From Absidia repens (lineage: Eukaryota > Mucoromycota > Mucoromycetes > Mucorales > Cunninghamellaceae): a DNA stretch of 64,000 bases. Location of the stretch: the NCBI GenBank assembly GCA_002105175.1, contig MCGE01000022.1:248001-312000 (forward strand). The letters are read 5' to 3'. The notes under the pieces were generated by a model. That model was not told the DNA's origin and ran no database searches. It was given only the letters and a program-made list of their open reading frames with translations. Below are positions 1 to 64,000 of the stretch, in pieces. Each line of letters begins with the position of its first letter. The stretch's first letter is position 1. The translations under genes were made by a program, and so were the position numbers.

Positions 1-3000
1 GATTTTATTCTGGAACTCTTAAAGCAGCGTCATGAAATGGTAACCACTCCCGTGAAAACAAATGGAAAAAACTGTGTACTGATTTATATTATATAGATTA
101 CTACGTTACCTGATTCCGATGCTCTTGATGCTCTTGTTACTGCAGATAACTTGATCAATGTTTGGAAAGTTGCGATTATTGCAAGTATGTATCGTATGCC
201 AGCCCTTGAGTTACCACCCGTAAGTGATCTGAAAAAAAGAAGCTATTGTTGATTTGTGTATGTCAAGACCTTTATTTGACCAACAAAGTGCATTTTCTTA
301 TACTAGGGCTTCCCACCAAATCAAAGCAATGACGATGTCTATATCAAGCAAGAAGATGTTCTCACCGATGTTTATTCTGATGCTCAAGAATACCAATATT
401 CTCAAGACCGCCACTTATCTCAAGTATACCAATTATCTCAAGAAGGTGAAAGTTATGAAAGCAACACTCATGGCAATACGCCCATCAAACAAGAAGATGA
501 CGACAACTACAATGGGATTGCAGCGCAACAATACGGCTCAACCACGTTTACTACACCGTGTGACTCTGGTGATGATTCAGACCATTCATATCAAGGTGTG
601 GAATATTTGCCCAATCCAGTCCTTGCTACTCATATTTTACCAGGTGATGATCCCGAATTTTTTGAAGGTGATCGCTATGTTTTGGCCAGCCCATCTCTTA
701 CCGAACACGATTTACCGGGTGACGACGACAACGACTTTGAAGGCGATCAATATCATTTGGCCCGTCCATCTTTTGCTGAAAATGGCTTACCCGACAATGT
801 TGAAAAAGATGATGAAAACGGTCAATCACATTTATATGAGCCACCGGAAGACAGCAACTACTGCGAAGATCAGCTCGGCACACTTGATGAACAAAATAAA
901 CATCCTGACACCAACATCAATACCGATACCGATACAGATACCGATACCAACATCAATATCACTATCACTATCAATAGTGATTCTATTACGAATTCCAATA
1001 CCAACACAATGAATGTACACTCAACAGATAAGGCTGGAGACGGCAGCGAAGGTGGTGGTATTCTGGAAGAAAACGATGATGATGCCGGCAATCAGCTCGA
1101 AGAATCCGAAGCGGATCACGACCATGGGTCAGTCGGAACACATACACCAATAATTGACTGGAATCGACACCTTGCACCCTCGACTGCTATTTCGGATCCT
1201 TTCTCTGACTCTGAAATTGGTCATGATCTTGAAGATAATGATGACAACAACGAGTTTGATTTATTTCCAGCAGCACACGAAGATGATTACGCCGCTGATG
1301 TCAACAATATGTACGAAACAACTTCGCCTTGGAATTTTGATGATGCTACCGAATTTGATATTAATCAGCAATATACTATGGTTGATGAAATTGCAGGCGA
1401 TGACGATATTGACACTCCATCCGAAATGCCCACTAAAGCTGATGACACAGTGACAATCGATACACACACAACAGCGATTGATAATTCAAGTTCCTCCCAA
1501 GCTCACATGGATTCTACCTCTGTACATGGTATCAGCAATCAACTGGAATCATCGCCTGTCGATACCCACCTGGCAACTGAAGCTCAGAATGATGATGAAG
1601 GAGCTGATGATTTAGTCGATGAATATGAAGATGTTGACAACCGCGTGGAAGCGTCTGCGGAAGCCCTGGAAAATGACGACCTTACAACAACATCACCAAC
1701 ATTAGCAGGGGCGCATGTGGCCGGAAATGATGCTAGCGACTCTGATGAAGATTTGATTGATGAACTTGAAAATGATGATGATGATGATAGTGAATATCAG
1801 CTCGACCCAGATGAAATGGATGATTCCTCATCAACAAACAATTCATATATAGAAACTACAGGCGGGGAAGGAGAAGGTGAAAACAGTAACCAGGATGTCG
1901 ACCACCAATTCGAAGCATCTGCCGATACAAAAGAAAACGATGTGGACATTGCCAGCAAAATACACGCAGCGACTTCCGACTCAGATGGGACTAGAAGTAT
2001 CAGTACTGGTGAAGACCGACAACCCAAGATGGTCGACGAAACTGAAAAGGATGGTGACCGCGACAACAGATCGGCGAAATCTGGCAGCCCTGAAGAAAAT
2101 GCTGATCACTTAGGATTACCTAATGTAGCGCTGAGGACGGGTGACTGGGCCAAAGTTACAGGCAACAACAGCAAGGAAGAAGTTGATGAACTTGAACAAG
2201 AAGATAGCGAAGACGACATGCACATAGCCAATGTAAATACAACAACAATACCAGCAGTCTCTCAACAAACAAAAATTGGACATACTACAGCTTCTGGAAA
2301 TGACACTTTTCCTGTGGATACGACTGGCGCTACACGAAAAAGAAAGATGGAATTAGAAGGCGAAGGTAACATATTCATACATCTGTGAAAAAATTGATTT
2401 AAAGAGCGTATTACTAATATCTTGCTTGTTTTGTTGATTCAACTCACTACAGGGTCATCATCGGTGACAAAGGAGACCGAGACTTCGGATTCTGCAGTAG
2501 CATCGTCACAGCAAGCTGGTGTGGCGGACGGTCAACAATATGCATCGATGAATGAAAGTGCGCCTCCAACGGTTAAGAAAAGACGTGTACTACCATTCTC
2601 CAAAACCTCCTATACTCCTGCAACGCCGGAAGCACCATCAACACCTGATTCGCACTCCCCACCACGAGCAACAACTGTGCAACCTATGGCTCGACAATTT
2701 GCCAAACGTTCAGGACCTCCTCCAGTCAACAAAATCTCTCAACAAAGTACTTCAGGCAGTGCCACATCGACGCAACACATGAGTAGAAACGCTCCGGAAA
2801 CTATCAACAACAACACCAACAACAACCCCAACGTGGTCGAAAAGAAACCGCTGAAGCGACAATGGCATGAACGGCGCGAAGGACAACCGCCACCAACTAT
2901 TATTACATGGGATGATGATGATGAAGAAGAACAAGAAAGCGATGTAGATGAAAATGCCAACCTACACAGCTCGGTCGAAAGCAACAGTAACAACGTTACA

Positions 3001-3687
3001 AGGAAAAGGCGACGAACGATGCCTGCTGTACCTGAATCATCACCTGGAACCTTTCCATCGATTCGATATCAACCTCCACTAACATACCGTCAACGGCAAC
3101 AACAACTGCGGCAACAGCAACATGAGCAACAGGCTCAAGAAGCGGAACGACGTGAACAAATGCGGCAACTAGAAGAGCAAGTACGACAACAGCAACGTTT
3201 ACTACGACGGCGGGAAGAGGAGCTTCGACGAACAGTTAAAATTGAAGCGCCCTGTAGAAATGCTAGTCACTTGAGGTACCAAGCACAACAAAGAACCCGA
3301 CAGCCCGTCAAAGCTGAACCGTTGTCATCACCACCATCATCATCATCGCCATCGCCATCATCATCGTCGCCCTCATCATCAAGAAGTACTGGACCAGCGC
3401 TATCATCACCATCATCATCATCGTCATCAAGAAGCACTCCGCGCCCAAATGTAGCACCAGTTGTAAAAAACAAAACTTATACGAAATGGTCATCTGATGA
3501 AGTGGAGGCTCTAAACGAGGGGCTTCAATATTACCGTGGTCGACAATGGCGTAATATTTTGACGAAGTATGCTCATCGATTTGCGCCTGGACGTACAAAT
3601 GTGGATCTACGTGACAAGGCCCGCAACGAAATCAAGAGTCGCAACAGTCGTGGTCAGGAGTTAGGTGGATTTGAATATGCTCTTTAG
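1..3687 (+). CDS. Telobox Myb-like DNA-binding protein (TRF/Taz1/Tbf1-like), 5' partial
   Basis: Exons <1-39, 97-219, 307-2365 and 2453-3687 join in frame (1151 residues in the window); the start lies upstream. The last intron has the branch-like site TACTAAT near 2412. The first residues form short hydrophobic helices and may be the end of a TRFH-like dimerisation domain. A very long disordered Asp/Glu/Asn/Ser-rich region follows, with a GATACC-type coding repeat near 920-1000. Then come basic and Pro-rich stretches, a Gln/Arg/Glu-rich coiled coil (about 3085-3235) and a poly-Ser tract. The C-terminus (about 3472-3687) is a single Myb repeat: KWSSDEVEALNEGL, then RQWRNIL, then VDLRDKARN, which resembles the telobox VDLKDKWRN of TRF and Taz1. 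By family knowledge such proteins bind telomeric TTAGGG repeats or act as Tbf1-like regulators. The telobox Trp is Ala here, so specificity may differ. Poly(A)-like AATAAA follows near 3773. Confidence 0.72.
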
Positions 3688-3911
3688 TGGTTAGTAGTTA
3701 GTGGTTAGTAATTAGTAGTTTATAGTTAGCAGTTAATAGTTGGTAGAAGTTGATATGTTTTATATTTGTTTGAATAAAAATTTTGTACATATATTTTTCT
3801 TAAACAGAAGGCTCCCAATTAGTCATTTTGGTATTAAGACAATATACCTCACACTTCCTTTTTTTATTATATATATATATATATATACTATATGATTAAT
3901 CATGATTTCCT

Positions 3912-3948
<37 letters not shown>

Positions 3949-4203
3949 CATCTGGAGCATATCCATGATTTGAAATAATGTTTCTCGAGCACCGTTGATT
4001 CTCTGTTTAGCTTTTTAGGTCAAAAGGAAAAAAGATAAGAATCTTGGAGATTTATTGTATGGGCAGAAAGGTTTGTGTGATGGAGATTGGAGTTCTGTTT
4101 TTTTTTTTTTTCACTTAGTTAACCACGAATCTATAGTATTTTATCTCTTAATTTCGAATCTAATGGCCTTTTACACAAAACCTCACACAGAAATCATTTT
4201 TCA
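3688..4203. other. AT-rich intergenic spacer
   Basis: It starts with a degenerate TTAGTAGTTAGTGG-type repeat just after the stop codon (3685-3760). A poly(A)-like signal, an (AT)n tract near 3870-3886 and a T tract of about 30 nt (3913-3942) follow. No coding potential is seen. Confidence 0.6.
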
Positions 4204-4985
4204 AATCCCGCACACGTGGTTTTTCTTTTCTTCCATTTTTTTTTTTTCGTTCTCCTTTCTTCTCCTTTCTTCTCATTTATCGTTTTTTTTTTTTCTTCAT
4301 CATTCAATTACCATGAAGTTAGAATAGTGTCAGGACTAGTTTAGAAGGGGCTTCAGCTCAGGGATGACAAGATGCATGAGGAAACCCTTTCATTTTGGAT
4401 CTAGGATCTGGAACCACCATTAGTTGACTCTTTGGAGTCATCATTAGCTTAGTTTAGCGTTTAGTCTGTCCATAGTTTGCGTCTATCTACAACTGAATAA
4501 AATACGTCTCTCTTTCTAGTTGCTTTAATGAAAACTATACCGATAGTCTCACTCATATCATATGCCATAGATTCCCTTTTTCTACTACCATCGCCCTCCC
4601 CCCCTTTTTGATCAGCGCGTTGACCGTTGTTGTGTTTCGATAACATATGTTTCCTTTAGACTTTTGCATTCATTCTACATCATAATCACTTTTGCAATTG
4701 CCCCTTTAGATTATTAGATGCCATTCTTCAAAACTCAACCATTGTCTCCTTCGTTCTTCCCCTCAAAACATCCATCCTCCAAATCCCGTGGTACAATGAG
4801 TCCGCTGTCCATAGTTTTTAGTAGTATCTATCAATATATTTCAATAAAAATGGCGTTTTTTTTTTCTATATGTTAAACATACTCCGACCCATCGGATAAA
4901 TCGATCATGTCGCTATTGTGTAGTTGTTTTGCAAGTGTCGAGAATAACACCATTATTTTCTACGACACCCACTATGATGACCTCC
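4204..4985 (+). repeat. Dispersed AT-rich repeat family, copy A (about 0.8 kb)
   Basis: This segment aligns by eye with segments near 13.9-14.7 kb (reverse), 21.1-21.9 kb (forward), 31.0-31.7 kb (reverse) and 42.6-43.4 kb (reverse). Landmarks in order are: CCGCACACGTGG at the left; a CT/T-rich tract; GACTAGTTTAGAAGGGG; GATGACAAGATGCATG; CCTTTCATTTTGGATC; CACCATTAGTTGACT; GTCCATAGTTT; GAATAAAATA; TGACCGTTGTTG; TCGCTATTGTGTAG; and a right end near CTATGATGAC. There is no long ORF and no obvious terminal inverted repeat. The class is unknown: it could be a solo LTR, a non-autonomous element or a decayed non-coding transcription unit. Confidence 0.7.
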
Positions 4986-5443
4986 CTCCTCCCATAACTC
5001 CAGTTGCTAATTTGCAATCTTTCGATCACAAAGTTAAAAAAAAAAAGATAGACATATGGCTGCTCGACCAACTATAGAAATAATAGATAGGCCGTGCGGT
5101 GCGTGTAGCAACCGTCATAGAGCATTTTTGCACAGCCGGTTTATCTATGACTCTAGAAGCCTAGTGAATGGGCTGACAATTTTTTTTTTGGGGGGGAAGG
5201 GGGAGGGGTTCGGCTGACTGGCTGACTGACTCATTGGGTTTTTGGTATCTTATAACACGGCTAATTTATCGGGTGATGAGACCACACAAGACAAGGGTCG
5301 ATAAATTTTTCATGGTTGGAAGCATCAGATGATGAGATCCCTCCCCCCCCCCCTCCCAAAGAAAAGACCACGCCCTCTTTCCTCCATCGCTCTTTTGCCA
5401 ATTTGAAAGTCCGGGGACAAAATAAAAAAAAAAATAGCTTGAC

Positions 5444-5499
<56 letters not shown>

Positions 5500-5557
5500 T
5501 TATCCCCACTTGTTTTTGGCTCGGTAAAATACACTTACATAGATAACCTATTCGAAC
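4986..5557. other. Intergenic spacer with long T tract
   Basis: It holds G- and C-runs (5190-5207, 5341-5352), a GACTGGCTGACTGACT-like microrepeat (5215-5231) and the 53-nt T tract at 5446-5498. No gene is supported; the reading frames here are made of homopolymer. It should contain the promoter of the downstream NUBPL gene. Confidence 0.5.
5446..5498. repeat. T homopolymer, 53 nt
   Basis: It is an uninterrupted run of T about 60 bp upstream of the NUBPL start codon. Similar very long runs occur at 49256-49307, 50482-50536 and 60569-60601. Confidence 0.95.
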
Positions 5558-6702
5558 ATGTTAGGCCGACGATTCTTCTCAATGACACGCATACTTGCCC
5601 ATGAAAATCCATTGGTAAAAAACAAAAAAAAAAAGAACGAATCGCTCGCCGACTTTCTCTCGAGGAAACGCAAAAGAACTGACTCTCTCTTTATATATAT
5701 ATATATTACCTTATTTTTTTAATAGGGTTTACCACGGACACCAGCACCGGCACGGCCAACGCCATCCAAAGGAGCGGCACCAACGATACCAAGAATGCAA
5801 CGCGGACTCCCGAAAAAACAAGCGATTCCCGGTGTGAAGAAAGTGATTGTGGTGTCGTCGGGGAAAGGCGGTGTGGGCAAGTCGACGACGGCGGTGAATC
5901 TGGGGCTTGCCATGGCGGGTTTGAAGCATCGTGTGGGGATTCTGGATGCCGATCTGTTTGGACCATCGTTACCGTCGTTGATGAATCTCTCGGGGGAACC
6001 GGATCTCACCTCGCAAGGCGATCGGTTAGTGCCATTGATGAATTATGGCGTCCAGTGTATGTCCATGGGATTTTTGGTCGATAAAGAAGCTCCGGTGGTA
6101 TGGCGTGGGTTGATGGTCATGAAAGCCTTACAACAACTGTTACATCAAGTGGCATGGAACAATGTGGATTATTTGATTGTCGATATGCCGCCCGGCACTG
6201 GCGACGTGCAGTTGACCCTGAGTCAACAAGTCATCATTGATGGTGCCGTGATTGTCTCGACCCCACAAGATATTGCCTTGATTGATGCGGTGAAAGGTGC
6301 CAATATGTTTAAAAAGGTCAACGTACCGGTACGTAGTAATAATAGTAGTGATCTTTATCGGACGTGATGGTTGTGTATAGGGTTTTTTTTTTTTTTTTAC
6401 TGACCTACCTTTTTTTTTTTTTCTTTCGGTGATAGATTCTGGGGATGGTGCAAAATATGTCGTTATTTATTTGCCCCAACTGTGAACATGAAACTCATAT
6501 CTTTGGTGATAATGGCGCATTGCGGATGGCTGATACCTTGGGCATGCCATTCTTGGGTGATGTGCCACTTCATGCTGATATTTGTCATTTGTCCGATGCG
6601 GGTCAGCCTGTCGTAGTGTCAAGACCCGATAGTCCCTTTGCCGCCCATTATCGCGCCATTGCCTCGAAAATTGTTGATGCCCTGCCGATAACGACCTCAT
6701 AG
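5558..6702 (+). CDS. Mitochondrial Fe-S assembly ATPase NUBPL/Ind1 (Mrp/NBP35 family)
   Basis: Exons 5558-5614, 5726-6328 and 6436-6702 give 308 residues, the usual length for Ind1. Ind1/NUBPL delivers Fe-S clusters to respiratory complex I in the mitochondrial matrix. The start [13 protein letters not shown] is Arg-rich, with no acidic residue before position 16, as expected of a presequence. The deviant Walker A motif [10 protein letters not shown] is at about residues 64-73. [19 protein letters not shown] and [11 protein letters not shown] are conserved P-loop motifs. The C-terminal CPNC (about residues 233-236) is the CxxC that binds the bridging Fe-S cluster between two subunits. Splicing of exon 3 restores the continuous family sequence [13 protein letters not shown] poly(A)-like AAATAAATAAA lies near 6763. 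NBP35/Cfd1 is less likely because the protein lacks an N-terminal four-Cys motif. Confidence 0.93.
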
Positions 6703-6708
6703 ATTAGA

Positions 6709-6739
<31 letters not shown>

Positions 6740-7343
6740 CTCCATTATTATCATTTATTTGAGAAATAAATAAAAAACGCTATCCGTACATTCATTCTGA
6801 TGATTTATTTGTCTTTTTTTTGTGTTTATTTTTATATTTTAGTCATTTATTGTGTGTCGCTTGGATTTGAAGGGGGGGGGGTTCCATCCATTTGAAAAAA
6901 AAAAAAAAAAAAAAAATAGGGATGTCATTTTGAGTGACAACAGATGCCAAGGGCGGCATTGATGGTTATGCTTGCTCTTCTTGCAACAGGTTGGTCAAAA
7001 AAACCCCGACGTCGTTTTTTTTTTTTTTTTAATCAGGTGCAACGCCGATTTCACGATGGGCGACAAGTCGAAACACTGTATGTAAGTGATCCAAGCTACA
7101 TAAGTTTAACGAATTTGGGTAGTCTACTTTTGCAGTGATCTACAGATTGGAAACAAAACAAAAAGTGGGGTTGTATGTGTAGTAAAAAAAAAGTAGACAA
7201 AGGGATACTTTTCCTATTTTGGAAGGCTTGGCAGTAAGGTACTTAGTATGAAAGAATAAAAATAGGGCGCGGGCGGGCCATCTCTGATATATATATTTTT
7301 TTTTCTTTCCTTTTTTTCTTCTTATTTATAAAACCACCTCCTC
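6703..7343. other. Intergenic spacer
   Basis: It contains a CT microsatellite (6711-6732), G8/A21 homopolymers (about 6873-6917), a T tract near 7017-7030 and a TATATATA/CT-rich promoter-like stretch just upstream of 7344. The small open frame at 6944-7138 has no family resemblance and crosses homopolymers. Confidence 0.5.
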
Positions 7344-8604
7344 ATGCCACACAATAGTTACGAATTACCGTCGGTGTACTCGTCAATGGGTCACTACCAA
7401 GATCGAAATCAATCGGACCAAGCCATCTTGACGTCAACCTCTTCACCAGTACCTTCGAAAACCAATGCACCCATCATGATAGCTAGGGAAGATGACGATG
7501 ATTATTACCTTGAACGCAACAGTACGGGTGTTGACGGGGACTCGTTAGTAGTGTATAGGGATCAGGCTGATCATGACCGTTGGCTTGCCTGGTTGTTATT
7601 GGGTGCCAGTTTCAGTATTTTGTTTTTTACTGTGGTGCCAGTGGTGGCCGATATACCCTATGTGGTGCCGAGCTGGTTTAGTGGCGATACCCTTTGGCGA
7701 CTCTTTGATCCTTTATTTACCTTACCACTGAATCTATTTGTCATGACCCGTGCCACAGCTATCATGACCGGTGGTCATTCCAACTACTGTAAGTGTTGTT
7801 GTTGTTGTTGTTTTTTTTTGTTTTTTTTTATACAGGTATAGTAGAACCTACCACATTTTTTTTTTCTCTTAGGGGGTGCGTTGAGTGAACAAAGTGTTGC
7901 TTGGTTGTTTTGGTGTTTGGGAGCTGGTATCTTTGTCCAAGGACATGGTGTACATACAGCAGCTGCCATGTTCAAGGTAAGCATCCAAGAGAAGGAGTAA
8001 CTTTTATCATATATGACAACTCACGTTTTTCAATATAGCATCCAGTCCAGGACTTTAATCTCGCCCATCCAGAACTGGTAGCACAATACCCAATTTTGCA
8101 ACAAATCTACTCCAATATGCGCGATCTTTGGGAACATATTATTGCGCATTATATGTATGCCTTTGGTGGCATGGTTATGTCGTGGGCTCACTTGTTTGCC
8201 TTCCGGAATCAAGTCCATGGGCCGTTGACCTTGGGAACCAAGATCGTGTTTGCACTGGGTTCGCTTGTATATGGCTTGCTATTGGCGGGTATTGCCATTG
8301 AATTTCCTGACGGTCTTTATGGTATGTAGAAATAAACTTGTAAATGAATTGTTACTAACCCGTATTTTTTTTGTTCTTTGTATTTTTAGTGGGGTTAGTA
8401 TATTCCATCGTGATTGGCTTGGTCTGTGTAGCCATCATCTTATTCAAGCCAAATGGACTACGTAAAGGTGGGCTTTTAACTATGGGACGAAGGATGGTGC
8501 CTCAGTTTTATCTTGGCTCCTGCGTGGTGGGACTCATCATTGTGATTATTTGGATTGGTATCTTTGGATTCCAAAATAGATTAGATGCTGGTGTTGCCAC
8601 TTGA
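7344..8604 (+). CDS. Multipass membrane protein of unknown function
   Basis: Exons 7344-7788, 7873-7976, 8039-8321 and 8390-8604 join in frame to 348 residues. I do not recognise the family. The first 75 residues are hydrophilic and Asp/Ser-rich. After them I see about seven hydrophobic segments, including LAWLLLGASFSILFFTVVPV, LFWCLGAGIFVQGHGV, IVFALGSLVYGLLLAGIAI, LVYSIVIGLVCVAIILF and CVVGLIIVIIWIGIFGF. Histidines lie near the membrane faces (HGVHTAAAMF and WEHIIAHYMYAFGG), which could bind metal or haem or be catalytic; that is inference. There is no signal peptide. It ends 305 bp from the convergent COQ10 gene. Confidence 0.75.
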
Positions 8605-8908
8605 ATATATTCACGCTCTTCCTTTTTTTTTTTTTTTTTTTGTAAATATATATATATATATATATTATTCATTCATTCATTCATTCATTCATTCATTCAC
8701 ATTAGAATAGAACAATATCCTTGATCAATAAAAATCAAATAAAAAAAATAGTCATACTGATTGGTATGATTGCAAATGTATATGCTTTATTATCGATATA
8801 TATATATAGATAATGAATATGTATTAAGCAAAATGTGGGTAGGAGTGGGGTGTCTATTCTATTGTTACAGAATGCGTGGTGATTCTATTTCTATTTTTCT
8901 AGTCTATT
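8605..8908. other. Convergent 3' spacer with ATTC microsatellite
   Basis: It lies between the membrane-protein stop and the COQ10 stop. It carries a T18 run, an AT run, an (ATTC)8-like microsatellite at about 8666-8699 and the poly(A)-like AATAAAAATC near 8726. Confidence 0.6.
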
Positions 8909-9628
8909 CTATAAGAGGGGAGATTTGGATGCATAAACTTGGTGACAACGATCAATAAAGGCCTTCATCATCATTTGTGATACTTGATCAAAAAAGACAT
9001 TGGAGGCTTGGGCATGAAGTGGTGAGGCAAATTCAAAACTGATGTCAAAATCCACCCGGCATGAATTGGACGTATGTGGATGGAATTGCCAAGTAGTGAC
9101 TAGTTCCTTGAATAAAGATGCGTCAGACGACACGGCCTAAAGAAGAGTAGTAAGACGGTAAATAAAACGTCCGTGAAAGTAGTGTATATAGACGTACCTG
9201 TACTTTATGCGGTTGATGGCAAGTCACCGTTGACATGTACTTCTCTTCAAACAGTTTGAAACCAATGCCCAGTTCTGCTTGCATCATGTGCTTATCTTGA
9301 CCATTTGGGATGGTGGAATATACGCGTGAATGGTTGCAAAAGGGAATAAAGTGGTGGTAATCGTCGACATTGGCGACCACCTCGTACACTTGCTGTTGGG
9401 TGAAACTACATATTCCAAAAAAAAAAAAAAAAGAAAAAAAGATCAGCTAATTGATAATAAGGGGAAGGACAAGGAGAATGCAACCTACTTTAATATTTTT
9501 CTTTCATTGTATCGTTTTATTGAAGCATTACGTATAGTATCGGCCAAGTTGAAAAAGGATCTCCGAGTAAAGGTAGTTGCCGCGTTTGATGAGAGAGGGA
9601 ATAAAACACGTTGAGGTCTAAGCATCAT
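8909..9628 (-). CDS. COQ10: COQ10, coenzyme Q-binding START-domain protein
   Basis: Exons (minus strand) 9628-9489, 9405-9198 and 9136-8909 join to 191 residues, typical of COQ10. These proteins bind ubiquinone in the inner mitochondrial membrane and support its synthesis and use in respiration. The N-terminus has basic residues and few acids (MMLRPQRVLFPLSSN), a likely presequence. The core has the family pattern ERKIL, QQVYEVVANVDDYHHFIPFC, then VDFDISFEFASPLHAQ and VSQMMMKAFIDRC. The second in-frame ATG (9625) could equally be the start. The gene is divergent from the arrestin-like gene, with 165 bp between the start codons. Confidence 0.92.
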
Positions 9629-9793
9629 GATACAGAAAGAGAAAACAAAAATATGCTGCGCCAGAAAAAAAGTTCAAAAAAATTCAAAAATAAACATAGC
9701 CCACCCCCTCCCTTTTTTCCGGCGGACCTGAACCTTATCATAAATTAGAGTGAGGAGAACTCGTCAATTTCTTTTTTTCTTCCTTCTTTTATT
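9629..9793. promoter_or_regulatory. Shared divergent promoter, COQ10 / arrestin-like
   Basis: These 165 bp are all that separates the two start codons, so both core promoters must lie here or overlap the genes. A CT-rich tract (about 9770-9792) precedes the plus-strand start. No clear TATA box is seen. Confidence 0.5.
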
Positions 9794-12295
9794 ATGGATC
9801 TACTTTTATCTACTGCCAATAATAAAAAGGAATTTTATATCGAATTACTGGAGAGTAGATTCTACTTTCCTGGTGATACCATTAAAGGTACCATGATTAC
9901 TTATTCAGTGAAAAAAAAAAAAAAAATTGAATACTGACACTCCTTTTTTTTTTATCAAGGTATTCTGGTACTGAACTTGGACAAACCGACAAAGACAAAC
10001 CATATTCGACTCACCTTCACAGGCACCGTGCAAGCCGATGGCAGTTCCCTTACCCTTCTCACAAAGACTTGGTTCCTGGCTACTGATCCCGACAATGATG
10101 GAAAAGCCCATGTTCTTGAAGCCCAAACTCATCGGTTCCCTTTTGAATTTGAAATCCCAACGGACGCTCACTTGCCTAGTTCAGTCAAAGTAAGTCAACC
10201 CTATTTCTACACACACACACACATATATATAGATATATATATATCATATTTGTATAAGAAACTAACAAACTACTATATAGATCTCTTCTGCGCTGGGAAT
10301 TAGGTATTTGCTTACTGCCGTCCATGACCGTCCTTTTGTCCCTGAACGTTTATCAAGCCAAGCCAAAAAAGAAGTTCGGCTTTTGGAACACATTGATATC
10401 ACCGAACCTGAATATTGTGCGCGAGGACATGTATACGAAGATGTTCAAGTCGTGGGATTGGACGATCCAAGTGATAAAGTGCGGTTGTCTTTAACGCTAC
10501 CCACTTATGGTGTTGTAAGAGGTAACAATTGATTGTTTTTTGTTTTTTTTTTATACACCAACTGATTATTAACCCTCTCTCTTTTTCCCTCTTCAGGTGA
10601 TGTATTACCACTGGTCATCACTATGAAACATCATCAAGAGCTAGTCCGTCCAGAAGGGATCAATGTTTATCTTATTCGACGAGTCTTTAGTGGGAAAAAC
10701 AGGTAAGGTTTAGGATTATTATTATTATTATTATTTCTCCTGATCACTTCACTAACCCACAAAATCAATCTTGTAGGCGCAAGTTATCCGAACGAAAATC
10801 GATCAAATCAAACAATCTGGATATTGACATTACATGCAATGATGACGATCAATATGAACAAAGTATCCATACCAAACTCTTGATTCCAACCAACACCCCT
10901 CCGACAGTATCCGAATGGGGCGGCCGACCTTTATCAGTGGATTATTCAATTCGAGTCGTAGTCAATCTGAATGATCCTTCCCTGGTGGAACCTTATCATG
11001 AAAATTACATCAAATTGGAATCCAGTGTGGTGATCGGGACATGGCCAAAAGCAAGTCTATCCATTGACGATGATGATGACGATGACTATGATGATGCTAG
11101 CGGTAGCAGTATTAGTGGGTTTGGTATTGGTGCCGGTAGTGGTATCGACTCTGATGTGGATGGATTGGGAGAAGAAGACAGTGTTGTTCCACCTACAACT
11201 TCCAACAATAGCGTGGATGGCGATGCTGATGATGCTTTGGCAGAAAATATACATCAACTTGGTATTCATGACCGTCATCATCACTTGAACAAGCCATTAC
11301 CTTCTCCAGCTGATGGTGATCATTCTTCTGCTCACGTGTTTGAACCTATGCTACAATCCTCATTTTCGGCGTCCTCTTCCTCACTTCAAATAGTGCAACC
11401 TACCCTGCCGACAAGTCATTCTCAGCAACATTTATTATCGTCATCTCCCAGTAGCACGGCAACTATCATTGATCCACTCTCTAGAGGCAACAACTACATA
11501 CATCGTCAAGGTTCCTCTGCTTCTTCCATTACTATTGATCCTACTGCTCCAATGAAACCCAACCGAAAAGACTCCGTTTCATCTATTCCATCACCATCTT
11601 CCTCTTCGCCTCCTGCTCCAGCTCCACCTGCCGTTCCATCACCCCCGGCTCCCGCCCCATCCACTGTTTCATCACCTCCTCGCCCATTGATGTCTCGCCC
11701 ACCACCACCATTACCTCAACCCTCCTCATCATCCAGCACCGCTACCACTACCACGACTTCATCTTCATTTGCAATGCCTGATATCTCGGCCTACCTCCCA
11801 ACCAAACAAACGTCTCCCTCTCAGCATCACCAATCTCCACCTCCACCTCCCCCAATGACCAATTATCTTTCTCATCCCTCACATCATCGTCATCATAGAA
11901 CTGCATCCTCATCATCCAATACTTCTTCTCATTCAGCGTCGTCTTCTTCATTTACACCACATCAACCTATTCCGTCTCCTTCGTCTTCGTCTTATCTGCC
12001 AACGGTGTCCATGCCGACTCCCTACCCACCTCCGCCACCACCTCTTAATAATAGTACATACCCACCGCCGCCGGGAGGATTTTCCATGCCAATGCCAATG
12101 AACACACCTAATTATAATACTTCATCCTACAACACCCCACCACCACCTCCTCCATCATTCCCATCACAGTATAACCATCACTATCCGCCGCCGCCGCCTC
12201 CTCCTCCTCAACAACAACAACATCACCATCAGCCAGAGAATCATTATTACCCACCTCCCCCTCCTCCATATGGTTCTACCTCATCATGGTCTTGA
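9794..12295 (+). CDS. Arrestin-like trafficking adaptor with Pro-rich tail
   Basis: Exons 9794-9887, 9960-10189, 10281-10521, 10597-10702 and 10777-12295 give 729 residues. The N-terminal half is an arrestin fold: FYIELLESRFYFPGDTIKG opens the arrestin_N domain, with KTNHIRLTFTG and FPFEFEIPTDAHLPSSVK further on. An arrestin_C-like part follows (GDVLPLVITMKHHQ; VDYSIRVVVNL). From about residue 315 the tail is disordered, with an Asp run, then Ser/His/Pro-rich sequence and many poly-Pro runs. The tail contains PPPY (within PPPPPPYGS), which fits the PPxY motif that recruits Rsp5/Nedd4 ubiquitin ligases in fungal alpha-arrestins. The likely role is ubiquitin-dependent endocytosis of plasma-membrane transporters. 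A poly(A)-like AATAAA lies near 12368. Confidence 0.85.
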
Positions 12296-12847
12296 ATTCG
12301 TTTTTACATTAGATTAGAAACGCATATTTTGTAGAATAGTGTACTGTAGTGTTTATCTATTTTCAACAATAAAAAAAAAAATCTGCCTCTTCTATATTAA
12401 CTTGACGATGTTTCATTGTTTGTCTTTGTTTTTTGTTTTTTTTTTTCCGTCATGGTTCATAAATTCAGTTTTTAGATTATATCAGAAATGCATTTTTGTA
12501 GTGTTTAGTTAGTGTACTATGATCTATGTCGACAATCAACCCCCCCCCGCCTTTCGATTTTGTGATTTATATATATATATATATTTGATCCGTATTTTTT
12601 GCAAAAAGTTTATGCGCAGCTCTCGGATTCTCCGAAGCCCAAAGAAAAATTATCGGATGATTTTGTCATTTTTTTCAGGTACGCTCCAAACTCAGATCTA
12701 TCTACCAGGGTCAGGGGTCCAATAAGAGCAACCGCTTACTTTTTTTTTGCTGATATATAAAACCCACCCCTCCCCCCTTCAACCTTTTCCTTTCTTTTTT
12801 TTTTTTTTATTTATTAAAACATCCTCAAAGACGAAAACGATTAAAAT
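12296..12847. other. Intergenic spacer and promoter
   Basis: It holds homopolymers, a C-run near 12541 and an (AT)n tract near 12570. The right end is promoter-like: TATATAA at 12754-12760, then C-rich and T-rich stretches down to the start codon at 12848. Confidence 0.5.
12754..12760 (+). promoter_or_regulatory. Probable TATA box of the small membrane-protein gene
   Basis: TATATAA lies 88 bp before the start codon and is followed by CT-rich sequence, the usual arrangement of strong fungal promoters. Confidence 0.5.
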
Positions 12848-13394
12848 ATGAGAGTAGTATCACACGAAGATCAACAAGGTGCTTCTGACTATGCCATGAA
12901 AGGGTTTGCTCTAGGTATTGCTCAATGGGCCGGTGTGGGTGTGTTTGCCTCGGGTTTATTGTATGCGTTTGCTCCATGGTACCGTCGTACACAAACAGTC
13001 AACAAGGTAAACTGATTATATATATGTGTGTGTTTGTGTGTGTATCTTCACAACCGACTCACCTCGCACTCTTTTTTTTTTTTTGTCCTTTGAAATGATT
13101 TAGTTTTATATTGTCATGTGTTTCGGTCTAGGTGGTGGTGCCTATAAAAGTAAGTGGAGAGAAATGGATTTCTATGGTTTGGGGAGAACATCATGATGAT
13201 AGATAGATATAGACGATTGACATACATATATAAATGACTACATAGGTGATCGATACATGGTGAATTACGAAAGACGAGGTCGTGCCGATATGTTGGACAC
13301 AGAAACTAGAAAACAATATGATCGCATTTATGGGAATAATAAGGACGTACAAGAAGAAAGCCCAATGGTGCCTGTGGCCGCTCCCGCTTCCTAA
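12848..13394 (+). CDS. Small two-helix membrane protein, function unknown
   Basis: Exons 12848-13006, 13104-13149 and 13246-13394 join to 117 residues. The middle exon is only 46 nt. Two hydrophobic segments (about residues 18-45, GFALGIAQWAGVGVFASGLL, and about 54-67, FYIVMCFGLGGGAY) flank a basic loop (WYRRTQTVNK). The C-terminal tail is hydrophilic. A Gly-rich hairpin followed by an acidic/basic tail is common in small mitochondrial inner-membrane proteins. I do not recognise the family, so a respiratory or mitochondrial role is only a guess. A TATA box and CT-rich leader suggest good expression. A poly(A)-like AATAAA lies near 13500. Confidence 0.75.
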
Positions 13395-13939
13395 ATGATG
13401 AACACACACACTCACGTATATATTGACTTCACCCCCATCTTCCCCCGTACATCTTTTTTATTTATTTATTTATTCCCCTCACTTTTTTTGTATGTATAGA
13501 ATAAAACGAATTGATTTCATTGTTTTTTTTTTTTTTTGATTTGTTGTTTGTTGGTTTTTTTTTCGGGGGAGGGATGAAAGATTATGCTTTACGGAGTTCG
13601 GTCCGATATGTGCATTGATATCCCGATGACCATGTCCCTAGAAACACTCCTATTGTAGCAGAATTGAACCAGTCTCACATTTTCAAACAAATAAAAAAAA
13701 AAATAGGGTGTAATTGTTGTTGAGTTGGGGCCAACGGACTTGCGTTTGAGTTTTTTGTGGGGGTTTTTATTATACTATACGCAAGAGAAAGCAGATGGAC
13801 TTGGTATATATTGGTATGTCCAATTGAGAAGAGGCAATCATATTTTTATAGGGGAGACTTGTGCTTGGGGCACGGGCCTAGGTTGATTAAGGTGATTGGC
13901 AGTGCGGGGATAGAGTTACCAACGAGATCTGGGTAGGTG
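13395..13939. other. Intergenic spacer
   Basis: It is the 3' UTR of the small membrane-protein gene with TTTATTTATTTATT, a T tract, then low-complexity sequence leading into a dispersed repeat. No gene is supported. Confidence 0.5.
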
Positions 13940-14660
13940 AAATAGTCATAATGGGTGAATTGCTCAAAAAACCAACTACAGTGACAATATTATTCACTAT
14001 CTGATGTGTTCGAATAAAAAAAGTCATATTTTATTGAGGCATATTGGCAGATATGTTAAAACTAAAGGTGTGAGGCTCATTGTAACAGAGGTATCTAATT
14101 GAAGGATATATTGCAAGAAAGCATGAGGGGGACTATTGGGAGAAGGAAAGATTGATCAACACTAAACTAATGACCTGTTTGCAAAATGGAAATGACGGAC
14201 TAATAAATTGTACTGTGCAAGACATGAGGAAGATTGAGAGGAATATCTTTTTATTGAAACATAATGAATCAAGAGGTGATGGATAAAAACGTATCCATAG
14301 TACAAAGTATAAGAGAGATTAATGGAACATGTTTCATTGAAGCAAGTAGAAGTAGGCAGATTTTATTCAGTTGTAGAAAACTATGGGCAAACTAACACTA
14401 AACTATGCTAATGCTGACTTCAAGCAGCCGAACTAATGGTAGTTCTAAATCCTAGATCCAAAATGAAAGAATTTCCCCATACATCTTGTCATCTCTGAGC
14501 TAAAAACCTTTCTACACTAGTCCTAACACTAATCTACGTCCTCCAGAACCCTATAGGAGTCACAATTGTGAAGAATTAAAGAAAAAAAAGAAAGAGAGAA
14601 AAAAATATAAAAAAGTTGAGGGTCAATTATATCACATTTGCGGTGTTTGAAATCTAAAAT
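13940..14660 (-). repeat. Dispersed AT-rich repeat family, copy B (reverse)
   Basis: Read on the minus strand it follows copy A closely: ATTAGTGTTAGGACTAGTGT, then GATGACAAGATG, TTTCATTTTGGATCTAGG, CACTAAACT/AGTTTAGTG blocks, CAACTGAATAAAAT and CTTGCTTCAATGAAAC. Its left part (13940-14040) matches the 3' end of copies C and E. There is no ORF. Confidence 0.7.
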
Positions 14661-14783
14661 TTGCGAGGTGACAACATGGGTGGTCACCTACGTGTCTATC
14701 CTCGTAAGCGTCCAGGAGCAAGTTTATTTATATGTATAAAAAAATATTCAAAAACAACAACAACAACAATAAGTAGATCTAAA

Positions 14784-15276
14784 TTACAGTTTGGAAGATG
14801 GAGTGCTTGATGCATGCAATTCTTGTTTCACTTGATCCCTGAGCACACGTCGCAGGATTTTACCAGAGGCGGTTTTAGGGATGGTATCGACAAATCGAAC
14901 GTGTCGAATTTGTTTGAAGGAGGCCACCTGATTGGCCACAAAGGCCATCAGTGCCTTTGCGGTATCGTTCATATGCTGGGCATCGATGGGTGATTTCAAT
15001 ACCACATAGGCATGAGGTAGTTCTGTTGCTTGCACAGGATCGTACACGCCAATGACAGCGCAGTCACTCACAAGAGGCGATTTCAACTATTGATATATAT
15101 AAAATAAAATAAAAACGTGTGTGAGTCAGTCTCGTTTTTTTTTTTTTTCTTTGCTCCAAAAAAGTCCACGACCATTACCAGGATGCCTTCCAATTCAGCA
15201 GGTGCCACCTAACATAGGATTTACAAAAAAGAAAACAGTCAGCTCCGTACATACCGTTGATGAAAGGCGGGAGGGC

Positions 15277-15312
<36 letters not shown>

Positions 15313-17195
15313 CAAATTACCTGGAACCCTTTGTATTTAATCAACTCTTTGATACGATCTACAATATAAAATCGTTCCTTGTCATCGACCACCGCCACAT
15401 CGCCGGTATGCAAGAATTGATCCGCATCAATTGTTTCCACCGTGGCTTGTTCATTTTTCATATATCCCTATTATTAATCAAATGAGTAACTAAAATAGGG
15501 CAATAGGTAGTAATCAATTCTTTTTCTTTTTTGTTTACCAACATAATATTAGGTCCTTTCAGCCATAGTTCACCAGGTTCATTAAGTTGTGCATCTAAAA
15601 AAAAAAAAAAAAAAAAGAGCTCAGTGGATCGGCGTTTCAATTGCGGTTAAGGTTTTTTTTTTTGGCATTGTACCTGAACCATCCTCTTTGACCAATCGTG
15701 CCACCATATTTGGAACCAGTACACCACATGAACCTAATCAATTGAATCAACCAAAAAAAAAAAAAAAAAAAAAAATCAACATCCTCTCTCTCTTTTTTTT
15801 TTTTTTTTCCCTTGAATCTTACCATGAGCGGTATCGTTCAAAAGTTCAATGGTAGCGATGGGAGACGTTTCGGTCATGCCGTAGCCTTGTGAGAGAAACA
15901 CGGTAGGGAATTGGACCGCAAAGGCTTCGGAGACTTCCTTGCTGAGTGGGGCGGCGGCCGAAAACACATGAGTGAGCGATGTCAAGTCGAATGTTTTCAG
16001 TTGGGGGTATTTGGCAAGCGCCAGGATCACGGGCGGCACCAACCATGCATGAGTAATGCGTCGTTGTTGGACAGTGTTGAGAAAGACATTCATATCAAAC
16101 TGAGCCATCAGATCCACTGGGGTCCCGCGACGTAGACTGAGATGCAAAACAATCAACAACGCATACATGTGAAACATGGGCAAGAAATTAAGCCCATGCC
16201 GCTGATTGACATTGGGTTCATTATGATCCTCCAAGGTCATAAAAAGAGCCGTACCTGCAATGGCATTCGTATGACTTTTTTTTTTTTTAAAAAAAAAAAA
16301 AAGGGGGGGGGAAAGGGGAGAGTGAGGACACATACACACATACACATACATGGACACACACACAACTTACGATGTCATCACGCCTTTTGCTTTTCCCGTC
16401 GTGCCACTACTAAAACACAAATAACAAGGTCTTGATTTTGCTTCTTCGGCAGTCAAGGGAGCAACAATGGCACGACGTGCTTGAAGCAGGACCGTAAAGG
16501 GAAGAACGTCATGGATCGATGCATTGCCCAAGACAAGTAGATTGCGTTTTGGCATCCCGAACAGCTGTGCAGCTTCCAACGCCACTTGAATATTATCTGG
16601 ATGAGCGATAAGGATTTTGGCATTGGAGACTTGTAATTGATGCACAAGTTCAGTCACTGAATAACGAGGATTGCTTGGTGAAGTCACCCCACCTATTGCA
16701 AAAAAAAAAAAGAAAAAAAAATGGGGGTAGTGAGTGTCATGTGAAAAAAAAAAGCCTCCTCCTCCTCAGTTCAGGAACACAAGAGTGAATTGATGGATTA
16801 GGGACATTGCATATAACAGTCTCACTTACCAGCGGCAATAGCACCTAGTGCAGGTAAGACAAAGTCAACCTTATGGAAAAAAAAAATAATAATGAAAAAT
16901 GAGATTGGCTTTTTTTTTTTTTTTTTTAATATCTATCTATTTATTTATTTACCGAATTCGGGGCAAAAAGAGCGAGCACGTCGCCTTGACCAAATCCGTA
17001 CATATCCTGTAGCCCAGCGGCTAAACGAAGGACGTTGTCTTTGATTTGACCAAAGGTGCGTGTTTCTTTTGTATGAACATCGATAAAGAGTGGTTTGGAT
17101 TCGGGGATCCCATACGGATTTTCAAATAAATAAGGAATCAGGCCAGTCTTAGGGATATCAATATCAGGAAATCGAGAGCGGTAAAGTTTGACCAT
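14784..17195 (-). CDS. 4-coumarate-CoA ligase-like acyl-CoA synthetase, peroxisomal
   Basis: Nine exons on the minus strand: 17195-16953, 16869-16830, 16692-16371, 16274-15823, 15733-15674, 15594-15539, 15467-15321, 15208-15179 and 15086-14784. They join in frame to 550 residues, the normal 4CL length. Two exons are very short (40 and 30 nt). This is an ANL-superfamily adenylate-forming enzyme that activates a carboxylic acid with ATP and loads it onto CoA. Motifs seen: [12 protein letters not shown] (P-loop), [46 protein letters not shown] and the catalytic-Lys region [10 protein letters not shown]. The last three residues are SKL, a canonical PTS1 peroxisome signal. The substrate (fatty or aromatic acid) cannot be read from the sequence. 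I chose the start at 17195 because [11 protein letters not shown] begins the conserved part; an in-frame upstream ATG at 17270 would add a Leu/Ser-rich leader. Confidence 0.92.
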
Positions 17196-17443
17196 TATTT
17201 TTTTTTTCTTTGTGTGTAAAAGAAAGAGAGAAAGAAAAAGTGAAAGAGAAAGAGAATGAAGATTTCTCAACCCCCCCTCTTTTCCTGTAATATATATTTA
17301 TATACATAGTATCTCCACGGTTACTGTGTCGCACAGATGGCGGGGTTTTAACAAGGCTGTGTGGATTTTTATGATCACGCTTGACTTGTCGCCAAAAAAA
17401 AGAGCTGGCATCCTAATGAATGCACTATCAGTACGTATAATAT
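17196..17443. other. Upstream spacer of the acyl-CoA synthetase gene
   Basis: It is purine-rich on the plus strand (so CT-rich in the direction of the minus-strand gene), with TATATATTTATATA near 17289-17303, about 95-110 bp upstream of the start codon. It probably holds the promoter. Confidence 0.4.
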
Positions 17444-17757
17444 AAAGACAATGTAAAATGACAGTAGTCATACAAAAGAGATCTTTATTGGGTGTGATGA
17501 CATGAAAAGATAAAACGAATCATATAAAATTAAAAGGTTAGGTAGACTAAGCTAAACTATACCACACTAAATAGGGTAGGTTGGTTCCACTGAGACAATC
17601 ATCAAAAAGGATAATGTAAATTGACAGTAACGTACAAATACAAAAGAGATACGTACTTATTAAGCGTTATAGTTAAAAGAATAAAATAAACTTATGTCAA
17701 TTAAGCTGAACTACACTAAATAGAAGGGAAGGGGGATTCCATTGAAAAAATTATCAA
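17444..17757. repeat. Two tandem modules of about 150-160 bp related to the dispersed repeat
   Basis: Two diverged copies lie head to tail (about 17444-17600 and 17611-17757). Shared words are AATGTAAA.TGACAGTA, CAAAAGAGAT, AAGCT.AACTA.ACTAAATAG and TTCCA.TGA. On the minus strand they show TTTAGT, TTAGCTTA and ATAAA words like those of the dispersed family. Confidence 0.55.
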
Positions 17758-18731
17758 CAGTAGGAGGCAGAATGGCGAATATATTCATGGCGGTCCTTGT
17801 GAGCCTCCAAGTGTTGGGTTTTTTTTTCGATTGATGTATTGGTGCATTGTCCAATGTAACCAAATGACAGTTTTCGAATTCAGGTTATGTATAGCTTTAT
17901 CAAAGTCATTTCTTCCTACCCATTAGCGTCTTTACACGTTCCTAATAGAAAGCGAAAAGTGAAAAATGAATAACAAACTGCCTTGCTGCTATTGCTGAAA
18001 ACTTGCATTGATACAGAATGCTAAAATGTTTTAGCCAGGCTGATTTCTTTATGATAAAACCTTTAGCCAGCCTTTCATTACCCATGGTGCCACAAGCAGA
18101 AAGACGTTACTTTTAAGGAATTTTCTATACAGGGTCTCTCTCTTGGTCGAGCTGTCCAGCATATAATCTAGTCAATCGGAGCTGCTGTTTTCTTTCCAAA
18201 AAGACAAAATCAAAGAACGTAAAATACGGATGAAATTTATCTCTGGAGGAGCTATTATATTTATCCATGTAGCGTGGGAATTTCAAGTACTGTACGGACG
18301 TTGTGTTGATTTATAATGTCGCATTGACCCTGAGATAATAAAGAAGTTGTCATACATATATAAAACAGTAGTATTGAAGACAAGTAAAAGAAACAAATAA
18401 AAATGTGGTTCTACATTGATATATTTGATATGATAGATAAAAAAAAAAAGTAGTTCTATATTAATGTAGTTGATAGATGAGAGAGTAAAACATGCAAAGA
18501 GGAGACAGATAATATAAAAGACAAGTAAAAAAATATTTTTTTATTATATTTTGATATGTTTAAGAGGGAGGATAAAAAAAGATATAGGTGAGAGGTAGAA
18601 GGGGGAGGGCTTAAATACTAAGGATGATGGGTGTGGATGGGGACAAAAAAAAAAAAAAAACTAACTAATAACAAAAAGATATATATGTGCGTGCGAGTGT
18701 GTGGTGTGTACGTGTGTGTATGTGTATGTAT
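17758..18731. other. AT-rich intergenic spacer
   Basis: No coding exon is recognisable. Diverged local repeats appear around 18380-18540 (GACAAGTAAAA twice; GTTCTA.ATTGATAT and GTTCTATATTAATG). The right end is the ARF 3' flank, with a GT-rich tract near 18686-18730. Confidence 0.45.
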
Positions 18732-19725
<994 letters not shown>

Positions 19726-19833
19726 AGTGAGTGCTAAAGTAAGATGAAAGAGATGAAGAAAAAGTGTATTAAAAAAAAAAAAACATAATCCACCAGGCCA
19801 AAGATTTATATCTAATTCATCCTCCGTAGCCAA

Positions 19834-19952
19834 TCAACGTAGGCCAATACTTTTTCTCCAAGTTTGTTTTTTCCCGCCGTCCCAATCAAATTCGAACCCA
19901 TTACGCACCATGATCTGCTTAGCCTTGCCCTGAGAGCCGGAAAGAGCTTTAG
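19834..19952 (-). other. Possible orphan coding exon
   Basis: On the minus strand an acceptor-like CTGGTTAG is followed by an open frame of about 39 residues ending in TGA. It reads AKALSGSQGKAKQIMVRNGF and continues with FEFDWDGGKK. The composition looks coding, but I find no partner exon and no family. It could be the last exon of an undetected short gene, a relic or chance. A GGTTCGAATT word inside it resembles a tRNA T-loop, but the flanks do not pair. Confidence 0.25.
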
Positions 19953-21104
19953 CTAACCAGAAAAAAAGGGCAATGGTTAATTAAAAATAGAAAAAAAGTC
20001 CCTCCACAATCACCCATCCAATAAAACGTAGACAAATATAGTACTGATTTTCATACAATGATATACAACGTGATAAAAAACACTACGGTATGAATAATAA
20101 TAACATCTGTTATTTCCACTCCACTGTACAGTCGGTAAATTATTTATCCATTGACAATTTTTTTGAGTACCATAACTATCATAAAAAGGAAACAGTGCAA
20201 AGACTTTGATGGTAATTAATAGGTAGACATTATTGGCGAAGTATATGGAGAGGTAAGAGTGAAATTCTAAAAGAAGAAATGCAATATGGGGGATGGGAAA
20301 AATAGCTTAGAACCGCCGATCCATAATTAATTTGATCGACGATACAAGTAACAGACTATTTTTTATTTCATTCAGCATGTAACATGGTGTAGTTCAGTAA
20401 GAAGGGGGGAAAATGGATCGACGGAAAATGTTAAGAAGATTATTTTTTTTTTTACTTGGCATCAAAGCCTTTAACCATGTACTATAAAGTACTAGGATAG
20501 TAAAAACGGTGAAAACGAACAATGGTGTGTGGTGTTTTGGGCTGTTTTTCATTAAATGCCTTGGGCATATTTCAAGGTGGTCGGTTTTTGAATCGTTTGT
20601 CGAAACAAAAAAAAATAAAACGTTCCCTGGGTAAACTACGCGCTCATCACTACTTACTTTTTTATGTAATTTTCACCGGCAAATTGTCATACGTCCACCA
20701 CACCCATTTTTTATAAAGTCATTCAAGACAGTTTATTGATCCCCTATTTTTCGAAGCCCATTGCACATACATACAATAGAAGGAACGCTGAGCACTACGG
20801 CTGATCGAAGTCGCCTCAAATCTAATCCTATTTTTTACACATACATACGAATATACACACCCAGACCTTTTTCACTACACAGTTACACACATACACTGCA
20901 TTATACTGTACACATTGTGTGGGCATACCCAATTACAAGACAAATTAAACGTATGAGACATATTGTGAAAAAAATGACAAGACATATTTTGTTCAGAAAT
21001 AGATATAAAATATGACAACAAAAATAATCTGGTCAAATTATAATACTATGATACCTATCTGGTATGAAGTAACCAATAACTCGAAAGAGACCAAAAAATA
21101 TTTT
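19953..21104. other. AT-rich intergenic spacer
   Basis: No gene is supported. The open frame at 20522-20716 and the CACATACA-rich one at 20761-21015 lack family resemblance and splice context. Confidence 0.45.
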
Positions 21105-21850
21105 CAAACCCCGTCCACGTGAATTTTTTTTTGTTTTCGCCTATTTTTTTTTTTTCCGTTCTCTTTCTTTTCATTATTCTTCATTTCCTTTTCTTTTTTC
21201 TTCATTATTCAACTTCTTTGAAGTTATGTTAATCTTAGATTAGTGTTAGTCCTAGTTTAGAAGGGGTTTCAGATCAGGGATTACAAGATGCATGGGGGGA
21301 TCTCTTTCATTTTGGATTCAGGATTTGAGGCCACCATTAGTTGACTTTTTGGATCCACCATTAGCTTAGCTTAGTATTAGTTGGCCATAGTTTGTATCTA
21401 TATCCGAATAAAATATATATTTATTTTACTTGCTACAATGAACAACGCCTCATTTGCCTCTCTCCTGTCTTGTGCAATAGAAATCTGTTTTTACTACCAT
21501 CACATCCTTTTGATGAGTGTTGACCGTTGTTGCGCTTAATGACAGATGTCTCTTTAGTCTTTCTCATCTCTTGTACACTATATTAGCTCCCATTTCATAA
21601 CAGTACTTTTACTTTAGTGCTACCCATTCTTCGAATTTCACATTAGACTACCTCATGCTACCTTCCATTGAATCCCTACTTCCAATGTCACCCTAGCTTT
21701 TAGTTTTAGTAACTACCAATATGGTTTAATAAAATATTCCTTTTTCTTAGCTATCCTCTGACCTATCGTATAATAAACAAGATCACTATTGTAGCTGTTT
21801 TATGAGTGTATTACCAAGCGCTTTGCTCTCAAACTCACCGATTATGACAG
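21105..21850 (+). repeat. Dispersed AT-rich repeat family, copy C
   Basis: It has the same orientation as copy A. Shared blocks: CCACGTGAA, TCTTTCTTTTCATTATTCTTC, TTAGATTAGTGTTAGTCC, AGTTTAGAAGGGGTTTCAG, TACAAGATGCATGG, CTTTCATTTTGGAT, CACCATTAGTTGACTTTTTG, TTGACCGTTGTTG, TCACTATTGTAGCTGTTTTA and a right end at GATTATGAC. Confidence 0.75.
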
Positions 21851-22480
21851 TTTCCCAGGAACTGGTTGGTAGTTTTAGATCACTAACTATCCAGGACACC
21901 CGTCATCCTGCTTGACCAATCATATAAATGAATCTAAACCGTGATGTGCATGTAACTGCTGTAGCTATGGAGTACCTTTTTACCCCAACCAAGATTATTT
22001 ATGACCACTTTCCCCTGACCCACTCCCAGCGAACGAATAACTGATTGACAGCTCTAGGTCACTTAATATGAAACGTGGTCGTACTCTCACTCCTACCATT
22101 CATATTGCGGTGCTCAATCTAGCCCGTGTGCCAGCAATGTCACGTCCACTAGGCTAGACATAATGGATATATCACCAACTCGTTTTTTTTTTCTCTCTCT
22201 TATTCTCCAGGTGTTGGTTAAAAACAATGGAAACCAAAAAAAAAAAAAAGGCATGGATGCTTTGGAGGTCGGCGCACAGCAGCAGTAGTAAAAAAGGGGA
22301 GGAGGATGGGGGGAGGGCTCGATTGCTAGGCCAAGAAAGGCGTGACTCGCCGGAGTATGAAATTCAAAAAGGTCCACGCAACACGTCGTCCAAGGGCGGA
22401 ACGTCATCTTTTCTCTTTTTTTTTTTTCTTCTTCTTTTTCTTTTCTTTTCCCTTCAAACTCTCACTTATATATATATACT
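21851..22480. other. Intergenic spacer and proteasome-gene promoter
   Basis: No gene is seen. The last 80 bp are a pyrimidine-rich tract (TTTTCTCTTTT...CTTCTT) and an AT run ending at the start codon, which is the likely promoter and leader. Confidence 0.45.
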
Positions 22481-23690
22481 ATGTCAGGATACGATCGTGC
22501 TTTGACCGTCTTCTCTCCCGATGGCCACTTGTTCCAAGTCGAATACGCTTCCGAAGCGGTTCGAAAAGGTACCTGCGCGGTAAGTCATCATAACCACCAA
22601 CCACACGTCTCAACACACCAACTTCCAAATGTGCGTGTGTGTGTGTATATCTATATTCAACCATCTTTTTTTTTAAAAAAAAAAAAATTATTAGGTGGGT
22701 GTACGTGGACAAAATGCTGTGGTGTTGGGTGTAGAAAAGAAATCAGCCTTGAAACTTCAAGATCCTAGAACTGTACGCAAGATTGCCATGTTGGATGACC
22801 ATATTGCCATGGCTTTTGCAGGTAATCAATAAGCAACCCCCCCTCCCATTTTTTTTCTTTCTGTTCTCCCGCCTCTTGTTCACTCACTCACTCACACGCC
22901 TTTTTTTTATTTATTTATTTTTATCAAGGGTTGACGGCCGATGCTCGAGTATTGATCAATAAGGCTCGTACAGAATGCCAAAGTCATCGTTTAACGGTAG
23001 AAGATCCCGCGTCGGTGGAATATATTACTCGTCATATTGCTCAAGTCCAACAAAAATACACTCAAAGCGGTGGTGTGCGGCCTTTTGGGATTTCAACTTT
23101 GATCATTGGGTTTGATAACAATGCTCCACGACTCTATATGACCGAACCCTCTGGTATCTACACCGCTTGGAAGGTAAAAAAAAAAAAAAAAAACAACAAC
23201 AACAATAGATGCTGCTCTCAGGAAGGAAGGGAGACGGACGCGTATATGTGTGTATGTGTGTGTGTGATCATCGTCATACTCACTCGCCCCCTCAATTTTT
23301 TGGTACTATTAGGCCAATGCTATTGGAAGAAGCTCCAAAACCGTACGTGAATTCTTGGAAAAGAACTATAGCGATACCATGGATGATAAGGCTGCCATCA
23401 AATTGACTGTCAAGTCGCTGCTGGAAGTGGTGCAGACGGGTGCCAAGAATATTGAAATTGCTGTCATGACTGCTGATCATCAAGTCAAGGTACAGTATAC
23501 GATAGATAGCAAAGACAAAGAGTATAAAGAGTGAGAATATTCAAGCGGTCCTTCTTTTTTCTTATTTCTATAGATTTTGGATTTGACAGAAGTCGAGGCA
23601 GTGGTGGCCGAAATTGAAAAGGAAAAGGAAGAAGAGGCTGAAAAGAAGAAGAAACCTCTTGGTGGTGCTGCCGCGTCCAGCAGTAGTTGA
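22481..23690 (+). CDS. 20S proteasome subunit alpha4 (PSMA7/Pre6)
   Basis: Exons 22481-22579, 22695-22821, 22929-23173, 23313-23489 and 23574-23690 join to 254 residues. The protein is one of seven alpha subunits forming the gated outer rings of the 20S core. The N-terminal signature [20 protein letters not shown] and KGTCAVGVRG identify the alpha4 group. [30 protein letters not shown] and REFLEKNY are further family motifs. The C-terminus is a highly charged Glu/Lys run followed by AAASSSS, which projects from the particle in the family. A poly(A)-like AATAAA lies near 23748. Confidence 0.96.
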
Positions 23691-23951
23691 ATTTTTTTTA
23701 GCAGTTAGTCTTTTTTCCTCCCCCTCCTTTTTTTTTTATCTTATCATAATAAAAAAAAAATCCACACTTTTGTCCTTTTGTTGTTGCGCTGGTAACGGTG
23801 TTTGAATGTCGGCCATTTTCATTGGATGATTCCCCCTTTTTTTTTGTCCTCCCCACTGGCTCAAAATTTAAGACTTTTTTTTTTTGTTGACCTCAATTTT
23901 TTTATTTTTTTTACTTTCTTTTTTGTTTATTCCCCCGTGTCTTCCCATATC

Positions 23952-24722
23952 ATGTCTCAAGCATCCGGTTCCATTGCAAACAGAATCTCCCAAAAGCTCG
24001 CTTCCAAGGGCTTTAGAGATTATTTCATGAGGTAAAAAACAACAACAACGTCAACAATAACAAAAAAAAAGCCATTCAAAATGTCATTCAATGAACTAAC
24101 CCCATCTTTTTTTTTTAATATAGCACAGTAAATACTCAACCCCTCCCCTTGATATTCGTTATTGTTTTTACTCACTCTTTCTCTCTCTTTTTAATATAGC
24201 ATTTCTGGGGTCCCGTTGCTAACTGGGGTATTCCTCTTGCCGCTATTGGTGATACTCAAAAAGATGCTAGTTTGATTTCTGGCAACATGACAGCCGGTAA
24301 GACCACTCCTTCATACAAACAAAAACAATATACGCACTTTTTATTATAGATATTGACATATTTTGCATTTATTATTTATTTAATTATTTATAAATAGCTC
24401 TCTGTGTGTATTCCGCTCTCTTTATGCGTTTTGCCTTGGCCGTCCAACCCACCAACTATCTTTTGTTTGCTTGTCATTTCGTCAACGAAGGCGCACAATT
24501 GACCCAAGGTTATCGCTACCTCCAATATAACAAGTAAGTATACCACCTCTTTCAACCAAAATAATAATATCACAAACATACACACGCACACACACACACA
24601 CATATATATATATCCCGCAGACTGACCCTCCCTTTTCCTTTTTCTTTTATCATAGATTTGGTGGCAAAGAAAAGGCAGAAGCTCAAAAAACAACTGAAGA
24701 ATCGAAAGTGGTAGCCGAATAG
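23952..24722 (+). CDS. MPC1: Mitochondrial pyruvate carrier subunit MPC1 (contains a 4-nt micro-exon)
   Basis: Exons 23952-24031, 24124-24127, 24200-24296, 24398-24533 and 24656-24722 give 127 residues. MPC1 pairs with MPC2 in the inner mitochondrial membrane to import pyruvate. Family motifs: [58 protein letters not shown]. The invariant MSTHFWG can be made only if the four bases CACA (24124-24127), which have TATAG before and GTAAAT after, are used as an exon. Skipping them puts the rest out of frame. The N-terminus is short and amphipathic, and the C-terminal tail is charged. The gene starts 261 bp after the proteasome stop. A poly(A)-like AATAAA lies near 24795. Confidence 0.93.
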
Positions 24723-24962
24723 ATTTTTATACATTAGTAGTAACAGTAGTAACAGTAGTAATAGTAGATACAACATTTGATTTTTTATTACACCCAATAA
24801 AGCACAATACAATAAAAAGCAAAGAAAGAAACAAATGAATTGATTTTTATTATACAAAAATAGCAGTGAATGAATTCAAAAAGGGAGGCGGTTGTTGTAT
24901 CAATGTGCATGCAGAAAAGGGACACACTATATGGGGGGGGTTTATTGTATATATAAAAAAAA

Positions 24963-25760
24963 TCAATAAGGGGCAATGGGAGGTTGGGAAGAGGGTGTGA
25001 TATGGATAGTTGTATTGATGGCATCGATGGCGTGAAGGAATTGGGGACTAGCTAAAGTGGTATTTTGAGAATCCATGGTATAAAAGGGATTGCATACATT
25101 AGATACATAGGCTTGATGGATTTTGTTGAATATCTATGAAAAAGAAACGTATGAGTGGAACAGTTCATCTAACGTAGGCATATCAGCACTACTTACGGCT
25201 TTCATGTCTGCATCACGAATCACGCCATCCGTCACGCTAACTACAACAACGAACTTCACTTTAGTATTGGTCATATACCCGTATCTATTAAAGAAAGTCA
25301 ATTCCCCCGCACCACCAAAAAAAAAAAAAAATAACAAAAAATAAAGTTAATATTGTATTCGTTTGTCGGAGGAATGTGTACTTACACAGCAAGATCTTCC
25401 ATCGCATATAAAAGTCCAAGATATAATTCGTGTTGTTTCGGTCCATTCGTCACTAGTTCATATAAAAAGGGTACAGAGATAATATATATTTGAGTCGTTC
25501 ATTGTTGTCAATGTTCTTTTTTTGTGGGAGGGTGTTCAAGGTGCGTACCTCTTTCTTCAATGATATCGATGGAGGTGTGTGCAATATAGTGATACTTTAA
25601 ATCCGGATGGGTCGAGCTGAAATTTTTTATAAACAGAGGATTATTCTAAACGAAAAAAAGAGGAAGTTGTGAATAAGATATATGGATATATTATTATCTT
25701 CCTCAAAATAGTCTTTACCTGCTTGCCAATAATAGCAATACAGTTGATGGTACTGTTCAT
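24963..25760 (-). CDS. TRAPP complex subunit 2-like (TRAPPC2L/Tca17, sedlin family)
   Basis: Minus-strand exons 25760-25719, 25645-25549, 25452-25386, 25284-25197 and 25133-24963 give 154 residues. The longin-like fold belongs to TRAPP subunits that tether ER-Golgi vesicles and act with Ypt/Rab exchange factors. Motifs: INCIAIIGKQNNPLFI, LKYHYIAHTSIDIIEER, QHELYLGLLYAMEDLAVYGY, TNTKVKFVVVV and VCNPFYTM. The ELYLGLLY...YGYMTN pattern fits TRAPPC2L better than TRAPPC2. It starts 264 bp from the divergent fucosyltransferase-like gene and is convergent with MPC1 (240 bp apart). Confidence 0.92.
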
Positions 25761-26024
25761 TGCAGAAATCTAGGGAGAAAAAAAAAGAAAAAAATAAAAC
25801 GTGGTTAGGTCAAAAAAGCTTCGAGGCGACTTTTGAGCGAAGAGCAAATGCGGGTTTTGAAAAGGTTTAGGATCTTCCTTTGACCCACCCAATTTACCAA
25901 AAAAAAATAATATTTATCCAATAGGAATCGAGATACAATATATTAGGACCAAAAATAAAGAAGGAGTTTTGGGATTTTTCTCTCTTTTCTCTTTCTTTAT
26001 ACTTTTTTCTTCATCACTAAAAGT
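25761..26024. promoter_or_regulatory. Divergent intergenic promoter, TRAPPC2L / fucosyltransferase-like
   Basis: These 264 bp separate the two start codons. A CT-rich tract (TTTTTCTCTCTTTTCTCTTTC, 25975-26010) leads to the plus-strand start. Confidence 0.45.
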
Positions 26025-28250
26025 ATGGTTGCTTATCAGAGAGCAGCTGGTACTACACAGGAACTCAATGGTTTACTCTTTAAATATAAACTTGCCAAGG
26101 CATTGACCTTGTTGAGTTTAGTAGCTGTCATCACCATGACTTTAGCTTCTGTCGTTTTCCCTGGTAAGATAAAAAATATAAAAAATAAAGAAAAGGGCAA
26201 CACTGATCTTTACTGTTTTTCTCTCTCATACTATAGAAAATCTACAACAATTTTTTGGAGACAACAAAAGTAGTGACATAGAAAGTGACGATGTTCCTAC
26301 CTCATCACAGCAAGACCAACAACAGAAGTCAGGCGTCAAAACCGCTACGGAATGTCGATTACCGTCTTCACTACACATGCCATCGAGCGGCAAGGGACAA
26401 TACACACCACCAGCACCACACGACTCGGTCCTTAAGGCCGTTAAACTAGCACACCAAGACGATATCGATGCGTATTGTCAGCACTGGGATCCTGTCCAAG
26501 GGTTTGATCCTGTCATTCCTTACAACACACATGGGGAATGCGGTCATTGGCAAGACAAGTATACCGAGCTTCATCAACAACGACTGGAACAACTAGAACG
26601 ACTCAAGGCTGGTGATATTGAAAGCTTTTCCCATGACGATACACCATTGTATGTTTCTTATCTATGTAAAGAAGTGCCTGCCAATTCAAATCGTGGCTGT
26701 GGCGGTCTGGCTGATCGAATGAGTGGTAAAAAAAAAAAAAAAAAAAAAAAAAAGCACAGTATGGATTTTCTTGAAATTCTCATCATTCTTTTTTCTGGTT
26801 TGTTTTGTTTTTTTGATCTGTTTAGGGATGATTTCGACCTTTTTTTATGCTTTACTTACCAACCGGGCTTATCTTGCGCATTGGGCCAATGAAAATCCCA
26901 TTCCCTTGGAAATCTTATTCGAACAACCCAATGTCAACTGGACCTATCAACCCAATCAAATGAAATCCTTGTTTACCAGTCAACCAGATAATGAATTGAT
27001 GTCCTTCCAACAAGTCGATACCTTGAATCAAAACTATGATGGCTTGGGCTCCATCATGTTCCGTGATGGTCCTTCCCAGGATTTTGCTGAATTATGGAAT
27101 GCCTCGGTAAAGTGTCTTCTTTTTTTTTTTTTTTTTTGTTGGATTGTTTTCCCACACACACACACATTCACATTTATACTGACACACACACATACAAAAA
27201 CGTCTCTGTTTACAAAAATAGTATGTGGAAGTCCGATCCAATCGCGCGTATATCATCCGTACGTTTGATCACTCGACCCATTATCCAGAAATCCTTGCCA
27301 AGTTGGGGCTGACGAAAGAAAATGCTTTTGGATGTATTGCCGACTACCTATTTCGACCTACGATCGGTGCACGAAAGTATATCAATGCTTATCGAGAATT
27401 ATTTGCGTTACGCAGTGTGCTCAGCATTGGTATCCAAGTAAGTTTAACCCATTTATCCCATTTGATGAAAGCAAAGGGAACATAACAATTTATCATCTGT
27501 GCCAAGAGACAAAAAAAAAACTGAACAAATGTTTTTTTTTTTTATATATGATAGATCCGTACCAATGACCAAGCATTAGCCAACCCACAAAACGACGACA
27601 ATACGTTGGAAAAATGGTTCTATTATTTCAAATGTGCGAACGAATTTGCGCTTGCCAAGAAGACCCCCCACCATCAACGCATTGTGTACTTTTTGGTGAC
27701 GGATTCACACAAACTACGGGATGAATTTGAACAGATGAATGAAGATGCCAGTTTACGTGCCAAGTATTTGGGTGTGGAAAACATGGAGGTGACATCGACC
27801 GTGGTGACGAATTTACCGTTAGAACATATCGAACCGGATCAAGTGGCCAAATACATTGATGTGGAAATCCCATTGGAAGTCAGTCGTGAACGGATGACGC
27901 CCGGTGTCAATAGTGCCATGATCGAAAATTGGTTGTTGGGTTATACCGATTTACGGGTCATCAGTCCTCAGGGGTATGGCAAAATGGCCGCCTTCCATTC
28001 CCGATCCGATCATACCACTATCAGTTTACCAAGAGTAAGTTTGTTTGTTTTTTTTAAAAAAAAAAAAAAAGAAATAACAGAGAGAAGGGGGAAATCATGA
28101 CTGACAGATGGGTTGACTCTTTTTTTTTTAATTTTTTTTTTTGGTGGAATTTAGTTACCTTCCAAAGCCAAATCTCTGAACTGTGCCGATCCCAAGGTCA
28201 CCGGTTACTATGACTTGAGTTGGTTAAGTCATCAATGGAGTTTAGGATAG
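26025..28250 (+). CDS. Putative fucosyltransferase-like type II membrane glycosyltransferase
   Basis: Exons 26025-26163, 26237-26725, 26826-27106, 27222-27437, 27555-28034 and 28155-28250 give 566 residues. A short cytosolic N-terminus is followed by one membrane anchor (about residues 26-46, KALTLLSLVAVITMTLASVV) and a Gln/Ser-rich stem, the layout of Golgi glycosyltransferases. NRGCGGLADRMSGMISTFFY, ALLTNRAYLAHW, FGCIADYLFRPT, LSIGIQIRTND and RIVYFLVTDSHKLRDEF resemble the GT-B fucosyltransferase superfamily (GT23/GT37/NodZ), in which the xGxxIRxxD motif contacts GDP-fucose. Several Cys residues could form disulfides. Fucose occurs in cell-wall polymers of Mucoromycota, which gives a plausible role. 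The acceptor and exact family are not determined. Confidence 0.72.
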
Positions 28251-28471
28251 ATCAACATCCCCCCTCTCTTTCTCTCATCCCCCCCCTTAGCTCTTTCTTT
28301 TATTTTTATTACTCATGCATACAACAAACATATTTATATATTATACAGAATAAAAAAATAAATAAATCGTCTCTCCCTTTTTTTTTTTGATGTGTATTGA
28401 TATGACTTGGCTTTTTTATTTGTGTGTGTGTATGTATGTCTTCCATTGATGCTAGATTACTTTTTTTTTTT

Positions 28472-29791
28472 TTACGTGTCCCAATAAATATGATATTCCT
28501 GATCGCCAACAATGACTTTATTTGGAACATGCCGTGAGGTCATGGGTCGAAACGGCCGCGCCCCATCATCCTGTGATAAGCGTTGTAAGAGCAAGGTGGC
28601 ATTGATGGTATCGATGATATCTTGATGCAACAGATCTGCCGATGGGGTAGAAGGCGGCGGCGGTGATGATGATGATGAGGAGGAGGATGACCACGTTGAT
28701 GAGGAGGTGGAGGAAGAAGAACACATGGAGGAAGGAGAAAGTGGTGCTGGGGTAGCCATCGGCGGGGTGATACGAGCCACAGGCATTGGCTCGGCAACAG
28801 CAGCAGCGGCAACAGCAGTAGTGGCAAGTGTAGGGGATGGTGTTGTTTGTGATGGATCCACCACGTTGAGTAAACTTGATAAAGACATATTGCTATTGGT
28901 ATGATGATGATGTTGCTGACGTGGTGGTAGTGCTACAGGATGATTTTTCTTATGTGAGGATGGAGATGAGGATGGAGGTAAGCGTGGTCGACGCATGGTG
29001 GCATAGCCTCGTGTGCGGGGATGAGCTTTATGACGACGTCGTGCGGATTGGGGATCCAATAACAAAGACCCATAATCTGCATGTTCTGGAGCCAACGCCT
29101 CGGTGGCGAACCGTGGCCCGAAGATGGCCGTCAGTTCTTTACGGATCATCCATGAGGTGCGGCGACAAAGAATGGCAGCAAAATCATACGGAATCCTATA
29201 TATATATTTGTATGTATAAGAGACATGAATATATTATAATATATGTATAGGCAAGTTGCCTTTTTTTGATTTTGATTTTTTTTTTTTTACCAAGTGCCTT
29301 GAATTTTGAGAAACCCGCCCCGAATCTTCTTGACTCGAAGTTCGGGATTTGAATCTACCATTTTGACAATATCTGATTTGCTATTCCCCAGCGCTTTCCA
29401 AATGCCTGTGAAATGAACATAACCTAAATTTTTGAGGGGGGGGATTGTTCTTTTTAATATGATGATGTGTTATTTGGGCTAATGGTTCGACTTCTTTTTA
29501 CCTGTTTCCCGATCCCACATAATAGGCTGACTATTGATATTATACTCATACACTTTGTAAAAAAAAATTGAAAAAATAAAATTAGTATTGCACTGGTGAC
29601 ACACGTCAAAAATAGCGAGGCTTTTTTTTTTTCCTACCTGGAATGTAGCCTCGAGGATCCAACGAGGTGGAGTATTTGTCTTTGCGCACCTTTAATTTAA
29701 GTGAAGCTGTGGCAAATGGACGAAAGGTGGGACAATCCGTCTCGGTATAATGATGATGGGTCTCTCTTGCGGGTGGTGGTGGTGTCTCCAT
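28472..29791 (-). CDS. KilA-N/APSES-type DNA-binding protein
   Basis: Minus-strand exons 29791-29638, 29552-29502, 29405-29291 and 29195-28472 join to 347 residues. Residues about 53-140 form the DNA-binding domain: QPIMWDRETGIWKALGNSKS, then KIRGGFLKIQGTWIPYDFA and AILCRRTSWMIRKEL. This matches the fungal APSES/KilA-N pattern in which the G-x-W-I/V-P motif precedes the recognition helices. The rest is low complexity: a basic Arg/His-rich stretch, His and Ala runs, then Ser and Pro runs, typical of regulators. No ankyrin repeats are seen, so it is closer to Xbp1-like factors than to Swi4/Mbp1. The gene is convergent with the fucosyltransferase-like gene, 221 bp between stops. Confidence 0.78.
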
Positions 29792-31009
29792 TGTTTTATT
29801 TTTTATGAGAAAGAAAAAAAAAAAGAAAAAGATGCAAAGAAAAAAAAAACCGAGTTAAAAAAAAAAAAAGGAGAACGAGAAGGAAGGGGAGGGGGACGAT
29901 AGTATATGAACAGAGACAAAAGTTGACCCACCGAGACAGAGAGAGAGTGAAAGTGAAAGATATGTTTAATTTGTGCTCTTTTGGAGAGAATGTCAAACCA
30001 CATGACAGTCGTGTTGCCGATCTTTTTTGGTGGGGCCACATGGCCTTCACCTCCTCCTCCTCCTCCCCCTCGAAAAACAAACAAAAATAAAAAGAAATTC
30101 TAAAGAAAAGGGCAGACTTTTTTTTTGAGGTGGTCGACTCTTCGACTATCATCGTTTTTAACATTAATGATCATGTTTTTATCGCATTGTAGTATCTATA
30201 GCTCTCGTTTGCTCTTTGCCATTGCCTTTTTTTTTTTTGTGCGAGTGTATATATATATACATATATATATTTGTGGTGAGATGCAAAACGCCCAGTCTCG
30301 GGACACTTCTCTCCAGAAAAAAAAAAAGGGGGTAAAAACAAACAAGTCGAAGACCAAAAAAGGAAAGGCGTGATTGGATGACAGTTTGCCACCCACTGTA
30401 TCAACAAACATATCAGTCAGGGGGGCCGCATCACATCATTTTGGTTCGACTGGGTGGGTGGGTTGCCCTTACTGGAGGAGGGTGTTTTTGTATGTCTCTG
30501 TCTACATACGTCCTGCCCTATGACTATCAACACCGATCTCCCGAAAAACTCTCTTCTCCATCAACTTGAATGTCCAACTGAAATAGACTCTATGCCATTT
30601 TGCTTTTTTTTTTTTTGCCTTAACAATGTAGTACAACCTGGTACAAAATTCAAAAAACAAGGACATGTCTTTATTGCGACCCCATTTGATAATAAAAGTG
30701 CCCTGACACCGGACATTGGTGGTTTGTGAGGCAAGAATCCAAAACACAGGCCATTTCCCGACTTTTTTTTTTTTTTTTGTGGATAGTAGTCAAATCAAAA
30801 CATTTACCTGCTTCGGCCTGCAAAAATTTGTTTTAGATATATGTGAGTTGATAGGAAGTTTGTTTGGATGAGAGTGGGAAATAAATTCTTGGGCGGGAGA
30901 AAAAAAAAAAAAAAAAAAAAAAAAAAACGTTTAAAATGAACAGAATAAGGGCGAGAGAGTTCAGTGTCAAGGAAGATCCATTCATGCTTTTAGTATTTTG
31001 AAATAGAAA
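29792..31009. other. Intergenic spacer
   Basis: The first about 300 bp upstream of the KilA-N gene are purine-rich on the plus strand, with a (CTC)n-like tract near 30050, probably promoter. An A27 run is at 30901-30927. The open frames at 30378-30569 and 30454-30729 show no family resemblance. Confidence 0.45.
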
Positions 31010-31720
31010 GAGTTATTGTAGCCTAGAATATCATTCGGCGTTTCATTATGTTTGTTCCGTATGGATACTAGCGACGCGATAAAATAAAACAGCAGTAATC
31101 AATTTGTAGGATATATCAGTATCATTTGAGTATATTTTATTCAAGAAATGTTAAAGCAGGGTCAAGTAAGATACCTCGACTACTTAAAAAAGAAAGGTTT
31201 TAATTTAAGCGGAACGGAGTGCATAAAGAGGACATGTTGGGTGAAAATACAGTAGCGCAAATAGAGCTAGTTAACGCCATTCTAATAAAAATAACAGCAA
31301 TATCAAAAAAAAAAAAAAATCGACAACATTTTCAAGGATTAACTAGATGGTGATAGTATTATAGAGATAATAGACATGTTTTATTTACATATGATCATAT
31401 AAAAGAAAGAAGATGGGAGGGATGGGTCTATTCTAAAGTCGGGAGCTTGATCTACTAAAGGTCAAATAACTACAATAATGAGAATTAAATGGTACAAAAC
31501 ATATTTTATTCGGATATGTATGTATAAAAACTAAGGCAATGAATAACAAGCTAATCTAACAAAGGTTCCAGGACACTAAGCTAAGGCCTAAGACTAATCT
31601 AACGAGTGGACCAAAATCATAGAATCAAAATGAAAGGGTTTCCCCATGATGTTTGTATTGCAATTTCAAAATGCCTCTGATTCAAGTTCTAACCACTAAT
31701 CCAGTATCACCAGCACCTAA
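31010..31720 (-). repeat. Dispersed AT-rich repeat family, copy D (reverse, diverged)
   Basis: Read on the minus strand it has several modules ending in GAATAAAATATG-like words (near 31515, 31390 and 31140). It also shows CCTTTCATTTTGATTC, TTAGATTAG, CTTAGCTTAGTG and AACTAGCTC blocks shared with copies A-C. It is more diverged than the others. Confidence 0.55.
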
Positions 31721-33109
31721 GCTTTAATGAAGAAAAGAAAAAGGAAAGAAAAAGGAAAAAGGGTGAAGACAAAAATAAATAAATAAAAACACCGTATGCG
31801 GAGTATGAATGCTGTCACCGTCAACGAGGGGAAGTCCCTATCCAATCCATCATATCATACATTAACGAGAAATACTGATATTCCCCTAATTAACATTTTA
31901 CCAATATTAGTATATAACACAATGATAAATTCCTATACTACAGTATTATATAAAAAAAAACAACCCACCATTGTACATATGTTTGTTTAAAACTCATGGG
32001 TGACGATACAAAAGTCGGTTTATGTGTATCATATGTACATCGGTGGGGACAGTCTTGTGCTTATAGCATATGTAATATAAAAAACTATGCATTTATATGT
32101 ACCAGAGTCACATTTGATATTCAATGACCGTAGACCATGATCGTTCGACTAACGTGATAGAGAAGAACAAAAGAATTTTCCAAACCGAACGAGACTACTC
32201 AGTCGACAAGTTCAAGGGGCAAAGACTTCCTTTGCTGACTCTCAATAAGTGTGGTATGGGGACTGATCGTCAAAACCATATAAAGGTGTAACATTGGAAA
32301 CTCATTGAATAATTGAATGATTGTATGTTTGTTGTTAAAGGCGAGAAAAACCCATCGAATGACATTTTTTTATATATATTATTTACATAAAACAGTCATC
32401 TCAAAAAAGGGGGAAAAGGGGGTAATGAGGATGTTATATGACATCATCCCTATTTAGTTGTGATTTACCATAAAGAACCAATCGATGGGTCATCAATGCA
32501 CAGAACAAGGTAAGGAAGGTGGCACAATTAAGATCTCTTGCTTTATTACTCAATCATTGTAAATATATAAAATTGAATCAGGTCATTTTAAACAAAAAAA
32601 AAAGCCGGGGAAAAGGGATTACCCGATTTGGAAGCCATAAAAAAAAACCATCCACTTTGGAAGGGTGATTATTATGAATATACCCAAAAAGTATCATTAT
32701 ATATTTTTTGCCGTCGAATTCTATTTCATGATGAAGAAAAGAGAATTGCTCCCACTGTTTAGTTATTATGTTTTTACATAATCATCCCATCTTCAAAAGA
32801 GGGATAGACTGTGGTTAGATAATTCAACCCACCCCATATTATTATAATGACCAAGGTGCATTGTCGTACCTGAAGAAAGAGATTTCATAATAAATTGAGT
32901 CATTAAAAAACAGATCATCCCCCCTCCTCCTTGGGTCCTTTATACTCTTGAAATTGCTGTCATGCCCAATCATCTGAGATCTGACTTGAAAAAAAAGAGT
33001 TGTGACAGAAAATAATCATAATGGTAATATAATTATGTAAACGCACCCATTCTTTTGCAGAAAGCCGATGAGGAGGAGGAACCTCATCAATGACTTGCAG
33101 TTTTTTCTC
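31721..33109. other. Long AT-rich intergenic spacer
   Basis: No exon or RNA gene is recognisable over about 1.4 kb. The open frame at 31796-31990 is unsupported. The right end is the chitinase upstream region. Confidence 0.45.
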
Positions 33110-33116
33110 TATATAA
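33110..33116 (+). promoter_or_regulatory. TATA box of the chitinase gene
   Basis: TATATAA is followed by GTCC and a CT-rich tract, 73 bp before the start codon: a strong-looking core promoter. Confidence 0.6.
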
Positions 33117-33182
33117 GTCCACCCTCTTCTTTCTTTTTCAACCTTTTTTTTTTTCTTTATTCAACAACCAAAAACGCATAAG

Positions 33183-34965
33183 ATGAAACTTGCTTTCTTA
33201 GGTGGTCTTCTTTTTTCAGCAACCAGTGTACTTGCATCACAAAGTCTTGTTGGTTATTTCCCTAACTGTAAATGATCATTCAAACACACATGTACCCCAA
33301 CAATCGATGCTCATCATCTTTTTTTTTTTTTTAAAATAATAATAATAATAATAATAATACTGCAGGGCTTTATGCGAAATATCCAGTTAGCAAGATTGAT
33401 TTCAGCAAATATACACATATCAACTATGCGTTTGCCATTCTGATCAAAGGTGCCACACCGGAGTATACAGATCCTCAACAAGTCGATACGCAATTACCAG
33501 AGCTTGTCAAGGCAGCCCATGCTAAAAACGCCAAGGTGCTGGTGTCTGTAGGCGGATGGTCAGGTTGTCTTACATTTAGTACCATGTCAGCCGATGCTTC
33601 TCAACGTAAAACATTTATTGATTGGAATGTGGATCAAGTTAAAAAATATGATTTGGATGGCATTGATATTGGTAAAAAAAAAAAAAAAAAGTCTTTTTTT
33701 TCCTTACCCCTGAAAAACCATTTCATCTCCGACGAGGTGTGCCTAATTTTTTTTTTTTTTTTGTAATTTCAATAGATTGGGAATACCCTGGGGCTGTAGG
33801 AGCTGGATGTAACGCGATGGATTTGGAACATGATTACAAGAATTATTTGAAATTACTACAAGAATTACGTGCTGCTTTCGACAAGTCATTTGCGAAGGAT
33901 AGAAAAGAAATCACGATTGCTTGTCATGTGCGTACCTTCAAAACCCCCGATGGCACCATGGACGATGTGTCTGATTATGTCAAAGTCATTGATCGATTCA
34001 ACTTGATGACGTACGATATCAATGGAGCTTGGAATGAAACCTCAGGTCCCAATGCCCCCTTCAATTTCGAACCTGGACTTGGTGATGCCGATAGTTTTGT
34101 TGCTTCCATCAATACATGGATGAAAGCTGGTGTACCTGCCTCGAAAATCGTTCCTGGTCTTGCTTTCTATGGTCGTTCTTCAAGTAAGTCACTAATTGCC
34201 CATGACTCCAAAAAAAAAAAAAAAAACTCATCCCCGCCTTTTTTTTTTTTTTTCTTTCTTATTTTGCTGATGACAGCTTCCAAGGTAGATATGTCTAAAA
34301 CCAACCAATACCAAAAACAAGTGGCCGGTTCTCCACCTTCTGGAGACTCCTTTGATGCATACTGGCAAGATCCTTATTGCTCCAAGGACCCTGGTGGGCT
34401 TTCAGGTGTATGGCGCTATGGCAATCTGCGCTCCCAAGGTGTCCTGAGCGATCCTACCACGGCCGCCGCGCCCTGGATCCGCCAATGGGACAATGTGACA
34501 CAAACCCCATGGTTGTTTAACCCTAAAAGCAAGACATTTATTTCTTATGATGATCCTAAATCCATTGGTATCAAGACAGATTATGCACTTGACAAAAACT
34601 TGGGTGGGCTGATGGTATGGTCGGTGGATGAAGATAATGGTGAATTGGTGACAGTGGCTGCCAAGATTTTGAAAGGCAGTAGCAAAGGTGGCAAACATTC
34701 TCCTACTACTACGGCATCTGGCAAGAAACATGGGGAGAGTGGTTCGGGCGCCAAAGCCACGGCTTCTAGCAAACCCGCTGGTACCGCTGCACCCAGCTCC
34801 TCTTCTTCTTCCACCCATTGTGACGCAAAAAAATGGAATGCGGATACCACTTACCATAAAGGAGACAAGGTAGCTTACAAGAAGAAAGTCTATAGCGCAG
34901 GATGGTGGAGCCAAGGTGAGAAACCGGGATCCTCGGATGTATGGACAGCTGCTGGCGACTGTTAA
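33183..34965 (+). CDS. Secreted GH18 chitinase with C-terminal CBM5/12-like module
   Basis: Exons 33183-33267, 33366-33671, 33776-34183 and 34277-34965 give 495 residues. A clear signal peptide (MKLAFLGGLLFSATSVLA) precedes a GH18 TIM barrel. The catalytic motif DxxDxDxE is DLDGIDIDWE (about residues 124-133, Glu133 the acid), rebuilt exactly by splicing. VLVSVGGWSG is the SxGG motif, and LMTYDING and LGGLMVWSVDEDNG are substrate-site strands. After a Ser/Thr/Lys-rich linker, the last about 45 residues (WNADTTYHKGDKVAYKKKVY, SAGWWSQGEKPG) match the small chitin-binding CBM5/12 fold. The protein hydrolyses beta-1,4 chitin in the wall or in food sources. A poly(A)-like AATAAA lies near 35047. 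Confidence 0.95.
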
Positions 34966-35312
34966 ATAAACTCCTACCCCCCCACCCACCCTTCTTAAAG
35001 TTGTGGTTGTTGTTGTTGTTGTATGTTTTACTCTCTTTTTTCTTTTAATAAAACTTCATTTTATTATACTGTATAAAAAAAAAAAAAAAGGTGTTTGACC
35101 TGAAATGTGAAGGTCATCCCATTTAATAATATGAAAAATGATGCATCTACAGTAATTATACAGGCGTTCATTGTTCACCTCACTAGAAGGGGAAAGATTG
35201 AAACCCCGGTCGTGCTTTGGGAGAGAAAATCTTCAAGCTACAAAAAAATAAAAAATTCTTTTTTTTTTCTCTTCTTTTTTTTTTTTTTTTTTTTTTTCTG
35301 ATCAACGACACC
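34966..35312. other. Intergenic spacer
   Basis: It holds the chitinase 3' UTR (GTTGTT microsatellite, poly(A)-like signal, A15 run) and the ORC5 promoter, including a T-rich tract at 35260-35297. No gene is seen. Confidence 0.5.
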
Positions 35313-37382
35313 ATGCCACCGACATCACTTGAACAACGGTTTCCTGGCCGATCGAAACAAATCCAAACGCTCTTACATTTGATGGGCAACGTAAGTGTCT
35401 CTCTCTAGGTGGACAACAAAAAGAGTATGTCCTCTTCTCACATTTTGTTCCTCACTCTATTTTTGTTGTTGTTGTTGTTGTTATGAATGATAGGCCACGG
35501 ATACAGTTGTCCCGAGTATTTTTATCTATGGTCATACAGCATCGGGAAAAACGAGCGTCGTACGGGCATTGATGGAAGACACCGTTGCCGCCGATCATGT
35601 CGCTTATGTGCATTGTGTTGAAAACTATACCCCACGCATGATCTTCGAACGAGCATTGAATCAATGGTGTGGATGGACACCGTCGGTCGACAATGCCTTT
35701 TCCAACATTTGTAAAGCCGATTCCATTCACCAATTTGTCAAGATCATTCAACAAGGCGTGTCTGTGCCTGGTACTGACGAGAACGCCAAGATCCACTTGG
35801 GCGACCGCGAAACGATCTATTTGGTAAAAACCCGCTCTTTCTTTCCCTGTTCATCGTGTTTTTTTTCGATCGACTCATCCCCCTCCCCCTTCCTTTTTTA
35901 TTTTTATGATTAGGTGTTGGATCGTGCAGAACGATTACGTGACATGCCCAGTTCCAATCTACCTGTTTTATTACGTCTCTCTGAATTGGTAAAGCACGTC
36001 CCCCGTCTCCTTTTTATTTATACTATGACCTTTTTTTTTTTCTAATCCCCCCTCTTTTTGTGATAGACACGCAAGAATGTCTGTGTGATTCTTCTTAGTA
36101 CCATTGTCTTTGAAAAATTCCGTATGAAAGGCGGCTCGTATGAACCCATGTATCTTCGATTCCCGGACTATACACAGCACGAAACATTACAGATCTTGAA
36201 TTTGGATTTTATGACCACGGAACGACGGATCAAGGTGGAAGACGAGGATGACAGTGACGACAGCGAAGAGACCATAGTGATGTTGGATGATGCGTTTTTC
36301 AATAGTTATGGGGACCTGATCTATTCCATTTTTAATCACAATTGTAAAGATTTGAATGAACTTCGCTACTTTGCCGCGCTTTTGTTGCCTTTATATATCA
36401 AACCAATTCAAGAAGGCACAGGTAACAAAAAGGAGGGGGGGGTGAGGGAAGAAACGATGGGCATGGAGAAAACTCATCCATTTTGTGTGTGTAATGTGAA
36501 CTTAGTGGGTGTACATGAAACGGCCAAGTTATTCAAGCAGGCGCAACCCTATTTTGCCGAAGCCACCGATAAGTTGTATCTTCGTGAAATCTCCAGTGCG
36601 GAATGGACAAAGGAAACACAACATTTGGATCAAGAACAAGATGAAAATAAACGTGTCGGGGCGTTTTTATCACATACAAGAGCAATAGGAAAAGGTAACA
36701 AAAAAAAAACTAAGCGGAAATAGGTAGGGGAAGAATCTAAAGGAACCCTTTTTATTTGTATGTCTCTATGTAATCATAGGTGATTTCGATTTACCCTATT
36801 ATACAAAATTCTTATTATTGGCATGCTATTTGGCAAGTTACAACCCACCACGCTTTGATGTCCGGTATTTTGCTAGAGGTCGAGAAGAACGATCAAAGAA
36901 AAAGGGAGGTGGGACGCGGAAGGGCAAGGCCGAAAACACAGGTGGCAAGGTAAGAAAATAAAAATCGATACAACATGGATGGGGTAGGGTTTTTTTTTCT
37001 AAAACTGACACTTTTATTCATTGGGAACCTGGGGTAAATATAGATGCGACAACAATTAGTGGGTCCCAAGGCTTTTCCAATGGAACGAATGTTGGCGATT
37101 TTTTATAGTATTATTGATGATGAATTGGAAGACAGTATTGATATTCAACTCCAGGTAAGGATCTCACACATGGATGTGCATGAAGAGCTAGTATTGATGA
37201 TGCCTTGTGTTTGTTTAAAATAGATCACTAGTTTGACGACCCTCCGGCTTCTAGTGCGATGTACAAGTATGGACAAGTTGGATGGTGCAAAGTACAAATG
37301 TAATGTCAGCTTTGATTTTATTCGTGCCGTGGCTCAAAGTGTCCGGTTTGAAGTAGATAGATACCTTTATGATTTTAGTTAG
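35313..37382 (+). CDS. ORC5: Origin recognition complex subunit 5
   Basis: Exons 35313-35390, 35494-35823, 35914-35988, 36067-36421, 36506-36694, 36780-36949, 37044-37154 and 37224-37382 join to 488 residues. ORC5 is an AAA+ subunit of the complex that marks replication origins and loads MCM. FPGRSKQIQTLLHLMG opens the family; IYGHTASGKTS is Walker A (residues about 38-47). VLDRAERLRD stands at the Walker B position. NVCVILLSTIVFEKF, RFPDYTQHET and LPYYTKFLLLACYLASYNPP are ORC5 motifs. The intron 36422-36505 is 84 nt with no stop in frame, so its retention would add 28 residues. An acidic loop (EDEDDSDDSEE) sits in the AAA+ part. A poly(A)-like AATAAA lies near 37408. Confidence 0.94.
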
Positions 37383-37680
37383 TTTAGTTAGTGCACTTTT
37401 CATACGAAATAAAAATATAAAAATATATACATCTATATATAAATTGTTACGGTACCATGACTCTTTTATTGTATACTGTAGAATTGTTCACTAGAAGGTT
37501 TCTGCCTGTCGCGTTCAGACAGCGGCGTTTAAATGCCTGTCAGATACAAATATATTCACCACCAAGTAAAAAAGTAAAAAGTTGCACGTTCTCCTTCTTC
37601 TTCATCTTGTCTTTATTTTTTATACATATATTACATATACATCCGACTTTCCGTTCCTTCCTCCCCATGAACCTCATCTA

Positions 37681-39918
37681 ATGCTTCCTCTTTTGATCAT
37701 CAGTACACTTGTAAAGTGTCTTCTTATACCAGCGTAGTAAGTAGCTTTCTTTTCACAGTAACACTGTTGTTGATGGTTTGATCTCTTCATTGAATCCTTC
37801 CATTCTTATTTTTTTTCTCCCTGTTTAGCCGCTCGACCGACTTTGAAGTACATAGAAATTGGCTGGCCATTACTTCGAGTCTGCCTATTTCCCAGTGGTA
37901 TCTTGAAGTAAAAAAAAAAAAAAAAATTCAAACCTACATTAGTGTATCTTGTCCATTGATTCCATTGACCCTTTTTTTTTTTTGTGGAATAGGCCACATC
38001 GGAATGGACCTTGGATTACCCTCCTTTTTTTGCATGGTTTGAAAAACTACTTGGGATAGTGGGCCAGTGGGTGGATCCTGGCATGGTAGAGGTGAGTGCA
38101 TTGGGGTACAGCAGTCCTGCCACCGTGGTGTATCAACGGTTGACGGTCATGGTCAGTGAACTGGTGCTTTATTCGGCTTTACAACACTATTTGAAAACAA
38201 GTTCCACAAACACACGTATTAGCGATCGCATTGTAACTGCCTCCATTTTTCTTCACCCTGGGCTCTGGATTGTCGATCATTTGCATTTCCAATACAATGG
38301 TCTGCTCTATGGGATCTTGCTTCATTCTATCGTCCAAGCGAAACAGGTAATACACACACACACACTCCACACCTACACACAGAAATAGAGAGAGAGCTAC
38401 TTTCACTAATCCATTTTTTTGTATTCACGCAATGTACACACACCTTGGGGGGGGGTAAAAATAGGGTCGATTATTAGTATCAGGGATTCTCTTTGCGATC
38501 TTGTTAAATTTCAAACACATTTACTTGTACCTTGCGCCGGCCTACTTTGTGTACCTTTTCCAAACCTATTGTATGATCCAACAACAACCGTCATCATCAT
38601 CGATCTCCACTTTTCTTTGACAAGATTTGTTCGTCTTGGGGGTGCTGTGCTTTTGGTATTTGGTGTGTCCTTGGGTCCCTTTGTATATACCGGTCAAGCC
38701 ACCGCCTTGTTAGCACGGTTGTTTCCTTTCACACGTGGTCTTTGTCATGCTTATTGGGCCCCCAATCTCTGGGCTTTGTATGCTGGTGCGGATCGTTGTT
38801 TGATTTTAGGTAAGCAAATAAAAAAAAAAAATAAAAAAAAATAAAAAAATAGAAGGTTGATACATGTTGTTTGGTTTGGGTAGTGGCGAAAAAACTCGGA
38901 TGGACGTTGGATACCTCGGCACTTGGTTCCATGACACGCGGTTATGTGGGAGATACGGTATTTGCAGTACTACCAACCATCGAAGCCATCCATACGTTGC
39001 TATTGACCATTGTCATGCAATTGGTAAGACAAAAGAAAGTTGAGGTGAAGGCGCGGGAGGAGTGAGGGATTTGATTTGTCATTGATATATATATCTTTCT
39101 TTTTGACGATGTAGTTGGTACTTCAAGTTCTTTGGCGTAAACCGACATTTGATCATTTTGTCTCGTCATTGACGTTATGTGGGTTTGCATCGTATTTATT
39201 TGGTTGGCATGTGCATGAAAAAGCGATCATGTTGGTCTTGATTCCTTATTCGTAAGCAACAAGAGAAAGAGAAAGGGAACGGGAAACGCATTCTTTTCAA
39301 TGGAAATGAATTAATGTTGACGGGTCAATTTGTTTTATAGTTTAATGGCCACCAAAAGTGTTTTCCACTTGCGTATGTTTGTCATCCTCAGTAGTGCTGG
39401 GATTATGTCTTTATACCCATTATTGTTTCACATTCAAGGTAAAAAAAAAAAAAAAAAGTATATTGTTGTTCCCCGGAGATTTTTTTTTACTGGACTGATC
39501 CCGTATCTTTGTTTTATATTCTATAGAAACACCATTGAAATATCTCATCACAGTAATTTGGTATCTTTGCATTCTACCAGGTTTATGTTATTGTCTCCAA
39601 ACGTAAGTGTGATTGCTTGTTTTTGCATAAGAATTGAAGAAGATTCTGATTGTCTTTCGTTTTTAACGCTGTAGAAAACTCCGACGGCTATTAACCCAAG
39701 TGGAAATGATTTATGTGATGGGTTTGATCTTGGTGCAAGCATATACCACGATTGGCCATTCTCTTGTCTTTGGTGATGATCGATATGAATTCTTACCTCT
39801 GATGATGACTAGTGTTTATTGTGCGGTAGGCATCATGTATGCTTGGCTCTTGCTGATGTACGATCATTTGACCTCCCCCTCCACTATACGACAACAACAA
39901 CAACAACAACAGAAATAA
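37681..39918 (+). CDS. ALG8: Dolichyl-P-Glc:Glc1Man9GlcNAc2-PP-Dol alpha-1,3-glucosyltransferase ALG8 (one internal frame break)
   Basis: Exons 37681-37736, 37829-37907, 37993-38346, 38465-38809, 38884-39023, 39115-39251, 39341-39438, 39527-39602 and 39675-39918. ALG8 adds the second glucose to the lipid-linked N-glycan precursor in the ER. Diagnostic motifs: [57 protein letters not shown]-like [10 protein letters not shown], and [20 protein letters not shown]. There are about ten hydrophobic segments. In exon 4 the frame changes between [12 protein letters not shown] and [11 protein letters not shown]. Either one base is missing near 38610-38618 (a T run), or a 35-nt GT-AG segment (38590-38624) is removed. 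With either, the product is about 497-509 residues. The tail is poly-Gln. Confidence 0.92.
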
Positions 39919-40151
39919 AATATATTTTTTAATGTGTGTACACTTGGACTTGTTCGTGTCATGGGTGTTCCCCCTTGTTCTTTCAGGGTTATTTTTTTTT
40001 TTGGAAATGGGTATGGGTGGGAAGGCATGGTTTATTCTTTTTATAATTTTTTTGGTGGACAATTTTTTTTTTTCTTCGTATTCACACTTCCTTTGCTTCT
40101 TTTTTTTATTTTTTTATTTTGGTATCTACGTATTGACTTTTGTGCAAAACG

Positions 40152-42286
40152 ATGGAGTCAGTTGAAGCAAGAACGCCGAAATATATGGTGTATTGTGTCT
40201 TTGTGACATGTATCACCTCTTTATCTTTTGGCTGGGTAGTTGGGTAAGACCAATCAAAACCGTAACAACAACAAAAAAGGATAGGTTTTATTGACAGAAA
40301 CTTTATTTATATATATATATTGATGTAGATCGCCCAATGTGCCCGGTGAAATCACACATAATTGTCCCACTGGCAACGCTCGACTCGGCAGCAAAACGTT
40401 TCCGGATTGTTTACCCATGTCTACCTTTTTATGGTAACCTTCTTTTTGTCCATGACATTTTTTAATATATATATATAGATATTTACTGATCTTTCTTTTT
40501 TTTACGGTATTGGGTGACGTCAGGGCATTTTCAGTGGCATCATTTTGTCTTGGTGGACTTGTAGGTGGACTTAGTTGTGCCTTTTTCCAAACAAAATGGG
40601 GCCGCAAACGAACGATCATGTTAAGCAATGTGGGATTTGTGGTTGGCAGTGTTTTGATAGGTGTATCTATTGTCCCAGGCATGTTTATTGCAGGCCGTAT
40701 TATTTGCGGTCTTTCTTGTGGTGTATGTTCCTTGGTGATTCCAACATATATTGGGGAAATCTCTACGATCCGCGCACGTGGTGCAATGGGATGTTATCAT
40801 CAGTAAGTAATAGTTAATACCTCTCAAGGAGGAAGGAATGAAGGACGCAAACTAACTAAAACTTTTTTTTTTTTTTTTTTTTTTTTTGGTGGTGGTGGTG
40901 AAAATTAGATTCTTCCTCGCTCTTGGTATCTTTTTATCCACCTTGATTGGTATGTTTTTGGCCCATGTCCCATTATGGCGTGTCAACTACGGACTTGCTG
41001 GGTTACCTGCGCTTATCCAAACAATTCTCATGGTGAGCTGTGTGGAATCCCCACGATGGCTGATCTCGGTGAACCGCATTGACGATGCCCATTATGCGTT
41101 GCAAAAACTCCGCGGCTCCTGCTCGATTGATCGCGAATTCTACGAAATGGTCGCTGGTCAACTTGGTGACGCAGCTGCCACAAGTGCATTGAAATATCTC
41201 AACATCGGGACAGCCTTTGCGCCCGCACGTCATCATCGTCCTTCCATGATGTCTGGACAAGCAACCTTGGTGGAACAGCCTCCTCTGAAGGAAAAAGAAG
41301 GACTTGAACAACAACACCCTCATGATAGTAACAACAACAATAACAACGATGACGATGACAACAATGACGACGATGACGAAGGAGATGAACGACGACGTCT
41401 GGACTCGAGTTTACCACCGAATGAAAAAACGCGCGATCGTGACGACTTGGAGGACGACGACGGCGACGACGAAGCGGATGACGATGACCAAAAGGATGAG
41501 GAAATGATGGGTCCTGGTGAAAAGGAACATCCCAAGGAACAACAAGTCAGTACCAAGCAGGTCTTTTCGGACCCCGTGATGCGACGCATGGCGTTGACGG
41601 TGGTGGGCCTTCATGTATTGCAAGCGTTTGTGGGCCTGAATGCGATCTTCTTTTATAGCTCGATGGTGTTTGCAGCTGCGTACGATGACCCTCATATGAC
41701 ATACACCATGGCGACGGTGGACACGGCGGTGTTTTTAGTGATGACGGTGGTGGCAGTCGCACTGATGGATCGCATGGGTCGACGTCCACTGTTGTTGATC
41801 TCGTTGGTGGGCGTGACAATCTTTTCGGTGGTTGTGTTTTTGGGTGGCCTTCTTCATTTGCCGGCGCTCATGGTGGTGGGTGTGTTGATGTACATGGCTA
41901 TGTTTGCCGTGGGCATGCACCCGATCCCATGGCTGTTGACGGTTGACATGTGCCCCACGTATGCGTCATCCACCATCGGCGCTGTCTCTGTCACCGTCCA
42001 TTGGCTCGCCAATTTTGTAGTCACACTCTTCTTTCCTGTCGTCTTTGCCGCGATCCAGGCGTACACCTTCCTGATCTTTGCCGGCGTCGGCCTCATTGCC
42101 CTGGTGTTTACTTGGGTTTATGTCCCTGGTAAGAAAAAATAAAAAAAAAAGAAGAACGATGGGGACAAGCGAATTTGGATAGAATAACTAACTGACTGAT
42201 TTTTTTTTTTCATCGTGGTTCATCCAGAAACCAAAAATCGATCCATCGAATCCGTGGTGCGGGAATTTGAAAAATATCGACGCTAG
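40152..42286 (+). CDS. MFS sugar transporter with a long acidic cytosolic loop
   Basis: Exons 40152-40243, 40329-40433, 40524-40802, 40909-42128 and 42228-42286 give 584 residues. It belongs to the sugar-porter family (12 helices). Motifs: GRKR after helix 2; GRIICGLSCGVCSLVIPTYI; ESPRWL after helix 6; QAFVGLNAIFFYSS in helix 7; DRMGRRP; and PETKNRSIE after helix 12. The last exon begins within PETK, which fixes the splice. The start MESVEARTPKYMVYCVFV puts helix 1 at once. The loop between helices 6 and 7 (about residues 286-375) is extended and almost entirely Asp/Glu/Asn/Lys. The substrate is probably a hexose, at the plasma or vacuolar membrane; neither is decided by sequence. A poly(A)-like AATAAA lies near 42368. 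Confidence 0.9.
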
Positions 42287-42584
42287 ATTACATCCCCCCA
42301 TCTTTTTAGTACATTTATTATCCCTCCATTTTATTTTTATTCAATATTTATGTATAGCCTTACCTTAATAAACAAAACTAGCCTTTATTATCATATGTAT
42401 GTCTCTTTTGATTGAATCATCTTTTATTTTGAGGCGTTGCTTTTTATGGGGAGCGGATTAATAGGAACAGAGGATCTTTTTTCATGACACCGTTCATCAA
42501 TTTTTATATTTAATTTCAAAACATTTTTCACAGTTGCAAAACGTTGATGTATTGGGTTTCATGGGAGGGGGAGGGGGAAGAAGT
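42287..42584. other. 3' spacer of the sugar transporter gene
   Basis: It holds the poly(A)-like signal and short low-complexity tracts leading into the dispersed repeat. Nothing else is seen. Confidence 0.5.
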
Positions 42585-43385
42585 CATACTGAGTGACTTG
42601 GAGAACAAGTGTTTGGTGTAATATTTACAAAAACAGCTACAATAGCGACATTGTTCACTATTTGAAGGTGGGTCAGAATATGGTAAATAATAAAAAAAAG
42701 GAACATATTTATTAAAAATATATTGGTAGATACTAAAACTAAAGTAGAGAGGGCTCATTGTAAGAAAAAAATTAAATGGAATGGTGGTGGGTGGGGAGGA
42801 TCTATTGGAAGAAAGCATGAGGGATGGACGAAAGTGAAATTTGAAGAATGGAAAACATATTTTTTCGAACGGTATAATAGTAAAACGGGAAGCAATATAA
42901 TGTATATACAGTTCAAAGCAGAAGAAGGAGTAAAGAGGCGTCTATTATTGAAGCATTACAACGTCGAAGAACCTTAAAAGGGCAAGATGTAAAAACGGGA
43001 ATCTACTGCACAAGGCATGAGAGAAACTACTGGGACATTTTTTCATTCACTGAAGCAAATAAAAAGAGACATATTACTTTTATTCAGATATATATGCGAA
43101 CTATGGACAAACTAACGCTAAACTAAGCTAGTGAAGGCTCCAAAAAACAGTCAACCAATGGTATTTCTAAATCCTAGATCCAAAATGAAAGGGTTTCCCC
43201 ATGCATCGTGTAATCTCTGTTCTGAAACCCCTTCTAATCTAGTCCTAACACTAATCTAAGTCGACCTTAACCGAAGCCACAATGGAGAAGAATTGAAGAA
43301 AGAAAGAAAAAAAAGAGGAAGAAGAAAGAGAGCGAAAAAATAAAACGTGAGAGAAAATAAAATCACATGTGCGGAATTTAAAATG
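42585..43385 (-). repeat. Dispersed AT-rich repeat family, copy E (reverse), next to the Fanzor gene
   Basis: Minus-strand reading gives, in order: CCGCACATGTGA, a CT/T-rich tract, TTAGATTAGTGTTAGGACTA, AGAAGGGGTTTCAG, ACGATGCATGGGG, CCTTTCATTTTGGATCTAGG, CATTGGTTGACT, TTAGCTTAGTTTAGCG, GTCCATAGTT, then TAGTATCTACCAATATATTT, TCGCTATTGTAGCTGTTTTT and an end near GTATGAC. It starts about 290 bp downstream of the Fanzor stop codon and has the same orientation as that gene. Confidence 0.75.
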
Positions 43386-43673
43386 TTCCTCGTCTCTCGG
43401 AAGAATATTTTTGAAGGATACAGCTTGGCTTTTCAACTTGAATTTGAGACGGAGTGTAAAATGGTTTTAGACGATGGCAAAATAAAGTTGGGAAGGGAAG
43501 TAAAATAAATTGGGATGAAGGGAAAAGGTAATTGGGACAGGAGGCAAAAGTAGGTGAGACAAACAGGTGAACCAAGATGAGAGTAAAGGAAAGTGTGAGT
43601 CCAAATGAAATATCTTTGTGTTTCATTTTCTTGTAACTTACGTGTATACATCAACACATATTTGTTATGTGGA
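43386..43673 (-). other. Fanzor 3' flank: candidate guide-RNA (omega-RNA) region
   Basis: This is the sequence just downstream of the Fanzor stop codon on the minus strand, before the dispersed repeat begins. In TnpB and Fanzor systems the guide RNA usually comes from the 3' end of the gene and its flank. I cannot show a conserved fold by eye, so this is a location-based proposal only. Confidence 0.3.
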
Positions 43674-44594
43674 TTATTGTTCAGTGGTCGGTCTTGCCAA
43701 CAGCCCAGGGCGTCTTCCAGCAGTGACAAGGTTCATAAAAGCGGCGCGCAGATTCCGAGATGCATTGGTGTCCCGTTGCCACACAGTGTTACAGCGACGA
43801 CACGCTAACACTGCGTACATACGTTTCGCCTGTTCACCAGGTCGGGTAATCACCGAGTTCGTGAGCTTTCTGTGACCACATTTTGAGCATACTTGCGACG
43901 TACGATATTCATCCATATTCACAAAAACAAGTTTCCCAGACTTGTCCGCCTTTGACAAAAGATGTCGACACTTGTCAGCAAGGGATCCTTCGCCTTTTTT
44001 ATTTCTGCCGAACTTTGCGTCGCCGAAAACCACAATCGGTACCTTGTCTTTGTCATTGTTTATGGGAGCCTTTTTCCATTTCCTATGTATAAGAAATATG
44101 TTCAACAAATGTTATTATGCCTTGCATATACATTTTTAAATCAAATAAACTTGCCTAAGCTTCGGCGGCGGTGGAGGAAGAGGAGGTGAATCGTCAGTAT
44201 CGTCAGACCTTGTTCGTCGTCGTCTTCTTTGTCGTGTCTGGCCAATATTTGAAGATCTTTCCATGGCACCTGGTGGAGGTCTGTACTTGTAGCCGCCATC
44301 AATCAACACATTCACCAATTCGGCGTCCATCTTTTGTCTTCCTTGGTAATTGGCGAACTCCAGACCGAGAATAGCCTCTTGCCCATAAAATTCCGTCAAA
44401 GGACCTAGCGCTTGTAATGATGATTGAATGTATGCCTGTATCCCTTCCAAATCAGTGGTTTTGTTTGTCGTTATTTGCGCCTCCACAGTACGAATTGCAT
44501 CAGTTTTCAACATGTTGATTTTGTTGGACGTTTTTCTGAAGCCTGCACGAGTATAATATTCGATAGAGGATATACGTCGAATTTCATGACCTTA

Positions 44595-44626
<32 letters not shown>

Positions 44627-47600
44627 AAAAAAGGTTAGAATGTCGTCTGTCTGCCATTAGATGTCCTTTTCAATTACTCTCTTGTTCGTGGTCAGTATCG
44701 ACTTGAGCATCAGCATCAGCGTGGGCGGCATCATCAGCGTGGGCGGCATCATCAGCGTGGGCGGCATCATCAGCGTGGGCGGCATCATCAGCGTGGGCGG
44801 CATCATCATCTTGGGCAGCATCATCATCTTGGGCAGCATCATCAGCGTGGGTGGCATCATCATCTTGGGCAGCTCCTAGCAACGATATTAGTAAATAAAC
44901 CAAAGAAAAAAAGAAAAAGTCAATACATAAACAATAGTTCTTGTAGAAAACCACCATAGCCACTTACCCTCCTGTTCCACTGCGTAATTGTAAACGTCAT
45001 CACTTGAACCATTGCTAGCCACATAGATTGAATTCATCCCAGGATCTACACCCCACACATTCAAATACGGGAATTCCCACGCTTGGAAGTCTTCAGGTAG
45101 CAAATCAGGAAGAGTAGCATCGTTTCGAATCGGTTTGTCGAAGGGGATTGATACAGAGAATCCGTTCGTCACGATGTACTTGCAAATATCATCCCATTCC
45201 CTTTTCTGATTTTGTCAACGTTGAGGATGTTCGTCAATGTTTCATCGCCATGGATATATTGTGTGAGGCCCACTGATCGAAGGATTTGCCCCATGGATGT
45301 ATTGTCGATTTTTATGCTTTTCTTTGTGTAGGACGGTTTCGGCACCAAGTTGTAAACTTGTTGCTTTTTCATCAAGTGATCGACTCCAGGTGTGAAGCAT
45401 CTTGGTAACAAATCCTGGTGGTGTTCAGGGTCCTGTAAGTATTCAACAGAATGAAGAATTTGCTGGCGAGTGTTGGCGATGGTGTTTTGTAGGGATGTAA
45501 ATGACAAGTCCGACAGGTACGATAATTGTTGGCGGTCAAGGTTGTCGTTTGTCGGTATAATTTGTTGTATTGTTTTTGCCAATTTTGACCGTCGGCGTCG
45601 ACCTATTCTTGAGTTATCATCAAGTCCACGTACTACTTCAAAGCACCAAGTGCGAGGAACTACGGTCTGTACTGGGTTTACTGCATTTGCGGTGTCGATA
45701 TTGTGTTGGTCAAAAGCGCGGACAATGTTATAACCATACTTCGTGAAGATATCGCAATGGCGAGAAATATATGCAGTTGACAGTTGCGTAGTCGAATTGT
45801 CTAGCAATGTTGCCGGTGCCCCCGCCTGTTGACAATAGTTGATCAAATTATTCAGCAAATGACGATTTCCAAGTTGATCGTTGTCGAAGTATTGTCGTTG
45901 AGCTTCCAAAAATTGGCGATGTGGGTTGGTGTATGTATCCTGACGAGCGCCGAGATCATCAAGTAAGGGCCGTACCTCCATAATAGCAAGATCCAAGGAG
46001 TCAAGAAGTTCTTGCGTTTCCTGGTTGATGTTATCTGCGCCATCCACTTGCTGTTCCATCATCGTTTGCAAAGATGTCATCACACCGTTCACCATGCTGT
46101 CATTCCATCGTTCGTCGTTTAGCTGGTGTTGAAAACCGAAGTGATTTGAGACATTCAATAGCAATTGGGTTGAAGCTTGGTACAGACGAAGCAGTTCCTG
46201 GAGTCTGGTGGATAATTGGATCAAAGAGGCAACAATCGTGGGATCCATGGCTTCCGCTACTTCGGTTGACATTGTTCCAATTCTTGAAATAGTGATTGTG
46301 ATGACTGACCGAAGGCCGGTTTCCCTGTTCATGATACGTCCATGAAGAACACCGTATGCATTTTCAACTTCTTTTCCAAGTGAATCAGTTTGTTCTTGTA
46401 GAGCAGCCATATTATAAACACACAAAAGGTCCACTTTCCCATCATCTAGTACAGCATTTACATCGTCTTTTATTTCGTCAGTAATGCCAGGTTGAGACAA
46501 AGCATCAGAAGACTCGATTGCAATATCCGCATTGTTGACCAGACTTGCTAGGATGTGAAGCCCCAATACGTTGCAAGTTTTTTTCAATCGAATCCTATGA
46601 ATACAATACATGGCGGTAAGTATCAAACATTGACCTCTGTATACTTTTATTGTATTGTATTACTTACCTTTTGTTGTTCCTGTTCTAATATTTGTTCTTC
46701 AGGATCCTGCTGCTGGAGAAGTTGCTGTTGCTGTTGTTGTTGATGCTGTTGGTTCTGGCGTTGCACCATTCGCTGACGAAGACGTAAAGAAAATAAATTT
46801 GACATCCACTGCGTAAAGTCCTCAACAATTCGATTTGTAAATTTTGTCGCATATTGGGCCAACATTGGAGTCAGAATATTCGCATACGCTTTTCCATGAA
46901 TTTTTCGTACAAGAAAAGCTTGTCGGGACGCTTCTGTTGGATTCAGTTGCTGATACACATTGTCGATATTCGTCGCCAAATCCATGCTGATTGAATTGTT
47001 GATGGTGATGTTGCTGCCAGTGACTTGTTGAAAGATAGCATAAAAAAAACTCATCGTAAAGAGCTGTTTTGGTATGGGTTGGTGGTTCGTCAAAGAGTGA
47101 TATAGATAAAATGTAATAAATAGGTGCACTTTTATGACTGTATCCCGAGTGTACGAAACAACGTCGCTGATTCCCTGTAGAATTTGTTGATGATGATCCT
47201 GGTTTTCAATCCGCAGCAATGATTTCAGTCCCTGTTTCCGGCAAACCGTCGTCGTTTTACCCAATTCTTGTTGTACTTGTTGTAGTCGAGTCTGTTTCCG
47301 GAAGGGGCATTTTCGATTTGTTGATCGTGAATGAGTGGTTGCTGTTTCAAAGCTACGATGTTCAAGGCAAACCGGGCAAGAACGGACTGATTGCTTTTGA
47401 CCAAGTTTTTTTCGCATTAAAGAGCCACCCCGTTTGGCCACCTTTTCGAGAGTACCTTGTTTGCGCTTACGCTTGGACCCAGCTAACTGTCTTGAAGTTG
47501 AGCCGCGAGTTGATAATGAGGAGGCATCACCGTCGCTGTTATCACTGTCGGTGTCATCATCGTTTTCCGCACGTCTTTGTTCACCTTCAGCTTTTTGTGT

Positions 47601-47822
47601 AAAAAAAGAAAGATTAGTAAGATTACCTTGTTTCTCATACTAATTTGTTTAGCACTTACCATGACGCAGGTTCGCTTGCTGTCGTTTCCACCGTTTTTTG
47701 TACATAATGATATCAAAAACTGTCATTCCTTCATAAGTTGTTAGGGGTTGAATAACATCATCCTGTGTCATATCCATCAATCTAAGCAAGTCATCCTCGA
47801 TAATCAATTGATTGGCGGCCAT
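43674..47822 (-). CDS. Fanzor-type protein (eukaryotic TnpB-like RNA-guided nuclease), frame breaks present
   Basis: Minus-strand exons 47822-47660, 47590-46668, about 46597 to 44968, 44875-44678, 44590-44155 and 44082-43674; about 1250 residues. The catalytic core is C-terminal. RuvC-I is WGVDPGMNSIYVASN (Asp codon 45044-45046). HEIRRISSIEYYTRAGFRK follows an acidic linker. VVFGDAKFG is at the RuvC-II position, then DEYRTSQVCSKCGH (Glu codon 43908-43910), a zinc ribbon CxxC...CRRC, and RuvC-III QRDTNASRNL (Asp codon 43770-43772). The FGD sequence at the usual RuvC-II Glu position plus a conserved downstream DEY Glu fits the rearranged active site reported for Fanzors. The N-terminal part has a basic, CPVC-containing region and Gln runs. 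The intron 44083-44154 is GC-AG. Two joins are not in frame: near 45202-45205 one A seems missing, and the 46668/46597 junction is off by one. It may be inactive. Confidence 0.8.
44701..44875 (-). repeat. 18-bp tandem repeat coding an acidic linker in the Fanzor gene
   Basis: The forward unit GCGTGGGCGGCATCATCA occurs five times almost perfectly (about 44718-44808). Variants with TCTTGGGCAGCATCATCA follow on the right. In the gene frame it encodes (H/Q)-(A/D)-D-D-A-A repeats between RuvC-I and the next core exon. Confidence 0.9.
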
Positions 47823-48317
47823 ACTGATGATAGGGACCTGGAGGTATTGGTGTTTGTTAAAAAGAAAAGAAAACAAAACGCTGTTGCGGCTAAATTTGTG
47901 ATTTTAGTCCAACTGGATTGTTCCTTGGGCGGAATTTGAAATATCTTGTTCCTGAATCGGACAAAAATAGAATTGAGAGTAGTGAGCACCAGAACTTTTG
48001 TAGATAAAGTCCAACTGTAGAGAAAGTTTATAAAAAAATAAACTTGGAAGAGTAAAATAAAATAAAAAAGAAAAGTATTGACCTTTGTTGGTTCAATAAA
48101 AATAAGTGTATAACACACAGTAAAAATAAAAAAGAGGACTTGTAGTCACAAAAAATAAAAGAAAGTTTCTATATAGACGATAGAAACAAAATAAAAATAA
48201 GACAGTGGTTTGGTGGTTAAAAGCCTTTGTACTGAATTTTATAAAAAAGATTGAGATAAATATATGATAATAGATAGCTTAAGAAAAAAGAGAATTGGCG
48301 GGGGAAAGGTGGGGTAT
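47823..48317. other. Upstream spacer of the Fanzor gene
   Basis: It is AT-rich with many short A runs and has no recognisable gene. It probably holds the promoter of the minus-strand Fanzor gene. Confidence 0.45.
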
Positions 48318-48646
48318 TTATACTAAAAAATAAAGTGGCGGCGAGTGCCGAACGTGATAAAAAAATATAAAAATAAAAATGATGATCGACCAGTATCCTA
48401 GACCGGATAGGAAATCAGCGGCTTCCTGTTTTCGTCCAGTTCGATACTTGATTTCAAAGTCATATTCAGCCAAGTATTGGATCCATCTTGCTACAATGCC
48501 AGATACTTTGGGTGATTGTACCAACCATCGTAAAGGTGAGTGGTCTGATATGACAGTGAATTTTTTGCCAAGTAAATAAGGCCTGAATAGTTGCAGGCTC
48601 CATACTAGGGAGAGACATTCCAATTTAGTAGCACAGTAGTTTTGTT
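48318..48646 (-). pseudogene. Ty3-type retrotransposon RNase H remnant
   Basis: On the minus strand an open frame reads QQNYCATKLECLSLVWSLQL, then FRPYLLGKKFTVISDHSPLR and YDFEIKYRTGRKQEAADFLS. This is the connection/RNase H part of Ty3-type polymerase polyproteins. The first catalytic Asp region and all reverse transcriptase motifs upstream are absent, and an in-frame stop precedes the fragment. It is a truncated relic, not an active element. No LTRs are recognisable around it. Confidence 0.85.
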
Positions 48647-48779
48647 GTCAATGGAAGATTCAGTTGATTTATATTTTTACAAATATACCCCAATCAGCCA
48701 ATAGAGGAAGATATTGTATGAGTCATCTTTTTACAAACACCCCATTTCCCCTCCTCCCCGTTCATACGAGTATTCACAA

Positions 48780-48995
48780 ATACAACATGTCTACTGTGAG
48801 TATTTCTCTTCCACAACACAACGCTACTATACCCTACAAAGCAATATAATACATACTCTACAAAAACAAATCAACACATACCCTACAAACAACACAACAT
48901 ATACCCTACAATATATAACAACACATATTCCTCAAAGAATAGTATATTTAACACGAAAACAACACACGTATTCCACAAAAACAGCGTACACAAAT
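48780..48995. repeat. Degenerate minisatellite, ACACATACCCTACAAA-like
   Basis: About nine imperfect units of roughly 20-25 bp contain words such as TACCCTACAA, CATACTCTACAAAAACA, ACATATACCCTACAA and CGTATTCCACAAAAACA. It is not coding. Confidence 0.65.
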
Positions 48996-49253
48996 ATTTT
49001 TTCAAATGTGATTTTCTTTATTGCAGTGATATGATAAAATAGACGGTAATAGTGAAATAAGAGACAATATATATACTGTATAGTAACATATAAGAGATGA
49101 AGAGGATACTAACATTGCCTTCAACAAAACAGTACACTCATACTATTCTCTTATAGCACAACCACCCCTGCTTCATACTGAAATGCTGCTGCGTCCGAGG
49201 TGATAATGGCATATCTTCGCTTCAGGAAGCTCCCCCAGAAGCTATTTAGTGGT

Positions 49254-49255
<2 letters not shown>

Positions 49256-49307
<52 letters not shown>
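49256..49307. repeat. T homopolymer, 52 nt
   Basis: It is an uninterrupted T run. About 150 bp further right is an A34 run (49457-49490), so the two form a possible inverted homopolymer pair. Confidence 0.95.
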
Positions 49308-49455
49308 CTGAAGTAAAAATGTGGAGGTGTTTCGAATGTTGCGTACAAAAAAAGAGACAGGTAACATCATCATCATCAAACAAAAAAGTCATTTGGTTGG
49401 TTTCAATAGAAGATAGATTTTATTTATTTGTAATACCACAAGAGTACATACCAGC

Positions 49456-49456
<1 letters not shown>

Positions 49457-49490
<34 letters not shown>
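49457..49490. repeat. A homopolymer, 34 nt
   Basis: It is an uninterrupted A run between CCAGCC and CAAAGTCC. It could be the tail of a retroposed sequence on the plus strand or simple slippage. Confidence 0.95.
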
Positions 49491-49491
<1 letters not shown>

Positions 49492-50479
49492 AAAGTCCTG
49501 ACTGAGCGCTGAACAACGACGGATGGGCCCCAAGGGGCTGCCCACCAAAGTGCGAAAGGGCGGAGGCTTTAATCCTATCCCATCAAAACCCACACTTTAA
49601 TAAAAAAAACTGTGACACCCAGTCAATGGAAAGATTTCCAAAAGCTCCAGCGGAGCGCCAGAGCGTTTATTAATTTAATATACTTAAAGAAAGAGGGGTA
49701 AACCATTAGGCACGCAAAAACATATTGGGAGAGGTGTCTTCAAAAAGAGATCGGTTTAAAATAAAATATACGATTGTCTAAACCATATTATCATTTAGTC
49801 TAAACTACGTTGAATAAAATGTCCAAAATTGAAAGCTAAATCGTCTCGAGCGGAGTTTATTCTCGTCTAAAAAAAAAAAAAAAAAACGTCTCAAGTTCAA
49901 CCGGAAAACCTATATTTTTTTTTTTCTGATAGTAGCCCGACTTTAAAAATATGGAAATTCCCAAAATTGTCTCAGATACCATGTCACATTATAGGCGTCC
50001 ATTGCTATCCCATTCATTTCCCATGAAAGTAATTGGTGACATGAGTGGATCGACTGTGTGGAAATAGGACCACGTATGAGATATCTCTAGAGTGAGGTTT
50101 AAGAAGCAGTCTGTGATTCATGCAGTAATAGACGCATAAAAAAAAAGGTTATACAGAATAACTGCTATAGAAATATTTTGAGACTTTTCTATTGTTGGAT
50201 CATGTCCTTGGCACTTACATAAAACAATCTGTGCGCAGGAAATTGTCAAAGGTATGTGGATGATGAAGATATTAAAGACGAGAAAATCAATACAGCATGC
50301 ATATATAATAACACACATACAGTACAGTTCATATGTCACATAATACTTGTGCATATGCATAAATTTTGGTGGACCGTTTTTGTTTCAGAGGAATTAATAT
50401 CATACATACATCCCATTCGCAATTTTTGGACTCTTGGTAGTATCAAATCATGCCCAATCCAACATACATACTCAATTTA

Positions 50480-50481
<2 letters not shown>

Positions 50482-50536
<55 letters not shown>
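50482..50536. repeat. T homopolymer, 55 nt
   Basis: This is the longest homopolymer in the window, an uninterrupted T run in the spacer downstream of HID1. Confidence 0.95.
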
Positions 50537-50539
<3 letters not shown>

Positions 50540-50854
50540 TCTGTCAGACCAGCGTCCGATATGTGTTTATTATATGTCACCCCACTGCAGTAAATAGTTT
50601 CCTGTGTTTCCCTTCCCAGAAAAAAAAATTACCCCCAAAAAGAAAAACGAGATGTGTAATAAGTGTAAAAGAGAATGATGTACCATGGATTTTATTGCAG
50701 CTATAAAATAATAAAAGTAATAGTCATACTAATAAATTTATACATATATGAATAGAGATGGTTCAATGAATTTTATTGCAATTGTAAAAGAATAGAATAA
50801 AAAAACAAGGACGAAGTGTGTATATATATTTATATATAAAAGATAAGAAAACAA

Positions 50855-53800
50855 TCAATGGGTGGGTGTAGGAGGGGCAGAGTTAGAGAAGGGGGGTGCA
50901 GGGGGCGTGGGTGATGATGTGGTAGCAGCAACGGTGGCGGTGGTGGAGTTCGAAGCAGAGGGTTTGATATGGAATAAACGAATATGAGTAGCATGCCAAG
51001 GAGAAATAGCCTGAGGGGTTTGTAAGTATATATGAGCCCATAATGCGCTAGAGACACCAACAATAATCGGTTCCGACCATGGTACGGCACGTAATCCGTG
51101 ATTACCATTAGCTGAGGCTGACGCCAACGAAGGCGGTTGTAAATCCATGGTTCGAATGGTATCCAAAGCTTGTCTTTCACCGACTTTTTGTATCACAGGT
51201 AGTACCCTATCCGTCACGGCCAAAATGTAATCCAAGGCATGGGTCCATTGCAGTCGCCAACTTTCCAGCCATTCATTGTCTGGGTTGAACCCTGTGGCAG
51301 CGGGTGAAGAAGGCAGTGAAAGCGTGGACGATGAGGATGCTTGGCGTTGGGGCATTCTTCTTGCTGCTGCTACTGATGTGGACGACGAGGAGGAGGCGGC
51401 TGCACTTTCTTCCGGTCGTTTTCCAAGCGCCTTTTCTGATACCGTCGCATCGTCGCTGGTGGTGATGTCGTCGTCGTCATGAATGGTAAACGTGGCGACA
51501 GTGGGTGATGATGATGCTGACGACGCTGATCGGAGGTTCAAAGGGCGTTGTTGCTGTTGTTGTTGCTGTTGGCGTTTTCTTGTCATGTCACTCAATGCCT
51601 GGTCCAAATCAAGTTCACTTAGCCGTTCGAACTTAATATGGTTGCGTACAATACTACAGATCAAAGCACCATTTTCTATACAACCACATCCAAACAAAAA
51701 GGAATGAGTGAGTTTGTATGATGACCAACAAGAAAGTTTGTTATTTACCTGAAGATTGATATCGAATCACATTCTGGAAAGCTTCCAAGAGATACTGTAC
51801 CAATGCCGGGTTATTTTGATCTGCCAACAAGAATCCAGGGGCGGAGAACGAGCCAAAGAGGGCGATCCATTTGCCAGCCGCGGGCGCCGAGATATATTTG
51901 AGGTAAGGTGAGATATTGGTCAACGTGATGATCAAAGAAGGGTACAAAATGGAAAGATGACCTCTTGAGGTGGCAATCAAATTGAAGATGGACAGGATCA
52001 AAAAGTCAGCATACGAGCCGGCAAAAGCGGGATCGGAAGGAGGTGGACGAATACTGGAAGGTAAAGATGCATGGCCCTGGAAAGGTTTATTGAGTTTGGT
52101 GCCAAATCGTCGATCCGTACTTAGCGTTTGCAATACAAAAACACACATACGCACAAAGCCCAATTGTGAAGGATCTAATTTGTTTTCCATGGCATGATAA
52201 ATCAATACAAGCGTCAAGTCCAAGGCACGTTCGGTTTCCATGAGATAGGCTCGGAAACGCTAAACACGTAGTCACAGCATTAAAAAAAAAAGGAGGTGAG
52301 CACCAAGTAAAACACATACACATATATATGCTAGAAAAACCTACTGGATTGATTTGGGTCAGTTTCCAACACAGCATGGTCATTTCAAAATAGCACTTGG
52401 ATCGTTTACTTGAAGCCGGCAAATAAGTGACAAGGCCCTGCATGGGATGACTGAGGGTCCGATAAAATCCATCGATCAAAAACTGGAAATCCTGTGCCCG
52501 ATGAATTTTGGAGAGAAAGTACATAAACTTGTTTCCTTCAGCCGCTGAGATCCATTCCTTTTCCACCGTTGCATAATCATCATTATCACCATTGTGATCC
52601 AAGTCCTTCTCCTGTTGTTGTTGTTGTTGTTGCTGTTCCAATAAGTGAAGCATAGAGGCAGGTGAATGTGTATCCAATAAAAGCAAAAGCACACGGAGAC
52701 ACAAAACCACCAATTGTTCACGGGTATCATTGAATACAACCACTGAGGGGGCGGCACGACCCCAGGCAGAGGGGTTATAATTGCTGGCGGTGTTGATCAA
52801 GCTACAAAGCAACGCCAAGATAATCCGTTTTTCCCGCGTCCCCGACACCAACGAATGTAACCATCGTCCACCCAACCCGCCTTTTCGTAAATACTGTGTT
52901 GCTGGTACATACATAGACTGTGATAAGAGCACTAAGAGTAGGCGCAATACTTCAACACGATGAGATTCGTTGTCGCGGAGTGAGCCAATCGGTGTCGAAC
53001 ATCCAATTCCTGTTTCCCAAATCACATAGTTCACATGCTGTTGCGGTTGATTATTAGTATTGGTGTTGCTGTTGTTGTTATCATCGCTTTTGAGTGTTGG
53101 TGGTAATGTAAACCCAGCAAGAAACAAACTTCGTAAGGTCACTATGGTAAGAAAAATAAAAACAAGCATTAGCCTTTTTTTTTTTTTGGTCATTGTACGG
53201 CACGGTCAGTCATCTTCAATAAACTTGCATGATAATAACAATTCGCCACGTGATGGAAGGGTAGCATCTTCACCATTAGCCTAGTAGAAACCGAAAAAAA
53301 AGGAATATGAATCAATTTGTTTCACCCTAAACACTAAGACGCTTGTTGTTTACCTGCTGTTGATGATCATTGTTGGCCGTAGTAGCGCTGCTGTTCTTAG
53401 TCACAGATCTCCGAGTCCAGAAAAATGTACGTTCCCATTCATCATCGTTTTGCTCGTAAAGAAAAGGTATAATCCGGGTCAACACACGGCAGCAGTTGAG
53501 TAAATGAAGTGTCGAATAATGAGGTGAAGGGAAACTGGGTTCGTGTATCAGTTTATCCATTTGTTGTAATATCTACAATAAGAGGTATCAGTTCACCCAA
53601 TACCAACCATGACCTTGCTTCAATAATATCTTACCTTGTCGACCAACGTTTCAATATTTTCCCTAGTTGTATCACGAGCTCGTCGTATATCACTTGCACC
53701 TACAAGCGAAAACACATCATTGACTGATTCCGGTAGTGTCCAAAACTAGATGGGAGCGAAAAAAGGCGTTGGTTGCGGGTATAGATATTTTCATTATCAT

Positions 53801-53999
53801 AGCATATATTTTCCTTCTTACCAAAGACCAAAAGTCATCCGCATCCCAGGCAATGTTCTAAAAAATAAAAGAGAAAGAGAGAGCAGTTTCAACAATGAGT
53901 GGGTTTTTGTTGTATGTATGCAAGCTAATTGAATACCTTTTCTTCAAAAAGACGAAACACACTTTTCCGGAAAGCTAGTTTACTATCAGTTGCACCCAT
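50855..53999 (-). CDS. HID1-family protein (Golgi/secretory trafficking)
   Basis: Minus-strand exons 53999-53937, 53857-53822, 53745-53635, 53572-53354, 53280-53229, 53141-52345, 52259-51749 and 51675-50855 join to 869 residues. HID1 is an N-myristoylated peripheral protein of the medial/trans-Golgi, related to dymeclin, with roles in dense-core vesicle and Golgi trafficking. MGATDSKLAFRKSVFRL gives the myristoylation site and the family start. Further matches: YVIWETGIGCSTPIG, LLLVLLSQSMYVPA, FMYFLSKIHRAQDFQFLIDG, FGTKLNKPF, ITLTNISPYLK and LLEAFQNVIRYQ. The C-terminal region has low-complexity Gln and Ser insertions, with an IYLQTPQAISPWHATHIRLF-type end domain. The intron between 53229 and 53141 has a GC donor (GCAAGT). 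The Gln run in exon 6 is (CAA/CAG)8. Confidence 0.92.
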
Positions 54000-55317
54000 A
54001 TAAACTAGTTCAAAACGACAAAAAACAAATAATTGGTTGAGATGAGGGGAGGGTGGGCGGAAAGATGGGTAAGTGGGTGGGTTGGGTCAGTGGGTGGAAG
54101 AAAGAACAAGAGAAAAGAGCGCGCAATTCAAGCCAACTCTTTTTTTTTTAAAAAAAAAAAATTGACGTCATGACCGCATTGCAGGCAAGCAAAGCACACA
54201 CAAATCCAAAAATAGATATCAAAAAGACGGACTGACATTGGAGACGACTTTTCAGTGAATGCGTTTCATTGAATCCATTTTTGTTCTGCTTTTGCTCTCT
54301 GCAGCTTGATTGTGGAAATAAATGCATATGTCATACATGTCATTATCAAGAAAAAAAAAGTACCAAAAAGGAGCCTGAAAATCAATTCATACCACAAGTT
54401 CAAGTTCAGAATGATTTCTTTGTCAAGAATCGAGCGGTTTTGCTGGGATAATAAAAAATCTTTACTCATTAAGGGCTTTTATTGTAGTTGCCATGGTTTT
54501 CATGATCCATTTGTATACTCTATCATAGTCACCGAGAAAAAGTAAAGATTTTTTTCTTCAGGCATTGTTTTTTTCAATATGTAGTTCGACATTTCACAAT
54601 GTTTTACTACTAGTAAAAAATGAATGACACATTTAATAAAAATATCAATAAAAAAGAAAAATTCATGAGTTTGGGGCACAAGACCCCCTTTTTTTGTTCC
54701 TCGCCTGACAACCCCCTGTTTAAATCCCGATAAAGCCGTGACCGCGGTGTTTTTATTTATTTTATTCTCACATTTTTCTTTTTCCTTCATCTCTTTCTAA
54801 GTCTTCATCCTAAATTTACTTTCTTTTTGCTTTCCCCCCATTATTCTTCAAGTCACTGTAAGTATAGTGCAAATTTTTTCTTTTTATAGTCTTTACAAAT
54901 AAAAAATGACCGCCGTATCGCTAACCTTTTATTATTGTTATTTTTCTAAAGGTAAAAGCATCAAAAAAGCAATCTCTCGTCGTACTTTCAATCGGAACAT
55001 CTTGTAACCCCATTACATTTGTCGAAGCAAGGTAAGCACCAAAGCAAAAAAGAAAAAAAGAGGGAAAAATACGCGATTACATATAGTCTGTGTAGAACAC
55101 ACAGTCTTCAGCAAACAAAACGAACACGATCACGATCACGAAAAAAAAAAAAAAAAAATTGAAAAAAAAATTGGAAAAAAACGCGAACACATTTAGGGGC
55201 TCTTACTTTTCGTCTTGTTTTACTCACTCTTTTTATTTTTAATTTATTGACTCATAGTTTTATATTTGCGTCGACTTTCATTATCCAACAACCCTCCCAC
55301 ATTTTCCATTTTCAACA
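54000..55317 (+). other. Intergenic region with probable 5' UTR introns of the Cdh1 gene
   Basis: The right half looks like a spliced leader. CT-rich sequence (54760-54850) precedes a canonical donor GTAAGT at 54858, with a branch-like GCTAAC and an acceptor at 54951. A second donor GTAAGC is at 55032 with an acceptor near 55257, before the start codon at 55318. The left half holds the HID1 promoter and short low-complexity stretches. No other gene is seen. Confidence 0.4.
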
Positions 55318-57386
55318 ATGATCAGCGAATACCGAATGAAACTCCGTTCCTCTTCAGCAAAGCGAAAAGCCGGCGAGCTTTGTGGTGAAGACAATGACCA
55401 TCAACAAAATGCAACGGCAGAAGCGTCAGAAGCGCAGCTTTATTTACATGGAAACCGAGAACCAAACGACGGCTCTGCGGGTCTATCTGACGACGATGAC
55501 GGTGACGATGACGGCGACCAAAACCAACCCGTTCCTCGTTATGCAGCATTATTCGACGACGAAAGCGACGAAGCTGACCAAGATGATAATGATGATATCT
55601 TACGAGCGGCGAGTGACGATGATATCTTACGAGTGACACCTCCTCCACCTGAAATCCCCAGGACACCTATCGATTTGAATAGTATCTTTCCTCCTTCTCC
55701 TTATGGGAAATCCAGAGAACCAAGAATTTATGGCGATAGGTAAGTTTTTTTTTTTTTGTTTTTTTTTTTTCGTATCAATATGATGAAGGAATGGTGGTTA
55801 ACCCGTTCTCTTTCTAAATAATAGATTTATTCCTCTTCGCGACCCCAACCTAGTACACGATTACAACATGCATGAACCTCCATCACTCCGCAACCCTCGG
55901 CACCCATCTCAGCAAACAGAAGAAGAAGCCGCTCGAGGTAAGCACCTTTTATTTTTATTTTTATCCAAACCCCATTCCTTCCTCTTTTTATTAACCGTGC
56001 TTCTTTTTTTTTTTCTTGTTGGCAGACTTACATGAACGACGAATGTTCCAATTTTACCGAAGCGAAGTACTACATGCTCCCGACACCGTCCAGAACTTCA
56101 TTGAAACCGAAGCTGATATTGGTACCAACCATGTACGTACCCCTCGTCGTTTATACAAATACTCCTCCCCTCGTGCTGAACATCGACCTTTACCACATGC
56201 TTCTGGCTCCTCCTCCAACCATCATCCTCATGTCTACCCGAATCATCATCACCACCATGCACGCGAATCACCCTTCCTCAACGCCTCTCCCATTAGCGAC
56301 AACGGTATCAAGATTATGAATGCATTACAACGACCTACCCGATATGTCAACCGTACAGCGATTAAGATTCTCGATGCACCGGATCTCCAAGACGATTTTT
56401 ACCTGAACCTTGTGGACTGGGGATCGGACGACTGTTTGGCGGTAGGCTTGGGCACCTGTGTGTATTTATGGGACGCCAACACCAGCCGAGTGACGAAACT
56501 CTGTGACCTGATGGACGATACCAGCAATAATGATGATGGCGATGGCGGCAGCAACGGCAACAACAAGACACCACATTCTGATCCGGAACAAGTGACATCG
56601 GTGAACTGGGCTCAAGAAAGTCAACATTTGGCCATTGGCACGAACAGGTCGCGTGTATTATTATGGGATGTCAAGGCGAACCGCAAACTCCGTAGTTGGC
56701 ACAATCATACGGCTCGTGTGGGCTCTTTAGCCTGGAATCGGAACATCATGACATCTGCAAGCCGTGATCATCACATCTTCCACCACGACGTCCGTTCACC
56801 GGCACCGTACTTCCGGGATATGAACGTTCACACGCAAGAGGTATGTGGTCTCAAATGGAGTCTGGATGGATCGATGCTGGCGTCGGGCGGGAATGACAAC
56901 AAGCTTGTGATTTGGAATTCTCATGAAAATATGGCGCTGCATACCTTTGGGGAACATACGGCTGCTGTGAAGGCCTTGGCCTGGTCACCACATGAACGTA
57001 GCTGTTTGGTCAGTGGAGGTGGAACTGCCGACAAGACCATCAAGTTTTGGAATGCACAACGTGGAATGATGTTGGATTCTTATGATACGGGTTCTCAGGT
57101 GTGCAATGTCGCTTGGTCCAAACGGTCGCAAGAAATAGTGTCTACTCATGGCTTTGCTAATCAACATGTCTCCTCCTCCAATCAAGTCATTGTCTGGAAT
57201 GCCAAAACCATGCATCGCGTCGCCACCTTGACTGGTCATTCAAGTAGGGTCCTATTCATGTCCATGGATAACAGTGGTAGCACCGTCGTTACAGGCGCTG
57301 GTGATGAAACCTTACGATTCTGGGATGTCTTTGCCGGTGTGGAACCTCCAAGGAAAGAAATCAACAAGGTGACAACATTACGTTGA
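55318..57386 (+). CDS. APC/C activator Cdh1/FZR1 (fizzy-related WD40 protein)
   Basis: Exons 55318-55739, 55825-55937 and 56026-57386 give 631 residues. Cdh1 binds the anaphase-promoting complex and recruits substrates for ubiquitination at mitotic exit and in G1. The C-box DRFIPLR (residues 140-146) is rebuilt across the first intron. AIKILDAPDLQDDFYLNLVD, then AVGLGTCVYLWDANTSRVTK start the WD40 propeller, and these are Cdh1-type rather than Cdc20-type. Seven WD repeats follow, with degron-receptor sequence around GGNDNKLVIWN. The usual C-terminal Ile-Arg tail is Leu-Arg here, a conservative change. The N-terminus is long and very acidic (Asp runs), and an Asn/Gly/Asp loop interrupts the first blades. 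A poly(A)-like AATAAA lies near 57560. Confidence 0.94.
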
Positions 57387-57884
57387 TATGTATACTCCTC
57401 CACCTCCCATATTCCCTCCCTTCTCTTATTCATGTCATTTTTTTTAGTCTTTATATATCCCATAGCGAATAGTTTTTTTTTAGTCTTTTTTTTTTTTTCT
57501 TTTTCTCTATCTCCCTCTTATATTCTAGTTTTATATCTGTATATAGTGCCCATCATTTGTAAATAAATACACTGCACAATAAATAAAAAAATATCAAAAA
57601 ATCATCATTATGCGAATCAGTGATTATGAATTTTTGTTTTAAATAGTAGACTGAGCCTCGACCTTTCTTTCAGTAATGTTTAATCACCTTTGTTTTTTGT
57701 CTTTTTCAATAAAAAAAAAAAAATGGTATCACCAATTCTACAATGCTCATGCATTTTTTTTTTCTGTGGTGCTTATGTGTGTGTGTGTGCGTCGGGGTAT
57801 ATTAAACGAATCTTGACTATGGATGATTATTGTGGATGGGCCAAGAAGAAAAAAACATGGCAAAAAGCTTGATCCCAACACACC

Positions 57885-57915
<31 letters not shown>

Positions 57916-58681
57916 AAAAACGTAGGCAACTTTTTAATATCATGAAAGAAAAGTGATACCGGTCCACACACGGACGGAATAGTCATGATAAACCTAAAAA
58001 GAGAGAAAATAGAAGAGAAACGGACACTAATGCAGTGTATTTTTGTCATGATTTAATAAACGGGGGTTTATTAGCTGGGAACTTGAAATAATCCTGTACC
58101 TGAGACTTTCTGGTTACCGATGCCTGAACATGCCTATTTGCTCGATTACCTACAGCACCAGTCCATATATATATATATATATATATGGCTGAATGTGAAT
58201 GAATGTATATAAAACAGATCTAAAAAATTATTGTCATCGCCTATGTGGTCCGTTTTGTATCAGGCAACGGACAATGGGAAGTTCAGCCAATAGCGAATAT
58301 TGCTTTTGATACATATGATACAAAGAATAGGCTTTTTTTTTTAATTGGGTTCCATTGCCGGTCAGGGCCGTCGACTGAGTGTGTTACGCTATAATAAAAT
58401 TGGTATGGTATGTGATAGATTAACAACTAGGAATTTTAATGAATGACCAGAGCTCTCTAAAAAAACATACTGCTAACTGTATCCGAGCGTTTCATCATCA
58501 TCATCATCACCATCAGCAGCACAAAGTCAGTTGGCTGGATTTGAAAGTTTTTTTGTGCCAGTGATTTTTTTTTTTGTTCGGTCGGTCAATCCCCTTCTCC
58601 TCATTTCTTCCCGTCAATTTTCTATATCTATTCAACCGTAACCCAATCTTACTCCCGTTCATCCAGATATATTGCCCAACC
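57387..58681. other. Intergenic spacer
   Basis: It holds the Cdh1 3' UTR, A and T homopolymers (A30 near 57883-57912), a (TG)n tract near 57776, (AT)12 near 58157-58186 and a CATCAT microsatellite near 58494. No exon is recognisable. Confidence 0.45.
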
Positions 58682-59613
58682 ATGGAAGCACAAGCATTAA
58701 GTAAAGCCAACAAACAAATATAAAAAAAAAACAAGTAGTTCTCAACTACAGGAACCATCTGATACTAAAACTGCCCTCACTCTTTTACGTCATATAGTTC
58801 AGCGACTTTTACAGTTCCCAACGATCAGAATCAAGAACCTGGCAACCACAACGGATAAACTCACCAAACTGATTCACGGGGGTAAAAAGAATGTCCATTT
58901 CATTTGTGGTAAGTTGGTTTCCCTGTAAAGAAAAGAAAAAAAGAAATCGAGATGTGGACACCAAGGACTAACCACGCTCCTTCTGTTCTTCTTTTGGTAT
59001 TGTTGACTAGATTTTGATATGACCATGTCTGTCCATTGGGTCCGTAACAAATCAACCTATGCCTTGGAAAGAAATTGCTCGTCTCATGGTATTCCTGCAC
59101 GGTATGACAAACTGAGCCCAGAGGTAAGAGAAGACAATGATATCGGAAAAGCGGATAACATGTTATGGGTGCGCTAACAGTAGAGTGATATTCTCTAGTT
59201 TAAAAAGGAAACAGCGCGACTTTACAACACTTACTATCCCATTGAAATCAACAAGACCATGACCTTGGAAGAAAAGGTACCTTATATGATCAAGTGGTGG
59301 CAACAAGCCCATGATGCTATGATCGCTCAAAAACTGACCCGTCAAGGTAAGATGCCCGCCGTCGCCCCGTCCCGCCCCGCCCCACCCCACCTCTCCAGAC
59401 CCAGACAGTAGATCTGTTCCCTTTGAAACTAACGCCCCGCCCTTTTTTTTTTTTTTATTAGATATTTTCAACATGATCGAACAAAACAATATTGAACTTC
59501 GACCTGGATTGGATACGATGTTGTCCTATTGTCGTGATACCAACGTCCCATTCTTAGTATTCTCAGCTGGCATTGGTGATTTGATTGAACGTGTTTTACT
59601 GGTAAGTGCTCTT

Positions 59614-59646
<33 letters not shown>

Positions 59647-60086
59647 GGGGGTGAGGGCGAGGGATGATGTCTTTTCATCTATCATATCAACTCATCTCTC
59701 TTCTTTCTTTCTGTTTACACATTTAGAAACATCAATTATTATTTGACAATATGCATATTGTGTCGAATATGATGCAATTTGACCAGGACGATGTGTGTGT
59801 GGGCTTCAACGAACCTTTGATTCATGTGCTGAACAAATCTGAAGTGCAAGTGGAAAAAACGCCCTACTCGCCTTTGGTGGAAAATCGATCGAATGTCATT
59901 CTGATTGGGGATTCATGTGCCGATACGCAAATGGCGCATGGCATCAAACACGATTGCTGTTTGAATATCGGCTTGCTCAACCACGACATTGAACATTTGG
60001 AACCAAGATATTTGCAAACCTTTGATATTGTCATTGAAGGCGATGCCAATTTGAACCCCATCATGGAAATTTTAGAATTCATGTAA
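58682..60086 (+). CDS. Cytosolic 5'-nucleotidase III (UMPH-1/NT5C3-like, HAD family); first exon uncertain
   Basis: Firm exons are 58752-58908, 59011-59123, 59199-59346, 59462-59601 and 59727-60086 (305 residues). The enzyme dephosphorylates pyrimidine mononucleotides such as UMP/CMP. HAD motif I is DFDMTMS, joined across an intron. The motif II region is VPFLVFSAGIGDLIE, and motif III/IV is NVILIGDSCADTQMAHGI. YPIEINKTMTLEEKVPYMIK, VSNMMQFDQDDV and GFNEPLIHVLNKSE are typical NT5C3 stretches. The only good upstream start, ATG at 58682 (MEAQAL then GTAAAG at 58701), gives phase 1, whereas the 58752 acceptor needs phase 0. The N-terminal few residues are therefore unresolved. A poly(A)-like AATAAA lies near 60287. 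Confidence 0.88.
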
Positions 60087-60566
60087 CCTATCATATTCCC
60101 TTCACCCCTCTCTCCCTTCCTCTCGCTCTTGCTTCTGGCTTCCCTTCTTCTTTTTTTTTAGTTTTAGTTTTAGTTTATATAGAAATATGTATTCTTCCCC
60201 CCCCCCTCCATTCTCTGTCCATCATCTCCTCCCAATTTACCTGAGCTATATCATGTAGATATTATCTTCTGTAGTCTATTACTTCAATAAATAAATACAA
60301 ATGATATCCTCGTTTTATTGATGAAATGTGTGTTTTGTTTCCCAAATCGATTTTATTGTTATTACTATTATTGGATCAGGACGATTGAAAAAAAGGACAT
60401 CCAGGTGTTGTACCGTTGTTAGATTACATGAGAAATCATCGTTTTAGTGATGACCTCACTGTATACATACATACGTTTTTGGTTTTTGTTGAAATAGGGC
60501 GCTGTTAAAATATATCGCCATTATTTATCATACATCTCTGATCATCACTTTATGTGTCCTTCACGG

Positions 60567-60602
<36 letters not shown>

Positions 60603-61117
60603 TTCTACACACACATAAGTAGGGTTTACCCATTCGATAAGACAAACTACCATAGGTGTACGAGAGTCTATGATGTGTAAAAGACATATTTATTCAGATA
60701 TAAGCATAAGCTACGACAACTAAACTAAACTAGACTAAGGATACATATCTAAATGCGAATGCATATAGTTGTAGAGTAAACATAATGACAGATAGACTAT
60801 GTAGAGGGCACGCTATCCTATAGCGCCATCATATCATACTATATATATAAGGACCATCTTACTACAGACGAGAATCACATTGCATAAAAAAATAAAAGAT
60901 GCACACCACCCATAGCAACACTTACAATGCGCAGCATACATAGACAAAATACATAAATAAATAAAGTTTTTTTTTATTATTATTATTGAATTGATATAAA
61001 AGTAAAGATATATACATAAAAATTGAAAAGAGAGGGGGAGGGGGAATATACAAAATACAACTAGGACGAAAATAAATAAAATAAAAGAAAATATATATAA
61101 AGAAAAAGGGGAGATAC
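60087..61117. other. Intergenic spacer with T33 run and repeat module
   Basis: It lies between convergent genes. A C-run is near 60198-60207 and T33 at 60569-60601. A short module at about 60660-60760 reads, on the minus strand, TTAGTTTAG and ATCTGAATAAATATGTC, like the dispersed repeat family. The right end is the PPR-gene 3' flank. No gene is seen. Confidence 0.5.
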
Positions 61118-64000
61118 CTATTCTAACACCAAATCAGCGACGACAGCTAAGACTTTGTCAGGGAAATCCCGTTGCACCATTTGATCCAATACCAATTTGG
61201 CCTTGTCGATCATCTTGTTATCGAGATACGCACGCACCATAGCTTCATATGTACTAGGTTCACGGATCACCACCAAGGTAGACGACCCAGCGGAGCTAAT
61301 GTTGTTGGCAGCAGTAGAACTAGCAGTAGCAATATCATCATCGTCTTCTTCAGAGCATGCAGATTTGTCGTCGGTCATCTTGTTGAACACCGCTTCAGCC
61401 TTGTGGACCAATCCCTTTTGACCATAACCGCGGATAAACAAGTTTTCAATATAGGGCGAGGTGCTCTTTTTGTTGGCCAAGGTAGCGAGCATTTGGTCAT
61501 ACAGAGCTTCGGCACGTTCCAAACCATCACCACCATCGTCGTTACTGATCAAAGTATCCAACATGGCTTGATACACAGCTTCATCGGGCACCACCTGGGA
61601 CTTGTTCATTTCACCAAACACACGCTCGGCGCTCTGCACATCGCGTTGGAGGGTACCATAGGCATAGATCAATGTGGCATAATGGGTGGCTTGAGGTCGA
61701 ATTCGGTCACGGCGTTCCATTTCAGAAAGCATGCGGTGGGCGGTAGGCATATCATAGGGGGTCATACTGGCATAGGCTTCCATGAGCAACTTGTACGTAT
61801 GTGGGGAGGGCTTGATATGACGACGGCGTAATTCAGCAAAGTATTCCAACACGCGTTCACGACAAGGTTGTTGACGGACATAGAATTGCATCATGTTGTT
61901 GAAGGGGCCCACACGAGGTTGATACGAAGCAGCAGACAACATTTCACCAAACAAACGGCGTGCATGCGTTTCGGATCCAGCACGTACACAGGCAGAGATA
62001 ATGGCTCCATACGTAATCGAGTTGGGGACCACCTTGAATTCACGCATTTCGTCAAACAAGTAAAGCGCCGATTCCAATTTGCGAGCCTTGGCCAGTTTGG
62101 AAATCACCACGTTGTAAAAGAAGGTCGTAGGCTTGACGTTGTGGCGCTTGGCTTCGTCGTAGATAGTCAACGCATCCGAGGCTTCGTCCGTAGCACACTT
62201 GGCACTGCCCAATAAAAGACTGGCATACCCATTGCCATCAGGGAACATGCCCATTTTCTTGATCTGGTCATAGTACACCTATTCATAAATAAAAAATAAT
62301 ATAAAAAAAAAAAAAAGCCGCGCATTAGAAATCCAATCCATTGCTCCATATCTATTTGATGTTATTGTTTTCTTACCTTGGCACAGGACATATTTCCTTG
62401 TTGAGCGTAGCCAATCAGGATACTGTTTGTAATCACATACACCGCTTGCTTCTTGTTACTGTCGCCAGTTTCCATCGAGTCGTATGCCTTCAAACAGACT
62501 TGGTACATCTTGAGCGCCATATCCATGTGGCCTTGTTTACCCACCAAAGCAATCGCATCACGTAACGAGTCAGGCAAAGGCAACAGTGTTCCTTCCACAA
62601 TTCTGTCCAAAAGCGTCATGGCAGTGTCCAAATGTCCATGCATGACAGATTTCATGATGTCTTGAGAAGCAGCCACATCAAATTGAGCCAATGCCAAGTC
62701 TTGTTCATCTTCACTTTGTTCCTTTTCATCTTCATTCACCGAAGCAGCATCAGCAGCAGTAGCCATAGCAGTAGCAGCAGTGCTAGTGGAGGGCACTCTA
62801 GGAGCAGCAGCAGTAGCAGCAGAAGGAGTCGATTTCACTAACGAGGCAGGATCCACAGCAGCACGCCATTTCGCTTCGGCAGTCAGATCACCCTTCATAT
62901 GCAAGAATGATGTCACACGCGCCACCAAGCTAGAGGCAGGTACCAAATGATCGGCTTGCATTGCATTCAACAAGGCCAAGAAAAGCGACATGGGTTGATA
63001 ATCCTTGATTGACGCATCGGAGGAGTTGTGATGAGCAAATGTTGCCAGAATGATGGCAGCATCAAACATAAGAGAGTAGTCCGCCATGGTCCATCCACCA
63101 CTAGGGTTGCTGTGTTCAGTGGCTTGATAAGTTTGTACCAAAGCTTTGGCCAAAGAAGACGGCATCTTACCACCGAACCAGAGCGGCGTGGTGACATGGG
63201 CGACTTGTAACATCAACGCAGTATCCTTGATCGTATCCACCAATTGCAAAGCTGTATCGACCAACAGACGTTGCCCTTTCGCAAGAGTACGTGGAGACAA
63301 CACACCAAGAATCACATGAAGCGCATGGACGGCTTGATCGGCAGCACCGGCTAAAGTGAAATGAGAGATGATACGACAGGCCAACACAGGGTCGGGTTCC
63401 AATCGAGCCACACGCATATCTTCCACCACATGGAGTGCCTTGGCACCTTGTTGCTTGGCCAAACACAAAAGAGCATAGTTGGCAAGGTTACCATAGGATT
63501 TGGCGATATCGGTCTTGATCAAATCGGCATACACAGCATCGGCGCCTTCGATATTGTGGGCATGGCAGTAAGCAGCGAGGATCGGACCATATGTGCTGGC
63601 ATCCGGTTGAGGTAGCGTCAGGGGCGATTGAAGTAATTGGCGCACCACGCCATGGGCCTTTTCCATATCGGCTTGCGTACAGTAATGGCGGATCACCGAG
63701 TTGTAAGGGATGATGGTCAACTTGATACCGTCTTGCACCATATCAGTATCAATCACACGCAAGGCACCGTCCAGCAGGCCACATTTGAGGTGGGAATCGA
63801 CCAGAGCATTGTACACATACGAGGCATCATGCGCACCCATGGTATCCTTGTGTTCTTGGTACATGGCAAAATAGCGTCGTGCAGCTTGGATATCACCGGC
63901 ACGGCCAAACAGATTGATGAGCGCAGCATAAGTGGCAGCATTGGCAGAAGCATGGGATGATTGGTCGAGTTCATGGAAGACTTGCAATGCATGCGTGGTA
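61118..64000 (-). CDS. Large pentatricopeptide repeat (PPR) protein, 5' partial
   Basis: Minus-strand exons <64000-62377 and 62278-61118 join in frame; about 927 residues are in the window and the start is off the right edge. PPR proteins are helical-repeat RNA-binding proteins, in fungi mostly mitochondrial, that stabilise, process or help translate organellar transcripts. Many 35-residue units are visible, for example ATYAALINLFGRAGDIQAAR, YNALVDSHLKCGLLDGALRV, YNSVIRHYCTQADMEKAHGV, FFYNVVISKLAKARKLESAL and ITYGAIISACVRAGSETHAR. An Ala/Thr/Ser-rich, acidic segment (about 62690-62830) separates two repeat blocks. The target RNA is not predictable here. Its GC content is higher than that of the neighbouring spacers. 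Confidence 0.9.

Follow-up and report, generated by a model that had tools for sequence, protein, structure and literature searches.

An oversized Fanzor1 gene of Absidia repens in what is probably a disabled, non-autonomous Tc1/mariner-type transposon

The gene and its long N-terminal part

The 64,000-nucleotide stretch of Absidia repens DNA analysed here (the window) holds a six-exon gene on the minus strand (47822-43674), of Fanzor1 type and coding for about 1,250 residues, which lies within a mobile element. The features of the locus are as follows.

42989..43390, plus strand: R400, an abundant dispersed repeat adjoining the element; insertion context, outside the element
43419..43420, unstranded: left TA target-site duplication, found in 12/12 copies with a left end (window and L009 to L019); none in L020
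43421..49912, unstranded: whole mobile element, 6,492 bp, non-autonomous Tc1/mariner-like; unit common to the copies by BLAST, ends read
43421..43451, plus strand: left terminal inverted repeat (TIR), outermost bases altered in the window copy
43421..43673, minus strand: 3' noncoding end, candidate omegaRNA scaffold, positioned by analogy with published Fanzors
43674..44082, minus strand: exon 6, with the RuvC-II strand, relocated Glu, C4 zinc finger (PF07282) and RuvC-III RD
44155..44590, minus strand: exon 5, with REC2-like helices and a poly-Arg and poly-Pro loop; GC-AG donor
44678..44875, minus strand: exon 4, an acidic Ala/Asp/His tandem repeat inserted after RuvC-I
44968..46594, minus strand: exon 3, with the middle region, WED with T(D/N)G and RuvC-I DPG; holds both frame disruptions of the window copy
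46668..47590, minus strand: exon 2, with a basic/NLS-like stretch, CPxC...C motif, conserved N-terminal domain and Gln run
47660..47822, minus strand: exon 1, start codon at 47822; Halteromyces P0006 matches start and exon
47918..48373, minus strand: LTR-like repeat, Ty3/Gypsy-type; candidate promoter of the Fanzor gene
48376..48647, minus strand: RNase H fragment of the same Ty3/Gypsy-type retroelement (PF17917, E 6e-18)
49702..49764, plus strand: final 20 codons, with the stop codon, of a Tc1/mariner-type transposase, at the right end of the element
49887..49912, minus strand: right TIR, ends read
49913..49914, unstranded: right TA target-site duplication, found in 7/7 copies whose right end was readable

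The first-pass annotation took the gene for complete, but its frame is broken twice in exon 3 by single-base disruptions near 46.6 kb and 45.2 kb, so that, unless the assembly is wrong there, the window copy is unable to make the full protein. Neither disruption occurs in any of the 10 other aligned copies. Frames are unbroken in 4/11 aligned copies (4/10 without the window copy), which encode 1,233-1,251 residues with their exons joined in one frame, and the exon 4 repeat differs in length from copy to copy. Both the disruptions and the repeated-transposon setting had been missed by that annotation.

Relatives of the same family, with 33-60% identity in the covered parts, are found in Cunninghamella blakesleeana (P0001 and P0002), Halteromyces radiatus (P0006 and P0003) and Absidia cylindrospora (P0005); a literature search found no paper naming the Cunninghamella, Halteromyces or A. 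cylindrospora proteins. Cunninghamella and Halteromyces share the long N-terminal part, which is thus conserved and no artefact. The large extension that had been claimed is therefore real, although 878 residues, rather than about 800, precede the RuvC-I Asp (residue 879 of the joined protein of copy L009). Fanzor1 proteins mostly have 600-700 residues (PMC11423790) and at most about 800 (PMC10711439), a range that is descriptive rather than defining and outside which the intact copies fall. Compared with SpuFz1 of Spizellomyces punctatus, about 515 more residues stand ahead of the shared WED stretch.

NLS-like and CxxC motifs of this part also occur in P0006 and P0001. Searches of the N-terminal region against Pfam and NCBIfam gave nothing credible, and the conserved N-terminal domain had no credible match in the PDB; PF26935 is a precomputed domain of P0001 and P0002. 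A model in which part of exon 2 is an intron was ruled out by the alignments with P0001 and P0006.

Fanzor1 landmarks

Fanzor1 proteins are characterized by a RuvC-I DPG, a Glu moved to six residues before the zinc finger and a TDG motif in WED (PMC10711439), as well as by a C4 zinc finger followed by RD (PMC3627910). The motifs listed in the first-pass annotation (DPG, FGDAKFG, DEYRTSQVCSKCG with a second CxxC, and QRDTNASRN) all lie on the minus strand where it had placed them. DPG is present at RuvC-I in 11/11 aligned copies and in P0001 and P0002. The canonical RuvC-II strand reads GDA or DDA in L009, P0001, P0002 and P0005 and lacks the conserved Glu, while E1174 stands six residues ahead of the zinc-finger C1181, which is followed by C1184, C1210, C1213 and then R1219 D1220 (L009 numbering). 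All 11 aligned copies agree at the ten key positions compared (D, P, G, Glu, four Cys, R and D), and the Fanzor fingerprint as defined in PMC10711439 is found in these copies and in P0001 and P0002.

The OrfB zinc-ribbon profile, proposed earlier as a check, matches the window at 43749-43961 (PF07282, E 8e-12, 45.6 bits against a cut-off of 26.3), and the paralogue search proposed with it, a genome-wide search with this profile, returned 13 places, the window included. Among PDB chains, the family profile ranks SpuFz1 (8gkh) first (E 4e-6) and aligns with its WED, REC2 and TNB stretches in matching order, although stretch by stretch the match is weak (0.9, 6.2 and 17.1 bits and, for the fourth, -3.3; the REC2 part is the 6.2). 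A single-sequence PDB search gave no match. An AlphaFold model of P0002 from a nine-row alignment has a mean pLDDT of 40.4, with the C-terminal RuvC part below 50; where this poor model has any confidence, the extra 515 or so residues are mostly helical. At the level of sequence, Fanzor membership and the relocated RuvC-II Glu, both claimed by the first-pass annotation, are supported by the family profile, the motif fingerprint and the SpuFz1 profile match.

Two landmarks vary. The RuvC-I Asp and the Thr-Ser that precedes the zinc finger are spaced 297 residues apart in the L009 protein, above the 125-275 published for Fanzor1 (RuvC-I Asp to [TS][TS]; PMC3627910), and 66 of these residues belong to the exon 4 acidic repeat. 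The WED TDG is present in P0001-P0004, aligned with that of SpuFz1, and reads TNG in L009 and the window copy; judged by these alignments, TDG is a trait of the family that is varied in this genome.

The element, its copies and related systems

In the common form of the element the TIRs are identical at 21/26 positions. Only the last 20 codons of a transposase remain, so the element is at most a non-autonomous Tc1/mariner derivative. A fuller remnant of this tail aligns with the C-terminal end of a DDE_3-bearing ORF, and remnants of the same transposase persist in two short elements (about 750-765 bp) that share the right-type ends. No full-length cognate transposase was found in the assembly with the short element and its 133-residue transposase remnant as queries, and none of the 7 left-type matches, among 23 end matches, lacked the Fanzor gene. 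The Ty3/Gypsy-like LTR fragment just upstream of the gene may serve as its promoter and contains TATA-like boxes at 48322, 48243, 48175 and 48032. Elsewhere the repeat occurs as same-orientation pairs 5-7 kb apart with about 94-95% identity.

Eleven near-identical copies occur elsewhere in the genome. The amplification is recent, with a mean divergence of 1.06% among 11 aligned copies. Among these, pN/pS is 0.31 in WED/REC and 0.41 in the C-terminal part, against 1.15 in the N-terminal 160 residues and 1.20 in the repeat (small counts, no test). Variation is about equal in the 3' end (8/241 bases), the coding sequence (132/3,756) and the introns (15/344). The tail of the approximately 400-bp R400 repeat faces the element in 10/12 copies; the insertion points vary between about 518 and 616 of the R400 consensus, eight in one orientation and two in the other, and each has its own TA. 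Most flanks of the copies differ.

By analogy with published Fanzors, the DNA flanking 43421 on its left, adjoining the candidate scaffold, would supply the guide. The Fanzor-sense 3'-end RNA folds weakly (z -0.74 over 275 nt, -2.40 over 77 nt, -1.84 over 137 nt), and its antisense folds better. The window holds no Rfam match at gathering scores and no tRNA.

The SPu-1 element, which encodes SpuFz1 (PMC3627910, PMC10432273), is likewise a TA-flanked inverted-repeat element in which no transposase was found between the repeats, and its product is an RNA-guided nuclease whose fingerprint class is shared by the present protein. However, it is shorter, at about 2.1 kb, and has a single 633-aa ORF and 33-bp TIRs, compared with 6.5 kb, six exons and about 1,250 aa here, and captured retroelement DNA is found in the present element but not in SPu-1. 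Mariner Fanzor1 elements that lack a transposase, PUl-4 among them (PMC3627910), also carry their cargo between mariner-type TIRs and TA duplications, whereas the present element keeps a readable 20-codon transposase tail and an LTR fragment before the Fanzor gene. PpFz1 from Parasitella parasitica, a Mucorales Fanzor1 (PMC11423790), has an extra proline-holding loop in RuvC, which the poly-Arg/poly-Pro insertion lying after the REC2-like helices and before the RuvC-II strand resembles, as far as the loops are compared by description; PDB searches gave no match with the name or size of PpFz1.

According to PMC3627910, Mucor, Rhizopus and Phycomyces have 10, 4 and 3 Fanzor1 families, respectively, on MuDR-type and unclassified elements. 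These are likewise Mucoromycota Fanzor1 genes on DNA transposons, although the elements compared here have 9-bp or 6- to 12-bp duplications rather than TA. Oversized members may exist among these families, which were compared by element type and target-site duplication. A scan of IMG/VR gave 106 pattern matches, none of which was confirmed.

Rival readings and proposed activity

The window most probably holds a non-autonomous transposon of Tc1/mariner type, here in a disabled copy, that carries an oversized Fanzor1 gene. This reading builds on direct observation of the gene structure and its motifs, both ends of the element, what is left of its lost transposase, sister copies with intact frames and a recent amplification. 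Weighing against it are the failure of the searches to find a full-length cognate transposase in the assembly, a 3' end that varies as much as coding sequence and introns and whose Fanzor-sense RNA folds weakly, the low confidence of the structure model, the weakness of the single stretches of the SpuFz1 match, the broken frame of the window copy and the spacing of 297. An unlikely alternative is that the protein is no longer an RNA-guided nuclease and has been retained for DNA binding or for regulating transposition through its basic N-terminal part, its RuvC motifs persisting by descent. The very large extra N-terminal part, whose NLS-like and CxxC motifs recur in P0006 and P0001, and the weak structure of the 3'-end RNA would suit such a role; however, the catalytic and zinc residues are unchanged in all 11 aligned copies and in the two Cunninghamella proteins, and amino-acid change is lower in the WED/RuvC parts than elsewhere (small counts).

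It is very improbable, and already largely refuted, that the N-terminal 500-880 or so residues come from a separate gene or from a chimera created by the choice of introns, the actual Fanzor being of ordinary size. In Halteromyces this region is split between two annotated proteins, P0006 and P0003, whose numbers are close together and whose contigs have the same length; P0002 begins later (1,037 residues), and one stretch of exon 2 could be read as an intron. Nevertheless, a single C. blakesleeana protein of 1,211 aa aligns over 92% of the length, doubtful stretch included, cutting out that stretch (106 bases) would break the frame, and the exons share one frame in four natural copies. Homing between R400 repeats, where guides from one R400 tail would cut others to be repaired from the element-bearing copy, fits the facing tails in 10/12 copies, but is hardly credible because homology copying would keep one position, while the insertion points, each with its own TA and in orientations 8 and 2, are scattered.

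Under the preferred reading of a non-autonomous transposon with a Fanzor1 gene, a related transposase acting in trans would cut and paste the element at TA sites, and the Fanzor gene would be transcribed from the captured LTR. The protein would bind RNA from its own 3' end, running into flanking DNA, and would cut the TA-containing site emptied by excision; repair of this site from a copy would then restore the element, maintaining its copy number. The extra 515 or so residues would most likely add to the REC lobe where it surrounds the guide/target duplex.

More tentatively, and with the balance of judgement somewhat against it, these proteins could form a giant Fanzor1 clade that has approximately doubled in size through N-terminal sequence and helical REC-like expansion, is expressed from an LTR captured from a retrotransposon and travels on a transposon strongly preferring the tails of one abundant repeat. 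A subfamily conserved at about 1,200-1,250 residues, its catalytic motifs intact and its spread very recent, would reveal how large a eukaryotic RNA-guided nuclease can become. It would also make it possible to ask, with natural proteins, whether enlarging the REC part alters guide/target recognition. The copies are young, they mostly have different flanks, and their donor transposon family is known, all of which suits the family to tracking the contribution of Fanzors to transposon spread. Its members so far come only from Cunninghamella, Halteromyces, Absidia, the present genome and one metagenome sequence, and the size of the protein nears that of Cas12a.

Fanzor gene and family assignment

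By comparison with the Fanzor1 proteins described in the literature covered, the gene flagged in the window is a new oversized variant, and the Tc1/mariner-type element that carries it is young. It runs on the minus strand in six exons:

47822-47660, minus: Fanzor exon 1
47590-46668, minus: Fanzor exon 2
46594-44968, minus: Fanzor exon 3
44875-44678, minus: Fanzor exon 4
44590-44155, minus: Fanzor exon 5 (GC donor)
44082-43674, minus: Fanzor exon 6

In L009, a sister copy in the same genome, the six exons read as a stop-free protein of 1,251 residues, whose numbering is used here. Eleven copies were aligned (the window copy, L009-L012 and L014-L019), leaving out L013, which has a large internal deletion, and the diverged L020. 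Splice dinucleotides are intact in all eleven; unbroken frames of 1,233-1,251 residues are found in four (L009, L011, L016 and L018), and the other seven, including the window copy, are broken. In the window copy the frame is disrupted twice within exon 3, each time by a single base and at places peculiar to this copy. Since both are in or beside short single-base runs, a sequencing or assembly error is possible, and this copy is dead or mis-assembled. Degraded relatives or truncated copies, with stops or missing parts, are also present in the genome (L064 on contig C1, L065 on C24, L020 on C34 and L068 on C38).

The assignment to the Fanzor family, made at first from sequence landmarks, is borne out by the profile and paralogue searches then proposed: PF07282 matches the last exon over the cut-off (E 8e-12) and is found at 13 places across the genome, one of them in the window. 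The landmarks themselves (DPG, a Glu six residues ahead of the zinc finger, four Cys and RD) are unchanged in 11/11 aligned copies; DPG together with the relocated Glu is the published fingerprint by which PMC10711439 marks Fanzors and the bacterial proteins most closely related to them. A profile built from L009 and two Cunninghamella blakesleeana proteins (P0001 and P0002) retrieves SpuFz1, the Fanzor1 of Spizellomyces punctatus (PDB 8gkh), as the top PDB match (E 4e-6), as does a nine-row family alignment (E 1.3e-4), whereas a single-sequence search against the PDB gave no match. The WED (TDG), REC2-helix and TNB stretches follow an order common to the family profile and SpuFz1, a match that is strong by whole-sequence E only, its stretches being weak (0.9, 6.2 and 17.1 bits, with a fourth at -3.3). 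The WED motif is TDG in P0001-P0004 and TNG in L009 and the window. According to PMC3627910, 125-275 residues separate the RuvC-I Asp from the Thr-Ser before the zinc finger in Fanzors; here the spacing is 297 residues, pushed outside that range by an acidic repeat of 66 residues that exon 4 encodes and that differs in length among copies.

The large N-terminal part

The WED stretch shared with SpuFz1 begins near residue 783, as against roughly residue 269 in SpuFz1 (from alignments, fusion partner subtracted), and the protein therefore holds roughly 515 extra residues. Residues 1-160 bear a CPxC...C motif and an NLS-like run, KRKRK, and are followed by a conserved domain (160-335), a Gln run and a middle region (345-640). 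The conserved domain presumably looks like the N-terminal part that fungal Fanzor1 proteins ordinarily have, in which case only residues 1-160 and 345-640 would be true additions; however, no likeness of this domain to the Fanzor1 N-terminal part was seen in the PDB profile search. Among copies, pN/pS is 1.15 for residues 1-160, 0.54 for 160-345, 0.62 for 345-640, 0.31 for 640-905, 1.20 for the acidic repeat and 0.41 for 971-1251, descriptive values from regions that each hold between 9 and 36 variants.

Relatives were scored among the best 8,000 candidates by word sharing, so that some may be missed. P0001 (1,211 residues) is 35% identical over 92% of the length, and P0006 from Halteromyces radiatus is 57% identical over the conserved N-terminal domain; P0006 and P0003, which have nearby protein numbers and whose contigs are equally long, are taken as a single gene split in the annotation. 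Other parts of the protein are matched by P0004 (metagenome) and P0005 (Absidia cylindrospora). Judged by these nearest relatives, the host is probably of Cunninghamellaceae type. The AlphaFold model of P0002 has a mean pLDDT of 40.4 and a pTM of 0.29; only parts of the middle and pre-WED regions, which are helical, reach pLDDT 60-86, and values fall below 50 nearly throughout from residue 596 to the end. No description of an oversized Fanzor1 subfamily was found in the available text of the open-licence PMC papers listed (including PMC3627910, PMC10711439, PMC10432273 and PMC11423790), nor was a paper found there on a Fanzor in Absidia or Cunninghamella, or on one with an N-terminal extension.

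The transposon and its captured parts

43421-49912: mobile element, 6,492 bp
48376-48647: RNase H fragment (PF17917)
49702-49764, plus: last 20 codons and stop of the transposase that also survives as the short-element remnant (90% identity)

The unit common to the copies, as delimited by BLAST of the window against them, starts at TA|CAG and stops at CTG|TA in most copies, and its two ends, in their common forms, are identical at 21/26 bases. TA is present at the left end in 12/12 copies (the window and L009-L019; L020 lacks that end) and at the right end in all seven whose right end was within the DNA read. Small insertions or losses have changed the outermost bases of the left inverted repeat in the window and L009-L012. 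The aligned copies diverge by 1.06% on average (0.12-1.68%, repeat excluded).

A pattern search of the genome found 23 element ends. L066 (C63:42000-42950) and C67:486391-487158 are short elements, about 750-765 bp long, that carry right-type ends on both sides; the former holds a 133-codon transposase remnant and the latter an interrupted version, and the two probably arose as sister derivatives of the autonomous transposon, now lost, behind the Fanzor element. At its C-terminus the remnant agrees at 15/24 positions with an open reading frame in L069 that carries a DDE_3 domain (PF13358, E 1.7e-28). Since a tail of this transposase lies at the Fanzor element's right end, a Tc1/mariner-type transposon has, most simply, lost its transposase gene and acquired the Fanzor gene. 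No full-length cognate transposase turned up when the short element or its remnant served as query; three relatives at a greater distance, L069 included, have reading frames open over 308-355 codons and could work on the element in trans.

The stretch at 47918-48373 recurs in the genome, with same-orientation pairs 5-7 kb apart and 94-95% identical on C8, C1, C45 and C34, among the matches listed, and for its LTR-like pairing it is regarded as a putative LTR. Both this stretch and the RNase H fragment are in Fanzor orientation, and L014 and L019 hold about 770 extra bases between them. About 95 bases separate the end of the LTR-like stretch from the start codon, and TATA-like boxes are found 210-500 bases upstream; the LTR may drive the Fanzor gene.

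Insertion sites and candidate guide RNA

42989-43390, plus: R400 repeat
4581-4199, 14284-14653, 21494-21129, 31614-31788: other R400 repeats in the window
33676-34965: glycoside hydrolase 18 with carbohydrate-binding module
40856-42142: sugar transporter
50855-53205: Hid1/Dymeclin
55995-57386: CDC20/Fizzy WD40
61118-62278: PPR protein

The protein-coding genes listed around the element are ordinary ones. R400, a very abundant dispersed repeat of some 400 bp beside the element, is about 77% identical to 39 other scored places (40 scored from 3,272 first-look candidates genome-wide). Its tail faces the element in 10/12 copies with scores of 347-489, on the left in the window, L009, L010, L012, L014, L015, L016 and L018, and on the right in L011 and L013, a count that covers every left flank and the right flanks within the DNA read, those of all copies but L009, L014, L016, L017 and L019; L017 and L019 have no R400 on the left. 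Of 60 random 400-bp control stretches, all from this one window, three scored at least 300. The element was probably inserted into the repeat, because the left flanks of L012 and L015 stop at R400 positions 535 and 522 and their right flanks resume at 549-550 with a recognisable tail motif, although the scores of these right flanks (114 and 87) are not above control. Insertion points are scattered over R400 positions ~518-616, and unaligned bases next to the element reach about 50 in L010 and 25 in L018. This scatter suggests that the transposase prefers certain targets and argues against homing by homology between R400 repeats.

The mechanism would follow the published Fanzor model. By analogy with published Fanzors, the 253 bases from the stop codon to the left end, in Fanzor sense, are a candidate guide-RNA scaffold, while the guide would come from the flank to the left of 43421. 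Close to the end, the motif ACTCCGTCTCA is kept in the diverged L020 and has one change in L065. These 253 bases vary among copies about as much as coding sequence or introns, and the Fanzor-sense strand folds weakly, the antisense strand better.

L014 and L015, which have a common left flank, may represent one insertion event, yet the L015 element is closer to L016, L012 and L009; this mismatch may reflect duplication or gene conversion.
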